NCBI GenBank assembly: GCA_017451485.1 | Contig: JAFTOG010000008.1 | Span: 1 to 64,000, forward strand | Direction of reading: 5' to 3' | DNA length: 64,000 nucleotides | DNA from: Clostridia bacterium | GTDB taxonomy: Bacteria; Bacillota; Clostridia; Oscillospirales; CAG-272 | In this document: positions 1-64,000 of the stretch, piece after piece | Position numbering within the stretch: the first letter of the stretch is position 1 | Layout: the number at the start of each line of letters is the position of its first letter | Position numbers and translations under genes: made by a program | The notes under the pieces: model-generated | Databases searched by the model: none | What the model was told of the DNA's origin: nothing | The model's input: only the letters and a program-made list of their open reading frames with translations

Positions 1-30
1 TCTTTACTACGGATGCTTTGCATCCTACAC

Positions 31-281
31 CTCATCCGTCACCATAGGTGACACCTTCCCCTCAAGGTGAAGGCTTAAAGATGTATAACTTTCTCCGTAC
101 CACGCGACTATCGCGTGGTATTATATGCCCGAAACCAATAATAAATATCCACCCGCCTAGCGGGTGGTATTTTCTCTTGGGGCATAGACATTAACGGCTA
201 CGCACTCCATCAAGGGGAAGGCTTAAAAATGTATAACTTTCCTTGTATCACACAATAGTGCGTGATTTTATTTGCCCGAAT
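31..281. repeat. Dispersed intergenic hairpin repeat, two modules in tandem
   Basis: No gene is seen in the first 378 bases. Two related modules stand in tandem (about 31-135 and 181-281). Each has a CCTTCCCCTCAAGGTGAAGG-like stretch or a variant, then a conserved TTAAA-ATGTATAACTTT block, a variable perfect hairpin (for example at 98-120), and the closing block TTTATTTGCCCGAA or a variant. Recognisable relatives occur near 10580-10720 (inverted), 10796-11012 and 23862-23990. The layout suggests a family of short non-coding repeats. I do not know its function. Confidence 0.75.
146..175 (+). terminator. Terminator-like hairpin inside repeat
   Basis: The perfect stem CCACCCGC/GCGGGTGG is followed by TATTTTCT. 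The same hairpin type recurs at 10981-11011 and 23862-23890, so it may belong to the repeat family rather than to a specific transcript. Confidence 0.45.
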
Positions 282-287
282 AATCAC

Positions 288-314
288 AAAAAGCCGACTC
301 TTGTCGGCTTTTTA
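288..314 (+). terminator. Rho-independent terminator
   Basis: The stem AAAAAGCCGA/TCGGCTTTTT with a short loop ends in a T run. It would end a transcript entering from the left edge. Confidence 0.7.
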
Positions 315-378
315 TGTTGACTTTTTATGCATGTGGTGGTAAAATTATGTTACAAATATATTATAACGAGGTAGTAAT

Positions 379-1095
379 ATGAAGGTATTATTTATCGGTA
401 ACAGCTTTTCTCAGGATGCTACTGTTTATTTACGCAGGGTGTCCGATGACAGTATTTTTGTAAGGAACCTGTATATTGGCGGTTGCCCTCTTGAATGGCA
501 TGCAAGCAATATTAAGGAAAACAAGGCTGCCTACGAATATCAGCTTGACGGACAGGCACTCCGTATGGCATCAATTAACGACACTCTCACCGAAGAAAAG
601 TGGGACTATGTGTCTATACAGCAGGTAAGCCATTATTCCGGAATGCTTGAAACCTATGAGCCATATACAGAATTTGTGGTAGGATACATCAAGGAAAAAT
701 GCCCCGATGCAAAGATAGTCTTCCACAGGACCTGGGCATATGATGATGCCAGCACCCACGGTGGCTTTGCCAATTATGATCGGGACAGGACAAAAATGTA
801 TAACTGCATAGTTGACGCAAGCTCCAGAATAGCTGAAAAATATTCTCTTCCAATAATTCCCTCGGGAGACGCTATTGAAAAGGCACGCTACCTCCCTGAG
901 TTTGACACCTCCAAGGGTGGAATATCGCTGAACCGTGACGGCTTCCATCTCTCCCTTGACTACGGCAGATACTTAGCTGCCCTTACCTGCTATAAATTCC
1001 TTACAGGCAAGGATGTAACAGAGGTTACCTTTGAGCCCGAAAACACAGACCCCACAATTTGCAAAAAGCTCAAGGACTTAGTAAATAACCTTTAA
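379..1095 (+). CDS. SGNH/GDSL-like hydrolase, DUF4886 family
   Basis: This 238-aa protein has the DUF4886 look: it starts MKVLFIGNSFSQDA, where the Ser of the GNS block is the expected nucleophile, and has DGFHLS near residue 195, where Asp and His would complete the site. The family is related to GDSL/SGNH esterases; many members sit near glycan-use genes and may remove acyl groups from sugars, but the substrate here is unknown. No signal peptide is seen, so it is probably cytoplasmic. The start follows GAGG at normal spacing. It is a single gene, flanked by a repeat and by a hairpin terminator shared with the convergent transketolase genes. Confidence 0.8.
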   Translation: MKVLFIGNSFSQDATVYLRRVSDDSIFVRNLYIGGCPLEWHASNIKENKAAYEYQLDGQALRMASINDTLTEEKWDYVSIQQVSHYSGMLETYEPYTEFVVGYIKEKCPDAKIVFHRTWAYDDASTHGGFANYDRDRTKMYNCIVDASSRIAEKYSLPIIPSGDAIEKARYLPEFDTSKGGISLNRDGFHLSLDYGRYLAALTCYKFLTGKDVTEVTFEPENTDPTICKKLKDLVNNL

Positions 1096-1104
1096 TAAAC
1101 ACAA

Positions 1105-1140
1105 AATTCCCCGACACAGTGTCGGGGAATTTTTATTTTT
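1105..1140. terminator. Bidirectional terminator
   Basis: A GC-rich perfect stem (CCCCGACAC/GTGTCGGGG) lies between A and T runs. It separates the converging DUF4886 gene and transketolase gene. Nearly the same stem recurs at 4590-4621. Confidence 0.9.
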
Positions 1141-2084
1141 TACATTTTCATTGAAAGGGCAAGCTTTACCTTCTCACAGATGCCTGCAGCATTGAGCTTA
1201 TAATGCTCGAGAAGCTCCTTTGCAGGACCGGACTTACCAAACTCATCCTCTATACCGTGGCGAACAACGGGAACGGGACAAACTCCTGCAAGTGTCTCGC
1301 AAACGGCACTGCCGAGGCCTCCGATTATATTATGCTCCTCTGTGGTTACGATAGCTCCAGTCTGCTGTGCAGAGGAAATAAGTATTTCCTTGTCTATGGG
1401 CTTGATGGTGTGGATATTAATAACAGCTGCAGAAATGCCCTCTGCAAGAAGCATCTCACGGGCGATAAGTGCCTGCTCTACCATTATGCCTGTGGCAACG
1501 ATTGTAACATCACTGCCCTCTGCCATACGGATACCCTTACCAATCTCGAACTTATATTCAGGCTTATCGTTTATAACAGAAACAGCAAGTCTGCCAAAAC
1601 GCATATATACAGGACCTACATACTTAACTGCCGCCTCAACTGCACATCTTGCCTCTATGGCGTCGGAGGGATTGATTATTACCATACCGGGGATAGTACG
1701 CATAAGTCCGATATCCTCGTTACACTGATGTGTGGCTCCGTCCTCACCTACAGTTATACCTGCGTGGGTTGCTCCTATCTTAACATTAAGATGGGGATAA
1801 CCGATGGAGTTTCTCACCTGGTCGAAGCTCCTGCCGGCTGCAAACATAGCAAAGGTAGATGCAAAGGGAATCTTACCTGTTGTAGCAAGACCTGCCGCAA
1901 CACCCATCATATTATTTTCTGCTATACCGCAATCGAAAAATCTATCGGGAAATTTTTTCTTAAAGGTTATTGTCTTTGTAGCCTCTGCAAGGTCGGCATC
2001 CAATACGACAACATCCTTATTTAAAGCACCAATCTCTGCAAGAGCATTACCGTATGCTTCTCTTGTTGCAATCTTATCTGCCAT
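1140..2084 (-). CDS. Transketolase, C-terminal subunit
   Basis: This 314-aa protein is the pyrimidine-binding plus C-terminal half of transketolase (split form). FASTFAMFAAGR, HAGITVGEDGATHQ and the FDCGIAENNMMG block, which carries the cofactor-activating Glu, are all present. With the preceding gene it would form the thiamine-diphosphate enzyme that moves two-carbon units in the pentose phosphate pathway. Only 10 bases separate its start from the stop of the N-terminal subunit gene, so the two are one operon. Split transketolases are common in Firmicutes; some act in specialised pathways, which cannot be judged here. Confidence 0.93.
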   Translation of the reverse strand: MADKIATREAYGNALAEIGALNKDVVVLDADLAEATKTITFKKKFPDRFFDCGIAENNMMGVAAGLATTGKIPFASTFAMFAAGRSFDQVRNSIGYPHLNVKIGATHAGITVGEDGATHQCNEDIGLMRTIPGMVIINPSDAIEARCAVEAAVKYVGPVYMRFGRLAVSVINDKPEYKFEIGKGIRMAEGSDVTIVATGIMVEQALIAREMLLAEGISAAVINIHTIKPIDKEILISSAQQTGAIVTTEEHNIIGGLGSAVCETLAGVCPVPVVRHGIEDEFGKSGPAKELLEHYKLNAAGICEKVKLALSMKM

Positions 2085-2094
2085 ATCTATCTCC

Positions 2095-2931
2095 TTAATT
2101 CAATCCGTTTTTGTATTCGTTAAGCTCGGAAACAGCCTGTGTGTACTGCTCCTCATTAGGTGCCTTACCGTGCCAGCCTGCCTGGTCCTCCATAAAGGAA
2201 ACGCCCTTACCCTTAATTGTTTTTGCTACAATTGCCGTGGGCTTACCCTTACATTCCTTAGCCTTAGCAAGAGCAGAAAGAATTTCCTCAATATTGTTTC
2301 CGTCAATTGTGATTACATTCCAGCCGAATGCCTCCAGCTTACTTTCGTATGGCATAGTGTTCATAACATCAGACACCTTACCGTCTATCTGCAAGCCGTT
2401 ATTGTCAATAATAAGGCAAAGGTTGTCAAGCTTGTAATGAGATGCGAACATTATAGCCTCCCAGATCTGGCCCTCCTGGCTCTCACCGTCGCCAATAAGC
2501 ACATAGGTGCGATAATCCTTTTCGCTGATTTTTGCGGAAAGTGCCATTCCACAGCCTGCAGAAAAGCCCTGTCCAAGGGAGCCTGCAGACATATCTACAC
2601 CCCTAATCGCCTTCATATCGGGGTGACCCTGTAAAAGTGCACCTGTGTGACGGAAGGACTTGAGCTCCTTCCTGTCAAAATATCCCTTTAGTGCAAGTGT
2701 TGCATAAAGTCCGGGACAGGAGTGCCCCTTGGAAAGAATAAAGCGATCTCTGTTAGGGTCATCGGGCATTGCAGGATTTACATTAAGCTCTGAAAAGTAA
2801 AGACAGGCAAGAATATCTGCCGATGAAAGTGCTCCACCGGGATGTCCACTCTTAGCACTGTAAACTGCCTCCACCGCTCCCAGTCTGATTTCTGTCGCTA
2901 TTTTTTTAAGTTCTATAATTTTGTTGTCCAT
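2095..2931 (-). CDS. Transketolase, N-terminal subunit
   Basis: This 278-aa subunit carries the thiamine-diphosphate-binding half: the KSGHPGGALSSADI block near residue 30, GHSCPGLYATLAL, and the metal and diphosphate motif GDGESQEGQIWEA followed by IIDNNGLQ. I chose the ATG at 2931, giving MDNKIIELKK, because a perfect GGAGG lies six bases upstream. A reading frame opens 17 codons earlier, but that start has no good ribosome site. It is the first gene of the two-gene transketolase operon. The 3' end of the pair is closed by the terminator at 1105-1140. Confidence 0.93.
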   Translation of the reverse strand: MDNKIIELKKIATEIRLGAVEAVYSAKSGHPGGALSSADILACLYFSELNVNPAMPDDPNRDRFILSKGHSCPGLYATLALKGYFDRKELKSFRHTGALLQGHPDMKAIRGVDMSAGSLGQGFSAGCGMALSAKISEKDYRTYVLIGDGESQEGQIWEAIMFASHYKLDNLCLIIDNNGLQIDGKVSDVMNTMPYESKLEAFGWNVITIDGNNIEEILSALAKAKECKGKPTAIVAKTIKGKGVSFMEDQAGWHGKAPNEEQYTQAVSELNEYKNGLN

Positions 2932-3046
2932 TGATAGCCTCCGGATACATTTAATTATGTGTAAGTGAAAATATTTTATCACTAAATACTTCTTTTGTCA
3001 AGTTTATAAGGAATATAAAATTGCTACAAATTAATTATTTTCATTA

Positions 3047-3075
3047 TTGACAAATATTTCAAATTATAGTATAAT
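3047..3075 (+). promoter_or_regulatory. SigA-type promoter for oadB
   Basis: Perfect TTGACA (3047-3052) and TATAAT (3070-3075) are separated by 17 bases. It starts the transcript that contains the riboswitch-like leader. Confidence 0.85.
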
Positions 3076-3105
3076 ATATCTGGCTCTTTACTAAAACTAA
3101 ATAGT

Positions 3106-3237
3106 ATTAAAAGGGAGTAGTTTGCACGCTATCGTGTTGGTATACCCGTCAGTACGGCTTATGCCCGGGTTTACCATAGACCTTTGGTTTATTACAAGAC
3201 TTTTAACAGAAGTTTGCTTTTGTTAGGGGTCTTTTTT
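3106..3237 (+). ncRNA. yybP-ykoY (Mn2+)-like riboswitch with terminator
   Basis: The leader has the hallmarks I recall for the yybP-ykoY aptamer: AAAGGGAGTAG on the 5' side (3109-3120), a GTCAGTAC loop block near 3149-3156, and AGACCTTTGG on the 3' side (3175-3185), whose CCTTT can pair with AAAGG to close P1. A terminator follows: AAGACTTTTAACA pairs with TGTTAGGGGTCTT (3196-3233), using G-U pairs, then six Ts. AGACC can alternatively pair with GGTCT of the terminator's 3' arm, which gives a simple switch. Family assignment is from memory; a covariance-model search would settle it. Another cation riboswitch class is the alternative. Confidence 0.65.
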
Positions 3238-3266
3238 ATTACGATTAAGAAAAGAAAGGATTTTTT

Positions 3267-4415
3267 ATGGACGCTTTATTCAAAAACCTAATTGAGCTTG
3301 ACGGCGGGCTCTTTGCCAAGCAGCTCGTAATGTGGGTTATCGGTGGTATCCTCATTTTCCTTGCTATCAAGAAGAAAATGGAGCCTACACTCCTCCTCCC
3401 CATGGGCTTTGGTGCCATACTTATGAACCTCCCCAATAACGGAGAGCTTGTTGAAATGGGAGGTAAATTAGTGCCCGAGGGAGTTGCTACGGTTCTCGGT
3501 ACACTTTATGAGGCAGGTATTGCCAATGAGCTGTTCCCCCTCATTCTCTTTATCGGTATCGGAGCTATGATAGACTTCGGTCCCATACTTTCCAACCCTA
3601 AGCTGATGATATTCGGTGCAGCGGCACAGTTCGGTATTTTTATGACCCTTTCATTAGCTTCTCTCTTTAATTTTGATTTCAATCAGGCAGCGTCTATCGC
3701 TATTATCGGTGCGGCAGACGGTCCCACATCCATTGTAGTTGCAACTCAGCTTGCTCCCGATCTGCTCGGTCCTATTACCGTTGCGGCATACTCCTATATG
3801 GCTCTTGTTCCGGTTGTACAGCCTCCTATTATTAAGCTCTGCACAACTAAAAAGGAACGCCGTATCAGAATGCCCTATAATCCCGCAAGCGTTTCTAAAT
3901 TTACAAGAATCCTGTTCCCCATCATTGTAACTGTTATTACAGGTCTTCTTGCACCCGGTGCAGTTGCTCTCGTTGGCTTCCTTATGTTCGGTAACCTCCT
4001 TCGTGAGTGTGGTGTTCTTGAATCCCTTTCCGAAACAGCACAGAAGGTTCTTGCCAACCTTGTAACCCTCTTCCTCGGTATTACCGTTGCCTTTACAATG
4101 ACTGCAGAGCAGTTTGTAAACTGGGGCACAGTTCTCATCCTCGGTCTCGGTCTCTTTGCCTTCGTATTCGACACCTTCGGCGGTATTATGATTGCAAAGC
4201 TTATGAACCTGTTTCTCCCCGAGGGAAAGAAGATCAATCCTATGATCGGTGCTGCCGGCATTTCCGCATTCCCCATGTCTGCAAGAATAGTTAACAAGAT
4301 AGGTCTTGAGGAGGACAACCAGAACTTCCTTCTCGTACACTCCATCGGTGCAAATGTATCAGGACAGATAGGCTCCGTTATTGCAGGTGGTCTTATACTT
4401 AACTTCTTCCTATAA
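3267..4415 (+). CDS. oadB: Na+-pumping decarboxylase beta subunit (OadB/GcdB/MmdB type)
   Basis: This 382-aa polytopic membrane protein belongs to the beta-subunit family of biotin-dependent sodium-pump decarboxylases (oxaloacetate, glutaconyl-CoA or methylmalonyl-CoA). The diagnostic GAADGPTSIVVATQLAP segment around residue 152 carries the Asp essential for Na+ transport, and FDTFGGIMIAK and the C-terminal SGQIGSVIAGG are conserved. It would decarboxylate carboxybiotin and export Na+. The alpha and biotin-carrier subunits are not in the window, so the substrate is unknown. It is transcribed behind a riboswitch-like leader and followed at 15 bases by a tiny gamma-like subunit. Confidence 0.9.
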   Translation: MDALFKNLIELDGGLFAKQLVMWVIGGILIFLAIKKKMEPTLLLPMGFGAILMNLPNNGELVEMGGKLVPEGVATVLGTLYEAGIANELFPLILFIGIGAMIDFGPILSNPKLMIFGAAAQFGIFMTLSLASLFNFDFNQAASIAIIGAADGPTSIVVATQLAPDLLGPITVAAYSYMALVPVVQPPIIKLCTTKKERRIRMPYNPASVSKFTRILFPIIVTVITGLLAPGAVALVGFLMFGNLLRECGVLESLSETAQKVLANLVTLFLGITVAFTMTAEQFVNWGTVLILGLGLFAFVFDTFGGIMIAKLMNLFLPEGKKINPMIGAAGISAFPMSARIVNKIGLEEDNQNFLLVHSIGANVSGQIGSVIAGGLILNFFL

Positions 4416-4430
4416 TGAAAGGCGGTAAAT

Positions 4431-4577
4431 ATGGAAAATTACGAATTTGCTATAAATTTTGATAACTTTTTGAAATCCTTTGAATATATGGGCTTCGGTA
4501 TGCTCGGCATATTCCTTGTAATGGGTATTCTTATAGGCTTTATAGTTGCCCTTAACAGAATCAGATTCTTAAAATAA
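4431..4577 (+). CDS. Small gamma-like subunit of the decarboxylase (48 aa)
   Basis: A 48-aa frame begins MENYEFAINFDNF and holds one strong transmembrane helix (about residues 21-42) ending in basic residues. AAAGGCGG precedes the start. The single-span design, and the position 15 bases behind oadB and before the terminator, match the role of OadG, the small subunit that holds the decarboxylase complex together. It lacks the usual proline-rich tail and zinc-binding end of classical OadG, so it would be a minimal version. The sequence itself is too short to prove family membership. Confidence 0.7.
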   Translation: MENYEFAINFDNFLKSFEYMGFGMLGIFLVMGILIGFIVALNRIRFLK

Positions 4578-4589
4578 TCTTATAAAATC

Positions 4590-4621
4590 GAAAAATCCCG
4601 ACACAGTGTCGGGATTTTTTT
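4590..4621. terminator. Bidirectional terminator
   Basis: The stem AAAAATCCCGACAC/GTGTCGGGATTTTT ends the oadB unit and the converging membrane-protein gene. Confidence 0.9.
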
Positions 4622-4623
4622 GT

Positions 4624-5223
4624 TTATTTATGCTTTTTTCTCCTGAAAAACAGCGTGGCAATCCACAGAAGGTACAAAGAAAATGCCGGAATAAGTATCC
4701 AAAGAAGAATTGGTGCATTCACCCTTGTCTCGGTAATTGGCACGCTTGATGTCACATGGGAAAGAATAACGGCTTCTATCTCTATCTCTGCCGGGATGTA
4801 GCATTCCATAACCGTATATTCATCCGTATCTAGAGCACAGTAGTATTCATCATACCCCTTTTTCACTGCTTTTGTTATAGGCTCATTGGAGGAAAGACCG
4901 GAATTTTTACTACCGTACGCCAATTTTATGTCACAATCCTCGTCAAATGTATTCTTAAACAGTATTCTTACATCGTTTATCTCCCTGTCACCGGGTACCG
5001 GAAGAACAAGATATGCATCCTTTTCTGCGGGTGTAAGTACGTTCCCGTTTTTTTCATATCCCACAGCATACACGCTATTACCCGAGACGGTAACGGAGTA
5101 ATCATAGGCTATCTCTCTGCCCTCAACCTGATATATTCCTATGGGCAGGGCTATGCAAATGCATAAAATCAGACACAGGGTAGGAATTATTACTTGTAAA
5201 TTTTTCTTTATAAAGCTTTTCAT
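4624..5223 (-). CDS. Hypothetical protein with two membrane spans
   Basis: This 199-aa protein is not one I recognise. It has an N-terminal hydrophobic segment (about residues 12-32), a mainly polar, beta-rich middle with three cysteines, and a second hydrophobic segment (about 170-190) followed by a strongly basic tail RRKKHK. The likely topology is a loop outside the cell between two spans. It is a lone gene, reading toward the oadB operon. Base usage matches its neighbours. Confidence 0.7.
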   Translation of the reverse strand: MKSFIKKNLQVIIPTLCLILCICIALPIGIYQVEGREIAYDYSVTVSGNSVYAVGYEKNGNVLTPAEKDAYLVLPVPGDREINDVRILFKNTFDEDCDIKLAYGSKNSGLSSNEPITKAVKKGYDEYYCALDTDEYTVMECYIPAEIEIEAVILSHVTSSVPITETRVNAPILLWILIPAFSLYLLWIATLFFRRKKHK

Positions 5224-5350
5224 AGAGTGTTACAGCTGTCCTTCCTCTTTTTTCTATCTAAGTATATCATTTTTTTCGCCTTTTGTCAACAAACAGAATT
5301 TACGCATTTCTGACCGATATGTTAAATATTATTAAATTATAATATTTTTC

Positions 5351-5379
5351 TTGAATAGATAAAAAAAGTGTGATACAAT
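5351..5379 (+). promoter_or_regulatory. SigA-type promoter for the miaA operon
   Basis: TTGAAT (5351-5356) and TACAAT (5374-5379) are 17 bases apart, 40 bases before the miaA start. Confidence 0.65.
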
Positions 5380-5418
5380 GATATAATAAAACAATTACGC
5401 TTGGCAGAAAGGATATTT

Positions 5419-6342
5419 ATGAAGGTTATCGGTATTGTAGGGCCTACGGCTGTCGGCAAGACCTCCCTTGCTGTCAGATTGGCAAAGACATATAACGGGG
5501 AGGTAATCTCCTGTGATTCTATGCAGATATACAGAGGTATGAATATCGGTACTGCAAAAATTACAAGGGAGGAAACCTGTGGTATTACCCATCACCTTAT
5601 AGATATTTTAGACCCGGAGGAGCCCTTCTCCTGTGCTGACTATGCTATCTGTGCAAAAAGAATAGCAGATGATATAATTTCCCGTGGTAAGATTCCTATT
5701 TTCTGTGGTGGCACCGGACTGTATCTTGACAGCGTATTGGAAATATCCTCCTTTGGTGAGGCTGAGATAGATGAGGAATACAGACACGCTATGGAGGAGC
5801 TTGCAAGGGAGCAGGGTCCGGAGGCTCTACATAATATGCTGAGAGAGGTGGATCCCATAAGTGCCGACGCCATCCACCGTAACAATGTAAAAAGAGTTAT
5901 CCGTGCCTTAGAAATATACAAAAGCACAGGCAGACCCAAAAGCGAGATAGATAGGGAAAATAAAATGACTCCGCCACCCTACGACTCCAAGGTATTCTTT
6001 CTTACCTGTGAGGACAAGGAGCTCCTCTATTCAAGAATAGAAAAACGGGTTGATATTATGATTGACCAAGGGCTTGTTGATGAGGTGCGTGAGCTATACC
6101 TGTCAGGTGTTTTTGAAAGGTCGAAAACAGCATCGGGAGCTATCGGCTACAAGGAGCTTATTCCCTATTTCAAGGGTGAGGCTACCCTTGAGGGATGTAT
6201 AGATCAGCTCAAATTATCTACCCGTCATTACGCAAAACGCCAGCTTACCTGGTTCAACAGAAAAAATAATTACATAAGGGTTTTTGTTGATAAAACAGAC
6301 CCCTATGACGAGGCAGCTTCCCACATTGGAGAATGGCTATGA
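5419..6342 (+). CDS. miaA: tRNA dimethylallyltransferase MiaA
   Basis: This 307-aa enzyme transfers a dimethylallyl group to adenosine 37 of tRNAs that read U-starting codons. The P-loop GPTAVGKTS (residues 8-16), the family block CDSMQIYRGMNIGTAK and the later HHLIDILDPEEPFS are clear. The start is the ATG at 5419 behind AGAAAGGA; an in-frame TTG at 5401 is less likely. It opens a run of at least eight closely spaced genes (miaA, yggS, sepF, yggT, lspA, rluD, rsmG, mgtC-like), and its stop overlaps the next start in an ATGA arrangement. Confidence 0.96.
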   Translation: MKVIGIVGPTAVGKTSLAVRLAKTYNGEVISCDSMQIYRGMNIGTAKITREETCGITHHLIDILDPEEPFSCADYAICAKRIADDIISRGKIPIFCGGTGLYLDSVLEISSFGEAEIDEEYRHAMEELAREQGPEALHNMLREVDPISADAIHRNNVKRVIRALEIYKSTGRPKSEIDRENKMTPPPYDSKVFFLTCEDKELLYSRIEKRVDIMIDQGLVDEVRELYLSGVFERSKTASGAIGYKELIPYFKGEATLEGCIDQLKLSTRHYAKRQLTWFNRKNNYIRVFVDKTDPYDEAASHIGEWL

Positions 6343-7013
6343 CAAAGGAACAGTTAAAATTAAATTACGAAAGCACCCTTGCCAAAATCAGAGAGCTTGA
6401 TAAGGACGGCAGGGTAAGGCTTCTTATCGCTACAAAGACCCAGAGTGCCGAGGACATCAACTATCTTATTTCCCTCGGTGCCGACACAATCGGTGAGAAC
6501 AGGGTAAACGAGGTCAGGGAAAAATATGATTCCCTTGACAAGAGTGCCTCTCTGCATCTTATAGGCACACTGCAGAAAAATAAGGTAAAATACATCTATG
6601 ACAAGGTGGATATGATACATTCCCTTGATTCTCTGTCCTTGGCTGAGGAGATCAACAGGCGTTGTGCCTCCATAGGTAAGGTTATGGATGTGCTGATTGA
6701 GGTAAACAGTGGAAGAGAGGAAGCAAAGGGTGGTATTTTGCCCGAGGATGTGGAGAAATTTTACGCTTCGCTCTCGGCTTATCCGAGCATCCGTGTAAGA
6801 GGTCTTATGACCATGGCACCAAGGTGCGAGACCAAGGCAGAATATATGAAATATTTTTCCTTAACCAAGGAAATTTTTGATAAATTATTTAAGAACGAGA
6901 GTGACGCTATCCTATCTATGGGTATGAGTGAAAGCTATCTGTACGCAATTGAGGCAGGGGCTAACCTTGTAAGAGTGGGCAGTGCCATTTTCGGAGAAAG
7001 GAAGTATTTATAA
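6339..7013 (+). CDS. yggS: PLP homeostasis protein, YggS/PLPBP family
   Basis: This 224-aa single-domain, alanine-racemase-like protein binds pyridoxal phosphate and balances vitamin B6 and amino-acid pools. LLIATKTQ holds the PLP lysine (Lys33). IGENRVNEVREKY, HLIGTLQKNKVKY, GLMTMAP and SMGMSESY are all family blocks. I take the ATG at 6339 because GGAG lies seven bases upstream and it overlaps the miaA stop; the ATG at 6333 would be only one base from that site. In Firmicutes it regularly precedes sepF, as here. Confidence 0.95.
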   Translation: MTKEQLKLNYESTLAKIRELDKDGRVRLLIATKTQSAEDINYLISLGADTIGENRVNEVREKYDSLDKSASLHLIGTLQKNKVKYIYDKVDMIHSLDSLSLAEEINRRCASIGKVMDVLIEVNSGREEAKGGILPEDVEKFYASLSAYPSIRVRGLMTMAPRCETKAEYMKYFSLTKEIFDKLFKNESDAILSMGMSESYLYAIEAGANLVRVGSAIFGERKYL

Positions 7014-7402
7014 TGGGATTTTTTTCAAGATTCAAAAAATATGAAGAGGTCGATTACGACGACGAGATAATTGAGGAGGAGGAAATAACCAAGGATAATG
7101 CCAGCATTTCCTTAGGCGGGGGCAATATTGAGCTTAAGCTTATTAAGCCCGTTACCTTTGAGGACCTGCTCAAGGCTGTGGACTACCTCAAGGAGGGTAA
7201 GACTGTTCTTCTCAATCTTGAGGCAACAGAAAAGGCTCTCCTTCGCAGAATGATAGACTTTATCAGCGGTGCTGCGTACGCCCTTGATGCTAATATCAAG
7301 CAGGCTACAAACGACTCCTACTTTATCGCACCCTCCAAGGTGGATGTAGGTGGTGAAATATTCAACAAGCACCGTGACGAAGATATGTTCACAGATCTTT
7401 AA
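7013..7402 (+). CDS. sepF: Cell division protein SepF
   Basis: This 129-aa protein has the SepF plan: an N-terminal membrane-binding helix (MGFFSRFKKY), an acidic linker, then a compact domain with a DLLKAVDYLKEGKTVLLNL-type core and FISGAAYALD. SepF ties FtsZ to the membrane at the division septum in Gram-positive bacteria. The start codon overlaps the yggS stop, so the two are translationally linked. Confidence 0.93.
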   Translation: MGFFSRFKKYEEVDYDDEIIEEEEITKDNASISLGGGNIELKLIKPVTFEDLLKAVDYLKEGKTVLLNLEATEKALLRRMIDFISGAAYALDANIKQATNDSYFIAPSKVDVGGEIFNKHRDEDMFTDL

Positions 7403-7411
7403 GGGATAGCT

Positions 7412-7678
7412 ATGTTAATATTTGTATCTGTAATTTTATCCCTTGTATCTGTATACGAGCTTATTCTTGTAGCCAGAGCTATCTGCTCCTGGGTTCCCTA
7501 TTTTCAGGAATCCCGAGTTTATGAATTTGCTTTTATGCTGACAGAGCCTGTTTTAAGGCCTATCCGTGATTTTCTTTTGAGATTTGACATATTCAGACGG
7601 TGCCCCATAGATTTTTCTATGATTTTTCTGTTTATCTTAATGAGCATCGGCTCCCGTCTTTTGATATTTCTTATTTAG
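7412..7678 (+). CDS. yggT: YggT family membrane protein
   Basis: This 88-aa protein has two hydrophobic segments and the YggT signature: CSWVPYF in the first half and LTEPVLRPIRDFL in the middle, followed by PIDFSMIFLFI. YggT proteins lie in the sepF neighbourhood in many bacteria and are linked to division or osmotic tolerance; the exact role is unknown. Confidence 0.9.
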   Translation: MLIFVSVILSLVSVYELILVARAICSWVPYFQESRVYEFAFMLTEPVLRPIRDFLLRFDIFRRCPIDFSMIFLFILMSIGSRLLIFLI

Positions 7679-7686
7679 GAGGAGCT

Positions 7687-8217
7687 ATGAAATCACTAAT
7701 AATTCTAATATCAACAATTGCATCCTCCATAGGCATCGACCAGCTTATCAAATGGCTTGTTCGCAGTAATATGCTGGTAGGACAGACAATCCCTGTTATT
7801 GACGATATTTTCCATATCACTTATATCAGAAACGAGGGAGCTGCCTTTGGCATTCTCTCGGAGCACAGATGGGTATTTATGACCTTCTCCACCATTGCAA
7901 TCATTGCTATCGGTGTTTACCTTTTCAAATTTTGTGAGGAACCCCTGTTTACAAAAATAGGTCTTGCCCTGATTGTGGGTGGCGGTATCGGAAATATGAT
8001 AGACCGTATTATCCTCAAATATGTGGTCGATATGATAGACTGCCGATTTATAGATTTTTACATCTTCAATTTTGCAGACTGTTGCGTTTGTGTAGGCTCC
8101 GGAATGGTTATTCTCGGACTTATACACTCCCTAGCCAAGGATATAAGGAGAAAGAGGGCAAAGGAAATTGACGCCCCTGACGGAGAGCAGGAAAATAATG
8201 AAGATACAGGATGCTGA
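7687..8217 (+). CDS. lspA: Lipoprotein signal peptidase (signal peptidase II)
   Basis: This 176-aa aspartyl protease of the membrane has four hydrophobic segments and cuts signal peptides from prolipoproteins. The catalytic aspartates lie in GNMIDRI (Asp106) and FNFAD (Asp131); RNEGAAFGIL is also diagnostic. The start at 7687 follows a strong AGGAGGAG; the frame is open further upstream but within yggT. The C-terminal tail is polar and acidic. It overlaps the next gene by 20 bases. Confidence 0.96.
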   Translation: MKSLIILISTIASSIGIDQLIKWLVRSNMLVGQTIPVIDDIFHITYIRNEGAAFGILSEHRWVFMTFSTIAIIAIGVYLFKFCEEPLFTKIGLALIVGGGIGNMIDRIILKYVVDMIDCRFIDFYIFNFADCCVCVGSGMVILGLIHSLAKDIRRKRAKEIDAPDGEQENNEDTGC

Positions 8218-9115
8218 TATAAAAAAACGCCTTGATGTATTTGTTTCCGAGGCTCAGGGCGTTACCCGTTCCCATGCTCAGGGAATGATAGATGACGGCC
8301 TCGTCCTTGTAAACGGCAGAGCCGAGGCGAAGAATTACAAGCTCCGTGCAGGAGATGAAATTGAGATTGAGGAGGAGGAAGCAGAGCTCCTCTCGGCAGA
8401 GGCAGAAAACATCCCCCTTGACATTGTTTATGAGGATGAGCATATAATAGTTGTAAATAAGCCCTCGGGCATGGTGGTTCACCCTGCTCCAGGTAATGCA
8501 AGCGGAACCCTTGTAAATGCACTTATGTACCACTGTAAGGGCTCTCTTTCTGCAATTAACGGAGTTATACGCCCGGGTATAGTCCACAGAATAGATAAGG
8601 ACACCTCCGGACTGCTCGTGGTAGCAAAAAACGATGACGCACACATTTTTTTGTCATCACTTCTTAAGGACCACGGTATTAAAAGGGTATATCACGCTAT
8701 TGTAACGGGTCATTTCAAATCCGATACGGGTACTGTAAACGCACCAATTGGCAGGTGTCCCTCCGACAGGAAAAGGATGGCTGTTATTGCAGGAGGCAGG
8801 GAGGCTGTTACCCACTATTCCACAGTATGTGAGTATAAATCCTTTACCCACGCCAAAATGGAGCTTGAAACAGGCAGAACACATCAGATAAGAGTGCATA
8901 TGAGCCATATAGGTCATCCGATTATAGGTGACACAGTTTACGGAGGAGGAAAAACCCCCTTTGAAAAGGCGAATGCAAGCCTTTTGAACGGGCAATGTCT
9001 CCACGCCAGGGAGCTCAGCTTTCCACACCCTGTGACTAAGGAGATAATGCATTTTGAAGCTGATCTGCCAAAGGAATTTATTTCTCTTATAGAAAAGCTG
9101 AAATCTCTTAGCTAA
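8198..9115 (+). CDS. rluD: 23S rRNA pseudouridine synthase, RluD/RluA family
   Basis: This 305-aa protein has an N-terminal S4 RNA-binding domain (about residues 8-60) and an RluA-type catalytic domain with HRIDKDTSGLLVVAK, where Asp133 is the nucleophile, and GRTHQIRVHMSHIGHPI. It makes pseudouridines in 23S rRNA. I chose ATG 8198, giving MKIQDADIKKRL, behind CAGGAAA. An upstream in-frame start would extend further into lspA. Location right after lspA is classic for Firmicutes. Confidence 0.94.
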   Translation: MKIQDADIKKRLDVFVSEAQGVTRSHAQGMIDDGLVLVNGRAEAKNYKLRAGDEIEIEEEEAELLSAEAENIPLDIVYEDEHIIVVNKPSGMVVHPAPGNASGTLVNALMYHCKGSLSAINGVIRPGIVHRIDKDTSGLLVVAKNDDAHIFLSSLLKDHGIKRVYHAIVTGHFKSDTGTVNAPIGRCPSDRKRMAVIAGGREAVTHYSTVCEYKSFTHAKMELETGRTHQIRVHMSHIGHPIIGDTVYGGGKTPFEKANASLLNGQCLHARELSFPHPVTKEIMHFEADLPKEFISLIEKLKSLS

Positions 9116-9125
9116 GGAGGCTATC

Positions 9126-9854
9126 GTGACTGAATTTTCAAAAAAACTGATATCGGTAGCCGATCTTAATGAGGCTACAAGGGGATTAATAGACGAGGAA
9201 GGTGCCAATAAATTTATGGAGTTTACCTCCCATATGCTTAAAGTGAATGAGGTAATGAATCTCACTGCAATCCGTGACATTGACGGTGTTATTCTTAAGC
9301 ACATTGTGGACTCCTGTGCCATTGTTCCATACATAGAGCAAAACGCAAAAATTGCCGATATCGGCTGTGGAGGTGGCTTTCCTACCTTTCCTATTGCCAT
9401 TTTGAGGGGGGATGTGTCGGTTTTAGCCGTTGACAGCGTTACGAAAAAGGTGGATTATGTAAAAAGCACAAAGGAGCTTTTTCACCTTGATAAAATATCT
9501 GTTTCCAACAGGCGAGCCGAGGAACTCGGTAAAGACAAGGCGTACCGTGAGAGCTTTGATACCGTTTGTGCCCGTGCTGTAGGAAGGCTCAATCTTCTTT
9601 GTGAGCTTTGTATCCCTCTTGTAAGGCAGGGAGGCATGTTTATCGCTATGAAATCAAAAACAACCGATGATGAGCTTGAAGAGGCAAAAAACGCAATAAA
9701 GCTTCTCGGTGGCTCTTGTGAAAGAGTGATAAATTACACCCTCACCGACGGAAACGAAACCCTTGAACGCACAATGATTATTATAAGAAAACAGACACCC
9801 ACCCCGATAAAATACCCCAGAAACAACTCCCAGATTTCAAAAAAACCACTTTAA
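9126..9854 (+). CDS. rsmG: 16S rRNA m7G527 methyltransferase RsmG
   Basis: This 242-aa SAM-dependent methyltransferase methylates N7 of G527 in 16S rRNA. The SAM pocket block IADIGCGGGFPTFPIAI, NLTAIRD and CARAVGRLN are typical. It begins with GTG behind a perfect AAGGAGG. The C-terminal PTPIKYPRNNSQISKKPL is the usual proline and lysine-rich end. Confidence 0.95.
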   Translation: MTEFSKKLISVADLNEATRGLIDEEGANKFMEFTSHMLKVNEVMNLTAIRDIDGVILKHIVDSCAIVPYIEQNAKIADIGCGGGFPTFPIAILRGDVSVLAVDSVTKKVDYVKSTKELFHLDKISVSNRRAEELGKDKAYRESFDTVCARAVGRLNLLCELCIPLVRQGGMFIAMKSKTTDDELEEAKNAIKLLGGSCERVINYTLTDGNETLERTMIIIRKQTPTPIKYPRNNSQISKKPL

Positions 9855-9863
9855 GGAGGCACA

Positions 9864-10532
9864 ATGAAGGAATATTTTATGAACCTTAACTGGACAACTG
9901 AGCTCACATGTATTTTCAGGCTCGTCCTCGCTGTGCTGCTCGGCTTTGCCATAGGCTATGAGAGAAAAAGAAGGTACAAGGAGGCAGGAATCCGTACCCA
10001 CACAATTGTTTGTCTTGGCTCTGCCCTTCTTATGATTGTATCAATATTCGGCTTCGGCAGTGAGGCAGATTCTGCCCGTGTGGCTGCACAGATCGTTTCC
10101 GGTGTCGGCTTTCTCGGTGCCGGTATCATAGTATACCGTAAGCACGAAACAAAGGGTCTTACAACTGCTGCGGGAGTTTGGGCAACTGCCGGTGTAGGTA
10201 TGGCGTGTGGCGGTGGACTCTACATACTTGCCGTTGTGGCAACAGTGCTCATGATCTCGGCACAGCTTCTTTTCCACACAAAGCTAAAAATATTTAAGCA
10301 CAAGCTGAAGTTTACAATAGAAATAGTATTTTACCAGACGGATGATGAAAACAATCTTATCAAGAAGGAATTTGGTGTTGACCGTCTTAACTCCCTTCTT
10401 ATCACAAGACAGGGCGAACGCCTGATTTACAGTGCTACCCTGCTTACAGAGAGAGAGCACCGTTCTGCCGAGCTTACCAAAATTATGCAGGACTATCCCT
10501 TTATCATTTCTCTTCGCCGTTGCGACGATTGA
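9864..10532 (+). CDS. MgtC/SapB family membrane protein
   Basis: This 222-aa protein has an N-terminal block of about five transmembrane helices with the family motifs GYERKRRYKEAGIRTHT and SGVGFLGAGII, then a soluble C-terminal domain of about 80 residues. The MgtC family is linked to Mg2+ stress and, in pathogens, to control of the F-type ATPase; the role in commensals is unknown. It starts after GGAGG, 9 bases past the rsmG stop, and ends the operon before a strong terminator. Confidence 0.9.
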   Translation: MKEYFMNLNWTTELTCIFRLVLAVLLGFAIGYERKRRYKEAGIRTHTIVCLGSALLMIVSIFGFGSEADSARVAAQIVSGVGFLGAGIIVYRKHETKGLTTAAGVWATAGVGMACGGGLYILAVVATVLMISAQLLFHTKLKIFKHKLKFTIEIVFYQTDDENNLIKKEFGVDRLNSLLITRQGERLIYSATLLTEREHRSAELTKIMQDYPFIISLRRCDD

Positions 10533-10546
10533 TCTCACCCACACAT

Positions 10547-10580
10547 AAGAGCATAACAGAAGACCTGTTATGCTCTTTTT
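10547..10580 (+). terminator. Terminator of the miaA-mgtC run
   Basis: A 13-bp stem (AAGAGCATAACAG/CTGTTATGCTCTT) with a five-base loop is followed by a T run. Confidence 0.92.
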
Positions 10581-11011
10581 GTTCGGGCAATCAAAACCAC
10601 GATGTAGTAGCGTGGTACAAAGAAAGTTATACATTTTTAAGCCTTCCCCTTGAGGGGAAGGGGGACCACTTGTGGTGGATGAGGTGTAGGATGCAGAGCA
10701 TCCGTAAAAAAATAGGAATACGACGGTAAACAATGTGTAGAGAGATAATTCACAAGTGATAAAATCGGAAAACGTATAGATAGTTTATGTCAGGTATCAC
10801 CTCATCCGTCTGCTTCGCATCCACCTTCCCCTCAAAGGTGAAGGCTACGCACTCCCTTAAGGTGAAGGTAGAATAAAAAGCCCGTTTACGAGTATCGGAT
10901 AACAAATGCATGGCTGGCAGGCCAATTCTTAACGCACTTGTGCGTAGCCGATAATGTCTCGGGCAATGCCCGAAAATGAAATTCCACCCGCTGGGCGGGT
11001 GGATATTTTTT
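10578..11011. repeat. Cluster of dispersed hairpin repeats, no gene
   Basis: The gap between the mgtC-like gene and dapA is filled by copies of the repeat at 31-281. An inverted copy (about 10578-10720) begins GTTCGGGCAA and reads through a hairpin, AAGTTATACATTTTTAAGCC and CCCTTGAGGGGAAGG. A forward partial copy lies at about 10796-10870. A further module ends in a CCACCCGC/GCGGGTGG hairpin with a T run (10981-11011). No frame here looks coding. The final hairpin could also act as a terminator. Confidence 0.75.
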
Positions 11012-11055
11012 GCTGTTCTGTTTTTGGAACACGGGGTATGCAGATTAATCGTCTC

Positions 11056-11940
11056 TTATATTATTCCGTACCTAATAAGGATACTGTGTATCCTATCCTT
11101 ACGGGTGGAGGTGCACATTGGCAGACGGAAAATATCCTTACATTTCCCCATAAGGAAAAGGGCTGTTTTTACAGGAATGGGATTTACCTCTGCAAACATT
11201 TCCTCTATTAAATCATAGAGCTGTAGCTGGATTTCTGCACTCTTTTCTATGTTCTTATCGAAAAACTCCCGACAGAGTGTGGACATTTCCCCGGGGACTA
11301 TGTTACCCACAGCCGAAATAACACCAATGGCTCCTATGGAGAGAAGAGGTAGGGTCAGCTCATCACAGCCGGAGTAAACACAATATCTGTCGCCAAAGGT
11401 GCTTAATATTCTCTCAGCCCGTATAACGCTTCCACTCGCCTCCTTAACTCCCACTATATTTTTTACATCATAAAGGCCCTCTAAGGTTGGAGTTCCCATA
11501 TCAAGTCCCGTACGGGAGGGAACATTGTAAAGAATAATTGGGAGCTCAGTGGAGGATGCCACCTCCTTATAATGCTCTATAAGTCCGCTAATAGACGCCT
11601 TATTGTAATATGGAGTTACAGCCAAAATTCCGTCTGCCCCATATTTTTCGGCATCCTGTGTCATTCTTTTTGTATGCTTAGTATTATTGGAGCCGGTGCC
11701 CACAATAAGGGGAACACGCCCACCTATTCTCTCCCTGGCGTAGGCTATAAGCTCTCTGCGTTCTCCCTCGTCAACAGTTGGGCTCTCCCCTGTTGTACCT
11801 AAGGCAACTATGCCTCCTGCACCATTGTCTATCTGGAAATCTATAAGCTCCCCATAGGCATCAAGGTCTATACCGTCATCTGTAAAGGGTGTTACAAGAG
11901 CAGTAATACAGCCACGGGGCAATTCTTTTTGGTTTTTCAT
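11056..11940 (-). CDS. dapA: 4-hydroxy-tetrahydrodipicolinate synthase
   Basis: This 294-aa class I aldolase condenses pyruvate with aspartate semialdehyde in the lysine/diaminopimelate pathway. The Schiff-base Lys166 is in GVKEASG, Tyr138 in LYNVPSRTG, and the substrate loop GTTGESPT is at 48-55. The length fits the family. The start has GGAGG at 10 bases. N-acetylneuraminate lyase-like relatives share the fold, but these motifs favour DapA. It stands alone, divergent from queA. Confidence 0.92.
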   Translation of the reverse strand: MKNQKELPRGCITALVTPFTDDGIDLDAYGELIDFQIDNGAGGIVALGTTGESPTVDEGERRELIAYARERIGGRVPLIVGTGSNNTKHTKRMTQDAEKYGADGILAVTPYYNKASISGLIEHYKEVASSTELPIILYNVPSRTGLDMGTPTLEGLYDVKNIVGVKEASGSVIRAERILSTFGDRYCVYSGCDELTLPLLSIGAIGVISAVGNIVPGEMSTLCREFFDKNIEKSAEIQLQLYDLIEEMFAEVNPIPVKTALFLMGKCKDIFRLPMCTSTRKDRIHSILIRYGII

Positions 11941-11971
11941 TTATTTAACCTCCGAAAAAGCAAGAAATCGG

Positions 11972-12000
11972 TTGAAATCGAAAAAATATTATTGTATACT
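11972..12000 (+). promoter_or_regulatory. SigA-type promoter for queA
   Basis: TTGAAA (11972-11977) and TATACT (11995-12000) have a 17-base spacer, about 70 bases before the queA start. Confidence 0.65.
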
Positions 12001-12068
12001 AAAAGAGAAATATACTCTCATTATAAAAATATTCAAAATATAAGGTATTGACACAAAGAGGAAGCAAA

Positions 12069-13151
12069 ATGATAAAAAACGAACTGCCCGAGACTACCCT
12101 GTGTACAAGGGATTTTTACTATGATTTACCCGAAGAGCTTATTGCACAGACACCAATAGAGCCAAGAGACCATTCCCGTCTTATGGTGCTGGAGGGAGAA
12201 AGCATATGTCACAAGCATTTTTACGATATAATAGATTATCTTAAAGAGGGCGACACCCTTGTAATAAACGATTCCAAGGTTATCCCTGCCCGAATATACG
12301 GAGAAAAAATCCGTCCACAGGGTGAGGAATTTGTACAGGAGGCATCTAAAATCGAGACCCTGCTGTTAAAACAGATAGAATCGGATAAGTGGGAGGTTTT
12401 GCTCCGTCCTGCGAAAAAGGTAAAGGTAGGTGGCTCCATCCGTTACGGAGATATCCTTACTGCTACCGTAGAGGGCGTGGTAGAGGATGGAAACCGTATT
12501 CTATCCTTCAGCTACGATAAAACCAAATATACAAATATATATGAGGTTCTTAACATAATCGGCTCTATGCCTCTGCCCCCATATATCACAAAGAAATTAG
12601 AGGATAAGGACAGATATCAGACCGTATATGCAAGGGAAAACGGCTCTGCTGCCGCACCTACGGCAGGACTCCACTTTACTAAGGAGCTTATGGCAAAAAT
12701 CGAGGCAAAGGGTGTAAAAATCGTACCTGTAATGCTCCATGTGGGTCTTGGCACCTTCCGTCCTGTCAAGGCAGATAAAATAACCGACCATATTATGCAC
12801 TCGGAGTTTATAACAGTTACCGAGGAGAGTGCAAGAATAATAAACGAACGCAAGGCTAAGGGTGGAAGGATCATAGCAGTGGGCACCACCTCCTGTCGCA
12901 CATTAGAGAGTGCCTCGGATGAGACCGGAGCCGTACATCCTATCGCAACAACAACGGGAATATTTATTTATCCCGGATACAGGTTCAAGGCTGTGGACGC
13001 ACTTATTACAAATTTCCATCTGCCCGAAAGCACACTGCTTATGCTTGTTTCTGCACTGGCAGGCAAGGAAAATATTATGAATGCTTATAAAACTGCAGTT
13101 TGTGAAAAGTACAGATTCTTCTCCTTTGGAGATGCTATGCTGATACAGTAA
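12069..13151 (+). CDS. queA: tRNA preQ1(34) S-adenosylmethionine ribosyltransferase-isomerase QueA
   Basis: This 360-aa enzyme adds the epoxycyclopentane part of queuosine by using SAM as ribosyl donor. [45 protein letters not shown] and [15 protein letters not shown] are all QueA hallmarks. I chose the ATG at 12069 ([10 protein letters not shown]) because GAGGAA precedes it at normal spacing; a TTG further upstream is weaker. The usual partner tgt is not next to it here. Confidence 0.96.
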
Positions 13152-13192
13152 CAGACAAGTCAAAAAGCCGATATACAAAAAAGGAGAAAGCT

Positions 13193-15565
13193 ATGAAAAG
13201 AAGATACGGAGCCTGGATTGATTTACCGGGAGTAAGTACCATTGAGGTTGCCCAAATAAGAGAGGCAAGATACGATGAAAATCACCTGTACCTTTATACG
13301 GTTAATTACAATCAAGACAAAAGAGCCCTTGAGGATTCTATGATAGAGGTGTTCATATCCTCCCCAAGGAAGGATATTATAAGACTGGAGTCACGCCATT
13401 TTTCGGGTAGCCGTGCTAAAATGCCGAAATTTGAGCTTGATCTTAATCCACAGCAAATAAATGTTACGGAGACAGACACATCCCTTACTGTTATCAGTGG
13501 AAATATGCGTCTTGAAATAAATAAAAATCCGGCCTACTTTGATTTTTATTACAATGATAAATACTTGACCTCTGTAGCAAAAAAATGGGACAGAAGCTAT
13601 ATTTCCTATGTCACAGCAGACGGCAAGCCTTATATGGACACCCATTTTGCCGTTGATGTGGCAGAAAAGCTCTACGGCCTCGGAGAACGCTTTACTCCCT
13701 TTGTAAAGAACGGACAGAGTGTGGATATATGGAACGAGGACGGAGGCACCTGTACAGAGATTGCGTATAAAAATATACCCTTCTACATTTCAAATAAGGG
13801 CTACGGTATATTTGCAAACGACCCCGGTCCTGTATCCTTTGAGGTCTGCTCCGAGCAGGTATCAAGAGTTCAGATATCTGTGCCCGGAGAGAAAACGGAT
13901 ATAATGGTAATCGGTGGCGAGGATATGAAGGGTGTGCTATCAAATTACTGTGCACTTACAGGCTACCCTGCACTACCCCCTGCCTGGACCTTCGGACTTT
14001 GGCTTACCTCATCCTTTACAACCTCTTATGACGAGGATACTGTAACAGGCTTTGTAGACGGAATGAGAGAAAGAGAAATTCCCCTTAGTGTCTTCCACTA
14101 CGACTGCTTCTGGATGAAGGAAAACGAGTGGTGTAATTTCAAATGGGATACAGCTATGTTCCCCGATCCTGTGGCTATGCTTAAGCGTATGAAGGAGAAA
14201 AATCTCCATATCTGTGTATGGATAAATCCCTACATAGGACAAAAATCCCCCCTCTTTGATGAGGCTATGGAGAAGAATTATCTACTCAACCGTGAGAACG
14301 GCGATGTATGGCAGTGGGACCGCTGGCAATCGGGAATGGGCCTTGTTGACTTTACCAATCCCGACGCATACAAATGGTATCAGGATAAGCTCCGTGCCCT
14401 TGTTGAAATGGGTGTTGACTGCTTCAAGACCGACTTTGGCGAAAGGATACCTACCGATGTAAAATACTTTGACGGCTCAGATCCTGTCCGTATGCATAAT
14501 TACTACACATACTTGTATAACAAATGCGTATTCTCTGTTCTGGAGGAGTACAAGGGCAAAAATCAAGCTGTTTTATTTGCAAGAAGTGCGACTGTGGGAT
14601 GTCAGAAGTTCCCTGTTCATTGGGGTGGAGACTGTACAGCCGACTATCTGTCAATGGCAGAATCCCTACGTGGAGGTCTTTCCCTTTGTATGTCGGGATT
14701 TGGCTTCTGGAGTCACGATATAAGTGGATTTGCAAACACAGCCCCCCACCATTTGTTCAAGCGTTGGGTTGCCTTTGGTCTTTTATCCACCCATTCAAGA
14801 CTCCACGGCGACACCTCCTACAGGGTTCCCTGGCTCTTTAACAAGGAGGGTGAGAAAAACGGTGAGGAGGCGTGTGCTGTTACAAAGCATTTTGCCGAGC
14901 TTAAATGCTCTCTTATGCCATATATTTACGGAAAGGCTGTAGAGGCAAATAAAACAGGCGTACCCGTTATGCGTGCTATGACTCTTGAATTTGAAAATGA
15001 GATACCCTGCCATGAGCTTGACAGACAGTATATGCTTGGTGAGAGCCTGCTTGTTGCTCCTGTACTTAAGGAAAACGGTGAGGTAGACTATTATCTCCCC
15101 GATGGAAAATGGACACATCTTTTATCTAACGAGGTGCGTGAGGGCGGAAAGTGGCAGAGGGATAAATACGATTTCTTCTCCTTGCCCCTATACATAAGAG
15201 AAAACACAATTCTTCCCATAGGCAAGGATATTACCCGTCCCGACTATGACTACGGAAACGGTATTACATTACATATATTTGAGCTGAATGACAAGGCTGA
15301 AATCACCGTATACGGTACGGACAGTAACCCCATTTTTACAGTAAAATGCGAGAAAAACGGCAATACGGTACGCATTTTCCTTGACAAATTGCCCGAAAAT
15401 GCAAAAGTTTTGCTTCGCAATATCACGGATATCAAAGCTGTTTTTGGAGCAGTAAAGGAAGCCTGTGACCTTGGTACGGTACTCAATCTTGTAAGTAAGG
15501 AAATTACAGTACAGCTATATAATTATGACTCAACCGTAAAAAGCTGTGAGGAGGTGTTAAAATGA
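13193..15565 (+). CDS. GH31 alpha-xylosidase, YicI-like
   Basis: This 790-aa glycoside hydrolase matches E. coli YicI in length and layout: an N-terminal beta-sandwich domain, then a TIM barrel. The nucleophile Asp414 is in KTDFGERIPTDV, a motif typical of alpha-xylosidases, and the acid/base Asp480 is in HWGGDCTADY; these match YicI Asp416 and Asp482 closely. No signal peptide is seen, so it likely releases xylose from imported xyloglucan oligosaccharides (for example isoprimeverose) in the cytoplasm. It is joined to an FAD oxidoreductase by an ATGA overlap. Confidence 0.92.
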   Translation: MKRRYGAWIDLPGVSTIEVAQIREARYDENHLYLYTVNYNQDKRALEDSMIEVFISSPRKDIIRLESRHFSGSRAKMPKFELDLNPQQINVTETDTSLTVISGNMRLEINKNPAYFDFYYNDKYLTSVAKKWDRSYISYVTADGKPYMDTHFAVDVAEKLYGLGERFTPFVKNGQSVDIWNEDGGTCTEIAYKNIPFYISNKGYGIFANDPGPVSFEVCSEQVSRVQISVPGEKTDIMVIGGEDMKGVLSNYCALTGYPALPPAWTFGLWLTSSFTTSYDEDTVTGFVDGMREREIPLSVFHYDCFWMKENEWCNFKWDTAMFPDPVAMLKRMKEKNLHICVWINPYIGQKSPLFDEAMEKNYLLNRENGDVWQWDRWQSGMGLVDFTNPDAYKWYQDKLRALVEMGVDCFKTDFGERIPTDVKYFDGSDPVRMHNYYTYLYNKCVFSVLEEYKGKNQAVLFARSATVGCQKFPVHWGGDCTADYLSMAESLRGGLSLCMSGFGFWSHDISGFANTAPHHLFKRWVAFGLLSTHSRLHGDTSYRVPWLFNKEGEKNGEEACAVTKHFAELKCSLMPYIYGKAVEANKTGVPVMRAMTLEFENEIPCHELDRQYMLGESLLVAPVLKENGEVDYYLPDGKWTHLLSNEVREGGKWQRDKYDFFSLPLYIRENTILPIGKDITRPDYDYGNGITLHIFELNDKAEITVYGTDSNPIFTVKCEKNGNTVRIFLDKLPENAKVLLRNITDIKAVFGAVKEACDLGTVLNLVSKEITVQLYNYDSTVKSCEEVLK

Positions 15566-16851
15566 ACACTCATTTTGATATCATAGTTGTTGGTGGAGGC
15601 TTAAGCGGTGCTTCTGCTGCCATTACCGCATCAAGAATGGGAAAATCCGTTCTCCTTATTGAAAAGCACAATTGCCTTGGGGGAGTGGCTTCATTCGGAC
15701 CTGTTATCCCCTTTATGACCAACTATACTCACGATCCGATAACCGGGGAGAGACTGGAGCTCAGTGGTGGACTGTATCTTGAAATATTGGATGCCCTTAA
15801 TAAAGTGAGCAGGACCCCCTCCCCTTGGCCCGAGTGCTTCAGCGAAGAATATCTTAAGCTGATCCTTAACAGAATGGCACAAGAAAGTGGAGTTAAGCTT
15901 CTCTATCAAAGCGTAGTTACAGATATAAAAATGTCGGGGGAGTGGATAAAAAGCATTACTGTACACAATGTATCGGGTAATACAGAATATACAGCCGACT
16001 GCTTTATCGACGCTACCGGAGATGCAAATTTATGCCATATGGCAGCCTATCCCTTCCGTCTCGGAAGAGAGAGTGACAGCAGGTGTCAGCCAATGACCCT
16101 ATGCTTCCGTATAGGCAATGTTGATATGGACGCCTTCCATAAGGAGCATCAAAATATCAACACCCTGTGGAAGAAAATGCAATCCGAGGGTAAAATCCGG
16201 AATCCGAGAGAAAATCTGCTTATATTCAATACCGTAGGAAACGGTGTGCTTCATTTCAACTCCACAAGAGTAATTGGTCTTGACCCAACAAATGCCAACG
16301 AGCTTACCGTTGCAGAAATAGAGGCTCGGGAGCAGGTTTTTGAAATTTATGATTTCCTGACAGACAATTTTTCCGCCTTTAAGGATTCTGTTCTTCTCTC
16401 CACAGGAATGCAGATTGGAGTGCGTGAAAGCCGAAAGATTATCGGCGAGTACACTATCACAGGAGAGGATATCAAGGGCTGTAAAAAATTCTATGACGGA
16501 ATAGCCCTATGCAACTACGATATGGACATACACAGTCCAGACGGCGGAGGAACAAGCCACTATTATTTGAAGGAGGGAGAGTACTACTCTATTCCCTATA
16601 GGTGCTTAATACCTAAGGGAAGCAAAAATCTTCTTGTTACGGGCAGATGTATAAGTGCCACCCATGAGGCACAGTCCTCTTTAAGAATAATGCCCTGCTG
16701 TATAGCTCTCGGTCAGGCAGCTGGCGTTGCCTCTGCTCTTTTCGACAAAAGCACAAAGGGAGTATCGGATATTGATACAGACACCCTTAAACAGACGCTT
16801 ATAGACATGGGTGCCTCCTTAGAGGACAGAATAATCAAGAAGCCACATTAA
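15562..16851 (+). CDS. FAD-dependent oxidoreductase
   Basis: This 429-aa protein belongs to the FAD-dependent oxidoreductase family (PF12831-like). It begins with an FAD-binding Rossmann motif VVGGGLSGASAA and an acidic strand end (LLIEKH), then CLGGVASFGP, DATGDANLCHMA, and a C-terminal flavin segment LLVTGRCISATHEAQSS. The substrate is unknown; relatives often sit in sugar-use loci. The start codon overlaps the GH31 stop, so the two are co-translated. A terminator stem begins before its stop codon. Confidence 0.85.
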   Translation: MNTHFDIIVVGGGLSGASAAITASRMGKSVLLIEKHNCLGGVASFGPVIPFMTNYTHDPITGERLELSGGLYLEILDALNKVSRTPSPWPECFSEEYLKLILNRMAQESGVKLLYQSVVTDIKMSGEWIKSITVHNVSGNTEYTADCFIDATGDANLCHMAAYPFRLGRESDSRCQPMTLCFRIGNVDMDAFHKEHQNINTLWKKMQSEGKIRNPRENLLIFNTVGNGVLHFNSTRVIGLDPTNANELTVAEIEAREQVFEIYDFLTDNFSAFKDSVLLSTGMQIGVRESRKIIGEYTITGEDIKGCKKFYDGIALCNYDMDIHSPDGGGTSHYYLKEGEYYSIPYRCLIPKGSKNLLVTGRCISATHEAQSSLRIMPCCIALGQAAGVASALFDKSTKGVSDIDTDTLKQTLIDMGASLEDRIIKKPH

Positions 16852-16868
16852 AAGTGGCTTCTTCCTTA
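16837..16868 (+). terminator. Terminator after the GH31/FAD operon
   Basis: The stem AAGAAGCCAC/GTGGCTTCTT has a seven-base loop that contains the stop codon. The T-rich end TTCCTTATTT is weak. Confidence 0.75.
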
Positions 16869-16983
16869 TTTATGATTTATGACAAATTTTCGTTTTTATT
16901 TTCAGTAAAGGGCAATACTATCCTGTAGCAACGCTATCTTGTCATATCTAACGGGATAATATAATAAAATTTCTTTTATTTTA

Positions 16984-17013
16984 TTGACAAAAGCTTTTTT
17001 TATATTTTATAAT
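16984..17013 (+). promoter_or_regulatory. SigA-type promoter for the atp operon
   Basis: TTGACA (16984-16989) and TATAAT (17008-17013) have an 18-base spacer, about 55 bases before atpI. Confidence 0.8.
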
Positions 17014-17069
17014 AAATATATACAACAATTACCGGTATCACGGATTAAACTGCAAAAGAGGTAATCAGA

Positions 17070-17544
17070 TTGAAAAAAGTAGACAAAACCGTCATTAAAG
17101 AAACCAAATTTGTTGCCATGTGGGTGATTATTTTTTCTGCTTTGATGCAGGCGGTATTTTTAATTATTAACAAATGGGACTATACTGTTCTTCTCGGAAA
17201 TCTGCTAAGCGGTTTTTGCGGAGTGCTCAGCTTTTTTGTTCTCGGACTTACTATTATTAAGGCTATATCCTCGGGTGATACTGCCTACGCAAAGAAAATG
17301 ATGAGAGCATCACAGGCTCTTCGTACCTTCTTAATGCTTGCCGCATGCCTTGCAGGTGCCTTGGCTCCCTGTTTTAATATCTGGGCGACGGTTATCCCCG
17401 TAATGTTCCCCAGGCTTAGTTTGCTCATCCGTTCCTTTACGGTAAAGCAGATGGGACCCTTTGATACTTCTGCAGCTGAGACTGCTCATGCAACCGAGAT
17501 AACGGAAGCTGAGCCCACAGATGATAAGAAGGAGGTGGATAGGG

Positions 17545-17552
<8 letters not shown>
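17070..17552 (+). CDS. atpI: ATP synthase subunit I (AtpI-like)
   Basis: This 160-aa protein has four hydrophobic segments followed by a polar, acidic tail. Its position directly before the subunit a gene identifies it as AtpI, a chaperone for c-ring assembly or Mg2+ transport. It starts at TTG behind AAGAGG. The C-terminal 40 residues are rich in Thr, Glu and Ala and look disordered. Sequence conservation in this family is low, so the call leans on context. Confidence 0.8.
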
Positions 17553-18766
<1,214 letters not shown>

Positions 18767-18780
18767 TTCGGAGGCAAATA

Positions 18781-19293
18781 ATGCAAACATCGGAAATCAT
18801 TTCAGTCAATATATGGCAAATCGTGGTTTCCCTGCTTAACCTTCTTATACTCTTTTTGATTATCAAGAAATTTCTTTTCAAGCCCGTATCCAATGTTATA
18901 AGGTCCCGTGGTGAAAAGGTGGAGGCTCAGTATGCAGAGGCAGAAAGAGCCCTTTCCTCAGCTAAGGAATCGGAAAGGGAGCTTACAGAAAAGCTGAACA
19001 TTGCCCATGTCACCGCTGACGAAATTGTCAAGGAGGCAACAGCCCAGGGTGAAAGGCGTAAGGATAATATAGTAGGCGAGGCAAAAGCCGAGGCAGACGC
19101 TATTATCCGTCAGGCAAGGATAACTGCCGAGCTTGAGAAGAAAAAGGCACAGGAGGAAATCAAGACCCAGATAGTAGAGGTCTCCTCTGCCCTTGCAGAA
19201 AAGCTTATTGAAAGAGAAATGAAGGTGGAGGACCACCATAGGCTCATAGATTCGTTTATATCTGAGATGGAAGAGGTAAACGATGACAGATAA
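18781..19293 (+). CDS. atpF: F-type ATP synthase subunit b
   Basis: This 170-aa protein has one N-terminal membrane helix (about residues 10-30) and a long charged coiled coil rich in Glu, Lys and Ala. It forms the peripheral stalk. AERALSSAKESERELTEK is typical. It overlaps atpH by 11 bases. Confidence 0.93.
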   Translation: MQTSEIISVNIWQIVVSLLNLLILFLIIKKFLFKPVSNVIRSRGEKVEAQYAEAERALSSAKESERELTEKLNIAHVTADEIVKEATAQGERRKDNIVGEAKAEADAIIRQARITAELEKKKAQEEIKTQIVEVSSALAEKLIEREMKVEDHHRLIDSFISEMEEVNDDR

Positions 19294-19816
19294 TATAATT
19301 AAAGAATACTCCCAGGCACTTTTCATGCTCGCCTGTGAGGAAGGTAAGGAAAAGGAATATCTTGACTGTCTTAATATAGCCAAGGATCTTTTTACAAAAA
19401 ATCCCGAATATATTCTGCTACTCTCCTCTCCCAACATTTCCAAGGAGGAAAGGCTCCTTGCATTAGACAGAGCCTTCGGCTCCCGTATGTGTGAAAATGT
19501 GGTGTCATTTATAAAGCTCCTGTGTGAAAAGGACCGTATAGATGGCTTTGGACTATGTGTAGAGGATTATACAAGGCTCTATAACGAAAAATGCCGTATA
19601 AGGGTAGTAACCGTCACCTCCTCTGTAAAATTAACAGAGGCAGAATGTGAAAAAATACGCAAAATGTTAGAAAAAAAGTATAGCGTAGGCGTAAATCTGA
19701 TACTAAAGGTAGACTCATCCATATTAGGCGGTATCATAATAGAAGCAGAGGACACCGTTATTGACGGCAGTCTTAAATCAAAATTGCGTAATGTAAAGGA
19801 TGTGATAAAGGCATGA
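19283..19816 (+). CDS. atpH: F-type ATP synthase subunit delta
   Basis: This 177-aa protein starts with the usual [15 protein letters not shown] helix and ends with [21 protein letters not shown], the conserved delta/OSCP tail. It links the stalk to the alpha3beta3 head. It overlaps genes on both sides by a few bases. Confidence 0.93.
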
Positions 19817-21306
19817 ACGCAAGACCCGAAGAAATCAGCACCATAATAAAGCAACAAATAAAAAATTACAAATCCCGTATCGAAATGAAGGAAACGGGAA
19901 CCGTTATTCTCGTGGGTGACGGTATAGCAAAGGTATACGGTCTTTCCGATTGTATGTCAAGTGAGCTCCTTGAATTTGAGGATGGAAGCTACGGTATGGC
20001 ACAAAACCTTGAAACGGAGACTGTATCCGTCGCTATCCTTTCCGACTCCGGTAATATCCACGAGGGTACAGTAGTAAGAAGGACCGGCAGGGTTGTTTCC
20101 GTGCCTGTTGGCGAGGGAATGCTTGGCAGAGTTGTAGATGCACTCGGTATGCCAATAGACGGAAAGGGCGACACAGGGTGCCGTATAAGACGCCCCATCG
20201 AGTCCGATGCCCCCGGTATTATTGAGAGAAAAAGTGTATCTGTGCCCTTGCACACGGGTATTACTGCTATTGACAGCATGATACCGATAGGAAGAGGACA
20301 ACGTGAGCTTATAATCGGTGACAGACAAACAGGTAAAACCGAAATTGCCATTGATACAATAATCAACCAAAAGGGCAAGGATGTAATATGTATCTATGTA
20401 GCCATAGGTCAGAAAAACACCTCTGTTGTTCAGCTTGCAAGTGAGCTTACAAAATCGGGAGCTATGGAATATACCATTATCGTTTCCGCATCTGCATCCC
20501 AGAGTGCCCCATTACAGTATATAGCTCCCTATTCCGGCTGTGCTATGGCAGAGTATTTCAGAGAAAAGGGCAAGGATGTGTTAATAATTTATGATGACCT
20601 GTCCAAGCACGCTGTAGCATACAGAGCACTGTCCCTCCTTATAAGAAGACCTCCGGGCAGAGAAGCATACCCGGGTGATGTATTCTATCTCCACTCCCGT
20701 CTGCTTGAAAGAGCTGCCTGTGTGGATGAAAAATACGGTGGTGGCTCCATTACTGCCCTGCCCATTATTGAAACACAGGCAGGTGATGTTTCTGCCTATA
20801 TACCCACAAATGTAATCTCCATTACAGACGGACAGATATTCCTTGAGACTGAGCTGTTCAATGCAGGAATTATGCCTGCTATAAACCCCGGTATTTCCGT
20901 ATCCCGTGTAGGCGGCTCTGCCCAGATAAAAGCAATGAAGAAGGTATCCGGAGAGCTTAAGCTCCTCTACTCCCAGTACAGGGAGCTCCGTTCCTTTGCA
21001 CAGTTCGGCTCCGATCTTGATGCCGACACAAAGAAGCGTCTTGCCCTTGGCGAACGCATTGTAGAGATACTTAAGCAGAACAGAAACTCACCTATCCGAG
21101 CAGGTGCCCAGGTTGTAATCGTTTATGCAGTTATAAACGGATATTTTGACTCCGTTCCTGTATCAGAGGTTAAAAAATACGAAAGGCTCCTTTGCGAAAA
21201 GCTGGAGCACGAGTACTCCTCCCTTCTTTCAAGGCTTGAGAGTGGAAGCTATGAAAAGACAGATATTGAAGAAATGAAGATGGCTCTTTCAGAGCTTATG
21301 AGGTAA
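19813..21306 (+). CDS. atpA: F-type ATP synthase subunit alpha
   Basis: This 497-aa subunit has the nucleotide-binding P-loop [11 protein letters not shown], the [12 protein letters not shown] hinge and the family block [17 protein letters not shown]. It is the regulatory alpha subunit of the catalytic head. Length is normal. The start overlaps the atpH stop by 4 bases. Confidence 0.97.
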
Positions 21307-21308
21307 TT

Positions 21309-22112
21309 ATGGGAGCGGATATTAAAGGTCTACGCACCCGTATTAAAAGCGTAAGCTCCACTCTACAGCTTACAAGGGCTATGGGGCTTGTAGCATCGTC
21401 AAAGATACGCAAGGCTCAGCTTGTCCGTTCCTGTGCTCTTGAATATGCAACCAGTCTATCCTCAATCGTTGATGTACTGACATCCTCAAGAGAATGTGAA
21501 AAAAGCCCCTATCTTAAGGAGGCTGAGGGAGAAACAAGGCTTATTGTTATAGCCGGAGACCGTGGACTTGCAGGTGGATATAACGCAAATATTTTTCGGT
21601 TTTTAAGAGAGCTGGAGGCTGATAAATTTACTCCCATAGGCAAAAAAGCGTGTGAAAAGCTGTCTGCATCCATTGTATCCTCCGAGCATTTTTCCCATTC
21701 TGATGCTATGGCTCTGGCAACGGAGCTGTGCCGTGATTTTAAGAACGGAAAATGCACAAGGGTGGGTATAGTTTACACAAAATATGTGTCTATGATGACC
21801 CAGACACCCGATGTAAAATGGATACTCCCCCTTACAAAATCGGAAAATACACCCTCCTCTGCCTCAGCTGTATTTGAGCCGGATGAGGAGACTATGCTGG
21901 AGTCCTCCGTACCCCTTTATACTGCAGGACTGCTCTATGCCTGTGTAAAGGAGAGCTTTGCCTGTGAGGTGGTGGCAAGAAGAAGTGCCATGGACTCGGC
22001 AGGAAAGAACGCCACAGCCATGATAGACGAGCTTATGCTTAAATACAACCGTGCAAGACAGGGCACGATAACACAGGAAATTACGGAAATAGTTGCAGGA
22101 AGCAATACTTAA
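21309..22112 (+). CDS. atpG: F-type ATP synthase subunit gamma
   Basis: This 267-aa central rotor shaft has conserved ends: KGLRTRIKSVSSTLQLTRAM at the N-terminus and NRARQGTITQEITEIVAGS at the C-terminus. GDRGLAGGYNANIF is diagnostic. It is slightly short compared with about 285-290 in most bacteria, mainly in the middle. Confidence 0.95.
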   Translation: MGADIKGLRTRIKSVSSTLQLTRAMGLVASSKIRKAQLVRSCALEYATSLSSIVDVLTSSRECEKSPYLKEAEGETRLIVIAGDRGLAGGYNANIFRFLRELEADKFTPIGKKACEKLSASIVSSEHFSHSDAMALATELCRDFKNGKCTRVGIVYTKYVSMMTQTPDVKWILPLTKSENTPSSASAVFEPDEETMLESSVPLYTAGLLYACVKESFACEVVARRSAMDSAGKNATAMIDELMLKYNRARQGTITQEITEIVAGSNT

Positions 22113-22156
22113 TACGATTACGCCACACAAGTACAGTAAATACTGCATTTACTTTA

Positions 22157-22177
22157 ATTCTGCATTCTGCACTCTGC
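22157..22177. repeat. Heptamer tandem repeat between atpG and atpD
   Basis: Three copies of ATTCTGC/ACTCTGC stand in the 89-base gap that separates atpG from atpD, the only sizeable gap in the operon. This low-complexity type is probably a slipped-strand insertion of no coding value. Confidence 0.6.
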
Positions 22178-22186
22178 ATTCACTAA

Positions 22187-23859
<1,673 letters not shown>

Positions 23860-23861
23860 AT

Positions 23862-23990
23862 AAATACCACCCGCATAGGGTGGTATTTTATCTTCGGGTA
23901 TAGCCATAGACATTACCGGCTTACGCACTTCCTCAAAGGTGAAGGCTTAATGTATAACTACGCTACCGTAGCGTGGTTTTATTTGCCCGA
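23862..23990. repeat. Dispersed hairpin repeat copy
   Basis: This copy shares the CCACCC-hairpin, CTCAAAGGTGAAGGCTTA, ATGTATAACT and TTTATTTGCCCGAA blocks with 31-281. Its variable hairpin is CCACGCTACGGTAGCGT-like on the reverse strand (CTACGCTACCGTAGCGTGG forward). The first stem with its T run may also terminate the atp transcript. Confidence 0.75.
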
Positions 23991-23996
23991 AATAGC

Positions 23997-24026
23997 AAAA
24001 AACAGCCACAGGGTGGCTGTTTTTCC
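23997..24026. terminator. Terminator between atp operon and phosphatase gene
   Basis: AAAACAGCCAC/GTGGCTGTTTT with a short loop, flanked by A and T runs; it can work in both directions. Confidence 0.85.
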
Positions 24027-24039
24027 TATTTAATTGCTA

Positions 24040-24570
24040 TTATACGTCGTAAATTGCAAGAGCACAGTTATCCTGAGAATAGTTAAAGAACTCCTCATTT
24101 GTCATATCCTCAAAGTAGGTTTTTATGACACGGCACACTCCACCGTGGGTGACAAGAAGCACATTTTTGTCGGAGTATTTTTCTCTTAACTCATCAAGTA
24201 GACTGTATACCCTGTATGCCACCTGCATCATAGACTCACCCCCGGGATACCTAAAGGCAAACTGACGCTTATTGCCGAGAAAGCCCTCGCTTTTTCTGTG
24301 TACGCCCTCATAAACTCCGTAATTCTGCTCTGTAAGACGGTTGTCGATTTTCATTAGGGCATTGCATTTTTCGTTTATGATTTCTGCTGTGTGCATTGCT
24401 CTTTTAAGTGGTGATACTATTACTATTTCTATGCCCTCGTTTTTCAGGATATCGGCAGCTGCTCTTGCCTGCTCCCGCCCTCTTTCTGTAAGCTCCACAT
24501 CCGTAATTCCGCTTACCCTCCACTCCACATTCCATGTGGTTTCTCCGTGTCTTGCAACATACAGCTTCAT
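24040..24570 (-). CDS. Histidine phosphatase family protein (phosphoglycerate mutase-like)
   Basis: This 176-aa protein carries the RHGE phosphohistidine motif at residues 7-10, SPLKRAMHTAEII, and the second histidine in VTHGGVCR. It is shorter than cofactor-dependent phosphoglycerate mutase, so it is more likely a broad phosphatase (for example GpmB, CobC or PhoE type). It is a single gene on this strand. Confidence 0.88.
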   Translation of the reverse strand: MKLYVARHGETTWNVEWRVSGITDVELTERGREQARAAADILKNEGIEIVIVSPLKRAMHTAEIINEKCNALMKIDNRLTEQNYGVYEGVHRKSEGFLGNKRQFAFRYPGGESMMQVAYRVYSLLDELREKYSDKNVLLVTHGGVCRVIKTYFEDMTNEEFFNYSQDNCALAIYDV

Positions 24571-24717
24571 TATTTGTACTCCTCTAAAAACCTTATATAC
24601 CCTTGATTAGTTTTAACCGTTTTTATTTTATCATACAAAAACGAGGCTGTCAATGAGACAAAAAAATGAATATTTTTATACACTTTGTACAAAAATTTAC
24701 AAAAAAAATTTTTTTGC

Positions 24718-24746
24718 TTGAATTTTTATTCATTATATAGTATAAT
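24718..24746 (+). promoter_or_regulatory. Promoter of the giant surface-protein gene
   Basis: TTGAAT (24718-24723) and TATAAT (24741-24746) have a 17-base spacer, inside a very AT-rich stretch. Confidence 0.65.
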
Positions 24747-24809
24747 TTAACCGATTATTTTATAATAATTATAGAAAATACAACGATGATTACATATTGG
24801 AGGACAGAT

Positions 24810-27800
24810 ATGGAAGAAAAAGCAACTACATTCATCAAATGCGAATGTGAAAACGGCGTATTTGTATGGAAGCATCCGGCTGAAAGCTTCGATTCGTCTT
24901 GCGTTGTCGATGTTAAAAATGACCAGGAGGCTGTATTTGCCGTTGGCAAGGAGATAATAGATATTCTCCCCAGAGGCAGCTATCGCCTTACTCCTCAAGC
25001 AACACCCGGACTCACAAGGCGTTTTGGCCGAGTAGCAGGCATTAACGATCAGTTCCAGTGCCAGCTTTATTTTGTAAACAAGGCAACCCCCTCAGCAGCA
25101 GAGTGGGAATTTGACGAGAAGATCCAGTATATGGATCCCAAGCTCTCAATTCCCGTGTTCCTCGGTGCTAAGGGTAGCGTAGCATTCAAGGTAGCCAACA
25201 CCCCTAAGATCCTTATGGGATCTATGGGAAACGACTGTATTGGAGATCAGGCTAAGCTTATGCAGATACTGACTGCATTTGTTATTCCCAGAATCAAGGC
25301 GTATATCATGAGATATATCACCACAAACAAGACTCCTATTACAGAGCTCGAAAACAATATACAGAAGCTTACACCCTTTGTATTTAACCTTTTGTACAAT
25401 GACCTTATGGGTATCGGTGTTCAGCTGTTTGGCTTCCGTACAGCTTCATTTGATAAGCAGAGAGCAGGTGCATTCCCCCAGCAGGCTCAGGCACCCCAGC
25501 AGGCTCAGATGGCTCAGTCCCAGGCAAAACCTGCTGCTCCCCAATCTCAGCAGGCACCCCAGCAGGCTGCTCCCTCTCCCGAGCAGATAGCAGAGGGCTT
25601 TTATATGAAGGCTATGGCTCTCGCTTCTCAGAACAAATTTGACGAGGCGATAGAAATCCTTTCCAAGATTCCTAAGTTCAAGGACAGCGAGGAAAAGATT
25701 GAGCTTATTAAGCAAAAGAAGGAGGATATGCATAAGGAGGCCACTTATACTCAGGCTATTCAGCATATGAAGGCAAACTCCAACAATATCCCCGCACTCA
25801 AGAAAATAATTGAGATAATAACTCCTATTGCCGACTATAAGGATACAAAGAAGCTTATCTCCACTATTGAGGCCCGTTGCGAGGAGCTTAAGGTACTCGA
25901 GGAAAAGAGAAAGGCAGAGGCTGAAAAGCTTGCTGCCGAGAAAAAGGTAAAGCAGGAAAAGAGAAAGCGTGCTATGAAGCGTTTCTGCAAGATCGGTATT
26001 CCGATAATTGCCTTCGTTGTAGCAGCCGTTCTTACTACATTACTCTTCATTGTACCTACAGTTCAAATCGGTAATGCAGATGATCTTCTTGTGCAGGGCA
26101 AGTACGACGAGGCTCTTAAGATATATAAGGACCTTGACGGCTTCTCCAACAGCGACCAGAGAATTTCTGTAGCTAAGGGTGCTAAGCAGATCCAAAACGG
26201 AAACTTCAAGGGTGGTATCAACGCTATCCTTTCCGCAGGAGTTCCTGTAACTCTTACATACAATATGGGTGGAGGCGACTTCTCCGGTAATGCTTACCTA
26301 AGTGCTAACGGTGGCTCCGTAGCTTCTACTCCCTCTCTCCTTTCCTCCACAGGAAATACTGTTGTAGTTCCTCTCGCAGACGGTCCTGCCGCTACTGTTG
26401 TTGAAAACTATGCAGCAGGTAGCTCCTTGAAGGACATTAAGACTCCCGGCAGACAGGGCTATACATTCATTAAATGGAAGCTCGCATCTCAGACCTTTAC
26501 AGTTGAGGGTGGCGAGAAGTATGCTGTAGTTCTCACAGCAGAATGGTCCTGCAACGATTACAGCATTTCCTATAACCTCAACGGTGGAAAAATGAACGGC
26601 GGTATATTTGCATATACAGCTGAAAGTGACGACATTGTTCTTCCCATCCCCACCAAAACAGGTTACACATTCCTTGGCTGGACAGGAACAGACCTTTCCA
26701 CTCCTACAAAGAATGTTACAATCCCCAAAGGCAGTGCAGGAAACAGATCCTACAAGGCTAACTGGAAGGTTAACGATTATACAATCACATTCAACACTAA
26801 CGGTGGTACTCTTGCAAACGGAAATGAGCTTGGAGTTTCCTACGGTTCCACTTATATTCTTCCCACACCTGTAAAGGCAGGTCACACCTTTATTGGCTGG
26901 TTTGACAGCAATGATATAAAATATACTAACGGCAGCTGGTCAAGAACAGAGGACGTTGTTCTTATCGCTGAGTGGGAAGTAAACACATACAGTATCTATT
27001 TCGCTGATACATATGTAGACAATACCTATTTACCCGGAAGCACATCTACAAAGATAGATGTTACTTACGGTAACACATACACACTTATCAGCAATGTAAT
27101 AAGACCCGGTTATACATTCGTTGGCTGGTACTCCGATGCTTCCCTCACAGCTCCCTTTGTACCCGGAGAATATCTTACAGATGGTGATACAACACTGTAT
27201 CCTAAGTTTACAGCCAACTCCTACACTGTAACTCTTGATCCCCGGGATGGCGAGTTTACAGGAGATACAGAGGTTACTGTAACCTTTGATGCATCCTATG
27301 ACCTCGGCGAGCCCACTATGTACGGCTATGACTTCCTCGGCTGGTACTATATAAACGGCTCAGATGAAACCTATGTTGCTTCAACCGGAACATGGGAAAT
27401 AAGCAAGAATGTAGAGCTTTATGCTAAGTATGGCATCTCCGAGTATGTACTCACACTCGAAAACATTGAGCATATCAGTGGCGAGGATTATATTCACTCC
27501 GCAACCTCCAGCATCCAGATAGATGTAGTATTCTTTGAAGACTTTACTCTTCCCACTCCCACAAGAACAGGTCACACCTTTGGTGGCTGGGTTGACGGCG
27601 AGGGCACTCCCTACGAAAGTGGCGAATGGCTCTACGCTACCGACCTTACTCTCTTCCCTGTATGGAATCCTATTACATACACAGTAACACTCGAGCCCAA
27701 CGATGGAACAGTTGATCCCACATCTATGGAGATTCCCTATGACGCTGAATACGAGCTTCCCACTCCTTACCGTCAGGGTTACGAGTTCCTTGGCTGGTTG

Positions 27801-30800
27801 GATGAGAACGGCGATCCCGTTGATTTGATCGGTACATGGGCTATCGCAGAGGATTGCACTCTTACAGCAGGATGGGAGGTAGGTGTTTACACCGGTATCC
27901 TTGACGATACAAACGGTGGATGCAATGTAACCTACAACTACAATTACACAGACTGTCCTGATCCCGTTACTGTTTTCGTGGCTAACGGCGAAACGCTCAG
28001 CTATCCCACACCTCCTACAAGAAGCGATTATATCTTTGCAGGCTGGTACTTAGATGCAGAATGCACAGACCGTTACGGTTTCAGCGAAAACATTACAGAA
28101 GACTTTACCCTTTACGCTAAGTGGATTGCACCTAATCTCTCATACGAAAGTGTAATGTATGTCGGCAGCTCTGTATATGTAACCTATAATTCCAACGATC
28201 CTGAAAAATACCCATTTGTTCCTCTTGTTAGCGGAACAATAACCGTATATTCAACCAGCAATTCTGTCGATACATACGGATTCTTGTACAACAGCAACGG
28301 AGATCAGCTGATATACAATGATGACGGAGGATCCGACAGAAACTTCCGTTACAGCTACAGTGTTACAGCAGGTGAGCTCTATTATATCGGTACAAGACCC
28401 TACAGCGGTTCCTCAGGATACTGTACTGTTTATATTAGCGGTACATATACTCCCACAAGCTCTGCTACTGTAACAAATGCAGGCTATATGTACGACGACA
28501 ATTCGACCTTTGAGTTCGATAATAACTACGGCTCAAGCTATGAGCTTCCCACACCTGTACGCCCCGGCTACACATTCCTCGGCTGGACAGTTAACGGTGA
28601 GCCTGTAGAAAGCACAGGTACATGGACATACGAAACCGATGTAACCTTCGTTCCCACTTGGGAAATTACAACATACACCCTTACTATCGTTTATGCAGAC
28701 GGCGTAACAGAGAATGAAACTGTTACTCTCCACTACGGTGATGAGTTTACTCTTGATGAGCTTACAAGAGTCGGCTACGACTTCCTTGGCTGGTTCGACG
28801 AGGGTGGTACAGAGTACACAAGCGGTACATGGACAACAGAAAGCGACGTTACAGTTACTGCAAGCTGGGAGGCACACGAGCATACAATCACATTTGAGGA
28901 TTCCGTTTATGTTCCCGGCTCTCTCACAGTTACATACAATTTCAACGGCGGTAGCGGAAGCACATCCTCTGTAACTCTTGACGAGGGTGATACACTTTCA
29001 TATCCCACAAAGCCCTGGAAGTCCGGTTATGTATTCCTTGGCTGGTTCACAGATTCTGCTTGTACAACTCCCTTCAACTTCGACGAGGAATTGACAGAGG
29101 ATACAACCCTTTACGCAGGCTGGCTTGACCTTAGCACAACATACGGCACAAGCTTCTCTAACCCCGACCCAACCGAATATACATCAGGCGTATATCTCAC
29201 AGTAACCCCGGATACAGCAACAAGATACATTATTGTAAGAGCTACAGAATCAGGAAGCCACTCTGTAAAGTGCAATTCAAGCTCCACCTACAACAGCGGC
29301 AGATTCTATGTATCCGTTTACAACTACACCACAAGCACATCAATCTACTCCAGCTCCCTTGTAGATGAATATACAAGAACTATTACCTTTGACTGTGCTG
29401 AGGGCGATATTATAGTTATCGGATACAGCCGTTACTCGGATTATATCAGTGCTTACTTCTGGTTCTCAGGCTTTGAAAGCGTAACAAGCACAGTTACTGC
29501 TGCTCCTACTCCTTCCGTTAACTACGGTAGCGAATCCTCCTATGCACAGAATGTTGAGTTCGGTGAGATCGTTACACTTCACGTTCCTTACCGTCAGGGC
29601 TACACATTCCTCGGCTGGTATAACGGCGATGACCTTGTAGAAAGCGGTGCATGGAGCATTGACAGCGATGTTACACTTACTCCTATGTGGGAGGTAACAG
29701 ACTATGTTATCACTCTTGATCCCGCAGGTGGATCGATAAATACTGAATCTATCACTCTTAACTACGGTGATGATTACACACTTTCAGACCCCACAAGAAC
29801 CGGCTACGACTTTGCAGGCTGGTTTGACGAGGCGGGCACACAGTATACATCCGGCACATGGACACTTGAAAGTGATCTTACACTTACTGCACGTTGGACT
29901 GCTCACACCCACTCCGTTACATTTGAAGATGTTTCAGGTGTTAAGGACGGTGTAAGAGTAACATACGATTATAACTACGCAGGAAGCGTTCCTTCCATAG
30001 TTGCAGTTGCAGAAGGTGCTACTCTTTCATATCCTACAATGCCCACAAGATCCGGCTATGTATTCACAGGCTGGTACACAGATGCAGATTGCACTGTTCC
30101 CTACGACTTTACAGGTGATATTACATCCAACATGACACTCTATGCAGGCTGGTATGCAACATCATCCTTTAATGCAAGTGCTTACTACTACGGTCAGGTT
30201 GATCCTACTCAGTACACAACATCTGCATTCGGCTGCAGCACATCAAGCACAAGCAGCTCCTATCCCTACCAGTTCTCTATTGTAGCTCTGGAATCCGGAG
30301 AGCATACTATCTCCTACTATAACTACTATTCATCAACAAGATACGGCTACTACCTTACAATCACTAACCTTACATCAGAGGAAACACTCTTAGACACTAC
30401 AAGAATAACATCAACATCTGCTATCAATCTTGATTTTGAATGTGAGGCAGGAGATCTCATTCTTGTATCCTTCTACAGATCCAACTCCAGCTACACATCA
30501 ACAGCATACTTCCTCTTCGATGGCTTTGAGACTGTAACAAGTACAGCAACAGCTGTTTCCGACTATTCATGCGTACAGCATAATGAAAGCTCCTCCATTT
30601 CTACAACAGTATCCTTCGGTGATAATGTAGTTCTTCCTACTCCTAACCGTTTTGGCTACACATTCCTTGGCTGGTACAATGGCGATGACCTTGTAGAAAG
30701 CGGTGCATGGAGCATAGACAGTGATGTTACACTTACTCCTATGTGGGAGGAATCCGAGTATACCATCACTCTTGACGCTAACGGTGGAGAGTGCTCCGAG

Positions 30801-33800
30801 ACATCCATCACTGTATCTATGTCCGATACAGTTACTCTTCCAACACCTACATGGGAGGGACACACCTTCCTTGGCTGGTATAACGGCCGTACTCTTTATA
30901 CAGGCGGCACATGGACCAACGACACAGATATAACTCTTGTGGCTAAGTGGTCCACCACACAGCATACCGTTACATTTGATGATATCGCAGCAGATTCTGC
31001 TACTGTTACAATTGTATACGATCGCAATTACCCCGGTTGTCTCACATCTGAGGAAACCTATACAAACGGTGAGGATATTGCATATCCATCTACCCCTGTA
31101 AGATCCGGCTACACATTTACAGGCTGGTACACAGATCCCGAGTGCACAGAGTTCTTTGACTTCTCCGAGAATGTAACAGAGGATATCACTCTCTATGCAG
31201 GCTGGGTTGTAGTTTCCTCTACTCAGTTCATTGACCCCACAGAATATTCATATGAAACACCTTACCAGAGATCTACAAGCGGTACTAACCAGCTTAGCCC
31301 CTATAAGTTCTACATTTTGGCTAATGAAGAAGGTACTCACGCTATTTACTACTCCAACTCTACATCAGCAGAGAGCAGTAAGTACTATCTCACAGTACGA
31401 AATGCTGCAACAGGCGAGCTTATCATGGCTGAAACAGCTGTTAACCATGAGGTATCTGCTTGGCTCTATTTCAACTGTGATGCAGGTACAGTTATCGAGA
31501 TATCTCTCTACAGGTATTCATCCAACTCCACAGCCTCCTTCTACTTTATTGGCTTTACAGCTATGACAAGTAATTCTAAGGCAGAGGTTTACGCCTCCGA
31601 CCTTACATACGATACAGAGTCCACCTTCAGCGAAACTGCAAACTACGGTGAGGAATTTACTCTTCCCACTCCCGTACGCCCCGGCTACACATTTACAGGC
31701 TGGTACAACGGCGAGACACTTATCGAGACAGAGACAATCACTATTACAGGTGATATTACTCTTACTCCCTCCTGGTCTGTAAACTCCTATGGGCTCACAT
31801 TCGATACAGACTGTGATACAGAAAATCCTGAGGATATGGCAGTAACCTACGATACAGAATTTACTCTTCCCGTAGTAACACGCACAGGCTATACATTTGC
31901 CGGCTGGTACAACGGTGAGACACTTATCGAGAACGGAACATGGAACTACACAGAGGATATGGCTCTTGTAGCTCATTGGACTGCTAACACCTACAATATT
32001 ATCTATAAGGATTTCCAGCCCGCTGTAACAATTACCTACGATTTCAACTATGAAGGCTCCACACCCTCATCGGTTGTTGTTAATGCCGGTGACACTCTTA
32101 CATATCCTACAGTTCCCACAAGAACCAACTATGTATTCACAGGCTGGTATACAGATGCGGATTGTACAAATGAGTACACATTCAGTAATGAAATCACTGC
32201 TGATATGACACTTTACGCAGGATGGGGATCATATACTGTATCTTCATACTACTGGACCTCCTCCAACGGAGTGCTTTATTCCACTAACAAGAATAGCAGC
32301 TCAAGCTCCTACTATCAGATAACTGCTCAGTCTCCCATTACTGTTACATTCCAGTATAGAGTATCATCTGAGGCAAACTACGACTATTTATACATCCGTA
32401 AGAACGGAGCAAATGTAGTTCCCAGCATTTCCGGAAATACCTCATACACAACATGCACAGTATCTCTCGATACAGGTGATGTTCTCAAATTTATGTACAC
32501 CAAGGACGGCAGCCAAAACAGAAATGACGACTGTGCGTATATTAAGGATCTTACATTCCACCAGACATATGAAAGCACAGCAACAGTGTCCGCAACTCAG
32601 GGTATCTGCGTAGGTGAAGCAACTTATAACGCAACCATCTCCTACGACAGTGAGCTCAACCTGCCCACTATTACCCGTCCCGGCTATACATTTACAGGCT
32701 GGTATATCGGCAACGATATTAACAGACCTATGGAGGACGGTATTATCTGGAACTACACAGAGGATCTTACACTCTTCCCCATGTGGACTTCCAACATTTA
32801 TACTGTAACATTTGATTATACAGACGGAGACGGTGCATCCCCCGAGGATGCTACCGTATCCTTCGGTGCACCCTTCGACTTTGTTGAGGTTACACGCACA
32901 GGCTACACCTTCGGTGGCTGGTCCTACAACGGAACAGTTCTCCATGACGGTGATGAGTGGAATATCCCCTCCGACGTTACACTTACTCCCGTTTGGATTC
33001 CCAATACCTACAATGTAACCTTCAACGACACAACTCCCACAAGAGGAACAGCTACCGTTATCTATGTAGACAACAACGGTTCAAGCAATACATCCCTTAC
33101 CTACAATAACGGTGATGCATTCCCCGCTGACCGTGTTCCCACAAAGGCAGGCTACATTTTCAAGGGCTGGTGCATCGACGAGGAATGTACAATTCTCTTT
33201 GACAATACACAGCCTATTGACGGAGATACTATTCTCTACGCTAAATGGGAGGAATTTGCACCCTCTGATGCATATCAGACAATAGAGATCGCTGCTCCCA
33301 CCTACACCTCATCAAATACACTGTCAATTTCAACTTACGGAACTAACAGCACAACAAAGCAGTACCGTATAATTACAGCACATGAGGCAGGTGAGCATAA
33401 AATCTACTTTACAGCAGGTAATGCAAGTGGAAACGAGCTCTTTAATCTCAGCATTGTAAACAACACAACAGGTGATGTTATAAGAGCAGATGCAGAGGTT
33501 CCCGCAACAACAGTAGATACTCCCTTTGAATCCGCAACCTTTAACTGCAATGCAGGTGATACTATTATCCTCTGCTTCTACAGCATTTACGACGGATATT
33601 CAACAACTGCACAGTTCTACTTTGAGGGCTTTGAGGCTCGTCCGGCATCCACCTCCACAGTGCTTGGCAATGTTACAGGCTTTAACTACTCCGTAGAAAC
33701 ATTTACAATGGCTGTAGAGTACGATAGCGTAATCGACATTCCTACACCCGTTCGTGATGGCTACACCTTTGATGGCTGGTACATCGGTACAGAGCCCTTT

Positions 33801-33863
33801 ACCTCTGAGACATGGACAATAACAGAGGATATCACTCTTACACCCTACTGGTCAGCTAACTGA
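24810..33863 (+). CDS. Giant SPFH-domain/InlB-repeat membrane protein (3,017 aa)
   Basis: The ATG at 24810 has GGAGG seven bases upstream. Residues about 1-220 look like the SPFH/'virion core protein'-like domain seen in YdjI-type proteins (VWKHPAESF, VKNDQEAVF, LPRGSYRL). Then come a Gln/Pro/Ala-rich linker (about 225-265), helical repeat and coiled-coil segments, a basic stretch KRKRAMKRFCK, and one membrane helix near residues 395-418. A short TPR-like part follows, then more than 2,500 residues of InlB-type B-repeats (GYTFLGWY-like; I count 24), mixed from about 27.9 kb with six beta-rich domains of about 110 residues. No LPXTG, dockerin or signal peptide is seen. The basic flank suggests the head stays inside and the repeats face out. 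It may bind a surface or host ligand; function is unknown. Confidence 0.85.
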   Translation: MEEKATTFIKCECENGVFVWKHPAESFDSSCVVDVKNDQEAVFAVGKEIIDILPRGSYRLTPQATPGLTRRFGRVAGINDQFQCQLYFVNKATPSAAEWEFDEKIQYMDPKLSIPVFLGAKGSVAFKVANTPKILMGSMGNDCIGDQAKLMQILTAFVIPRIKAYIMRYITTNKTPITELENNIQKLTPFVFNLLYNDLMGIGVQLFGFRTASFDKQRAGAFPQQAQAPQQAQMAQSQAKPAAPQSQQAPQQAAPSPEQIAEGFYMKAMALASQNKFDEAIEILSKIPKFKDSEEKIELIKQKKEDMHKEATYTQAIQHMKANSNNIPALKKIIEIITPIADYKDTKKLISTIEARCEELKVLEEKRKAEAEKLAAEKKVKQEKRKRAMKRFCKIGIPIIAFVVAAVLTTLLFIVPTVQIGNADDLLVQGKYDEALKIYKDLDGFSNSDQRISVAKGAKQIQNGNFKGGINAILSAGVPVTLTYNMGGGDFSGNAYLSANGGSVASTPSLLSSTGNTVVVPLADGPAATVVENYAAGSSLKDIKTPGRQGYTFIKWKLASQTFTVEGGEKYAVVLTAEWSCNDYSISYNLNGGKMNGGIFAYTAESDDIVLPIPTKTGYTFLGWTGTDLSTPTKNVTIPKGSAGNRSYKANWKVNDYTITFNTNGGTLANGNELGVSYGSTYILPTPVKAGHTFIGWFDSNDIKYTNGSWSRTEDVVLIAEWEVNTYSIYFADTYVDNTYLPGSTSTKIDVTYGNTYTLISNVIRPGYTFVGWYSDASLTAPFVPGEYLTDGDTTLYPKFTANSYTVTLDPRDGEFTGDTEVTVTFDASYDLGEPTMYGYDFLGWYYINGSDETYVASTGTWEISKNVELYAKYGISEYVLTLENIEHISGEDYIHSATSSIQIDVVFFEDFTLPTPTRTGHTFGGWVDGEGTPYESGEWLYATDLTLFPVWNPITYTVTLEPNDGTVDPTSMEIPYDAEYELPTPYRQGYEFLGWLDENGDPVDLIGTWAIAEDCTLTAGWEVGVYTGILDDTNGGCNVTYNYNYTDCPDPVTVFVANGETLSYPTPPTRSDYIFAGWYLDAECTDRYGFSENITEDFTLYAKWIAPNLSYESVMYVGSSVYVTYNSNDPEKYPFVPLVSGTITVYSTSNSVDTYGFLYNSNGDQLIYNDDGGSDRNFRYSYSVTAGELYYIGTRPYSGSSGYCTVYISGTYTPTSSATVTNAGYMYDDNSTFEFDNNYGSSYELPTPVRPGYTFLGWTVNGEPVESTGTWTYETDVTFVPTWEITTYTLTIVYADGVTENETVTLHYGDEFTLDELTRVGYDFLGWFDEGGTEYTSGTWTTESDVTVTASWEAHEHTITFEDSVYVPGSLTVTYNFNGGSGSTSSVTLDEGDTLSYPTKPWKSGYVFLGWFTDSACTTPFNFDEELTEDTTLYAGWLDLSTTYGTSFSNPDPTEYTSGVYLTVTPDTATRYIIVRATESGSHSVKCNSSSTYNSGRFYVSVYNYTTSTSIYSSSLVDEYTRTITFDCAEGDIIVIGYSRYSDYISAYFWFSGFESVTSTVTAAPTPSVNYGSESSYAQNVEFGEIVTLHVPYRQGYTFLGWYNGDDLVESGAWSIDSDVTLTPMWEVTDYVITLDPAGGSINTESITLNYGDDYTLSDPTRTGYDFAGWFDEAGTQYTSGTWTLESDLTLTARWTAHTHSVTFEDVSGVKDGVRVTYDYNYAGSVPSIVAVAEGATLSYPTMPTRSGYVFTGWYTDADCTVPYDFTGDITSNMTLYAGWYATSSFNASAYYYGQVDPTQYTTSAFGCSTSSTSSSYPYQFSIVALESGEHTISYYNYYSSTRYGYYLTITNLTSEETLLDTTRITSTSAINLDFECEAGDLILVSFYRSNSSYTSTAYFLFDGFETVTSTATAVSDYSCVQHNESSSISTTVSFGDNVVLPTPNRFGYTFLGWYNGDDLVESGAWSIDSDVTLTPMWEESEYTITLDANGGECSETSITVSMSDTVTLPTPTWEGHTFLGWYNGRTLYTGGTWTNDTDITLVAKWSTTQHTVTFDDIAADSATVTIVYDRNYPGCLTSEETYTNGEDIAYPSTPVRSGYTFTGWYTDPECTEFFDFSENVTEDITLYAGWVVVSSTQFIDPTEYSYETPYQRSTSGTNQLSPYKFYILANEEGTHAIYYSNSTSAESSKYYLTVRNAATGELIMAETAVNHEVSAWLYFNCDAGTVIEISLYRYSSNSTASFYFIGFTAMTSNSKAEVYASDLTYDTESTFSETANYGEEFTLPTPVRPGYTFTGWYNGETLIETETITITGDITLTPSWSVNSYGLTFDTDCDTENPEDMAVTYDTEFTLPVVTRTGYTFAGWYNGETLIENGTWNYTEDMALVAHWTANTYNIIYKDFQPAVTITYDFNYEGSTPSSVVVNAGDTLTYPTVPTRTNYVFTGWYTDADCTNEYTFSNEITADMTLYAGWGSYTVSSYYWTSSNGVLYSTNKNSSSSSYYQITAQSPITVTFQYRVSSEANYDYLYIRKNGANVVPSISGNTSYTTCTVSLDTGDVLKFMYTKDGSQNRNDDCAYIKDLTFHQTYESTATVSATQGICVGEATYNATISYDSELNLPTITRPGYTFTGWYIGNDINRPMEDGIIWNYTEDLTLFPMWTSNIYTVTFDYTDGDGASPEDATVSFGAPFDFVEVTRTGYTFGGWSYNGTVLHDGDEWNIPSDVTLTPVWIPNTYNVTFNDTTPTRGTATVIYVDNNGSSNTSLTYNNGDAFPADRVPTKAGYIFKGWCIDEECTILFDNTQPIDGDTILYAKWEEFAPSDAYQTIEIAAPTYTSSNTLSISTYGTNSTTKQYRIITAHEAGEHKIYFTAGNASGNELFNLSIVNNTTGDVIRADAEVPATTVDTPFESATFNCNAGDTIILCFYSIYDGYSTTAQFYFEGFEARPASTSTVLGNVTGFNYSVETFTMAVEYDSVIDIPTPVRDGYTFDGWYIGTEPFTSETWTITEDITLTPYWSAN
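27882..33863 (+). repeat. Six tandem super-repeats of about 1.0 kb within the giant gene
   Basis: The same order of modules recurs: a B-repeat that has a longer VTYDYNY-type lead, a beta-rich domain ending in F-C-AGD and GFE-TSTVTA-like blocks, a B-repeat with YNGDDLVESGAWSI-like text, and a B-repeat with RTGYDFAGWFD-like text. Units begin near 27882, 28873, 29900, 30950, 31981 and 33001, about 990-1050 bases each; the last is cut short by the stop codon. The beta-rich domains of the first and fifth units are the most divergent. Confidence 0.75.
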
Positions 33864-33892
33864 TAAGCAATAGCCAAAATTCCAAATAAGGC

Positions 33893-34156
33893 TTACGGCG
33901 ACCTGCGATAAGCAGTTTTATAAAAAATCAAAAAGGACGAGATTTTTCTCGTCCTTTTTGCACACTGTCTTGTCTGCAAGGTGTAGTGTGTTATGCCTTT
34001 TCATTTTTCGAGTGGTAATAAGTAAAGTTTTCACTACCGTGAAAGTGAAGTTAAGTTTGTCCACTTTGCCGTAGGATAACTTCACTTACGAAGTAAACTT
34101 CATTTGCCCGCAGGGCAAACTTAGCTCGGCTGACCTGCTTTATCGCAGGTCGCCGT
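33893..34156. repeat. Palindrome-rich element with 22-bp inverted ends (MITE-like)
   Basis: The space behind the giant gene contains TACGGCGACCTGCGATAAGCAG (left end, near 33893-33915) and its reverse complement with one extra base (about 34134-34156). Inside are further dyads, for example GTGAAGTTA/TAACTTCAC and GCCCGCAGGGC. The left end lies before a normal terminator (33930-33959). The whole could fold into one long hairpin. It contains no frame that looks coding. Confidence 0.55.
33930..33960 (+). terminator. Terminator of the giant gene
   Basis: AAAAAGGACGAG/CTCGTCCTTTTT with a five- or six-base loop. Confidence 0.9.
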
Positions 34157-34176
34157 AGTGTCTGCTCTTTTTGATA

Positions 34177-34212
34177 AATAAGCATCCCCGTAAAAATGGG
34201 GGATGCTTATTA
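34177..34212. terminator. Terminator-like hairpin after uxaC
   Basis: AATAAGCATCCCC/GGGGATGCTTATT lies 12 bases past the uxaC stop (minus strand). Confidence 0.7.
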
Positions 34213-34224
34213 CTTATTTAATTG

Positions 34225-35613
34225 TTACATTCTGAAATAGGTTATGGAATTATTATAGCAAATATCCTTAATAACCTTTCCTACAACCTCAAGATCCGTT
34301 GTCATTTCTCCATTTTCCATAAGCTCACCGAGGTAGGAGCAAAGTATCCTACGGAAGTAGTGATGTCTGGGATAGGAGAGGAAGGAACGGCTGTCTGTAA
34401 GCATACCCACAAATGCACCGATATGTCCCGTTGCTGTCAGGTCCTCAAGATGCTTTTCCATTCCTATCTTATTATCAAGGAACCACCATGCTGGACCGTA
34501 CTGAATCTTTCCCCTTGCCTCGTCGGACTGGAAGCATCCCATAAGAGTCATGATCTCAGCGTTCATTTTGGGATTCAGGTTAAATATAATAAGCTTGGGA
34601 AGCTTGCCCTCAAGATTAAGCTTATCCATAAGACGGGAGAGCTTACCTATGCTGTTTGTATCGGAAATACTGTCAAAGCCTGTGTCAAGTCCCAGCTTTT
34701 CCAGCATTACGGAGTTGTTATTTCTCATAGCTCCTATATGTAGCTCTGTAGAAATATTATACTCGGCATACATCTTCATCAGGAAGTATGTTATATAGCC
34801 CTTGAATATTTCGCTGTCCTCAGTAGAAGGAGCCACACCACCTATAACCTTCCTAAGAACAGCATCTGCTTCCTCTCTTGTAGGTACGGCATATACCTGC
34901 TCTACTGCTATATCACTGGCAGTGGTACCAACCTTGATAAACGCCTTAAGTCTTTTTTCAAGAGCCACCTCAAGATCGGAAATAGACTCTATTTTATTGG
35001 TAAGTGCCTCTAATTTTCCAAGGAAGGAAAGATAGCCCTTAGCCTCAATATTCATTATCTTATCACCACGGAATGCGGGAATAACCTTAAAGGCGTAGTT
35101 CTTTTCCTTGATTTTTTCAAAGGTGGAAAGGTCATCAAAAACCTCATTTGTAGTAAATACATGGGTTACATTTGAGCCCTCAATAAGAGACTGAGGAGTA
35201 ATACTGTTTTCCTTTATGTAAGCGTTACACTGCTCCCAGATAGCCTCTGCATTCTTACCGTTTATTTCAAGCTCACAGCCAAAATATTCCTTAAGCTCCA
35301 CCTGTGACCAGTGATAAAGAGGATTGCCAAAGGCTGTGCCGAGGACTGTACAGTAGGTAATAAACTTTTCCTTGTTGCTCTTATTACCGGTAATATACTC
35401 CTCGTCAACTCCGTAGTTTCTCATAAGACGCCATTTATAATGGTCGCCTGCAAGCCAGATTTCAAAAATATCGCCAAAGCACTTGTTCTCAAGTATCTGC
35501 TTTTCGGGCAGGTGGCAATGATAATCGAAAATAGGCATATCCTTAGCGTAGTCCCTGTAAAGAAGCTCCGCTGTTTTGTTTTTCAGTAAAAAATTGTCCT
35601 TAATATAGCTCAT
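34225..35613 (-). CDS. uxaC: Glucuronate (uronate) isomerase
   Basis: This 462-aa enzyme converts glucuronate to fructuronate and galacturonate to tagaturonate. The metal motif FDYHCHLPEKQI near residue 30 and the later LHIGAMRNNN and TDSRSFLSYPRHHYFRR are family hallmarks. The start has AAGGAG upstream. It is the last gene of the minus-strand operon uidA-uxaB-uxaA-uxaC. Confidence 0.96.
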   Translation of the reverse strand: MSYIKDNFLLKNKTAELLYRDYAKDMPIFDYHCHLPEKQILENKCFGDIFEIWLAGDHYKWRLMRNYGVDEEYITGNKSNKEKFITYCTVLGTAFGNPLYHWSQVELKEYFGCELEINGKNAEAIWEQCNAYIKENSITPQSLIEGSNVTHVFTTNEVFDDLSTFEKIKEKNYAFKVIPAFRGDKIMNIEAKGYLSFLGKLEALTNKIESISDLEVALEKRLKAFIKVGTTASDIAVEQVYAVPTREEADAVLRKVIGGVAPSTEDSEIFKGYITYFLMKMYAEYNISTELHIGAMRNNNSVMLEKLGLDTGFDSISDTNSIGKLSRLMDKLNLEGKLPKLIIFNLNPKMNAEIMTLMGCFQSDEARGKIQYGPAWWFLDNKIGMEKHLEDLTATGHIGAFVGMLTDSRSFLSYPRHHYFRRILCSYLGELMENGEMTTDLEVVGKVIKDICYNNSITYFRM

Positions 35614-35623
35614 ATTTATCTCC

Positions 35624-37000
35624 TTATAAGGTTACTCCATCCTTGAAAATTGCTATTTCCTCATAGCCGTTTATTTCGTTTTTTGTCTTCTCTCCCGATG
35701 CAACCCTGCACACATAGTCGAGGAAACGGTCGGTTATGGAATCCATCCCCTCACCCTCGAGAATGGGAGAGGCATCAAAATCTATCCATCCCCTTTTCCT
35801 TTCTGCAAGGGAACGGTTGGTGGATATTTTAACGGTGGGTACAGGTGCACCGAGGGGAGTGCCCCTGCCCGTGGTAAATAAGATCATATGTACACCTGAC
35901 GCCATAAGATTGGTAACAGCCACAATATCGTTGCCGGGGCCGTTGAGAAGGGAAAGACCGTTCTTTGTAAGGATATCTCCGTAGTCAAGCACATCAACCA
36001 CGGGAGAAAGACCTCCCTTTTGTACACATCCCAAGGATTTTTCCTCCAGGGTGGTAATTCCACCTGCCTTGTTACCGGGGGATGGGTTTTCATATATTAC
36101 TTGATTATGTCTTGTAAAATAATCCTTGAAATTATTTATTAAAGAAACCGTTTTGTCAAATACCTGAGGGCTTACACATCTTTCCATCAAAAGATGCTCG
36201 GCACCGAACATTTCGGGCACCTCTGTAAGCACACAGCTTCCTCCGTAGGAAACAAGCCTGTCGCAAAGACTGCCTACTAACGGATTGGCTGTAATACCGC
36301 TGTATCCGTCACTTCCTCCGCATTTTAATCCGAGACGGAGTCTTGATATACTTATTTTCTCGGGCTTGAAGGTATCTCTGTATGCCTTTAGCTCATTAAT
36401 TATAGCCACACCCTCGGCAATTTCGTCATCATAGTCCTGGCAATTCAAAAATTTTACACGGTTTTCATTATACTCACCAAGGACCTTTTTAATTTCTGCA
36501 ATATTACTGTTCTCACAGCCCAGCCCAAGGACAAGCACTCCACCTGCATTGGGATGTCTTATCATACCACAGAGGATTTTTCTTGTTATATCTTGGTCAT
36601 CTCCCAGCTGAGAGCATCCGTAAGGATGGGGAAAATACTTTGCTCCCGTTCTTTTTGCAAGTATTTCAGCCGTTTTATTGACACATCCCACAGTATTTAC
36701 TATCCAGATATCATTTCTTATACCCACATCTCCGTTTTCTCTTACATAGCCGTAAAAGAATTTGTCCGTGGGTACAGCCCTTATTCCGTAGTCCTTATAG
36801 CTGTATGTATATTCAAGATTTCCCGAAAGATTGGTTTTCATGTTATGGGTGTGCACATGCTCCCCAACAGATATATCAGCTATGGCGTGACCTATGGGAG
36901 AGCCGTATTTAATCACATTTTCTCCACACTTGATTGGATATAGGGCGTACTTGTGACCGTCGTCACGCACCTCTACATTATCATTTGGATGAATCCGCAT
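35624..37000 (-). CDS. uxaA: Altronate dehydratase
   Basis: This 458-aa protein has the N-terminal SAF-type domain (about residues 1-85, with GEHVHTHNM) joined to the large catalytic domain with TVGCVNKT, HPYGCSQLGDDQ, VLGLGCENS and GLKCGGSDGYSG, which carry the metal or cluster-linked cysteines. It dehydrates altronate to 2-keto-3-deoxygluconate. Its start overlaps the uxaB stop by 20 bases. Confidence 0.94.
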   Translation of the reverse strand: MRIHPNDNVEVRDDGHKYALYPIKCGENVIKYGSPIGHAIADISVGEHVHTHNMKTNLSGNLEYTYSYKDYGIRAVPTDKFFYGYVRENGDVGIRNDIWIVNTVGCVNKTAEILAKRTGAKYFPHPYGCSQLGDDQDITRKILCGMIRHPNAGGVLVLGLGCENSNIAEIKKVLGEYNENRVKFLNCQDYDDEIAEGVAIINELKAYRDTFKPEKISISRLRLGLKCGGSDGYSGITANPLVGSLCDRLVSYGGSCVLTEVPEMFGAEHLLMERCVSPQVFDKTVSLINNFKDYFTRHNQVIYENPSPGNKAGGITTLEEKSLGCVQKGGLSPVVDVLDYGDILTKNGLSLLNGPGNDIVAVTNLMASGVHMILFTTGRGTPLGAPVPTVKISTNRSLAERKRGWIDFDASPILEGEGMDSITDRFLDYVCRVASGEKTKNEINGYEEIAIFKDGVTL

Positions 37001-38264
37001 ACTTGCTTACCTCGTCTGCGTATTTAGACAAATCCTGTCCCCAGAGGGTAGAATCGGCTAAAATTTCTGCAACCGTACCTGTTTTCAGCTTACGAATAAC
37101 CTCCTCTGCATCGTCGGGGGTGCCCTTTTTATAAAAGTCTATCAGCTTGGCAAAGGAGAACATAAGGGTACTTGGAGTCTTACCGAATTTTTTCTCATAC
37201 TCCAATATGGAGGGGAGCACCCTTACCTTGAACTTACTAACGGAGTTTAAGGCAATTGACTGACACTTATGCTGAATATAAGGGTTGGCAAAGCGTGTCA
37301 TTACGGAGTCGGCATATTCAAGAGCCTCCTCTCTGTTCATATCGAGGGAATCAACGATTTCTGCCTGGCACGCCTTAAGATGAGCAGATATTACATCGTT
37401 TTTAAGACACTCTCCCACAGTTTCCACTCCACAGAGGAGGGCGTATGGTATCATTGATGTATGGGAGCCGTTTAAGATACGCACCTTTCTTGTTCTGTAC
37501 CTTTCAAGCTCCTTGGTCACTATTACATTAAGTCCACACTTATCAAAGGGGAGCTCGTTAAACAGCCCCTCATATCCGTCAATTACCCAAAGGTGGAAAT
37601 ATTCAGAGGTATTTACCATCTTGTCATCAAAATCCAGGTCGAGGCTCTCCCCCTTTGGATAGCCTGTATTAATTCTGTCAACTAAGGTGTTGCAAAAGAT
37701 ATTTTTATTTTCTATCCAATCGGCAAAGCCCTCTCCAAGTCCCCAAAGCTCAGCATATTTGAGAACGCAAGCCTTTAGCTGTGCTCCGTTTTTATCAATA
37801 AGCTCACAGGGGAGTAATACAAATCCGTCAAGACCCGTTTCATATCTCTTAAACAGAAGCTGTGTCAGCTTGCCGGGGAAGGTGTCGGCAGGACGGTCGG
37901 TTATCTTATCCTCTGCCGAAAATGCAATACCCGCCTCTGTTGTATTTGAAACTATAAATCGGAAATCGGGATTTTCAGCAAGTGCCATATATGCGTCAAA
38001 ATCGTCGTAGGGCTTTACGCAACGGGAGATTACATCTATTTTCTTTACATCCACTCCCTCAACTCCACGGCAGAAATGAGTATATACGCAATCCTGTGCA
38101 GAAAGCAAGTCGCAAAGTCCGTTTTTAATGGGCTGTACCACAACTACGCTTCCGTTAAAATCTGTTTTTTCATTTGCTATATCAAGCATCCAGTCTACAA
38201 ATCCACGGAGAAAGCCTCCCTCTCCGAACTGTATTACTTTTTCAGGTCTTACTGTTTTATTCAT
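36981..38264 (-). CDS. uxaB: Tagaturonate reductase (altronate oxidoreductase)
   Basis: This 427-aa NAD(H)-dependent enzyme belongs to the mannitol dehydrogenase family. The opening VIQFGEGGFLRGFVDWMLDI is characteristic of UxaB; SNTTEAGIAF, LPCELIDKNG and RKVRILNGSHTSM are also present. It reduces tagaturonate to altronate. I chose the start at 38264 (MNKTVRPEKV), with GAGAGGAA upstream, over an in-frame ATG ten codons earlier that would overlap the glucuronidase gene. Confidence 0.9.
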   Translation of the reverse strand: MNKTVRPEKVIQFGEGGFLRGFVDWMLDIANEKTDFNGSVVVVQPIKNGLCDLLSAQDCVYTHFCRGVEGVDVKKIDVISRCVKPYDDFDAYMALAENPDFRFIVSNTTEAGIAFSAEDKITDRPADTFPGKLTQLLFKRYETGLDGFVLLPCELIDKNGAQLKACVLKYAELWGLGEGFADWIENKNIFCNTLVDRINTGYPKGESLDLDFDDKMVNTSEYFHLWVIDGYEGLFNELPFDKCGLNVIVTKELERYRTRKVRILNGSHTSMIPYALLCGVETVGECLKNDVISAHLKACQAEIVDSLDMNREEALEYADSVMTRFANPYIQHKCQSIALNSVSKFKVRVLPSILEYEKKFGKTPSTLMFSFAKLIDFYKKGTPDDAEEVIRKLKTGTVAEILADSTLWGQDLSKYADEVSKYADSSK

Positions 38265-38277
38265 ATCAATTCCTCTC

Positions 38278-39987
38278 TTATTTTTCGTTAGCAAACCGAC
38301 GGTAAAGCTCCTTTACCCTATGGTATGCCTCCTTGGGGCATCTGTGCTCATCAAGTATGCCCTTGTTATTGTAGCATCTTACTCTGTTCAGATCCATATC
38401 GGGATATGTACGGATATTGGCAAACTGCCAGATATAAAAGCCCTGTATATAATCGGTTCTGTGAAAAAGCTCAAGACAGTATGTAAGAAGATCAGTCTGG
38501 TATTCCTCACTCCAACGCATACGGTCAAAATAGTCACGGTAGCCGTAGAGTGCTCCTCCGCCGAACTCACTTAAGATAACTGCCTTATGCTCCTGACCTG
38601 TCTTTTTCCTGTGCTCGTCAAATTCCTCGATAAATTTATCCCATTCCCCGAAGTTGCCGTTATACCAGCCCTTATACATATTGATGCAGATAATATCGTC
38701 AAACTCAAAGCTGTCGTCCTGGAATGGGAAGGCGGCGGCATGAGTAATAAGCCTGTTTCCTCCCTTTTCCCTGAGGTACTCGCTGTACTGCTTGGATATA
38801 CCGTAGGTACAGGGATAAACTGTATATATTTCGTTATGTATGCCCCAGATTATAATCGATGGATGATTATAGTAGTATTTTGCCATCTCCCTGTGCATAT
38901 CTAGTCCCCTCTCCACAACCACAGGGTCGGTAAGGGCAGTATCGTCAAAGCCTCCTCCCCAGATGGGAATCTCACTCCAGAAAAGGAGTCCCCTCTCATC
39001 AAGCATATCAACAAAAATGCGGGACTGGGGATAATGGGCACCTCTTACTGTGTTACATCCTAAATCAAGAATAATATCAATATCCTTTTTCATAAGCTTG
39101 GGTGGAAAGGCAAAGCCCCATTCGGGACACTCCTCGTGACGGTTTACACCCAGCAGCTCTATAGCCCTACCGTTCAATAGTATTCTGCCGTCTTTATTCT
39201 CTATTTTTCTGAAGCCTATACGGTCAATTAAATCGTCCGTATCCGTTTTTGCCATAACGGTATAAAGCTTTGGTGTCTCACAGCTCCAGAGGGATATATT
39301 ATCCATTCGGTATACGGGGGTAGTGATAATTTTTTTCTCCCTTGGCTCAAGGCTCACACTGCCTCCGTATATTTTGGTATCACCCACACGGATTTCAAGA
39401 GCTGTTTCCAACACACCGTCTGTAGCATTGTAAAGCTCCGTATCAGCCCACACATCAGCCGACTGCAGGTCCTCACTAAGCTCATATTTAATGTGATTTG
39501 TAAGAATGGAAACACCATTTAGCGTATCAACATAAACAGGACGGGCAATTCCTCCGTAGTTAAACCAATCCACCTTCTTTTGTGGGATGGACTGCTTGTC
39601 AACTGTGCTGTCTGCCCTTACTGTCAGGGTGTGAACGCCCTCCGTTACACCGTGGGCAATAAGCTCAAACTGTGAAAAGGCTCCGTAATGTGTACCAAGC
39701 TTAACTCCGTCAAGCCACACATCTGCCAAGGTCATTACACTTTCAAATTCAAAGAGGAGGGTTCCTCCCTCGGTATAAAAGGTCCTTTCATACCAGCCTG
39801 CACCCTCATATGTAAGGAGTCCTATTTCGTTATTCCATACCGAAGGCACCGTTACAGTTTCAGCAGCGGGGAGATTTTTTGTCCACCCCTCACTCTCACC
39901 TGTTTTCTGTGGGTCGATAAGAAATTTCCACGCCCCGCTTAATTCCACAGAGTGTCGAATATAATGATCGTCAAACAATCTTTTCAT
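38278..39987 (-). CDS. uidA: GH2 beta-glucuronidase
   Basis: This 569-aa GH2 enzyme has the sugar-binding, Ig-like and TIM-barrel domains in order. The acid/base Glu386 is in HNEIY, the nucleophile Glu474 in SEFGGGA, and the glucuronidase-specific N-x-K carboxylate clamp is Asn540-Asn541-Lys542. No signal peptide is seen, so it should cut imported glucuronides. It leads an operon with uxaB, uxaA and uxaC, which supports a uronide substrate. GGAGAG precedes the start. Confidence 0.92.
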   Translation of the reverse strand: MKRLFDDHYIRHSVELSGAWKFLIDPQKTGESEGWTKNLPAAETVTVPSVWNNEIGLLTYEGAGWYERTFYTEGGTLLFEFESVMTLADVWLDGVKLGTHYGAFSQFELIAHGVTEGVHTLTVRADSTVDKQSIPQKKVDWFNYGGIARPVYVDTLNGVSILTNHIKYELSEDLQSADVWADTELYNATDGVLETALEIRVGDTKIYGGSVSLEPREKKIITTPVYRMDNISLWSCETPKLYTVMAKTDTDDLIDRIGFRKIENKDGRILLNGRAIELLGVNRHEECPEWGFAFPPKLMKKDIDIILDLGCNTVRGAHYPQSRIFVDMLDERGLLFWSEIPIWGGGFDDTALTDPVVVERGLDMHREMAKYYYNHPSIIIWGIHNEIYTVYPCTYGISKQYSEYLREKGGNRLITHAAAFPFQDDSFEFDDIICINMYKGWYNGNFGEWDKFIEEFDEHRKKTGQEHKAVILSEFGGGALYGYRDYFDRMRWSEEYQTDLLTYCLELFHRTDYIQGFYIWQFANIRTYPDMDLNRVRCYNNKGILDEHRCPKEAYHRVKELYRRFANEK

Positions 39988-40020
39988 ATGGCTCTCCTTA
40001 AAAATGAATTATTCATAAAT

Positions 40021-40049
40021 ATTTTAACATAAGTAAAACACCAATTCAA
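40021..40049 (-). promoter_or_regulatory. Promoter of the glucuronide operon
   Basis: On the minus strand TTGAAT (40049-40044) and TAAAAT (40026-40021) have a 17-base spacer, 34 bases before the beta-glucuronidase start. Confidence 0.6.
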
Positions 40050-40078
40050 TTATATTTGTATATATTTTGGGATTTAAC

Positions 40079-40107
40079 TTGACTTTTTTTGCTTTTGGCT
40101 TTATACT
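40079..40107 (+). promoter_or_regulatory. Promoter of the GH4/amidohydrolase pair
   Basis: TTGACT (40079-40084) and TATACT (40102-40107) have a 17-base spacer. The two promoters of this divergent pair are only about 30 bases apart, so a shared regulator is plausible. Confidence 0.65.
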
Positions 40108-40142
40108 TTGAAGTGTAAAAATACCATAGAAGGAGAAAAACT

Positions 40143-41528
40143 ATGATTATTGTTGACAAAAAGGCAAGCAATGTAAAAATTGCCTATATTGGCGGTGGCT
40201 CCCGTGGATGGGCTTGGGGGCTTATGAGTGATCTTGCGTCCTGCGAGGATATGAGTGGAGATGTTTTTCTTTACGATATAGATCACGATGCATCAAGGGC
40301 TAATGAAAAAATCGGTAATATGTATAACAGCTTAGAGGGTGCAAAATCCAAATGGTCCTACTATGCCGTAGAAACCCCCAAGGAGGCACTTGAGGGTGCT
40401 GATTTTGTAGTTATATCCATACTCCCCGGCACATTTGACGAGATGGAGTCCGATGTACACACTCCCGAAAAATACGGAATATATCAGCCTGTCGGCGACT
40501 CCACAGGCCCCGGCGGTATTGTAAGAGCCATGCGTACTGTCCCTATGTTTGAGGAGATTGCAAATTACATTAAGGAATATGCTCCCGACGCATGGGTAAT
40601 CAACTATACAAATCCTATGACCCTATGTGTAAAGACTCTTTACCGTGTGTTCCCCGAAATCAAGGCATTCGGCTGCTGTCATGAGGTTTTCGGCACACAG
40701 GGAGTTCTTATGCGTGTGGTTGAGGAATGCTTTGGAGAAAAGGCTACCCGTGACGAAATTAAGGTTAACCCTGTGGCTGTAAATCACTTTACATGGCTCA
40801 CCAGTGCTTCCTATCACGGTATAGATTTGTTCCCCTACTACAAGGAGTTTTGCGAAAAATACGAGGACGGCTTGCCTGTCAATATTGACAACAACTGGAT
40901 GAACAACCACTTTTCAAGTCAGAATAAGCTGAAAATGGAGCTTTTCCGTAAATACGGCTATATCGCTGCCGCAGGTGACCGCCACCTTGCAGAATTCTGC
41001 CCCGGCAAATGGTATCTTGAAAATCCCGATCGTATTCACGAAATGAAATTCGCCTTGACTCCCGTCAGCTGGAGAAAGAAGGACCTTGAAGACAGACTTG
41101 AGAAGAGCCGTAAGCTCCTTTCAGGTGAGCTTACGCCTAAAATCAATAATACAGGCGAGGAAGGAACCACTCAGATGCGTGCCCTTCTCGGTCTTTGCGA
41201 CCTTGTTACTAATGTAAACTTACCCAATGTAGGTCAGATTCCCAATCTTCCCATTGGTGCCGTTGTGGAAACTAACGCTATTTTCCGTTCCGACGAGGTT
41301 ACTCCCGTTATGGCAGGACCTATTCCCAACGAGATATATCCACTTGTTTCCCGTATCTGCACCGAGCAGGAGGCAGTATCCGACGCTATTGCCAACCGTG
41401 ACCTTGATGCAATCTTCCAGGCATTTGCATCCGATCCCCTTGTTACCTGCGATATAAAGAGTGCCAAAAAAATGTTTGACGAAATGGTGGAAAATACTAA
41501 AGCTTATCTCAAGGACTACAAGCTTTAA
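40143..41528 (+). CDS. GH4 family glycosidase, probable alpha-galacturonidase
   Basis: This 461-aa enzyme is of the NAD+- and Mn2+-dependent GH4 family. It has the nucleotide-binding GGGSRGWAWG at residues 17-26, the NYTNPMTL block, and the metal-binding motif CHEVFG (Cys179-His180). From memory, CHEV-type motifs mark alpha-galacturonidases (LplD-like), and the divergent uronate operon supports this. Other GH4 substrates (alpha-glucosides, alpha-galactosides) remain possible. Its start has AGGAG. Confidence 0.8.
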   Translation: MIIVDKKASNVKIAYIGGGSRGWAWGLMSDLASCEDMSGDVFLYDIDHDASRANEKIGNMYNSLEGAKSKWSYYAVETPKEALEGADFVVISILPGTFDEMESDVHTPEKYGIYQPVGDSTGPGGIVRAMRTVPMFEEIANYIKEYAPDAWVINYTNPMTLCVKTLYRVFPEIKAFGCCHEVFGTQGVLMRVVEECFGEKATRDEIKVNPVAVNHFTWLTSASYHGIDLFPYYKEFCEKYEDGLPVNIDNNWMNNHFSSQNKLKMELFRKYGYIAAAGDRHLAEFCPGKWYLENPDRIHEMKFALTPVSWRKKDLEDRLEKSRKLLSGELTPKINNTGEEGTTQMRALLGLCDLVTNVNLPNVGQIPNLPIGAVVETNAIFRSDEVTPVMAGPIPNEIYPLVSRICTEQEAVSDAIANRDLDAIFQAFASDPLVTCDIKSAKKMFDEMVENTKAYLKDYKL

Positions 41529-41552
41529 TACGGACGGATAAAGGAGAATACT

Positions 41553-42665
41553 ATGTCTAAATATCTTGATATTCCCTTTCCCAAGGTGGAAAACCCCTTT
41601 GACGGGCATATACACATACACAAATGGCGTGAAGAAGAAACAGGCAGGCTCTACATCCACGGTCTTGAGGAATACAGACAGGTGTGTGGACTGAAATACA
41701 TAGCCTTAGCCTCTCTGCCCTCAGGTAATCCTATCCCCGCACCCAGAGATGTCAGCAACAATATCATGTGTGCCTTCTATAAGCTGGCAAACGAAAATAC
41801 CTTTGCCTACGGTGGATTTATCTATCCCTCCTATCCTGCAAATGAGGAAGAAATGAGGGATATGTCCCTTACTGCTCAGCTTAATGAGCTTAAGGAAATA
41901 GGCTTTGACGGTATTAAAATGCTGGAGGGTAAGCCCAATCTTTACGCAAAGGTTGGAAAGCCTCTTGACAGCGATTTCTTCGACTCTGCCCTTACTAAAT
42001 TGGAGGAGGAGGGCACATATGTTCTTATGCACGCCCTTGATCCTGCCTTCTTCTGGACAGATGCAAACGAGGATAATGTCAAAAAGGGCTGGTACTACGG
42101 GGACGAAAGCAAATACCCCTCAAATAAGGAGCTTTACCGTCAGGTAGACGCTTTACTTGAAAAGCACCCTAAGTTAAATCTTTGCCTTGCACACTTCTTT
42201 TTCTGCTCCGAAACCCCCGAAAGGCTTGAAGAGATGTTTGCAAAATACCCCAACCTGTGTATAGATATCACTCCCGGTGGAGAAATGTATCACGGCTTTG
42301 ATAAGCGTCGGGAGTACTACAAGGACTTTTTTGTAAAGTACGCCGACAGAATTATTTTCGGCACGGATATGGATTTCACTCCCCATCTTGAGGCAGGAAT
42401 ATGGCTCTGCGACAGGGTCTACAGATATCTCGCCACAGATGAGACAATTTCCTCCTTCAGTGACCGTATGTTAAAGGGGCTTTGCCTCCCCAAGGACACC
42501 CTCCAAAAGATATTCTCATCCAACCTTACAGAAAAGCTTGGTACTACTCCCAAGCCCATAAATAAGGATGCCCTTCGTCGTTATATTGCTAAATACCGAC
42601 ACTTAATCGCCGATAAGGAGCTTGATAAATATATCGACGAGCTCTCAGAGGAGTATCTCAAATAA
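41553..42665 (+). CDS. Amidohydrolase family protein
   Basis: This 370-aa protein fits the amidohydrolase-2 (metal-dependent TIM-barrel) group: DGHIHIHK near residue 19, HALDP near 158, LAHFFF near 212 and the final metal aspartate in IIFGTDMDF near 283. The substrate is unknown; its place 24 bases behind the GH4 gene hints at a uronate-derived lactone or similar compound. A strong terminator follows. Confidence 0.75.
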   Translation: MSKYLDIPFPKVENPFDGHIHIHKWREEETGRLYIHGLEEYRQVCGLKYIALASLPSGNPIPAPRDVSNNIMCAFYKLANENTFAYGGFIYPSYPANEEEMRDMSLTAQLNELKEIGFDGIKMLEGKPNLYAKVGKPLDSDFFDSALTKLEEEGTYVLMHALDPAFFWTDANEDNVKKGWYYGDESKYPSNKELYRQVDALLEKHPKLNLCLAHFFFCSETPERLEEMFAKYPNLCIDITPGGEMYHGFDKRREYYKDFFVKYADRIIFGTDMDFTPHLEAGIWLCDRVYRYLATDETISSFSDRMLKGLCLPKDTLQKIFSSNLTEKLGTTPKPINKDALRRYIAKYRHLIADKELDKYIDELSEEYLK

Positions 42666-42668
42666 CTA

Positions 42669-42700
42669 AAGAACGCAAGCCCACAGGCTTGCGTTCTTTT
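42669..42700 (+). terminator. Terminator after the amidohydrolase gene
   Basis: AAGAACGCAAGCC/GGCTTGCGTTCTT stem with a four-base loop and T run. Confidence 0.93.
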
Positions 42701-42731
42701 GCTGTGTATAACCAAATAGTTGATTAAAATA

Positions 42732-42774
42732 ATCCAAATAATATATTGGATAGGCTCTTACGATATGATATAAT
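42732..42774 (+). promoter_or_regulatory. Promoter with operator-like dyad for the HTH-PyrE gene
   Basis: TTGGAT (42746-42751) and TATAAT (42769-42774) have a 17-base spacer. The -35 box is also the right arm of a dyad ATCCAA-8-TTGGAT (42732-42751), a sensible autoregulatory site for the HTH protein encoded next. Confidence 0.55.
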
Positions 42775-42803
42775 TAGTATATAATGAAAAGGGGGGAATT
42801 TAT

Positions 42804-43631
42804 ATGTTAATAGGAGAAAAGATACGCCTCTTAAGAAAAAATAAGGGAATTACACAGGCTCAACTGGCAGAGGCGTTATCTGTGTCTGCACAATCCGTAA
42901 GCAAATGGGAAAATCATTTGTCCACTCCGGATATTACTGCTTTGCCTCAAATAGCAAGGTACTTCGGTGTTACAATGGATGAGCTTTTTAATTACCGACT
43001 CGACGCCCTTAACTATAAGGAACGGTTTATCTGCTTCATGGCAAATAATGAAATGCTCCGATTTGGTGATTTCACCTTAAAAAGTGGGAGGAGGTCTCCG
43101 TATTTGATACACAGTGGATATAATCTTACAGGCAGTCAGATGTCAAAGCTTGGGGAGTTTTACGCCCAATGTATTAGAGTTCATAACATAGAGGCGAACT
43201 GTCTTATCGGTATAGAAAATCGAGAAATACCTCTTGTCATAGCCACAAGCATGACTCTATTTAACAGATACGGCATAGATTCCTCGTACTGCGTAGACTA
43301 TAATATTGAAAACAAAGCCTTTACCTCCCATGAAATAACCCTTATAACCGATGCTTTTACCTCCGGAGCCTCTCTGCGATCTGCTCTTGACCGTATAAAA
43401 GACGAAATGGGAAAATTTCCCTCGCACATTGTGGTTTGTGTAGACAGAATGGAAAAATCCGATATATCAAGTCTATCCGCAAAAAGTGAAATTGAAAGGC
43501 TATATGATGTTAAGATACATTCAATTGTAAATGTTGACGATATTATGCGAGCAATTGATAGCGGTGTAATCTCTGCAGGGGAATATTACGATAAAATGAA
43601 GAAATATGTTAAGAAATATAAGGGGCAATAA
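42804..43631 (+). CDS. XRE regulator fused to an orotate phosphoribosyltransferase-like domain
   Basis: This 275-aa protein joins an XRE helix-turn-helix (about residues 5-60; GITQAQLAEALSVSAQSVSKWE) to a PyrE-like type I phosphoribosyltransferase domain (about 72-255). LRFGDFTLKSGRRSPYLIHSG is the PyrE opening, and LITDAFTSGASLRSAL stands where the PRPP loop VxDxxTTGxS should be, but with changes. So it may sense a nucleotide or PRPP rather than catalyse. The dyad over its own promoter fits self-control. Possible targets are the HD-domain and NUDIX genes downstream. Confidence 0.8.
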   Translation: MLIGEKIRLLRKNKGITQAQLAEALSVSAQSVSKWENHLSTPDITALPQIARYFGVTMDELFNYRLDALNYKERFICFMANNEMLRFGDFTLKSGRRSPYLIHSGYNLTGSQMSKLGEFYAQCIRVHNIEANCLIGIENREIPLVIATSMTLFNRYGIDSSYCVDYNIENKAFTSHEITLITDAFTSGASLRSALDRIKDEMGKFPSHIVVCVDRMEKSDISSLSAKSEIERLYDVKIHSIVNVDDIMRAIDSGVISAGEYYDKMKKYVKKYKGQ

Positions 43632-43663
43632 TTAATTCCTCACGGGGAATTTTATATACACAT

Positions 43664-43792
43664 ATGACCGACAGCAAACGGGCAAGCTGCTCTTCTGAGG
43701 AATATTTAGAGGGAGTTAAAAACGCAGCTTTCAAAATGAAAAACGAGATATACTCTGCTCTTAAAAAGAGCTGCCCTTTTATTGCATATTAG
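43664..43792 (+). other. Unlikely 42-codon frame between regulator and HD gene
   Basis: In the 220-base gap after the HTH-PyrE gene there is a weak hairpin (AATTCC/GGAATT, 43633-43650) and a frame of 42 codons beginning MTDSKRASCSSEE. It has no ribosome site and no recognised match. It may be the end of a decayed gene. Confidence 0.15.
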
Positions 43793-43854
43793 ATATCTGT
43801 GTGATATAATGATATTGTGTAAAAGCAATCAAGGATTTTGGGAGGTTGTCCTGT

Positions 43855-44427
43855 ATGACCCAAAGAGCATTTATTGAATTCCTGAATAAGATCGAAAAGC
43901 TGAAATGCAACACCCGTCACTCCTGGACTTCTACAGGAAGACAGGAGTCAGTTGCAGAGCATTCCTGGAGGCTGGCTGTTATGGCTATGCTATGCGAAAA
44001 TGAATATCCAAGCCTTGATATAAATAAAGTAATAAGAATGTGCCTTATCCATGATATTGGCGAAGCTATAACAGGAGATATTCCCGCTTTTCTTAAGACC
44101 CACGGTCATGAAAACGATGAAAAAAAGGCTATAAATACCCTTTTATCCACACTCCCCCAAAAAGAAATGACGGAGCTTACTGCTTTGTTTGAGGAAATGA
44201 ATGACTTATCCTCTGCCGAGGCTAAGCTGTATAAGGCTCTTGACAACATGGAGGCTATAATATCCCATAATGAAGCTCCTATTTCCACCTGGTTGCCAAG
44301 AGAATTTCACGAAAATCTTACATACGGTACTGAAAATTGTGAATTTTCCGAGTGGACAAGAATCCTTCGCAAGGAGCTTAAAAGAGATAGCATTCAAAAG
44401 ATAGAGGAAGAAAAATATGAAGGTTAA
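43855..44427 (+). CDS. HD-domain hydrolase (YfbR/HD_3 type 5'-nucleotidase-like)
   Basis: This 190-aa protein carries the HD metal-site set: SVAEHSWR near residue 32, the HD pair in LIHDIGEAITGD near 67, and a later Asp in ALDNMEAI. YfbR-like members remove phosphate from deoxynucleoside monophosphates. I use the ATG at 43855 (GGGAGG upstream); TTG 43846 sits on top of that site. It overlaps the NUDIX gene by 11 bases, and both may act on nucleotides. Confidence 0.8.
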   Translation: MTQRAFIEFLNKIEKLKCNTRHSWTSTGRQESVAEHSWRLAVMAMLCENEYPSLDINKVIRMCLIHDIGEAITGDIPAFLKTHGHENDEKKAINTLLSTLPQKEMTELTALFEEMNDLSSAEAKLYKALDNMEAIISHNEAPISTWLPREFHENLTYGTENCEFSEWTRILRKELKRDSIQKIEEEKYEG

Positions 44428-44848
44428 ATTTTACAATAGTGTTAATGACGGGCTGCTCAAATTTGCGGTTATAATTTCCAAGCACAACGGCAAGTGGGTA
44501 TTCTGTAAGCATAAGGAAAGAGATACCTACGAGGTCCCCGGAGGACACAGAGAGCCTGGTGAAGCGATTATTGATACTGCCAAAAGAGAGCTTACGGAGG
44601 AAACAGGAGCCATTGATTTTTCCATTGTGCCTGTGTGCGTATATTCCGTAACAGGCAAAAACAGAGTAAATGAAACAGGGGAAGAAACCTACGGTATGCT
44701 CTATTTTGCCGATATCCACTCCTTCTCATCGGCCCTTGACAGCGAAATGGAAGCAGTAAAGCTTTTTGACTCGCTTCCCTCAGAATGGACATATCCACTT
44801 ATTCAACCACTTTTGATAGAGGAATATTTAAGGCGAAAAGGTCAATAA
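44417..44848 (+). CDS. NUDIX hydrolase
   Basis: This 143-aa protein has a full NUDIX box, from GGHREPGEA to the end RELTEETGA (about residues 42-65), with the REXXEE glutamates intact. It would hydrolyse a nucleoside diphosphate derivative; relatives include 8-oxo-dGTP phosphatase types. It is coupled to the HD hydrolase upstream and followed by a terminator. Confidence 0.88.
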   Translation: MKVKFYNSVNDGLLKFAVIISKHNGKWVFCKHKERDTYEVPGGHREPGEAIIDTAKRELTEETGAIDFSIVPVCVYSVTGKNRVNETGEETYGMLYFADIHSFSSALDSEMEAVKLFDSLPSEWTYPLIQPLLIEEYLRRKGQ

Positions 44849-44852
44849 AAGA

Positions 44853-44883
44853 TAGCACTCAAAACGAGTGCTACTTTTTATTT
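44853..44883 (+). terminator. Terminator after the NUDIX gene
   Basis: TAGCACTC/GAGTGCTA with a five-base loop and a T run. Confidence 0.88.
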
Positions 44884-44904
44884 AATCTGTTTTACTGTAA
44901 GCTG

Positions 44905-45010
44905 CTATTTGCCGGAAAGAGGGATATCGTTCTCGTCTGCGGACTCGGTCAGGGTTGGCTCTACAGTCCCATGTTCAGGTTTTGGCATATTTTGATTTTC
45001 TACATTTTTG
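44905..45010 (-). pseudogene. Possible C-terminal remnant of a lost gene
   Basis: The gap 44884-45224 has no convincing gene. On the minus strand one frame reads about 33 residues (VENQNMPKPEHGTVEPTL and onward, rich in P, E and T) to a stop at 44905, without a start. It has the look of the disordered end of a protein. This also marks where the base composition begins to drop toward the AT-rich island. Confidence 0.25.
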
Positions 45011-45224
45011 TAAAGCAAAAGGTATTAAGTCTACACACCGATTTCTCTGTTTTTCTATCGTCTTTTGCTACATAATCAATAGCAGTAATTTCTACTGTTT
45101 CTTCATAAAAAGAAAAAATCTCTTCATATCTAAAACAGAAATTATCATATCGGAAATGTTTCAAAAGTACGAAAAAGAAAAAGTACCGTAAATAGTACAG
45201 TATAAAAAAGATGTAAATTATCTA

Positions 45225-45273
45225 TTGACATTTATCTAAATAAGCAGTATAATTTAAAACGAACATCATGTTC
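45225..45273 (+). promoter_or_regulatory. Promoter and LexA-type operator
   Basis: TTGACA (45225-45230) and TATAAT (45248-45253) have a 17-base spacer. A perfect 13-base palindrome GAACATCATGTTC (45261-45273) follows at the expected start of transcription. It resembles the Firmicute LexA box (GAAC-N4-GTTC) but with one extra central base. Confidence 0.6.
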
Positions 45274-45296
45274 TTCTAATAGAAAGAGGTGATATT

Positions 45297-45947
45297 ATGA
45301 GACCTTTAAACGAAAAGAAAATATCCGAGGTATTGGAATATATAATCTCTGCCTTCAAAGCTTTTGGGGAAGCTCCTACGGTAAGAGATATCGCTAAGGC
45401 TTGTAATATTCCTTCAACAAGCACTGTACACAGTATGATAAAGATACTTGAAAGCAGAGATGAGATAAATATAGATAAGATAGGAAAGAAAAGCTTCATA
45501 TCCGTTCCAAAGAACCTTGTCAAGGGAAATGTTACAAACGCAGCTCTTGTAGGTACTTGCCCTTGCGGAGAACCGATACTTGCGGTTGAGAATATAGAAG
45601 CAACTATTCCTTTGCCGGTAGAGATATTTGGTAACGGCGATTATATCATATTAACTGCTAAAGGCTCAAGTATGATAAAGAGAGGAATATTCGACGGAGA
45701 CTATATGATAGTCGATACCTCGGTACAGGCTCACGTTGGAAACGTAGTAATAGCAAGAGTAAATGATGAAGAAGCTACAGCAAAGGTATTAAGACAGAAA
45801 AACGGTAAATATTATCTTGAAGCTGCAAACGATTCATTAGACATTAACGGAGAAAGGATATACAAGGATATCCACCCAAAAGGCAATTGGGATATAATCG
45901 GAGTTGTCAAGCAGGTAATTCACAGTACAGATAAGGATGTACTCTAA
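45297..45947 (+). CDS. lexA: LexA-like repressor
   Basis: This 216-aa protein has a winged-helix DNA-binding half (about residues 1-70) and an S24 self-cleaving half with Ser125 in GSSM and Lys163 in EATAKV. The cleavage site reads CPCGEPI, so the bond would be Cys90-Gly91 rather than the usual Ala-Gly. It should repress SOS-type genes and itself, as the palindrome in front suggests. Because it sits beside a recombinase, it may instead serve the island. Confidence 0.85.
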   Translation: MRPLNEKKISEVLEYIISAFKAFGEAPTVRDIAKACNIPSTSTVHSMIKILESRDEINIDKIGKKSFISVPKNLVKGNVTNAALVGTCPCGEPILAVENIEATIPLPVEIFGNGDYIILTAKGSSMIKRGIFDGDYMIVDTSVQAHVGNVVIARVNDEEATAKVLRQKNGKYYLEAANDSLDINGERIYKDIHPKGNWDIIGVVKQVIHSTDKDVL

Positions 45948-46121
45948 AGAAAAACTTAACATTTGTTAATTAGAGGAAATGGAATCCCCGTTTCTGTTCC
46001 CTATAATTATATATTATCATCAAAAAGCTATAAAATATAATATATGAACACATTTCCACGCATTCATATATTAAGCTTCTCCATGGTTTTTGATGCTTTA
46101 TGGGACATAGGAGGTGTAATT

Positions 46122-46292
46122 GTGACGATTAGCCAAGTATCAGTACGCTGTCCTTCATGTTTCAGTCCAATGAACGTAAAGGTTCATAATAACGGAAAGT
46201 CAAGTGGCTTATGTAACCATTGCCATTCATTGATAACAGAACAGCGCACAGAGGGAAAAAGGATCATTAAGATCGTAAATCATAAAAAGTAA
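46122..46292 (+). CDS. Small zinc-ribbon protein (56 aa)
   Basis: GTG at 46122 with GGAGG seven bases upstream gives MTISQVSVRCPSCFSPMNVK. Two CxxC knuckles (CPSC and CNHC, 19 residues apart) form a zinc ribbon; the tail is basic. A longer frame starting at 46044 lacks a ribosome site. The function is unknown; nucleic-acid binding is likely from the fold. Confidence 0.6.
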   Translation: MTISQVSVRCPSCFSPMNVKVHNNGKSSGLCNHCHSLITEQRTEGKRIIKIVNHKK

Positions 46293-46383
46293 ATATATAC
46301 GTTTATTAAGCAAAGTCAGGTAGTGCATTTATGACACGTAATCCCTGCTCACTGCTTCTTAAATAAGGTTCGTGTAAAGGTAT

Positions 46384-46438
46384 GACCTCTACGAATAGAA
46401 ATCCAAATCAGGATTTTTGTTTGTAGAGGTCTTTTTTT
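46384..46438 (+). terminator. Long terminator/attenuator in front of the recombinase
   Basis: The outer stem GACCTCTAC/GTAGAGGTC encloses an inner AAATCC/GGATTT hairpin and ends in a run of seven Ts. It stands 57 bases before the recombinase, so it either ends the zinc-ribbon transcript or works as an attenuator; an ACACG/CGTGT dyad just upstream (about 46334-46377) adds structure. Confidence 0.7.
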
Positions 46439-46449
46439 GTTCAAATTAA

Positions 46450-47109
<660 letters not shown>

Positions 47110-47116
47110 GATTACT

Positions 47117-47252
47117 GTCAAAAGGTACACCTTATGACAGTATCAAAAAATGCTTAAAACCCCTTTGTTTTTAGCATATTATACCATTTTACATAGTATA
47201 AGTCAATCGAAAAATCAACAAACGGACATTTGTCAATAAGTGTACCTTTTGC
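47117..47252. repeat. Inverted repeat pair behind the recombinase
   Basis: GTCAAAAGGTACACCTTATGAC (47117-47138) and GTCAATAAGTGTACCTTTTGC (47232-47252) are near-perfect reverse complements over about 20 bases. The left copy is itself partly palindromic. This could be a binding or crossover site for the recombinase or an operator for the next gene. Confidence 0.5.
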
Positions 47253-47284
47253 TAAAATATTGAAATTATATGGAGGAAATATGT

Positions 47285-47578
47285 ATGAGAAAAAGAAGAA
47301 CATACGAGGAAGAAGCACAGAGAAGACGTCTTGCGTGGAAGGTATTTAAATGGATAAGAAAAAATGATCCTGACCTATCCGTTAAGATACATCAGGATCT
47401 TTATGTGGTTGTTAAAGATATTTTGGTTAAATATCATCTGGATATGGCTACCGATGAGAAGGTGACCTATGAGGAAACCCTTTCCGCTTTGTATATGTTA
47501 GCTGATGTTGAAAATGATAAAAGGTCGGATGATTTTAATCTAACCAATGATATTATATCAATTTTCTTAAAAAAATAA
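47285..47578 (+). CDS. Hypothetical protein (97 aa)
   Basis: I chose ATG 47285 (MRKRRTYEEEAQRRRL) with GGAGG eight bases upstream. The protein is helical and charged, with a very basic N-terminus and a more acidic C-terminal half. I do not recognise it. It lies between the recombinase and the converging anti-sigma gene. Confidence 0.6.
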   Translation: MRKRRTYEEEAQRRRLAWKVFKWIRKNDPDLSVKIHQDLYVVVKDILVKYHLDMATDEKVTYEETLSALYMLADVENDKRSDDFNLTNDIISIFLKK

Positions 47579-48271
47579 CTAGTCCTCTACAACTTCCATG
47601 CTTTCTATGATTTTTTCTATTTCAGAAAGTTCAATGGTGTTTGGAAGTTTCATCTTAAATATATATCCATTATTGGACCATACAAAATAGTAACTACAGC
47701 TTTTCTCCATATAGTATACATCACATAACTCCATATTAATTTGTGTATATTCTACGGATTTATTATGTAAAAATGCTTGATAGTTTTCCTCCAATATAGT
47801 TTGTTCCAGTCGAATAAACTCATTATTATTATTTTTCCAAGTTGTAACTGATAATGTCCCATAATTAGTTGTCTTTTGAATATGAAATTCATCAATTTCA
47901 CAAGAGGGCAAATATACTTTTTCAATTGTTTCCGGAGGCTTTGCACCTTCATCTTCTTCTACAAAAATACTTATAAAACTTTCATAAGTATTTACAATAA
48001 ATTTAACAACAGGCTCTCTTATAGAAGATATACTCATTATAAGTGTAAGAGTTATCAATATAGCAGCTAATACACCTACTAATCTTTTAGGGATAAACCT
48101 ATTTGCATTACGGGTGTATTTTTTATGTTTGTTTAGTAACTTCTGTATTTCTATTTTGTATTTTTCAGAAAATACAACTTTTTCGTCCGGGAGGGCATCT
48201 ATGACTGCCATTTCTGCAAGCTCTTCTTCAAGCAAAGCTTCTTTTAAAAGTTTTATTTGATTATTAGTCAT
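47579..48271 (-). CDS. Anti-sigma factor-like membrane protein with DUF4367-like domain
   Basis: This 230-aa protein has a cytoplasmic N-terminal part (about 1-62), one membrane helix (about 63-83; LVGVLAAILITLTLIMSI) and an outer domain whose end (YTQINMELCDVYYM, YYFVWSNNGYIFKMKLP, IEKIIESM) resembles the DUF4367 group. Its start overlaps the end of the ECF sigma gene by 8 bases, as is usual for sigma/anti-sigma pairs. It probably holds the sigma factor inactive. Confidence 0.8.
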   Translation of the reverse strand: MTNNQIKLLKEALLEEELAEMAVIDALPDEKVVFSEKYKIEIQKLLNKHKKYTRNANRFIPKRLVGVLAAILITLTLIMSISSIREPVVKFIVNTYESFISIFVEEDEGAKPPETIEKVYLPSCEIDEFHIQKTTNYGTLSVTTWKNNNNEFIRLEQTILEENYQAFLHNKSVEYTQINMELCDVYYMEKSCSYYFVWSNNGYIFKMKLPNTIELSEIEKIIESMEVVED

Positions 48272-48803
48272 AGTCTTCCTCCTTAAATTTTTCTTTTAAT
48301 ATTTCCACAGCCCTGTTGAAGCGGGCATTTGCAGTAGATTTTGGAATATTAAGAATTTCAGCAATTTCTCTGAAGTTCATATTATCTTGAAAATATAAAG
48401 ACAGAATACTCTTGTATTTTGTATCCATACCCTTTATGTATTTTTTTATTCTCGCAAGCTTGTCTAAATCAATATATTCTTCTAACAAATCATCATTAGA
48501 GGAATTGTCCATATATTCAATATTACTACGGTTTTTAATATTTTTGTTTATCACAAGAATAGATGCATGTTTAGTTAGACGGTAAATATATATCTTAAGT
48601 AAATCTTTAGAAAGAGGTTTTAATTTTTCTATGTAAATAGCAATATTTTTAAATGCAATTTGGGAAGCATCTTCCGCATAATGATGGTCTTTTATGTAGT
48701 ATTTAGCCACTTTGAATACGTAATTTTTGTATTCATAATATATTTTTTCAAATAAGTCCGTATCGTTGGGATCAAAAATTAATGATAAATATAGCTCTAA
48801 CAT
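48264..48803 (-). CDS. ECF-type RNA polymerase sigma factor
   Basis: This 179-aa protein has sigma-70 region 2 (FEKIYYEYKNYVFKVAKYYI, then AEDASQIAF) and region 4 (LSLYFQDNMNFREIAEIL, IPKSTANARFNRAVEIL). It reads away from the peptide locus, but a shared unusual leader motif (48907-48945 and 61648-61684) in front of two exported-protein genes could be its target. It is paired with the anti-sigma gene. Confidence 0.88.
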   Translation of the reverse strand: MLELYLSLIFDPNDTDLFEKIYYEYKNYVFKVAKYYIKDHHYAEDASQIAFKNIAIYIEKLKPLSKDLLKIYIYRLTKHASILVINKNIKNRSNIEYMDNSSNDDLLEEYIDLDKLARIKKYIKGMDTKYKSILSLYFQDNMNFREIAEILNIPKSTANARFNRAVEILKEKFKEEDYD

Positions 48804-48906
48804 CTTATTTTTTCCCTTCTTTTTTCGTCCATATTAGCATATTTTCTTCAATTTGTCAAATTTTTTAAAATTTTTCTAAACTTTTTTCAAATTTTTTTGT
48901 CCAAAA

Positions 48907-48945
48907 CGAAAAAACCGAACTATATATTTATAGAAGGGCAAAATA
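48907..48945 (+). promoter_or_regulatory. Conserved leader motif, copy A
   Basis: The string CGAAAAAACCGAAC, then TATTTATAGAAGGGCAAAATA (in two parts), stands 64 bases before the small secreted protein gene. It aligns with 61648-61684 over nearly its full length. CCGAAC could be an ECF -35 element. No sigma-A boxes are evident here. Confidence 0.5.
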
Positions 48946-49008
48946 AATTATACTTTTACCGACATCTTGTGGCCTTTCTTTACAAGACGGTAGCAGAAAG
49001 AGGGAAAT

Positions 49009-49422
49009 ATGAAGAAGTTTTTATCATTATTTTTGGCGATTATTATGTGTGCATTGATGGTTTTACCCATTTATGCAGCAGAAGAAATGGTAACTCCACG
49101 TTATAACAATACCTTTAGTACAAGTGCTAATTTTTCAATTAGCGATTCCGGATTGGCTACTATAACTTTAAATTACATGGGATTTACAGATATTGCTACC
49201 GATGCAACAATAACATGCAAGATAGAAAAGAAATTTCTTATTTGGTGGAAAGAAGTGGATGGTGCTTCGTGGGTTGATTATGTAGTAGGGTGCGATAATG
49301 TTGTTCAACATACATTTCAATTATCAAAAACTGGAACATACAGACTTTCTTACGAATTTGTAATTAATGGAACAGGTGGTGCTTCTGATGTTATTTCTAG
49401 CACAATTCAAGATGAATACTAA
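49009..49422 (+). CDS. Small secreted beta-rich protein (137 aa)
   Basis: The N-terminus MKKFLSLFLAIIMCALMVLP is a clear signal peptide with likely cleavage after IYA. The mature part of about 110 residues is beta-rich, with evenly spaced strands, one Cys pair candidate and a repeated aromatic pattern; it resembles small exported clostridial proteins but I cannot name a family. It is preceded by the leader motif copy A and followed 26 bases later by the first radical SAM gene, so it may belong to the same operon. Confidence 0.7.
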   Translation: MKKFLSLFLAIIMCALMVLPIYAAEEMVTPRYNNTFSTSANFSISDSGLATITLNYMGFTDIATDATITCKIEKKFLIWWKEVDGASWVDYVVGCDNVVQHTFQLSKTGTYRLSYEFVINGTGGASDVISSTIQDEY

Positions 49423-49448
49423 AAATCATTAGAAAAAGGAGATACATT

Positions 49449-51041
49449 ATGACTGATTCTATATCAATTGCTTTTTTTGATAATGAAAGTTTTCTTCACA
49501 ATTTATATATCGGTTATGGTATCTCATCACTAAAACGAATATTTGAAAATATTAAATCAACCTATATCAACGAGAAAAACTACCAATCCGTTTCAAGTCA
49601 GATAGACTCTAAGTACGTTTTAGTGTATCTATCTGAAAATAAATATTCCTTGTTTAATAAATTTATTGAATGTATAAGTGATGATATTGTTTTGATTGCT
49701 TGTCACTATGTTCCAACAATGTTTGGAAAAGAAATAATGGAGTCTAATAAAAGAATTAATTACGTGTTATTTGGTGAAATCGATCAAACATTAGAGGAAT
49801 TCTTTAACTGTTTAATTAACAAAGAACCTTTATCCAAATGCAAAGGTGTTTTCTCAAGAGACGGTGATAAAATTTTATTTAGTGGCAAGAGAGAACTAAT
49901 TACAGATTTAGATGATATAAACTTTCCGGATAGAGATTTATTTGGTAAAAATAGAGGTATATTTCATGTCATCGCATCTAGAGGATGCGACGGAGCTTGT
50001 ACTTTTTGTGATAGAAATTATTTATATAAGCTTGTTTGTCAAAAGCAACGATTCAGAAGTATAAATAATGTTATATCAGAAGTGGATTATTTAGTTGATA
50101 ACTATAATTGCAAATTTATTAATTTTGCAGATTCTACTTTTTGTAATGATTCTAACTTAGAGGAAAGGCTACTCGAACTTTATGAAAAATTATTATGTAA
50201 GCCATATTGGGTTCAGTTCTTTATAAATTTAAGAATTGAACATATAAGTGACAAAACATTAGAAATTTTAAACAAGTTGAAAACAGTTGGCTTGGGAAGA
50301 GTTTTTATAGGCATTGAAAGTTTTAGCGACAAGGACTTACATTTATACAACAAGCAAACAAGCAGCAAAATAATATTAAACTCATTGAACAAGATAAATT
50401 CTCTAAGTACCGTGATGGATGATTTTCAATTGGATTTTGAGTATGGTTTTATTATGTTTAATCCTTATACAACGGTTAGTGATTTAAAAATGAATTTAAA
50501 GATGTTAGAAGAAAATAATATTTTTTTAAATCCGAATATGATGTTGAGCCGACTTGTTTGCAGTAGTTTTACACCTATAACAAAGAAGATAGACTCAGAT
50601 AATTTGTTGAATGATCCGTATCATCATATGAATTTGTTAGAGAAAACATCATCTGATATAAAATATAAGTTCAAACATAAAGAAACAGCTAAGATATTTG
50701 ATGCGTTTCTGATGTGTAAAAATCAACTATCAATCGTTATTCCGAGTAATATAGTCTACATAAGAAATAGATATTACAAATATTTTGGAAGAGACATCTA
50801 TTTAAATAGGTTGGATGATGCATATTTGGAATGGGAAGAAACAGTTTCAAAATTTTGTTATGATATTTGCAGAAAAATTATTGAAATGGAGTCAGCTGGG
50901 AATTCATCTATGCAAGTGGTAAATGATGAATGTGCTACTTTTAAAAACGTTTTAAACAACTTAAACGGAAAATTAAATACAACAAAAAATAGAGTAATGA
51001 TTCAACTGCAAAAAATAAATCAAATCATTTATGACAAATAA
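49449..51041 (+). CDS. B12-type radical SAM enzyme (530 aa)
   Basis: Residues about 1-130 look like a cobalamin-binding fold. The radical SAM site follows as Cys180, Cys184 and Cys187 (SRGCDGACTFCDRN). Then come ADSTFCND, RVFIGIESF and a long helical C-terminus ending in coiled coil. Enzymes of this class methylate unreactive carbons or make other radical changes, often on peptides. B12 binding is inferred from layout; the usual DxHxxG motif is not evident, so cobalamin may not bind. AAAAGGAG precedes the start. It overlaps the next gene by 11 bases. Confidence 0.8.
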   Translation: MTDSISIAFFDNESFLHNLYIGYGISSLKRIFENIKSTYINEKNYQSVSSQIDSKYVLVYLSENKYSLFNKFIECISDDIVLIACHYVPTMFGKEIMESNKRINYVLFGEIDQTLEEFFNCLINKEPLSKCKGVFSRDGDKILFSGKRELITDLDDINFPDRDLFGKNRGIFHVIASRGCDGACTFCDRNYLYKLVCQKQRFRSINNVISEVDYLVDNYNCKFINFADSTFCNDSNLEERLLELYEKLLCKPYWVQFFINLRIEHISDKTLEILNKLKTVGLGRVFIGIESFSDKDLHLYNKQTSSKIILNSLNKINSLSTVMDDFQLDFEYGFIMFNPYTTVSDLKMNLKMLEENNIFLNPNMMLSRLVCSSFTPITKKIDSDNLLNDPYHHMNLLEKTSSDIKYKFKHKETAKIFDAFLMCKNQLSIVIPSNIVYIRNRYYKYFGRDIYLNRLDDAYLEWEETVSKFCYDICRKIIEMESAGNSSMQVVNDECATFKNVLNNLNGKLNTTKNRVMIQLQKINQIIYDK

Positions 51042-51831
51042 GAAAATAAATAAGCAATTTTTAAAACAATTAAAGTTTTATTCGAACTACGAGACTGATA
51101 AACGCAATCATATAATAAAACCTTTAAAATTTACTTGCGAGGATAACAAAGAGTATTATGCAGAATTTAGGGTCAAATACAAATTAGATAGATTTATAAA
51201 TGCTAATGATGATGAAGATACCGTAAAAAAAATTCTGAGATGGACATATGAAATACTTTTGCATTCGACGTATTATGAAAATACTATAAACTATAAAAGT
51301 TCAATTGATATTATTGAATTCTCCAGAGCGAACAAGCTATGCTTGAACTGCTACTGTCATTCGTATGTGTTAAAGGATGCGTTATGTAGTGTTGGAATTA
51401 CTGCGAGATTAGTTTATTGTATGCCAATAAATGGTGATTATTATGGAAATCACGTAATAGTTGAGTATTACAGTAAGAATCACCAAAAATGGATTTTTGT
51501 TGATCCCACTTATAATGTACTATTTACTAATAAAAGAGGCGTTCCCGTTAGTCTTTTAGAATTTAGAGAAAATATTATAAAAAACAGAAAAAATCTCATT
51601 GTAATCAATAACAGAATACAACCTTTTTCCAGTGAAATAAAGAGAAGAGAATTGTATCGTGGTTATTGTGAAGATATTATCCCTTTATTAGTAATGTTAC
51701 AGTACGAGAGAATAACTGAAGAAAGTGAGGTGGAGTATATAAGACTGGTTGCGGTAAATTACTGCATTAAAAATAAAGAGAAAAAAATAGATAATTACAT
51801 TTATACTTCTTTGACAGGTCTTCTATACTAA
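51031..51831 (+). CDS. Transglutaminase-like protein
   Basis: This 266-aa protein has a transglutaminase core with Cys109 (CYCHSYVLKDAL), His141 (GNHVIVEYY) and Asp158 (WIFVDPTYN) in the correct order and spacing. GITARLVYC is the usual strand after the Cys helix. It could crosslink, hydrolyse or transfer at peptide amide bonds in the RiPP pathway. No signal peptide is seen, so it acts in the cytoplasm. It overlaps the preceding gene, which indicates joint expression. Confidence 0.82.
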   Translation: MTNKKINKQFLKQLKFYSNYETDKRNHIIKPLKFTCEDNKEYYAEFRVKYKLDRFINANDDEDTVKKILRWTYEILLHSTYYENTINYKSSIDIIEFSRANKLCLNCYCHSYVLKDALCSVGITARLVYCMPINGDYYGNHVIVEYYSKNHQKWIFVDPTYNVLFTNKRGVPVSLLEFRENIIKNRKNLIVINNRIQPFSSEIKRRELYRGYCEDIIPLLVMLQYERITEESEVEYIRLVAVNYCIKNKEKKIDNYIYTSLTGLLY

Positions 51832-51838
51832 AAATCAA

Positions 51839-53185
51839 ATGACAAAATATAAGACATCTCAGTTTAATTATATTCTGAGTAACGGTTCAGATGAATTAAG
51901 ATTGTACAATTCTTTAAAAGGAAAAAACAGTTTATTAATTATAAAAAACGATAAAATCAAAAAGTTTTATAGAATACAAGAAAACTGTAATTTAGATGAG
52001 TGGGAAAAAGATGAGGATTTTTTGAAATTAAAAAAGTTGGGGTACTTTGTAGAAAGCGAAACTGATGAATTAATGTTAGCTAATCTAAAGAAAAATGATG
52101 TTATCAATTATCCCGGATTGGTCTTGACAATAATGCCAACTGAAGATTGCAATTTTAGATGCCAATATTGTTATGAAGATCATAAAAAAGGAAAAATGTC
52201 CAAGAAAGTACAGGATTCAATTGTTAAATTTGTTAGAAAAAATATCAATAATTATACCGCTTTAAATATAGGGTGGTTTGGAGGAGAGCCTTTGGAGGCA
52301 CTGGATGTTGTAGAAAACATTTCCAGAAGATTAATACAAGTATGTAAAGTAGCTAGAAAACCATATGCTGCCGGGATGACGACAAATGGTTATGATTTGA
52401 CTTTGGATACATTTATTAAATTGCTAAATTTAAAAATATATGAATATCAAATTACAATTGACGGATTAAAAAGCACTCATGATAAGTATAGGTATTTAAA
52501 AGATTTTTCCGGTTCATTTGATCGTATAATCGAGAATATTAAGGAAATATCATCTATTAAACAAAATCGCTTTAAAGTAGTAATAAGAACAAATTTTACA
52601 AAAGATATTATAAATAACATTAAAGAATATTTAGAGTTTTGTGAAAAACTATTCGGTTCTGATGACAGATTCTCTCTTTCTGCTCATTTGGTTGAAAATT
52701 GGGGAGGAGAAAGCATAGATAAATTGGAAGATCAACTTGTAGGTGGTAATAATTACGGGAATTTAATAAAGAAAATTTTACAAATAAAACCAAAAATCAG
52801 TTTTGAATCTCATTTGATAGATTTGGATTCTTATAATGCTAAGTGTTATGCAGCTTTAAGAAATTCTTATGTAATAGGCTCTGATGGACTTGTCTATAAG
52901 TGTACAGAGGATTTTAATCTTCCGGAAAACTGTATAGGTTATTTAAGTGATGAGGGAGATTTAGTGATTGATCAATCTAAAAATGCGAAATGGGTTGATA
53001 TGGAAAGTTTAAAAGAAGAAAAATGTTCATATTGCGTATATAGAGGTTGTTGTTTAGACGGACCATGTCCTAAAGTAAAAATTTTAGCAGAAAAGGAAAA
53101 AGGTTATAATTCTTGTCCGAGAACTAAACATAGCATACATGATATTATGATGTTAATCAATGAACGGTTTTATGAAATACTATGA
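51839..53185 (+). CDS. Radical SAM/SPASM peptide maturase
   Basis: This 448-aa protein has an N-terminal region (about 1-85) like the wing-type recognition part of many maturases, then the radical SAM site Cys104, Cys108, Cys111 (CNFRCQYCYEDH), GWFGGEPLEA and TTNGYDL, and a SPASM end with many cysteines (KCTED, CSYCVYRGCCLDGPCP, CP). SPASM enzymes hold extra Fe-S clusters and make thioether or C-C links in RiPPs. The order next to an ACP-like gene and a Cys-rich peptide fits the 'CcpM'-type maturases of Clo7bot systems, from memory. No clear ribosome site precedes the start; coupling to the previous gene is likely. Confidence 0.9.
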   Translation: MTKYKTSQFNYILSNGSDELRLYNSLKGKNSLLIIKNDKIKKFYRIQENCNLDEWEKDEDFLKLKKLGYFVESETDELMLANLKKNDVINYPGLVLTIMPTEDCNFRCQYCYEDHKKGKMSKKVQDSIVKFVRKNINNYTALNIGWFGGEPLEALDVVENISRRLIQVCKVARKPYAAGMTTNGYDLTLDTFIKLLNLKIYEYQITIDGLKSTHDKYRYLKDFSGSFDRIIENIKEISSIKQNRFKVVIRTNFTKDIINNIKEYLEFCEKLFGSDDRFSLSAHLVENWGGESIDKLEDQLVGGNNYGNLIKKILQIKPKISFESHLIDLDSYNAKCYAALRNSYVIGSDGLVYKCTEDFNLPENCIGYLSDEGDLVIDQSKNAKWVDMESLKEEKCSYCVYRGCCLDGPCPKVKILAEKEKGYNSCPRTKHSIHDIMMLINERFYEIL

Positions 53186-53208
53186 TATTTGATTTGTAAG
53201 AGGTATAT

Positions 53209-53436
53209 ATGAAATATAGAGATCAAGTTGTTCAGGTCTTGGAAGAAATGGGTATTTTAATAGAAAGTGATGAATATGATGTAAATTTGCAAGATTTTAT
53301 TGTTGATTCAATACAATTTATTACTTTTATTGTAAATGTTGAGGAAAAATTGAATTTAACTTTTCCGGACGAATATCTAAATTATGATAACATAGAAACC
53401 TTACATAAATTTTGTGAGATATTGGAAAATATATAA
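53209..53436 (+). CDS. Acyl-carrier-like protein
   Basis: This 75-aa protein has an ACP fold signature: FIVDSIQFITFIVNVEEKL, with Ser34 of the DS motif available for a phosphopantetheine arm, and an acidic helix end. It belongs to the small carrier-like proteins of peptide maturation loci rather than fatty acid synthesis, judged from its neighbours. Its role is unknown; it may carry an acyl or aminoacyl group, or serve as a partner. GTAAGAGG lies upstream. Confidence 0.85.
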   Translation: MKYRDQVVQVLEEMGILIESDEYDVNLQDFIVDSIQFITFIVNVEEKLNLTFPDEYLNYDNIETLHKFCEILENI

Positions 53437-53484
53437 TGGTTGTGGCAAGCTTATTACCAATACTTAAGAGAGGAGGATGTTCTG

Positions 53485-53625
53485 ATGAAGGAAACAAAAA
53501 AACTTTTTAAAAAAACCAACTGTAAAGTTGATACTAAAAAAGTAAGGTTGTACAATGCCCCTGAAGGAAACAACTGCAAATGTAATAATAAAAAAGATAA
53601 CTGCAGTTGTGGATACTCCAACTAA
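53485..53625 (+). CDS. Cysteine-rich RiPP precursor peptide (46 aa)
   Basis: The ATG at 53485 has GGAGG eight bases upstream (53472-53476); the longer frame from 53440 has no ribosome site. The leader (about residues 1-28) is Lys-rich and carries one Cys (Cys13). The core is NNCKCNNKKDNCSCGYSN, with Cys31, Cys33, Cys40 and Cys42 in a CxC-x6-CxC pattern. It lies between the maturase/ACP genes and two exporters, exactly where a substrate belongs. No double-glycine site is seen; cutting may occur at or near APEG. Function could be antimicrobial or metal related; this is inference. Confidence 0.82.
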   Translation: MKETKKLFKKTNCKVDTKKVRLYNAPEGNNCKCNNKKDNCSCGYSN

Positions 53626-53702
53626 TTTATTTTATAGTACTATATAACTCTTAGCACTACCATAGGTAATAAGCTTGTTATGATATATTGAAGAGGTGCT
53701 TA

Positions 53703-55478
53703 ATGAAAAAAATAATAAAATCTTTTGAATATTCGTATAAATGTATTTCATTCATGTGGAAAAAGAGCAAAGGATATTTTTTACTTACAATTATAAGTAT
53801 TATTGTAAATTCTATACAAGCATTTCCGGGAATGTATTTAGTTAGTTATTCTATTGATCTTTTGACAAACAAGGTTGATTTTAATAAATATTTAAGAATT
53901 ATAGGATTTATAGTTGGTTTGATGCTATTAACATCTATTCTTTCGATGTTAATAAACAGTATTTTGGAATATTCCAAGAAAAAATTTTATACAAAAATAA
54001 GACAGGATATAAATTATATTTGTTTACATACAGATTATGAAAAAATACAAAGCAAGTCTTTCATAGAAGAGAAGGATTTCGCTTTAAGTGCACTAAATAA
54101 TGATAGTTTAGAATTGTATATACAAAGTGTAAAAACACTAATAAGTAGTATTATCGTAATTGCGGGAACTTTGTATATTATATCATTTGCATCTCTGTTT
54201 ATTTTAATTCCTCTGGCTATAACTATTATTCTTATATCTTACAATAGTTACTTGAATTGTATTCAAAACTATGTTGAAACAAAGGAAGAAATAGAATATG
54301 GGAAGAAATCTACTTATCTACAAAGTATAAGTAGGGACTTTTCTTATGCTAAAGAAATAAGAGCTTTCGATCTTAAGGATAAATTCAAAAAAAGAATGGA
54401 CGAGGTAGCTGAGCTTTTATTAAGGATAAAAGAAAATCGCAGAAAAAAGAGAAGACCATCCAATTTTCTTGTGTATTCTGCGGAAGCAATATTGCAGATA
54501 GCAATATATTTATATTTCGGATATAAGGTTTTTGCTTCAATTATTACGTTAGGTCAATTTTCTTTATATTCAAATGCAGTTGAAAAATTAAAAAGCTCTC
54601 TTGAAAATATTATGTTTGTAGTTACTGAATTTATGGTTAATACAGAGTATGTTCAAGGCTTTTTTAATTTTATGAAAACTAATGTTAGAACATTAAAACA
54701 TGATAAAATGGATATATCTTCGGCAAAAATAGAGTTCAAAGGCGTAAGTTATAAATATCCTAAAGCTGAAACATATGCATTAAAGGACGTAAATTTAAGT
54801 ATAGATGCAGGAGAAACTCTTTTAATTGTTGGAGAGAATGGAGCAGGAAAAAGTACATTTATAAAATTGCTATGCGGATTGTACAAGCCTACAGAAGGCA
54901 GAATTTTGATTAACGGTATAGATATATCGACAATAGATTCAAAAGAGTATGTAAAAAATATATCTGCCGTATTTCAAGATTATAAACTTTTTGCATTATC
55001 CATAGCAGATAACATTGATGCATTGAAAGATTTTAATAGCAGCAAGATGGATAAATCTCTTGAGCAAGTAAACCTTTTAGAAAAGGTAAGGTTGTCAAAT
55101 GGGGTAGATACACAGCTATATCGGATATTTGATGAAAATGGTTGTGAGTTTTCAGGTGGCGAGATGCAAAGACTTGCCATTGCAAGGGCAATATACAAGG
55201 ATGCTCCGATTTTAGTATTAGACGAACCAACATCCGCTCTGGATCCTAAGGTTGAGTATGAAATATATAATAGTTTTAAGCAAATGTCAGAAAACCGTAC
55301 AGCAGTATACATATCTCACAGATTATCAAGTATTAAATTCTCAGATAAGATAGCAGTATTTGACAAAGGCGAAATTGTAGAGTACGGAACGCATGATGAT
55401 CTTATTGCAAAAAAAGGAATATATGAGGAATTATATTCTATTCAGGCAAGCCTTTATCATAGGGAGGAGCAGCAATGA
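53703..55478 (+). CDS. ABC exporter, half-transporter 1
   Basis: This 591-aa protein has six membrane helices (about residues 20-310) and a nucleotide-binding domain with Walker A GENGAGKST, signature FSGGEMQRLAIARA and Walker B ILVLDEPTSALDP. It lacks a C39 peptidase domain. The start at 53703 has GAGGTG upstream. With the next gene, which overlaps by 4 bases, it probably forms a heterodimer that exports the mature peptide. Confidence 0.9.
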   Translation: MKKIIKSFEYSYKCISFMWKKSKGYFLLTIISIIVNSIQAFPGMYLVSYSIDLLTNKVDFNKYLRIIGFIVGLMLLTSILSMLINSILEYSKKKFYTKIRQDINYICLHTDYEKIQSKSFIEEKDFALSALNNDSLELYIQSVKTLISSIIVIAGTLYIISFASLFILIPLAITIILISYNSYLNCIQNYVETKEEIEYGKKSTYLQSISRDFSYAKEIRAFDLKDKFKKRMDEVAELLLRIKENRRKKRRPSNFLVYSAEAILQIAIYLYFGYKVFASIITLGQFSLYSNAVEKLKSSLENIMFVVTEFMVNTEYVQGFFNFMKTNVRTLKHDKMDISSAKIEFKGVSYKYPKAETYALKDVNLSIDAGETLLIVGENGAGKSTFIKLLCGLYKPTEGRILINGIDISTIDSKEYVKNISAVFQDYKLFALSIADNIDALKDFNSSKMDKSLEQVNLLEKVRLSNGVDTQLYRIFDENGCEFSGGEMQRLAIARAIYKDAPILVLDEPTSALDPKVEYEIYNSFKQMSENRTAVYISHRLSSIKFSDKIAVFDKGEIVEYGTHDDLIAKKGIYEELYSIQASLYHREEQQ

Positions 55479-57262
55479 AAAAAATAAAAGATCTTTTTAA
55501 GGCATTCGGTCAATTACCAAGATTATTTGGGTTAGTATTTAGAACCGATAAAAAGTATCTTGTTTATATGATTTGTGAAACCATTTGTTTTGCGTTATTA
55601 CCTTATCCAACTATGTTTTTGGCAAAATACTCACTTGATGCACTGGAAAAGAAAATATCATATACAGAGTTTGCAGTTGTATGTACGTCACTTATTTTGT
55701 TGCAATTTTCTATTTCAATGTTGAAGTCTCTTTTTAACAGTATACGTCCCGGCAGAACATCATATGTAGTTGGTAAATTAAATAACGATTTCCATAAAAA
55801 AAGCATGGAAATCGATTATGAGCTGCTTGCTGAGAAAAAAACGCAGGAGCTACAAGCATATGCTGGAGATTTTATAAAATGGAAATTAAATAATACTGTT
55901 TGGAATTTTATCTCCCTTTTTTCAAGTTTAATTTCATTTTTAATATCTTGTGTAATTTTGTTGAATATCAATGTGTTTATTATATTTATAATTGCAGCAG
56001 TTATGTGCTTGGATGCTCTTTTTGCGATGATATTTTCAAAGCCTCAATTTAAGATAAATAAAAAAATCATCCAAAATGATAGATATATAAATTATTATAA
56101 TGACGTTTCGGTAAGTGAAAATGCAGCCAAGGATATCAGAATATTTGATATGAGTGGTGGCATACAAGCAAAAGCGGAATCATACTATAAAAGCAATTTG
56201 AAATTAGAAAAGAAAAAAAGATTTTTTGCCATTATACAAGAACTATTCAATTATCTTATTTCACACTCAATGGATTTTGCCGTTTATGTGCTTCTTGGAG
56301 TATATGTATTGAAAAGTGAATTATCTCTTGGAGAAATGTCCCTTGCAATAGGTAATATTGTAACTTTTCGTCAATATTTTAAAAAAGTATCTTCCACTCT
56401 TGTTGGATATTCTGACACTGCAAAATATGTTGAATATTATGACTCATTTATGTCATTAGAAAGTAAATTCAGAAAAACAGGACAAGAAAATCTTATATTA
56501 AATAAAACAGACAAATTTACAATAGAATTTAGAAATGTATCATTTCGTTATCCCGGTCAAGAAGAATATGTGCTTAGGAATTTTAATGTAATTATTAATA
56601 ATAATGAAAAAATATCTATAATAGGTGAAAATGGTGCTGGAAAAAGTACTTTTATAAAGTTACTTATGCGTCTTTATGACCCAACAGACGGTGAAATTTT
56701 ATTTAACGGTACAAATATTAAAAATTTCGACTATGATCAATACTTATCTATTTTTACTCCTGTTTTTCAAGATTTTAAATTGTTTGCTTTCACTTTAGAG
56801 GAAAATATATCCTCTTTTAAATGTGATGACTCTGATAAGGTTATAGATGCTGCCGGCAAAGCAGGAATAGCTGAATATATAGAAGATTTACCCGATAAAT
56901 ATAATACATTTATCTCAAAAAGATTTTGCGAAGGTGGAGTGGATTTTTCCGGGGGAGAACAACAAAAAATTGCAATTGCCAGAGCGTATTTTAAAGATAA
57001 CTCTGCGATTACAATACTTGATGAGCCGACAAGTGCATTAGATCCAAAAGCAGAGTATCAAATATACAAGGAGTTTAATGATTTGATAGGAGATAATACA
57101 GCATTTTTTATTTCTCATCGTTTAGCAAGTTCAAAATTCTGTGATAAGATTATGGTTATAAAAGACAAGAAACTTTTTGAATATGGTACACATAAAGAAC
57201 TAATAGCTAAAGATGGATATTATAGTGAATTATATAATATGCAATCTAGTTATTATGAATAA
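55475..57262 (+). CDS. ABC exporter, half-transporter 2
   Basis: This 595-aa protein has six membrane helices and a complete nucleotide-binding domain: Walker A GENGAGKST, signature FSGGEQQKIAIARA and Walker B ITILDEPTSALDP. It also lacks a C39 domain. The ATGA overlap with the first half-transporter and similar length support a heterodimer. Confidence 0.9.
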   Translation: MKKIKDLFKAFGQLPRLFGLVFRTDKKYLVYMICETICFALLPYPTMFLAKYSLDALEKKISYTEFAVVCTSLILLQFSISMLKSLFNSIRPGRTSYVVGKLNNDFHKKSMEIDYELLAEKKTQELQAYAGDFIKWKLNNTVWNFISLFSSLISFLISCVILLNINVFIIFIIAAVMCLDALFAMIFSKPQFKINKKIIQNDRYINYYNDVSVSENAAKDIRIFDMSGGIQAKAESYYKSNLKLEKKKRFFAIIQELFNYLISHSMDFAVYVLLGVYVLKSELSLGEMSLAIGNIVTFRQYFKKVSSTLVGYSDTAKYVEYYDSFMSLESKFRKTGQENLILNKTDKFTIEFRNVSFRYPGQEEYVLRNFNVIINNNEKISIIGENGAGKSTFIKLLMRLYDPTDGEILFNGTNIKNFDYDQYLSIFTPVFQDFKLFAFTLEENISSFKCDDSDKVIDAAGKAGIAEYIEDLPDKYNTFISKRFCEGGVDFSGGEQQKIAIARAYFKDNSAITILDEPTSALDPKAEYQIYKEFNDLIGDNTAFFISHRLASSKFCDKIMVIKDKKLFEYGTHKELIAKDGYYSELYNMQSSYYE

Positions 57263-57268
57263 AATAGT

Positions 57269-59107
57269 ATGGAAAAATATGATTGTGTAATTATTGATAG
57301 TGGTGTAGATTCATCTCATCCTAAGTTACAGACATGTAAATTAGAAGGTATGTCTTTTTTTCTTGAGAATGGTGTAGTTCGTATAGCAAAAGAGGATTTT
57401 AAAGATAAAATAGGGCATGGAACTGCTATATTTGGAATTATCAGTTCAAATTGTCCAAAAGACACTAGTATATACAACATATCTATTTTTAATGATAGTG
57501 ATTCAGTAGACGAGGAATTGTTATATTCCGCTTTAGAATATGTTTATAAAAATATAAAATGCAAAGTTGTTAATATTAGTATGGGTATAAAAACCTGTGA
57601 TCAGTTGGAACGTTTAAATAATATTTGTGAAAAATTTAACCGTAAAAACGTAATGCTTGTTTCGGCATTTGATAATGATGGTTCAATGTCATATCCTGCA
57701 TGTTTAGAAAATGTAATAGGTATAGACGCATCATCTGAGTATTACAACATTACAGAATTTGAGTACGTGCATGGAAGAGAAATTAATTTTCGAGCTAAAG
57801 GTGGAATACAGAAGGTATTATGGACTAGTCCTAAATATGCAATTGTTCAAGGAAGTAGTTTTGCTTGTGCTTATATGACTAGTAATATTTTAAATGTTTT
57901 AGAAAGGCATCCCAATTATAATAAAAATGATGTAATAGAATATTTAAAAACGAGGTCAAAAAATACAATAGAATCTTCAGATGCTGTACAGGAGAATGAA
58001 GTCAATAATTTTTTTAATCCTGAAAAAGTATTAATTTTTCCATTCAACAAAGAAATGCATAGCTTAGTAGCTTTTAATGATTTGTGTAATTTTACTATAT
58101 CAAAAATTTGTGATATTCGAATGTCAAGCAATATTAATAAACGCATAGGAAGTTTGCTACAATATTCTAACGATTCAATTATAAATGATATGATAATTGA
58201 GAATATAGATAGTGTTGTATGGGATGAAACATTTGATACTGTTATACTGGGACATGTTGAACTATTAAATCAATTAACCAAGAGAGACATTACAACAGAA
58301 ATAATAGAAAAATGTAAGTTTTATCATAAAAATTTAATATGTATGGATGATTTATCAAAGTATAAGGAAGAAATAAATTCATTGGTACAAAGTAACTGTA
58401 AAGTATATTATTTATGTAACTCGACAGTAGGTATATCTAATCAATTTGGGAAATTATATCTTACTAACAGACCGGTAGTCTGTGTCGCAGGAACCAATAG
58501 AAGTCAAGGCAAGTACACTTTACAATTGTTATTGAGACGACATCTACTTGAACTAGGTTATTCTGTTGGCCAGTTAGGTACTGAACCAACATCATTGCTT
58601 TTTGGTATGGATGAAGTCTTTCATTATGGTTATTCTGTTATAAATACTTCATATTTTGAACAAACTGTTTTACGTGTAAATAGATTAATGAAAAGAATAT
58701 CCGACAAAAACCCGGATATTATTCTCACAGGTGTTCAATCAGGTACAGTCCCATATATTTATGACAACTTGCAATATTTAACAAACAGGCAATTTGAAGT
58801 TTTAATGGGTATAATTCCGGATATTGTTGTGTTATGTATTAACCCTTTTGATGATGTTGATTATATTGAAAGGAGTATAAAAGCGTTAGAGAGCATGGTG
58901 AATACCCGTGTAATTGCTTGCGTTTTATATCCTATGAAATTTAGCGATAATTTTTCCACTTACAGTAAAAAAGAAAAAATAACAAATGTTGAAGAATTTA
59001 ATCTTAAAACTGAATTATACAGAGCATTAAATATTCCGATTTTTTCTTTTGGAAAAGATGATGTAAGCGAGTTGACAGAATTAATTATTAATTATTTTTC
59101 AAGTTAG
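57269..59107 (+). CDS. Subtilase fused to a P-loop (DUF1611-like) domain
   Basis: Residues about 1-235 form a compact S8 serine protease with Asp10 (IIDSGVD), His50 (GHGTAIF), Asn136 (oxyanion site, SAFDNDG) and Ser197 (GSSFACA). There is no signal or propeptide, so it acts in the cytoplasm. Residues about 250-395 are of unknown fold. From residue 402 a P-loop domain follows with VVCVAGTNRSQGKYT (loop 407-416), GQLGTEPTSLLFG and GVQSG, like DUF1611-type NTPases. It may cut the leader from the modified peptide, driven or gated by nucleotide. From memory, similar proteins occur in Clo7bot loci (TIGR04066 type). Confidence 0.82.
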   Translation: MEKYDCVIIDSGVDSSHPKLQTCKLEGMSFFLENGVVRIAKEDFKDKIGHGTAIFGIISSNCPKDTSIYNISIFNDSDSVDEELLYSALEYVYKNIKCKVVNISMGIKTCDQLERLNNICEKFNRKNVMLVSAFDNDGSMSYPACLENVIGIDASSEYYNITEFEYVHGREINFRAKGGIQKVLWTSPKYAIVQGSSFACAYMTSNILNVLERHPNYNKNDVIEYLKTRSKNTIESSDAVQENEVNNFFNPEKVLIFPFNKEMHSLVAFNDLCNFTISKICDIRMSSNINKRIGSLLQYSNDSIINDMIIENIDSVVWDETFDTVILGHVELLNQLTKRDITTEIIEKCKFYHKNLICMDDLSKYKEEINSLVQSNCKVYYLCNSTVGISNQFGKLYLTNRPVVCVAGTNRSQGKYTLQLLLRRHLLELGYSVGQLGTEPTSLLFGMDEVFHYGYSVINTSYFEQTVLRVNRLMKRISDKNPDIILTGVQSGTVPYIYDNLQYLTNRQFEVLMGIIPDIVVLCINPFDDVDYIERSIKALESMVNTRVIACVLYPMKFSDNFSTYSKKEKITNVEEFNLKTELYRALNIPIFSFGKDDVSELTELIINYFSS

Positions 59108-59196
59108 TATTTCCGAGAAAAAATAATTTATTGGCAAATGAATAATTATTCATGAAAGTGTAGAATAACTTGAAATGTGTTATTAAGGAGATTATT

Positions 59197-60162
59197 ATGA
59201 AATTGCCATTTGAAAAAAATCCATATATTGTAACATATCATAATAAAGCCTTCCCTTTAGGAGTAATACAAGGAAACTCTAAATTTGATTTAACGCCTTG
59301 GATTGCTGGAAAGTTTATCAATTGTTTTTTTGATGAATCTTCTGCTAATCATAAATTCAATTTTTATACTTTTGATTCATGGGGTGAAAAGGATGGGGTG
59401 AATTCTTCTCAAACGATACGGCTTGACAAGAAAATGTTTAAGGAACTTTCTATTGATATCATAAAAACAGTTAAGTGTTTATTGGATAATGGATACTATG
59501 TACATGGTTCTTATAATGAAAAATATATTAAAGAAAAGAAGTCTTACGAAAAATATGATTATATGCATGATTATATTTTAATCGGTTATGAGGAAGATGG
59601 AATCCTATATTCAGTAGGATATACCAAATATGATAGATATGAGGAGTTTACTATTTCTTTCGATGAGTATTTGAACTCTTTAATAAATTCAACTAATGCA
59701 TACATTGATATTAACACATGTAAATATCATGAGGAAGGAAATTTTTCATTTAATAAATCTGGATTTATTCAAGAGCTTTCGGATTATTTGAGTTCAAACA
59801 TACCTTTTTCAGCATATGCTAACAAGATATATGGATTAAAAGCAATGGAAGCATTAAAAGATTTTGTAATTTCAAATGATTTTAAAATTGATGTTAGATA
59901 CATAAGAGCTTTCATGGAACATAAGATATTAATGCAATTGCGGATTTCATATGTTTATCAGACTAACAGTAGTGAAATTGTTGATAAATATAAAAAGGTT
60001 AGTGATGAAGCTGGGAAAATATATTTATTAAGTCTTAAATTTAATATTACAAAAAACAAACAAATTTTGAAAACCATTGAAAATGGGTTTAACTTGATTT
60101 TACAGATAGAAAGGCAATTATTACCATTAGTAATTAAAGATATGGAAAGTTTTAATACATAG
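59197..60162 (+). CDS. BtrH/C39-like protein of the peptide locus
   Basis: This 321-aa protein starts at ATG 59197 behind AAGGAG; the frame's earlier TTG is weaker. Residues about 1-165 resemble the butirosin BtrH N-terminal (papain-like) group: DYILIGYEEDGILYSVGYTKYDRYEEFTIS-type text is typical. I cannot locate a sure catalytic Cys, so it may be a scaffold or acyl-transfer protein. BtrH passes acyl groups from ACP to substrate; a carrier-like protein is encoded in the same locus, which fits. The C-terminal half is helical. The family call is tentative. Confidence 0.55.
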   Translation: MKLPFEKNPYIVTYHNKAFPLGVIQGNSKFDLTPWIAGKFINCFFDESSANHKFNFYTFDSWGEKDGVNSSQTIRLDKKMFKELSIDIIKTVKCLLDNGYYVHGSYNEKYIKEKKSYEKYDYMHDYILIGYEEDGILYSVGYTKYDRYEEFTISFDEYLNSLINSTNAYIDINTCKYHEEGNFSFNKSGFIQELSDYLSSNIPFSAYANKIYGLKAMEALKDFVISNDFKIDVRYIRAFMEHKILMQLRISYVYQTNSSEIVDKYKKVSDEAGKIYLLSLKFNITKNKQILKTIENGFNLILQIERQLLPLVIKDMESFNT

Positions 60163-60228
60163 AAAATCCTCTATTGTGATTTTATTAATGTATTACAAAA
60201 GCATAATGGGTTACCTAGGAGAATATAT

Positions 60229-60537
60229 ATGTATGATATAGATTATTTCAAACTTTTTATAAAAGAAGCCTTAACTAATTGTAAAGATGGTGATTTAAAA
60301 CAGGTTTTAATGATTTACAGAAACTTGTTTTTAAATTTTAAAAAAGAAAATTTTCATGATTATTGTATAGAAAAATATGGTGAATATAAGGCTATATGTA
60401 TAATAGAAATATTAAAAATATTATCAATTGATTATGTTTTAATAAACGATAGTTTCGCAAATACGCAAGAAATAAATACTGACAAAGTGAATAATCTAAG
60501 GGAAGCACTGGAAACATTAAATCTTTTAGTGGGATAA
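60229..60537 (+). CDS. Hypothetical helical protein (102 aa)
   Basis: The frame begins MYDIDYFKLFIKEALTNCK with AGGAGA upstream. It is helical and has no signal peptide. I do not recognise it. It ends the AT-rich peptide locus, 66 bases behind the BtrH-like gene, and may be an immunity or accessory factor; that is only a guess from position. Confidence 0.6.
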   Translation: MYDIDYFKLFIKEALTNCKDGDLKQVLMIYRNLFLNFKKENFHDYCIEKYGEYKAICIIEILKILSIDYVLINDSFANTQEINTDKVNNLREALETLNLLVG

Positions 60538-60624
60538 TCTGTTAATATAATTTTTAAAAAAATTTATTAAAATACATAATTCCTTAACAAAGTTCAACTG
60601 TAATGTATAAAAGCAAAGTTGAAT

Positions 60625-60651
60625 ACCCCCTAAAATCAGAGGAAAGGGGGT
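60625..60651 (+). promoter_or_regulatory. Hairpin that hides a ribosome binding site
   Basis: ACCCCCT (60625-60631) is the exact complement of AGGGGGT (60645-60651), which contains the ribosome site of the XRE gene. Folding would close translation. A TTCAACT/AGTTGAA dyad lies 30 bases earlier (about 60593-60622). Confidence 0.55.
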
Positions 60652-60658
60652 GAAAAAT

Positions 60659-60871
60659 ATGTATGATACTGCTCATTACGGTCGAATGATACGAGAACGT
60701 AGAGAAAAGGCACATTTGACGGTTGAAGAAGCCGCCGAAAGATATGATTTGAGTATAACAGGACTCTTAAAAATAGAATTCGGCGACTCTGATCCGAAAT
60801 TGTCCACCATATTAAGGATCGCCATAGTTCTGAAAATGGACTTAGGCGATCTTAATTATTGTCTAAATTGA
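60659..60871 (+). CDS. Small XRE-family regulator (70 aa)
   Basis: The protein is one helix-turn-helix domain: GRMIRERREKAHLTVEEAAERY, then LSITGLLKIEFGDSDPKLSTIL. I take ATG 60659 rather than GTG 60650, which lies within the ribosome site. It likely controls itself and the next gene. The ribosome site is placed in a hairpin (60625-60651). Confidence 0.8.
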   Translation: MYDTAHYGRMIRERREKAHLTVEEAAERYDLSITGLLKIEFGDSDPKLSTILRIAIVLKMDLGDLNYCLN

Positions 60872-60903
60872 GTTAATGTATTAATTTGACTAAAGGAGTT
60901 TCT

Positions 60904-61143
60904 ATGAAAAAGTATGTTATGACAAGCAAGACATATTTTGCAAACAAGAGTTACACTTTTTACGGTATTGCATTATTCGTTGAAGAAAAAGGACGACTGG
61001 AAGTTTTAGAAGAATATAGCTGTCTTACAAATGACAAGCTACGAGTTAAGCATTTTGTAAAGCTATGTAATAAATTAAAATTGCAACAATCTGACTTTCT
61101 CAACGTGATTGAAGATTTTGTTGTTTCCGCAGGAGAACATTAA
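60904..61143 (+). CDS. DUF6514-like small protein (79 aa)
   Basis: ATG 60904 with AAAGGAG upstream gives MKKYVMTSKTYFANKSYTF. YGIALFVEE, then a CLTNDKLRVKHFVKLCNKL helix and a C-terminal helix IEDFVV follow; this fits the DUF6514 group of clostridial proteins often found beside a small XRE gene, as here. Function is unknown. Confidence 0.55.
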   Translation: MKKYVMTSKTYFANKSYTFYGIALFVEEKGRLEVLEEYSCLTNDKLRVKHFVKLCNKLKLQQSDFLNVIEDFVVSAGEH

Positions 61144-61244
61144 TATCTTCAATATCAAGTGGATTTTATCCAGATAATATATGCTATATCATACATATAA
61201 GAATTAAACCGTCATAAGATACAATAATAGGAGTCATACATAGG

Positions 61245-61477
61245 ATGTATAAATTAAAAGATAACGTAACCATAGGACGATTCAATGGAGAACTATTAGC
61301 TTTGAATACGCCACAGGTTTATTTTTAAAGCTTGGAAAATCAACATGCTTCTTACTTGAATATCTTATATTCAATAGAACAAATAAAGAAATAGCCACAG
61401 AGATATCCGATAAGCTAGTGTATGATGAATCTATGAAAATGATAGTTTCATTCATATATGAGCCTGAAAAGCTGTAA
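61245..61477 (+). pseudogene. PqqD-like (RiPP recognition element) gene with one-base frameshift
   Basis: A frame starts MYKLKDNVTIGRFNGELLAL and stops at 61326-61328 in a T run. Adding one T restores a continuous product of about 78 residues: GELLALNTPQVYF joins LKLGKSTCFLLEYLIFNRT, then NKEIATEISDKLVYDE. This is the PqqD pattern (substrate-binding wing, then EIxxEL-like helix). Its place beside the RiPP locus suggests a lost or mis-sequenced leader-binding protein. A sequencing error in the T run is possible. Confidence 0.55.
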
Positions 61478-61528
61478 ATGATAGAACAGGTGTAATTATA
61501 GTGTTTAATATTTACTTGATAAACAAAA

Positions 61529-61596
61529 AAAGCCGAGCAAGTGAATTTTGATAGTTAATTATCAGAATCCATAAGCCCGGCTTCATTTTTAACAAA
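61529..61596 (+). terminator. Compound terminator hairpin
   Basis: The outer stem AAGCCG/CGGCTT and the inner ATTTTGATA/TATCAGAAT-type pairing stack to a long hairpin, followed by CATTTTT. Confidence 0.7.
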
Positions 61597-61647
61597 ATGT
61601 AAATTTCTGGTGCAAATTTATATTTTTGGCAAAATTTTTGTTTAAAT

Positions 61648-61684
61648 CGAAAAATCCGAACCCTTATTTATGGAAGGCAAAAAT
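61648..61684 (+). promoter_or_regulatory. Conserved leader motif, copy B
   Basis: CGAAAAATCCGAAC then TTATTTATGGAAGGCAAAAATA (in two parts) matches copy A at 48907-48945, with an indel of one or two bases. It precedes the truncated exported-protein gene. Both copies lie in front of genes with signal peptides. Confidence 0.5.
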
Positions 61685-61780
61685 ACAACACAAAAAATAA
61701 ATATCGGAGGTGTTAGAAATGCAGAAGGTAAGCATTTACAAGAGTTAACTAAGAATTTAGAAAAACAAAGAAGAAAACTT

Positions 61781-62052
61781 ATGAGTGAAAAATTAAGACT
61801 TTTATCATTCGTAATGATGATACTGATGCTTGTTGCTTCCTTGCCTATGTACGCATTTGCTATGGGTATAGATGCTGCGAGACCGAAGAAATCAAAATTA
61901 ATTACGAAACAGAAGTGATTGAAGAAAAAGAAAGTCTTCGTGATGAGAACATTAAACATTATCTGTTAAGTGATGGTACGACTAAAGCGGTTGTGTATCC
62001 TTCATCTGTTCATTATCTTGATGAAAATGGAGAATGGGCAGATATTGGCAAT
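61781..62052 (+). pseudogene. Broken wall-associated (RHS/DNRLRE-type) protein, N-terminal part
   Basis: The first frame (MSEKLRLLSFVMMILMLVAS) is a signal peptide ending near YAFA, and stops at 61918. A second frame, shifted after 61870, continues ETEEIKINYETEVIEEKESL, then HYLLSDGTTKAVVYPSSVHY and LDENGEWADIGN. This text is typical of the start of large clostridial wall proteins with DNRLRE/RHS regions. Homology ends about 62052 at a new sequence with a CCCGTAGGA/TCCTACGGG inverted repeat, so the rest was deleted or displaced. Confidence 0.6.
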
Positions 62053-62347
62053 CGAAGACCCGTAGGAGTGTGGATATAAGGCGTAAAATCGCCACCACAA
62101 TCCTACGGGGTTTTGTCTGCTTTTCGGCGTTATAGCCTACCACACTCCATTCCTCCTGTCAATTGCCTTTCACGGCATAAAAGCCGATTCAAGGGCGAAA
62201 CATCCCCCAAAAAGTCAAGTCTAAGTAAAAAGAAAAACAGGGCAAAAACCCTGCTTGAAGCCTTTAATATGCAATGTTTAAAGTGGTAAAATACATCCTC
62301 GAAAAAGAAAAGACCAAAACCGATCTTAGTTCGATTTTGATCTCTCT
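62053..62347. other. Non-coding junction region
   Basis: An inverted repeat CCCGTAGGAGTGTGG/CCACAATCCTACGGG lies at the left edge (about 62051-62108). Further right are a hairpin AGGGCAAAAACCCT-like (62239-62252) and a GATC-rich dyad before the tRNA-like fragment (about 62310-62336). I see no gene; short frames here lack ribosome sites. Confidence 0.4.
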
Positions 62348-62393
62348 TGGCGGAGGATGTGCGATTCGAACTCACGTGCCGTTGCCGGCAAAC
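62348..62393 (-). tRNA. tRNA-Ser-like 3' fragment (incomplete)
   Basis: On the minus strand the sequence reads variable-arm-like GCCGGCAACGGC, then GTGAGTTCGAATCGCAC (T arm, one mismatch) and ATCCTCCGCCA (acceptor 3' strand with CCA). The 5' half of a tRNA is missing; it is joined to a tnpV fragment instead. Such fragments mark tRNA-targeted integration. It cannot be functional. Confidence 0.45.
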
Positions 62394-62448
62394 GAATATC
62401 GGGAATATAGTAATCACCACAACGAATATAATTCAGTTTCTGCATCAT
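62390..62448 (-). pseudogene. tnpV: tnpV N-terminal fragment
   Basis: ATG at 62448 has AGAGG upstream and gives MMQKLNYIRCGDYYIPDIRL, the start of transposon-encoded TnpV. Similarity stops near residue 20, where the tRNA-like fragment begins. A C-terminal TnpV fragment lies nearby on the other strand. Confidence 0.55.
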
Positions 62449-62489
62449 ATGTACCTCTAATATGATTCAAACATTCTGTTAAAGATAGA

Positions 62490-62536
62490 AAAAGGCGATA
62501 CCTGGCTGTGAAAACCAAGTATCGCCATTTTTTCTT
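62490..62536. terminator. Bidirectional terminator
   Basis: GGCGATAC/GTATCGCC with extra CTGG/CCA pairing lies between A and T runs. Confidence 0.8.
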
Positions 62537-62614
62537 GTCGCACTCCTGTACGGCAGCTACCCTCTATGCTAGTAATGTTCTCATACTATCTTATTGGAAA
62601 CTATCCTTGGTGTC

Positions 62615-62785
62615 CTTTTTATTTTGGCACAGGAACTGTTTGACCGCCTTATGAAACAACAGGCAGAGCGTGAAGGCATTATCGAGAAACTGAAAGCAGA
62701 CAGTCAAATGGAATGGATCGGCAGGATGAATGCTCTGCGGTCAGCGGTTATGGAAACTGTCAATGCCGAGGTGATCTTCGTATGA
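62615..62785 (+). pseudogene. tnpV: tnpV C-terminal fragment
   Basis: The text QELFDRLMKQQAEREGIIEK, then LKADSQMEWIGRMNALRSAV is the usual C-terminus of TnpV. There is no proper start. It faces opposite to the N-terminal piece, so the gene was split by inversion or by loss of material between two elements. Confidence 0.6.
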
Positions 62786-62928
62786 GAAAACGAAAGTATT
62801 ACCTTTGCCTTACAGCAGAAGAACAGCGGTATATATTCAATGCCCTGCTTGCATATCGAAACAAGCTGATAGCACAAGGCAGACATACGGATGCTGTTGA
62901 CGAGGTTATGATAAAGTTCGCAAAATGA
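62782..62928 (+). CDS. Small tnpV-associated protein (48 aa)
   Basis: The start overlaps the tnpV stop in an ATGA arrangement. MRKRKYYLCLTAEEQRYIFN, then LLAYRNKLIAQGRHTDAVDE resembles the short proteins that often follow tnpV in clostridial transposons. Function is unknown. Confidence 0.6.
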   Translation: MRKRKYYLCLTAEEQRYIFNALLAYRNKLIAQGRHTDAVDEVMIKFAK

Positions 62929-63115
62929 ATCCGTAACGCTACAATACGCATAATCGAGGGGCAAGGTACAAATACCTCGTCCCTCAAGTCATATACTATG
63001 AAAATGACTTGAAACAAGGCTTTTTTAACCCCTAAATTTCCATGATTGAGCGTAGAAAATGTAACATTATTTCGACTTTCTTTCAAAAATGCTTTATTTC
63101 CGTAAAGAACTGTGG

Positions 63116-63121
63116 TATAAT
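63116..63121 (+). promoter_or_regulatory. Extended -10 promoter for the leader RNA
   Basis: TGGTATAAT (TG at 63113-63114, TATAAT at 63116-63121) is an extended -10. The -35 is weak. Transcription should begin close to 63127, exactly at the first base of the closing stem of the RNA candidate. Confidence 0.6.
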
Positions 63122-63126
63122 ATTTG

Positions 63127-63331
63127 AGCCAAACAAAGCTGAATAAGGAAAAGGACTACTTTTATCAAGGGGATATTATACCCTTTTTGTATTTGTTATC
63201 CGATATGAGTTCGGTAAAAACGCAACTTCACTCGGATAGCAATAAGGGTTTCCTTTTCTGTTTGAGCTTTGTTTGGCGACAGTCGGAGTTTGCGTTTTTC
63301 GGTGCGTGGCTTCGGTCACGCACTTTTTTAT
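63127..63331 (+). ncRNA. Structured leader RNA candidate with terminator
   Basis: GCCAAACAAAGCT (63127-63139) pairs perfectly with AGCTTTGTTTGGC (63265-63277). Inside are GGAAAAGGA/TTCCTTTTC, an AAGGGG/CCCTT hairpin, and TATCCGA (left) with TCGGATA (right). AAACGCAA can instead pair with TTGCGTTT (near 63290), outside the closing stem. The terminator GTGCGTGGC-TTCG-GTCACGCAC (63302-63324) with a T run follows, 14 bases before the membrane-protein ribosome site. This is the layout of a riboswitch or attenuator. I cannot match it to a known class. Confidence 0.6.
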
Positions 63332-63343
63332 TGAGGTGGATTT

Positions 63344-63772
63344 ATGCAAGAGTTCGGAATGTCAATGCTGTGGTTTTGGGTGTGCTACATAATAGTAACT
63401 GGAGTCGGCATACTCCATACCGTATTTAATATTTATGCTTTGAAAATGAAGCCGATGGACGAAAACGGTATGGGCGAAGGCTATGAAGCAACAAAGCCGT
63501 GGCATCCACTTTATAATATCATTTTGTTTTCGTTGTTCGGTTGGCTCTATATGAATGGTCTTGCAGAGCCGACAATAATCGAAGCTCTGATAACGGGAGC
63601 AATATGGGCAGGTATTTGTATCGTATTTGACGTGTTCGGTTGGGTGCTTATCAAACACCCGTGGAGCTTGTCTTTCAAGGAGTTCTACGTGGACTATCAG
63701 CCTTGGATTACATTGATCTACATTGCCATCTTTGCCGGTCCAATTGTTGGATATTGGTTCACCCTTATATAA
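63344..63772 (+). CDS. Four-span membrane protein
   Basis: This 142-aa protein has four hydrophobic helices (about residues 6-28, 55-70, 80-100, 118-140). I do not recognise a family. A GAGGTGG site precedes the ATG. It is 15 bases before a transglutaminase-like gene, with which it seems to form an operon below the structured leader. Confidence 0.75.
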   Translation: MQEFGMSMLWFWVCYIIVTGVGILHTVFNIYALKMKPMDENGMGEGYEATKPWHPLYNIILFSLFGWLYMNGLAEPTIIEALITGAIWAGICIVFDVFGWVLIKHPWSLSFKEFYVDYQPWITLIYIAIFAGPIVGYWFTLI

Positions 63773-63787
63773 GTATGGAGTTTTATT

Positions 63788-64000
63788 ATGAAGAATTTTT
63801 TAGAAGAAACAAAATATGTGGATTACAGTTCGGAGAACATTCAGTCGAAAGCAGTAGAGTTGTTTTCGACCGGAATGACAGAGGTTGAAAAAGCGAAAAT
63901 TGCATTCGAGTTCGTGCGAGATGAAATCCCTCATTCTTTTGATTGTAATGCGGAGATCATTACAGTGAAAGCCTCTGAAGTATTGAAATTCAAAACTGGT
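63788..64000 (+). CDS. Transglutaminase-like protein, N-terminal part (cut by window end)
   Basis: The frame begins MKNFLEETKYVDYSSENIQS and runs 71 codons to the edge. EKAKIAFEFVRDEIPHSFDC is the typical lead-in of transglutaminase-core proteins (helix before the catalytic Cys). The catalytic residues lie outside the window. It belongs with the membrane-protein gene upstream. Confidence 0.75.
   Translation, partial: MKNFLEETKYVDYSSENIQSKAVELFSTGMTEVEKAKIAFEFVRDEIPHSFDCNAEIITVKASEVLKFKTG

Follow-up and report, generated by a model that had tools for sequence, protein, structure and literature searches.

What product does a gene run combining two radical SAM enzymes, a carrier protein, and a small cysteine-rich peptide direct, and to which described system is it closest? 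An earlier note had read this locus as a cysteine-rich RiPP cluster extending the clostridial Clo7bot plan. In the window, by which we mean the whole 64,000-nucleotide stretch of DNA that was analyzed, the genes it named were all found on the plus strand, with overlaps or short gaps between them (Table 1), and profile searches of each protein returned Radical_SAM twice, Transglut_core, PP-binding, Peptidase_S8, DUF1611, and ABC_tran above the Pfam cut-offs. Positions 49009 to 49422 encode a small secreted protein and not the first maturase, and its homolog in relative locus L082 sits beside a truncated relative cluster. No relative of the 102-aa ORF at the other end was found among Pfam and NCBIfam profiles or relative loci, and the PF01381 profile of the small HTH protein has matches near 13 relative loci.

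Table 1. Features of the cluster and its flanks, with positions in the window
Feature	Position	Strand	Evidence and remarks
DUF4367 protein, likely anti-sigma partner	47579..48271	-	PF14285, 35 bits vs 22; counterpart in L082
Divergent ECF-like sigma factor, which may regulate the cluster	48264..48803	-	PF08281 above cut-off; L082 has a counterpart
Small secreted protein, 137 aa, accessory	49009..49422	+	No match in Pfam search; homolog in L082
Optional tailoring enzyme of the radical SAM type, probably cobalamin-dependent	49449..51041	+	PF04055, 47.1 bits
Transglutaminase-like protein	51031..51831	+	PF01841 Transglut_core, 26.1 vs 23; start overlaps end of radical SAM ORF (51041)
Radical SAM/SPASM peptide maturase, core gene	51839..53185	+	Radical_SAM, 53.9 bits
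Acyl/peptidyl carrier protein	53209..53436	+	PF00550 PP-binding, 27.3 vs 20.8; phosphopantetheine serine in DSI
Precursor peptide, 46 aa	53485..53625	+	ATG with strong RBS; alternative TTG start at 53440 gives 61 aa
ABC exporter half-transporter 1	53703..55478	+	ABC_tran over Pfam cut-off; start ATG 53703 or TTG 53688
ABC exporter half-transporter 2	55475..57262	+	ABC_tran over Pfam cut-off; 4-bp overlap with exporter 1
Subtilase/P-loop fusion, whole ORF	57269..59107	+	Peptidase_S8 and DUF1611
Fusion, N-terminal half: intracellular subtilase, QhpE-like, predicted leader peptidase	57269..58015	+	PF00082, 58.4 bits; NF049966, 112 bits
Fusion, C-terminal half: TIGR04066/DUF1611 domain, candidate acyltransferase	58016..59107	+	PF07755, 37.1 vs 25; TIGR04066, 90 bits
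BtrH-like protein	59197..60162	+	ATG 59197; fold of CcbD/AziU3/CtaG in predicted model
102-aa ORF, doubtful cluster member	60229..60537	+	ORF only
Small XRE-type HTH protein	60650..60871	+	PF01381

The peptide consists of a Lys-rich leader with a VRLY motif and a Cys/Asn/Gly-rich core (GNNCKCNNKKDNCSCGYSN). When the 1,656 short ORFs of the window were ranked by a precursor profile built without this peptide, it came first (E = 0.0014), and the next unrelated ORF reached E = 2. It matched nothing in NCBIfam, including the TIGR04065-type precursor. Across 62 relative loci we recognized 101 precursors, whose leaders contain 20% Lys and 1% Cys and whose cores contain 15% Cys; a conserved leader and a variable core thus stand beside maturation genes. 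The peptide tops an independent profile and 87 non-redundant loci repeat the gene set, which puts the locus beyond chance. We conclude that it is a RiPP cluster, in agreement with the earlier reading.

Relatives were collected by scanning a genome collection with alignment of the subtilase fusion, which yielded at least 87 non-redundant loci from about seven phyla (118 fusion relatives confirmed; neighborhoods taken from 80 returned loci). They share a SPASM maturase, a carrier, a peptide with Lys-rich leader and Cys-rich core, ABC exporters without a peptidase domain, and the protease-TIGR04066/DUF1611 fusion. Among loci flanked by 6 kb or more on each side, the carrier was present in 46 of 50 and the SPASM maturase and BtrH-like protein in 39 of 50 each; fusion and carrier are still paired in three loci that have no SPASM maturase (L174, L178, and L179). 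Cultured members include Paenibacillus polysaccharolyticus, P. phocaensis, Tumebacillus flagellatus, [Clostridium] polysaccharolyticum, and Acetatifactor muris. When only the window maturase was used to scan the genome collection, no relatives came back, because this protein is too divergent for the pattern search. No fusion relatives were found in viral contigs, and a plasmid search with the fusion gave no match over 80% of the query, the matches listed being plain subtilases at 38% coverage. A published description of the family was not found; it is widespread and apparently undescribed. GC content drops at 48 to 62 kb, and none of 28 other genomes of the genus contains a close match to the maturase, which together suggest that the cluster was acquired horizontally and recently.

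The B12-type radical SAM and transglutaminase-like genes are optional extras, present in 4 and 14 of the 87 loci, respectively. Since they co-occur only in the window, the core plan is conserved elsewhere but the full window gene set is not. The first radical SAM enzyme is probably cobalamin-dependent, judging from its Radical_SAM domain, its matches to B12/radical SAM families (TIGR04013, E = 3e-15; all under cut-off), and OxsB as its best PDB sequence match, whereas a Pfam search found no B12-binding domain in the window protein. Its relatives lie in L080, L116, and L163, and the one in L080 scores 28.3 bits against PF02310 (cut-off, 32.1). C-methylation is a possible activity. In the transglutaminase-like protein, a profile match above cut-off is joined by a Cys-His-Asp triad invariant in 14 of 14 relatives, which places it in the superfamily. 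A G/S-x-N..C core motif, picked after data inspection, occurs in 13 of 13 transglutaminase loci with precursors and 17 of 49 others (p = 1.4e-5). On the tree, just four well-supported independent pairs are available, of which about 1.8 agree and none are contrary, so the tie between gene and motif is no more than suggestive.

The SPASM maturase carries a CxxxCxxC motif and seven further cysteines (invariant in 15 of 15 sequences), which together with the short Cys-rich partner peptide identify it as such; it would probably make Cys thioether cross-links. The top-scoring maturase profiles, at 163 to 204 bits, were those of the Clo7bot (TIGR04334, 162.6 bits; cut-off, 600), TIGR04463 (203.9 bits; cut-off, 525), and CefB groups, all below cut-offs of 525 to 600, and TIGR04068 (CLI_3235/CcpM) gave 87.7 bits against 500. 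We therefore dropped Clo7bot as the parent family. None of these three top-scoring groups was shown in this comparison to have the carrier and DUF1611 fusion. Of the systems described so far, CLI_3235/CcpM (SacP23) comes nearest, and not Clo7bot as the earlier note had it; the maturase misses both curated cut-offs. Like the window, CLI_3235/CcpM combines a radical SAM maturase, TIGR04066, a carrier-related protein, a subtilase, an ABC transporter, and a Cys-rich precursor with a short leader. CcpM precursors match the leader profile of the fusion-carrier family with E values to 1e-6, indicating homologous leaders. In the SacP23 cluster of Paenibacillus polymyxa #23, by comparison, TIGR04066 and subtilase are separate genes beside one ABC protein (PMC10731318), and no transglutaminase, B12 enzyme, or BtrH-like protein is listed. 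A TIGR04068/TIGR04066/TIGR04069/subtilase/ABC cluster of Roseburia intestinalis L1-82 holds the same kinds of genes, but its protease is unfused and no precursor was recognized (PMC4573289). Three features set the window family apart from CcpM: the protease-TIGR04066 fusion, found throughout the 87 loci and unfused in the CcpM-type loci examined; a carrier that retains its serine; and relatives with phosphopantetheinyl transferase (PPTase), AMP-ligase, and fatty-acid genes. The earlier reading is partly supported: the plan recurs elsewhere and the locus differs from described systems, but what distinguishes it is the near-universal pairing of the carrier with the protease/DUF1611 fusion, not the B12-type and transglutaminase-like enzymes.

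The window carrier combines a PF00550 match above cut-off with the phosphopantetheine serine, as expected of a functional carrier, and this serine is kept in 63 of 63 carrier sequences of relatives. It showed no match to the carrier-related family TIGR04069 at E ≤ 1. Four of five CcpM-type carriers examined lack the serine. The N-terminus of SacP23 is blocked to Edman degradation; because CcpM-type carriers mostly lack the serine, the block may have another cause, which weakens it as direct proof of acylation. The host genome encodes one AcpS-type protein, and the genome search found no PPTase within the window cluster; the window also contains no acyl-loading enzyme. In L131 (Paenibacillus polysaccharolyticus), a single run holds the precursor, carrier, fusion, SPASM, and transglutaminase genes together with a ketosynthase (KS), FabZ, FabI, an Sfp-type PPTase, a true BtrH_N protein, and an AMP-binding protein with PCP; a second KS and FabG were read from sequence. 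In L129, a second PP-binding protein and a PPTase lie immediately behind the fusion.

In the fusion, the subtilase triad D10/H50/S197 is invariant in relatives and no signal sequence was seen in the translation. Its match to QhpE (NF049966) reached 111.8 bits (cut-off, 165). QhpE, which acts in quinohemoprotein amine dehydrogenase maturation, likewise pairs a small subtilase with a radical SAM maturase but is not fused to DUF1611. A Pfam search found no C39 peptidase domain in either window exporter, so the leader would most simply be cut inside the cell, with the subtilase half as predicted leader peptidase. Homology to TIGR04066, earlier guessed to confer immunity in SacP23/CcpM systems, spans 360 residues of the fusion at 89.9 bits (cut-off, 200). 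DUF1611 identity follows from both the PF07755 match and the fold: the predicted model (pLDDT 92.5) matched 2g0t (Z = 28.9), 2obn (Z = 27.5), and 7xrj, the N-acetyltransferase DgcN (Z = 23.6). This half is accordingly a candidate acyltransferase on the model; its P-loop also resembles ATP-using enzymes (BioD and CTP synthase), which would fit a ligase or kinase as well.

The label BtrH-like is not visible in the sequence of the window protein but holds by fold. BtrH itself acts in the butirosin pathway and is not known to act on RiPPs. The window protein has no BtrH_N (PF14399) match, its relatives in L087 and L091 score 13 to 16 bits (cut-off, 29.7), and when the alignment was compared as a profile with L131's true BtrH_N protein, only a brief and weak match resulted (probability, 1.4); the link therefore rests on fold. 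The predicted model (pLDDT 93) superposed on CcbD with Z = 18.8 over 292 residues (rmsd, 3.6), on AziU3 with Z = 17.6, and on CtaG with Z = 16.8. With Z scores of 16 to 19, it shares the fold of the CcbD/LmbD, CtaG, and BtrH amide synthases and likewise has a partner carrier in its cluster. CcbD/LmbD and CtaG act upon carrier-bound acyl groups (PMC12945683, PMC6772006), in the lincosamide and closthioamide pathways and not on RiPPs. The catalytic Cys of the Cys-His-acid triad is absent from the window protein and most relatives (no conserved Cys in alignment columns 13 to 19; His124 kept), which weakens the case for this protein as a catalytic acyltransferase.

From these genes, domains, folds, and conserved residues, we infer a pathway that includes cross-links, acylation with its site and donor, and an order of steps. 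A precursor whose short, Lys-rich leader closes with a VxLYxxE-like motif and whose core is rich in Cys, Asn, and Gly would probably receive thioether cross-links from the SPASM maturase, and the B12-type and transglutaminase-like enzymes may add optional changes. The carrier, made holo by the host AcpS, would present a fatty-acyl or aminoacyl group. The subtilase half would remove the leader inside the cell, the DUF1611 half and BtrH-like protein would transfer the acyl group to a peptide amine, most simply the new N-terminus, and the paired exporters would release the product. We give roughly even weight for and against this reading, in which the locus represents an undescribed RiPP subfamily related to CLI_3235/CcpM whose product is cross-linked and, after intracellular leader removal, acylated. 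The same end result, an acylated ribosomal peptide, is found in selidamides, nostolysamides, and lipolanthines, which use other acyltransferases (GNAT-type or PKS-linked), and we know of no protease-DUF1611 fusion among them. The acylation step itself is finely balanced: the invariant carrier serine, the acyl and PPTase genes of L131 and L129, and the CcbD/CtaG and DgcN folds favor it, while the missing acyl-loading enzyme, the absent BtrH-like Cys, and the ATPase-like P-loop speak against it. More tentatively, and with the chances leaning against us, the family may form a RiPP class of its own that spans phyla. Its peptide, cross-linked by radical SAM chemistry, would take an acyl group from a dedicated carrier; one bifunctional protein would cut the leader and acylate the amine thereby exposed, and the Cys-less amide-synthase-fold protein would be the carrier-docking partner.

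Two alternatives, each rather unlikely and to the same degree, concern the carrier. It may present an amino acid and not a fatty acid, so that a non-ribosomal aminoacyl residue extends the RiPP; the AMP-binding protein of L131 is A-domain-like, has its own PCP, and adjoins the BtrH_N protein, DltC is the window carrier's second-best NCBIfam match (24 bits), and CcbD naturally moves proline from a carrier, but L131 also carries a fatty-acid gene set and the window has no adenylation enzyme. Alternatively, the carrier may transfer no acyl group and serve the radical SAM enzyme structurally or by docking to it, as in electron transfer or substrate delivery, leaving a product that is only cross-linked. 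Most CcpM-type loci examined keep a carrier without the serine, and the L081 carrier bears a fused ferredoxin-like tail; against this stand the serine's invariance in the fusion-carrier family, the PPTases inside two clusters, and the continued pairing of carrier and fusion in loci that lack SPASM.

That the locus encodes an ordinary ranthipeptide or sactipeptide of the Clo7bot or CcpM kind, with incidental neighbors, would explain why the maturase matches those families over most of its length and why CcpM precursors fit the same leader profile. The wide margins by which the maturase misses their cut-offs and the fusion's recurrence across the 87 loci make this improbable. Least probable by far is a decayed, functionless island: the signs of recent arrival and the broken relative clusters L071 and L082 might hint at one, but the window genes are all open and their catalytic residues kept. 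If the acylation pathway is correct, one widespread, apparently undescribed cluster family would combine the radical-SAM route of RiPP maturation with acyl transfer from a carrier protein, which is unusual for a ribosomal peptide. This reading also proposes a role for the TIGR04066 and carrier-related proteins of the SacP23/CcpM antibacterial systems.

A dense run of plus-strand genes occupies positions 49,449 to 60,162 of the window. The gene set described in the earlier note held, its domains being confirmed with Pfam and NCBIfam.

Features of the window cluster and its left edge
Feature	Position	Strand	Evidence or remark
Radical SAM enzyme, probable cobalamin (B12) type	within 49,449-60,162	+	Pfam/NCBIfam
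Transglutaminase-like protein	within 49,449-60,162	+	Pfam/NCBIfam
Radical SAM/SPASM maturase	within 49,449-60,162	+	Pfam/NCBIfam
Carrier protein	within 49,449-60,162	+	Pfam/NCBIfam
Cys-rich peptide, 46 aa	within 49,449-60,162	+	
ABC half-exporters (n = 2)	within 49,449-60,162	+	Pfam/NCBIfam
Subtilase fused to TIGR04066/DUF1611 domain	within 49,449-60,162	+	Pfam/NCBIfam
Protein named BtrH-like in the earlier note	within 49,449-60,162	+	
Serine recombinase	46,495-47,109		left edge of island; read from sequence

The cluster lies in an AT-rich island (46,495-62,000). G+C is 27-30% at 48-62 kb, compared with 41-44% farther left (40-44 kb) and 41% to the right (62-64 kb). A close maturase match was found in 1 of 29 genomes of the genus, the window's own, with all others at or below about 70 bits. 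An ECF sigma factor, a DUF4367 protein that is a likely anti-sigma factor and a secreted 137-aa protein adjoin the cluster (47579-49422); the same trio flanks a truncated relative (L082:8093-10004), and an ECF sigma gene is also present in the SacP23 cluster.

Searches with the fusion protein matched 17 of the 196 genomes of the family, about 10 of them over a long stretch. A wider scan, in which an alignment of 18 fusions was run against one genome per species, yielded 118 confirmed relatives, and 80 of these were retrieved. Hosts included Clostridia (Lachnospiraceae, Oscillospiraceae, and others), Paenibacillus, Tumebacillus, Treponema and other Spirochaetes, one Bacteroidota MAG, Gemmatimonadetes, Latescibacterota, KSB1, and Holosporales. 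A common core emerged across 87 nonredundant loci. In 50 loci the sequence extends 6 kb or more to both sides; 46 of these have the carrier, 39 the SPASM maturase, 39 the BtrH-like protein, 10 the transglutaminase-like protein, and 4 the B12-type enzyme. Locus L104 reproduces the window order minus the B12 gene (transglutaminase, SPASM, carrier, ABC, ABC, fusion, BtrH-like), and L119, L129, and L136 mostly keep it. Relatives of the B12-type enzyme occur in L080, L116, and L163, and none of the 87 loci except the window combines B12 and transglutaminase genes. We conclude that the window locus is a RiPP cluster of a recurrent type. Latescibacterota and Gemmatimonadetes loci carry fusion and carrier together without a SPASM maturase; loci of this composition (L174, L177, L178, L179, and L181, often with a BtrH-like protein) possibly represent a different product class. 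Other relatives are broken (L071, L082, and L083, with a split ABC gene, truncated maturase, and cut fusion; the flanks of L083 are also short), which suggests frequent gain and decay of the cluster.

Precursor-like short ORFs number 101 across 62 loci. They have in common a Lys-rich beginning (M-K-K-x-L-x-K-P), followed by a VxLYxxE-like motif and a tail rich in Cys. Up to the motif Glu, composition is 20% Lys and 1% Cys; past it, 15% Cys, 14% Gly, and 12% Asn. A profile trained on the other 100 peptides placed the window peptide first among 1,656 window ORFs (E = 0.0014; next unrelated ORF, E = 2). It also scored all of these 100 real peptides above the highest-scoring of 2,020 shuffled sequences, though they had served as its training set. 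In Treponema and other Spirochaetaceae MAGs (L140, L143, L145, and L150), one fusion is preceded by a row of roughly 4 to 8 related precursors.

The earlier note had compared the locus with Clo7bot systems. This comparison is not the best one, because CLI_3235/CcpM clusters are closer: the window fusion matches TIGR04066 (90 bits), and CcpM precursors are hit by the family leader profile with E values as low as 1e-6. CLI_3235/CcpM clusters encode a TIGR04068 maturase, TIGR04066, a TIGR04069 carrier-related protein, a subtilase, an ABC transporter, and a Cys-rich peptide (PMC10731318). The window proteins, however, fall below all curated cutoffs, and subtilase and TIGR04066 are fused in the window family, whereas they are separate genes in CcpM-type loci. 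The carrier Ser is retained in 63/63 members of the window family but missing in four of the five carrier-like proteins read in CcpM-type loci (that of L094 judged by eye only); L092 has a Ser-bearing carrier-like protein upstream of the maturase. The window family is related to yet distinct from CcpM systems.

The subtilase half of the fusion, which resembles QhpE, keeps Asp10, His50, and Ser197 in 18/18 aligned fusions. No secretion signal was seen on this half and no peptidase domain was found in the two ABC exporters, so the simplest reading is that the leader is cut inside the cell. Structures similar to the model of the DUF1611 half (70 sequences, pLDDT 92.5) included those of DUF1611 proteins (2g0t, Z = 28.9; 2obn, Z = 27.5) and of DgcN, an N-acetyltransferase (7xrj, Z = 23.6). 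The P-loop domain of this half is also like ATP-using enzymes.

The BtrH-like protein, modeled from 37 sequences (pLDDT 93), matched CcbD (Z = 18.8), AziU3 (17.6), and CtaG (16.8) over nearly its full length, the next matches scoring 10.2. In CcbD/LmbD, a Cys-His-Glu ping-pong mechanism converts an acyl group carried by a carrier protein into an amide, and CcbD can take fatty-acyl groups (PMC12945683). CtaG, a peptidyl transferase, uses substrates that are bound to a carrier (PMC6772006). The His of CcbD/LmbD is conserved in the window protein (H124), but their Cys is not; the window protein may therefore be a docking or noncovalent transfer protein.

The transglutaminase-like protein retains Cys-His-Asp in 14/14 relatives. 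A core motif defined post hoc, G/S-x-N..C, occurs in 13/13 transglutaminase loci with precursors versus 17/49 other loci, and on this basis the enzyme would perhaps act at the Asn beside the leader. A second, distinct family (U279) with a transglutaminase-like Cys-His-Asp pattern occurs in L080 (5841-6680), L085, L116, L122, L128, and L132. In 6/6 U279 loci with precursors, versus 3/56 others (strict pattern), the peptides terminate in W or F, often as CGLxW.

Locus L131, from Paenibacillus polysaccharolyticus, gives direct indications of carrier chemistry. A single gene run there encodes a carrier, ketosynthase, FabZ, second ketosynthase, FabG, Sfp-type PPTase, and FabI, together with a 25-aa precursor, the family carrier, fusion, SPASM, transglutaminase, an AMP-binding+PCP protein, and a BtrH_N protein above the BtrH_N cutoff (second ketosynthase, FabG, and first carrier identified by reading the sequence rather than by scan). 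This type II fatty-acid-like set with its PPTase (4106-9508) directly precedes the RiPP genes. The L131 pathway, found in a species that has been cultured, probably makes a lipopeptide. L129 has a second PP-binding protein (below the Pfam cutoff) and a PPTase behind the fusion. The window's genome encodes one AcpS-type PPTase, away from the cluster, and two further carriers. In L081 (10822-11289), a carrier is fused to a ferredoxin-like tail with two [4Fe-4S], a hint that the carrier and the radical SAM enzyme touch.

At the level of sequence, the window locus encodes a precursor, a maturase with cluster cysteines, a functional-looking carrier, a triad protease, and exporters. In the pathway we propose, the SPASM enzyme would form thioethers, with methylation by the B12-type enzyme and the transglutaminase-like step as options. 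The protease would then free an amine, to which an acyl group would move from the carrier through the DUF1611 half together with the BtrH-like protein; export would come last. We give this acylation mechanism about an even chance. SacP23, a CcpM-type peptide from P. polymyxa #23 that has been expressed in B. subtilis, shows activity against several Gram-positive bacteria (PMC10731318). It has a blocked N terminus and elutes in a 60-70% acetonitrile gradient; such acylation could account for both, as could other causes. The earlier reading is supported in part: the locus is a novel variant, but what sets it apart is the conserved core of carrier and protease-DUF1611 fusion, not the B12 and transglutaminase extras.

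Follow-up and report, generated by a model that had tools for sequence, protein, structure and literature searches.

A probable ribosomal peptide precursor in an operon combining a radical SAM maturase, an acyl carrier protein and a subtilase fusion

A 46-aa open reading frame (ORF) with a Lys-rich leader and two CxC pairs is found near a radical SAM gene on contig JAFTOG010000008.1 of a Clostridia bacterium (GCA_017451485.1), raising the question of whether it encodes the precursor of a ribosomally synthesized, post-translationally modified peptide (RiPP) and, if so, what its neighbors would do to it. We analyzed the first 64,000 nucleotides of the contig, hereafter the window, following up an earlier note that had described the peptide and its five Cys from the DNA letters. 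Translation of 53485-53625 (+) confirms 46 residues with Cys at positions 13, 31, 33, 40, and 42 (gaps in the core of 1, 6, and 1), and the ORF is part of a same-strand run comprising the following features.

49449-51041, +, B12-type radical SAM protein (BchE/RiPP C-methyltransferase superfamily), probable tailoring enzyme (PF04055, 4e-12)
51031-51831, +, transglutaminase-like protein with an intact Cys111-His145-Asp162 triad (PF01841, 1.1e-5)
51839-53185, +, radical SAM/SPASM peptide maturase, CNFRCQYC motif and C-terminal auxiliary-cluster Cys conserved
53209-53436, +, acyl carrier protein (ACP) with phosphopantetheine-site Ser (VDSIQF; PF00550, 27.3 bits)
53471-53476, +, Shine-Dalgarno AGGAGG for the precursor, read in the sequence 8 nt upstream of the ATG
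53485-53625, +, precursor peptide ORF, 46 aa, ATG start, MKETKKLFKKTNCKVDTKKVRLYNAPEGNNCKCNNKKDNCSCGYSN
53485-53553, +, predicted leader M1-Y23 (...KVRLY), boundary placed from the precursor family alignment
53554-53622, +, predicted core NAPEGNNCKCNNKKDNCSCGYSN with conserved Glu27 and C31-x-C33 (EGNNCxC in common with locus L077, E...NCNC with locus L094)
53703-55478, +, ABC exporter half 1, permease-ATPase (PF00005)
55475-57262, +, ABC exporter half 2, permease-ATPase (PF00005, PF00664)
57269-59107, +, subtilase (residues 3-237, QhpE-like) fused to a TIGR04066/DUF1611-DgcN-like domain (residues 242-609, P-loop; model m41baedbcb897)
59197-60162, +, CcbD/CtaG/AziU3-fold (BtrH_N-related) protein without the catalytic Cys, His124 kept
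60229-60537, +, 102-aa protein at the operon end, membership uncertain, no significant family matches

A TTG at 53440 would give a longer frame, but the ATG is the likelier start because leader conservation sets in there. The CxC-x6-CxC motif taken alone is weak evidence and not significant, since a six-frame search of the window finds it at two further places (18661 + and 29328 -, besides 53575 +), and promoter and terminator scans returned matches at chance level only. Comparative evidence is decisive. Of 1,046 small ORFs in the window, this one comes first when scored with a leader profile derived exclusively from the peptides of other loci, its E value of only 0.37 being attributable to a penalty on the Lys-rich composition, and the ORF is placed between the ACP and the ABC exporter pair (53703-57262), where homologous loci encode peptides with the same leader. 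This rank and this shared position put the ORF above chance, and it almost certainly encodes a RiPP precursor as judged by sequence comparison.

Scanning species genomes with a subtilase alignment returned 106 relatives, from which 80 loci were kept; co-occurrence counts refer to a set of 82 nonduplicate subtilase/TIGR04066 loci. Culturable relatives such as Paenibacillus phocaensis, Anaerocolumna, and Tumebacillus are among the sources of these loci. A SPASM radical SAM maturase is present in 59 of these 82, and all 59 also have an ACP. Between the ACP and the next gene lie small ORFs with a common leader, approximately MKKxLxK(P/K)...VxLYxxE, followed by a Cys core, and collection by leader pattern and inspection gave 82 such ORFs in 57 loci. 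The window peptide belongs to the precursor family thus defined (leader pattern then Cys, encoded beside the ACP gene of an operon with radical SAM and subtilase-TIGR04066 genes). Family peptides range in length from 24 to 77 aa and have between 1 and 10 Cys beyond residue 18; in 77 of the 82, the LY-type Tyr is followed within five residues by Glu or Asp. ORFs combining leader pattern and ribosome site number 69 on the operon strand (54 loci) versus 2 on the opposite strand. The earlier note's proposal of a precursor that accompanies the maturase, with a leader rich in Lys and a core sparse in Cys, therefore holds across about 57 homologous loci, which carry a peptide of the same type and leader and not a different, better conserved one. 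Curated NCBIfam precursor models all recognize the family poorly: TIGR04065 does not match the window peptide and weakly matches 4 of 43 relatives (best 8.5e-4), and the relatives' peptides include three weak matches to the elgicin lantibiotic model and one to the KIS RiPP model.

Core Cys patterns differ widely across the family. Some cores have adjacent CC, others a single Cys (GESNYKCS in L088, GEGNNKCS in L124, and also L079), and the L134 precursor (MKKLVKPMKEKMNFALYNENNCWC) is only 24 aa long. With cores carrying 1 to 10 Cys and CxC present in only 15 of 57 loci, paired CxC is not a family rule in the peptides compared here. The motif is commoner beside a transglutaminase-like gene (7/13 versus 8/44 loci, Fisher p = 0.027, not corrected for relatedness). 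In a maximum-likelihood tree of 59 maturases, the window maturase groups with those of L094 and L077 (support 96/98). All three loci have a transglutaminase-like gene directly before the maturase, and all three peptides (MKVLKKPAKQVRKNVSLYHSEGNNCRC in L077 and MKKLTKKVRKARKVRLYGMEGGTNYGNCNCVAGC in L094) have Glu, Gly, and then N-C-x-C, ending in EGNNCRC (L077) and EGGTNYGNCNCVAGC (L094). By alignment, the first CxC of the window peptide (C31-K-C33) with its EGNN context is shared with these sister loci, and the second CxC and the x6 spacing are its own. The paired CxC core noted earlier thus stands in its first half, and its second half and spacing are not conserved. Two other precursors encoded beside maturases of the same family (L047:11796-12116 and L121:4180-4338) have Cys at every fifth residue (DCWSGVCYSSGCYSKGC), a CefA-like pattern.

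The maturase and the subtilase fusion occur together in other genomes of the same family. A maturase match was found in none of 20 genomes of the same genus, which fits horizontal acquisition, and the maturase as sole query gave no match against genome contigs. Radical SAM matches are present in viral contigs; the subtilase alone as query matched no viral contig. Relatives of the 102-aa protein were seen in none of the other loci. Several Gemmatimonadota and Latescibacterota loci (L127, L129-L133, L136) encode the subtilase-DUF1611 fusion with an ACP-like and often a CcbD-like protein and without a detected SPASM radical SAM gene of the maturase's family. Operons of the same makeup, again with no such SPASM gene detected, occur in three Paenibacillus loci (L104, L119, L120). 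As these still encode same-leader peptides (e.g., MKKLVKKVSEKKTLVSFYYCENTGTCSGR), the maturase may be dispensable for part of the pathway.

Genes for a LytTR-type response regulator and a sensor kinase lie upstream of this operon type in five loci (L058:5070-7880, L068:4023-6905, L107:2618-5495, L109:4388-6519, L077:3627-5767), with an AgrB-like gene, recognized by eye from its sequence, also upstream in L058, L068, and L107. This gene content suggests that the RiPP is under peptide quorum-sensing control in these five strains. In the window, the region just upstream of the operon (47579-48803, -) contains, in divergent orientation, a gene resembling those of ECF-type sigma factors and, after it, one for a membrane protein that is probably the anti-sigma factor. 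A serine recombinase/resolvase-like gene (46495-47109, +) lies about 2.5 kb before the operon.

The window maturase keeps the CxxxCxxC motif and the Cys of a C-terminal auxiliary cluster, and it scores below the cut-off of every curated family tried: TIGR04463 (203.9 bits, cut-off 525, the best NCBIfam model), CefB NF038107 (167.2 bits, cut-off 600; the 1, 6, 1 gaps also break the rule of Cys at every fifth residue), Clo7bot TIGR04334 (162.6 bits, cut-off 600), the PapB family of ranthipeptides (126.6 bits, cut-off 340), and CcpM TIGR04068 (87.7 bits, cut-off 500), which places it outside CLI_3235/CcpM. Clo7bot, the frame in which the earlier note had viewed the peptide, is rejected on this score and on gene content, as ACP, subtilase, and CcbD-like genes are all missing from three Clo7bot-like loci with high scores. 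All 59 homologous maturases match the Clo7bot and TIGR04463/CefB models, and their best E-values suggest that they too are subthreshold. Since no precursor model recognizes the peptides well and the window maturase scores far under all of the curated cut-offs, annotation pipelines would overlook the precursors and give the enzymes wrong names.

We predict that the Lys-rich leader, which ends in VxLY, is bound by the SPASM enzyme and that this enzyme introduces Cys-derived thioether cross-links into the core. Its main target is likely the E-G...N-C-x-C segment, where Glu27 and the residues next to Cys31 and Cys33 are the first candidates for linkage. The nearest solved structure to the maturase family is 5wgg (E 1e-37), the structure of CteB, the SCIFF thioether maturase, and PapB/SCIFF models match the maturase below cut-off, so thioethers are the probable outcome. 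The B12-type enzyme, whose 3' end overlaps the next ORF, scores 64 bits with the NCBIfam BchE model and 50 bits with the TIGR03975 RiPP C-methyltransferase model, all below cut-off, and relatives of it occur in 5 other loci. Thirteen loci of this operon type (L043:6399-7331, L057:7012-8055, L092:6881-7888, L094:8803-9843, and nine others) have a second radical SAM gene, which is shorter and in several cases includes SPASM, and many products may therefore carry two radical SAM modifications.

The subtilase domain resembles subtilisin in its model (Z 23), its catalytic residues D10, H50, and S197 are invariant in nine homologs, and it is homologous to QhpE while scoring below that family's cut-off (NF049966, 111.8 bits, E 2.8e-32, cut-off 165). 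By analogy with QhpE, it very probably removes the leader, which would be cut in the cytoplasm near LY..E. The fused C-terminal domain aligns with DUF1611 structure 2g0t (Z 28.7, rmsd 2.9, 313 residues) and with the N-acetyltransferase DgcN 7xrj (Z 23.8, rmsd 3.5, 306 residues), and with a PF07755 match (2.8e-9) it has the DUF1611 P-loop fold, with Lys415 as the P-loop Lys. The fusion is homologous to TIGR04066 over the full 361-position model at 89.9 bits, which is under the cut-off of 200 for membership. The two ABC proteins would export the product.

Three further proteins are suggestive of acyl chemistry. The ACP exceeds the PF00550 gathering cut-off of 20.8 bits and is a member of that family. 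The model of the 59197 protein (m4099d8bdbb12, pLDDT 94) has the full-length fold of CcbD, AziU3/U2, and CtaG (Z 16-18; CcbD at Z 18.4, rmsd 3.7, 292 residues; CtaG at Z about 16, rmsd 4.2-4.4, about 279 residues), with the next unrelated rows near Z 10. BtrH_N matches 13 of 39 members of this CcbD-like family and His124 is kept in 36 of the 39, but no Cys is conserved around residue 15, the place expected for the nucleophile (as estimated from the ranges aligned), so the CcbD/CtaG/BtrH type of acyltransferase is represented by its fold and not by its nucleophile. In the proposed route to closthioamide, carrier proteins, CtaG, and a transglutaminase act together (PMC6772006), which makes the combination with the transglutaminase-like protein suggestive. 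We put forward only tentatively that the holo-ACP is loaded with an acyl or aminoacyl group and that the peptide receives this group. The transfer could fall to the DgcN-like domain in a "cut and cap" reaction, which would cap the N-terminus created by cleavage, located at the conserved Glu or close to it. Alternatively, the transglutaminase-like enzyme could make the transfer together with the CcbD/CtaG-fold protein, in the manner of off-line thiotemplated pathways. DgcN uses glutamate as a substrate, and together with the conserved Glu at the core start this suggests, as a hypothesis only, N-terminal capping after cleavage.

On balance we favor the account as a whole, namely a radical SAM RiPP with thioethers, a subtilase-cut leader, ACP-dependent acyl tailoring, and ABC export. 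Its most specific form, a thiotemplated RiPP in which the cross-linked Cys peptide is cut and N-capped by the bifunctional subtilase/DgcN-like protein with an acyl group from the dedicated holo-ACP, is a possibility we regard with some doubt. Counted against the best explanation are the missing catalytic Cys of the CcbD-like protein, the variable Cys patterns, the same-leader operons that lack a SPASM radical SAM gene, and the failure to find a recurrent ACP-loading enzyme in the operons. The first and last of these would be expected if the ACP, CcbD-like, and DgcN-like proteins were docking or chaperone parts only, remnants of a degenerate thiotemplate module that adds no acyl group to a plain thioether peptide. 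Consistent with such a role, the alignment of ACP-like proteins from CcpM-type loci (L050, L051, L052, L054, L056) has Ala, Pro, or Gly in place of the Ser; since TIGR04066 is kept there, the DgcN-like domain may not need acyl-ACP. In the operon type studied here, however, the phosphopantetheine Ser is kept in 68 of 68 aligned ACP homologs, the transglutaminase triad is invariant in all 14 proteins encoded beside the same operon type, and the DgcN-like domain shows no variation at key positions of its P-loop, which leaves docking alone a rather doubtful reading as well.

Two other readings concern the peptide itself. CxC pairs are common metal ligands, and their recurrence in 15 of the 57 loci would suit an iron- or copper-binding or disulfide peptide on which the radical SAM enzyme makes a nonthioether change such as a C-C link or an epimerization. 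Cores with one Cys or with adjacent CC cannot share this design, the second CxC is not conserved in the sister loci, and the closest solved maturase relative, 5wgg, is a thioether enzyme, making this reading improbable and disfavoring, as a family function, the metal binding raised in the earlier note. Were the ORF instead a chance Cys-rich frame and the true substrate another peptide, the two further motif occurrences and the modest leader profile score would be unsurprising, but position, ribosome site, and leader all match the precursors of homologous operons, sister maturases have E..NCxC peptides beside them, and no better candidate small frame was seen in the window, so that a chance frame is very improbable.

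The association of a holo-ACP, a CcbD/CtaG-fold protein, a transglutaminase-like protein, and a protease-acyltransferase-like fusion with a radical SAM RiPP raises the testable question of whether carrier proteins tailor ribosomal peptides, and minimal substrates of down to 24 aa offer easy access to the chemistry. If the thiotemplated RiPP reading is true, ribosomal peptides in Bacillota, Spirochaetota, and further phyla would be linked to carrier-protein chemistry. The pathway is widespread in bacteria and apparently unnamed: a literature search of partial coverage, mostly outside subscription journals and bioRxiv, found nothing uniting the parts of the operon, nor linking BtrH or DUF1611 with RiPPs. 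The Flm/Ohk arginase pathways (PMC12703449) were judged unrelated.

Four known systems share parts of this organization. Clo7bot and TIGR04463/CefB provide the radical SAM/SPASM models closest to the window maturase, whereas the three Clo7bot-like loci mentioned above are also without TIGR04066 and transglutaminase-like genes. The closthioamide and celesticetin pathways (CtaG, CtaJ, CcbD) likewise bring together a carrier protein, a CcbD/CtaG-fold protein, and a transglutaminase-like protein (PMC6772006) but act on small nonribosomal molecules, in contrast to the ribosomal precursor of the window operon, whose CcbD-like protein is without the catalytic Cys. In the Qhp pathway of quinohemoprotein amine dehydrogenase (QhpC-QhpD-QhpE-QhpF), the radical SAM maturase QhpD makes Cys-to-Asp/Glu thioethers, after which the dedicated subtilase QhpE removes the leader and the subunit is exported by an ABC protein (PMC7876137), a similar succession of activities; the substrate there is an enzyme subunit instead of a 46-aa peptide, and the subtilase of the window is fused to a DUF1611/DgcN-like domain. 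The CLI_3235/CcpM systems (TIGR04065, TIGR04068, TIGR04066, TIGR04069) are the nearest relatives in logic, with a short Lys-rich leader ending in VxAY or LEAY before the Cys core (MRKLGKKIGVAKNTVQAY... in L050 and MKQLVKRTNANYETLEAY... in L051, each then followed by Cys), a radical SAM/SPASM maturase, a TIGR04066 protein, an ACP-like protein and, in L051, a separate subtilase and an ABC exporter nearby. The window members pass none of the curated cut-offs of those families and differ in having subtilase and TIGR04066 in one protein, an ACP with its Ser, and additional CcbD/CtaG-fold and transglutaminase-like proteins.
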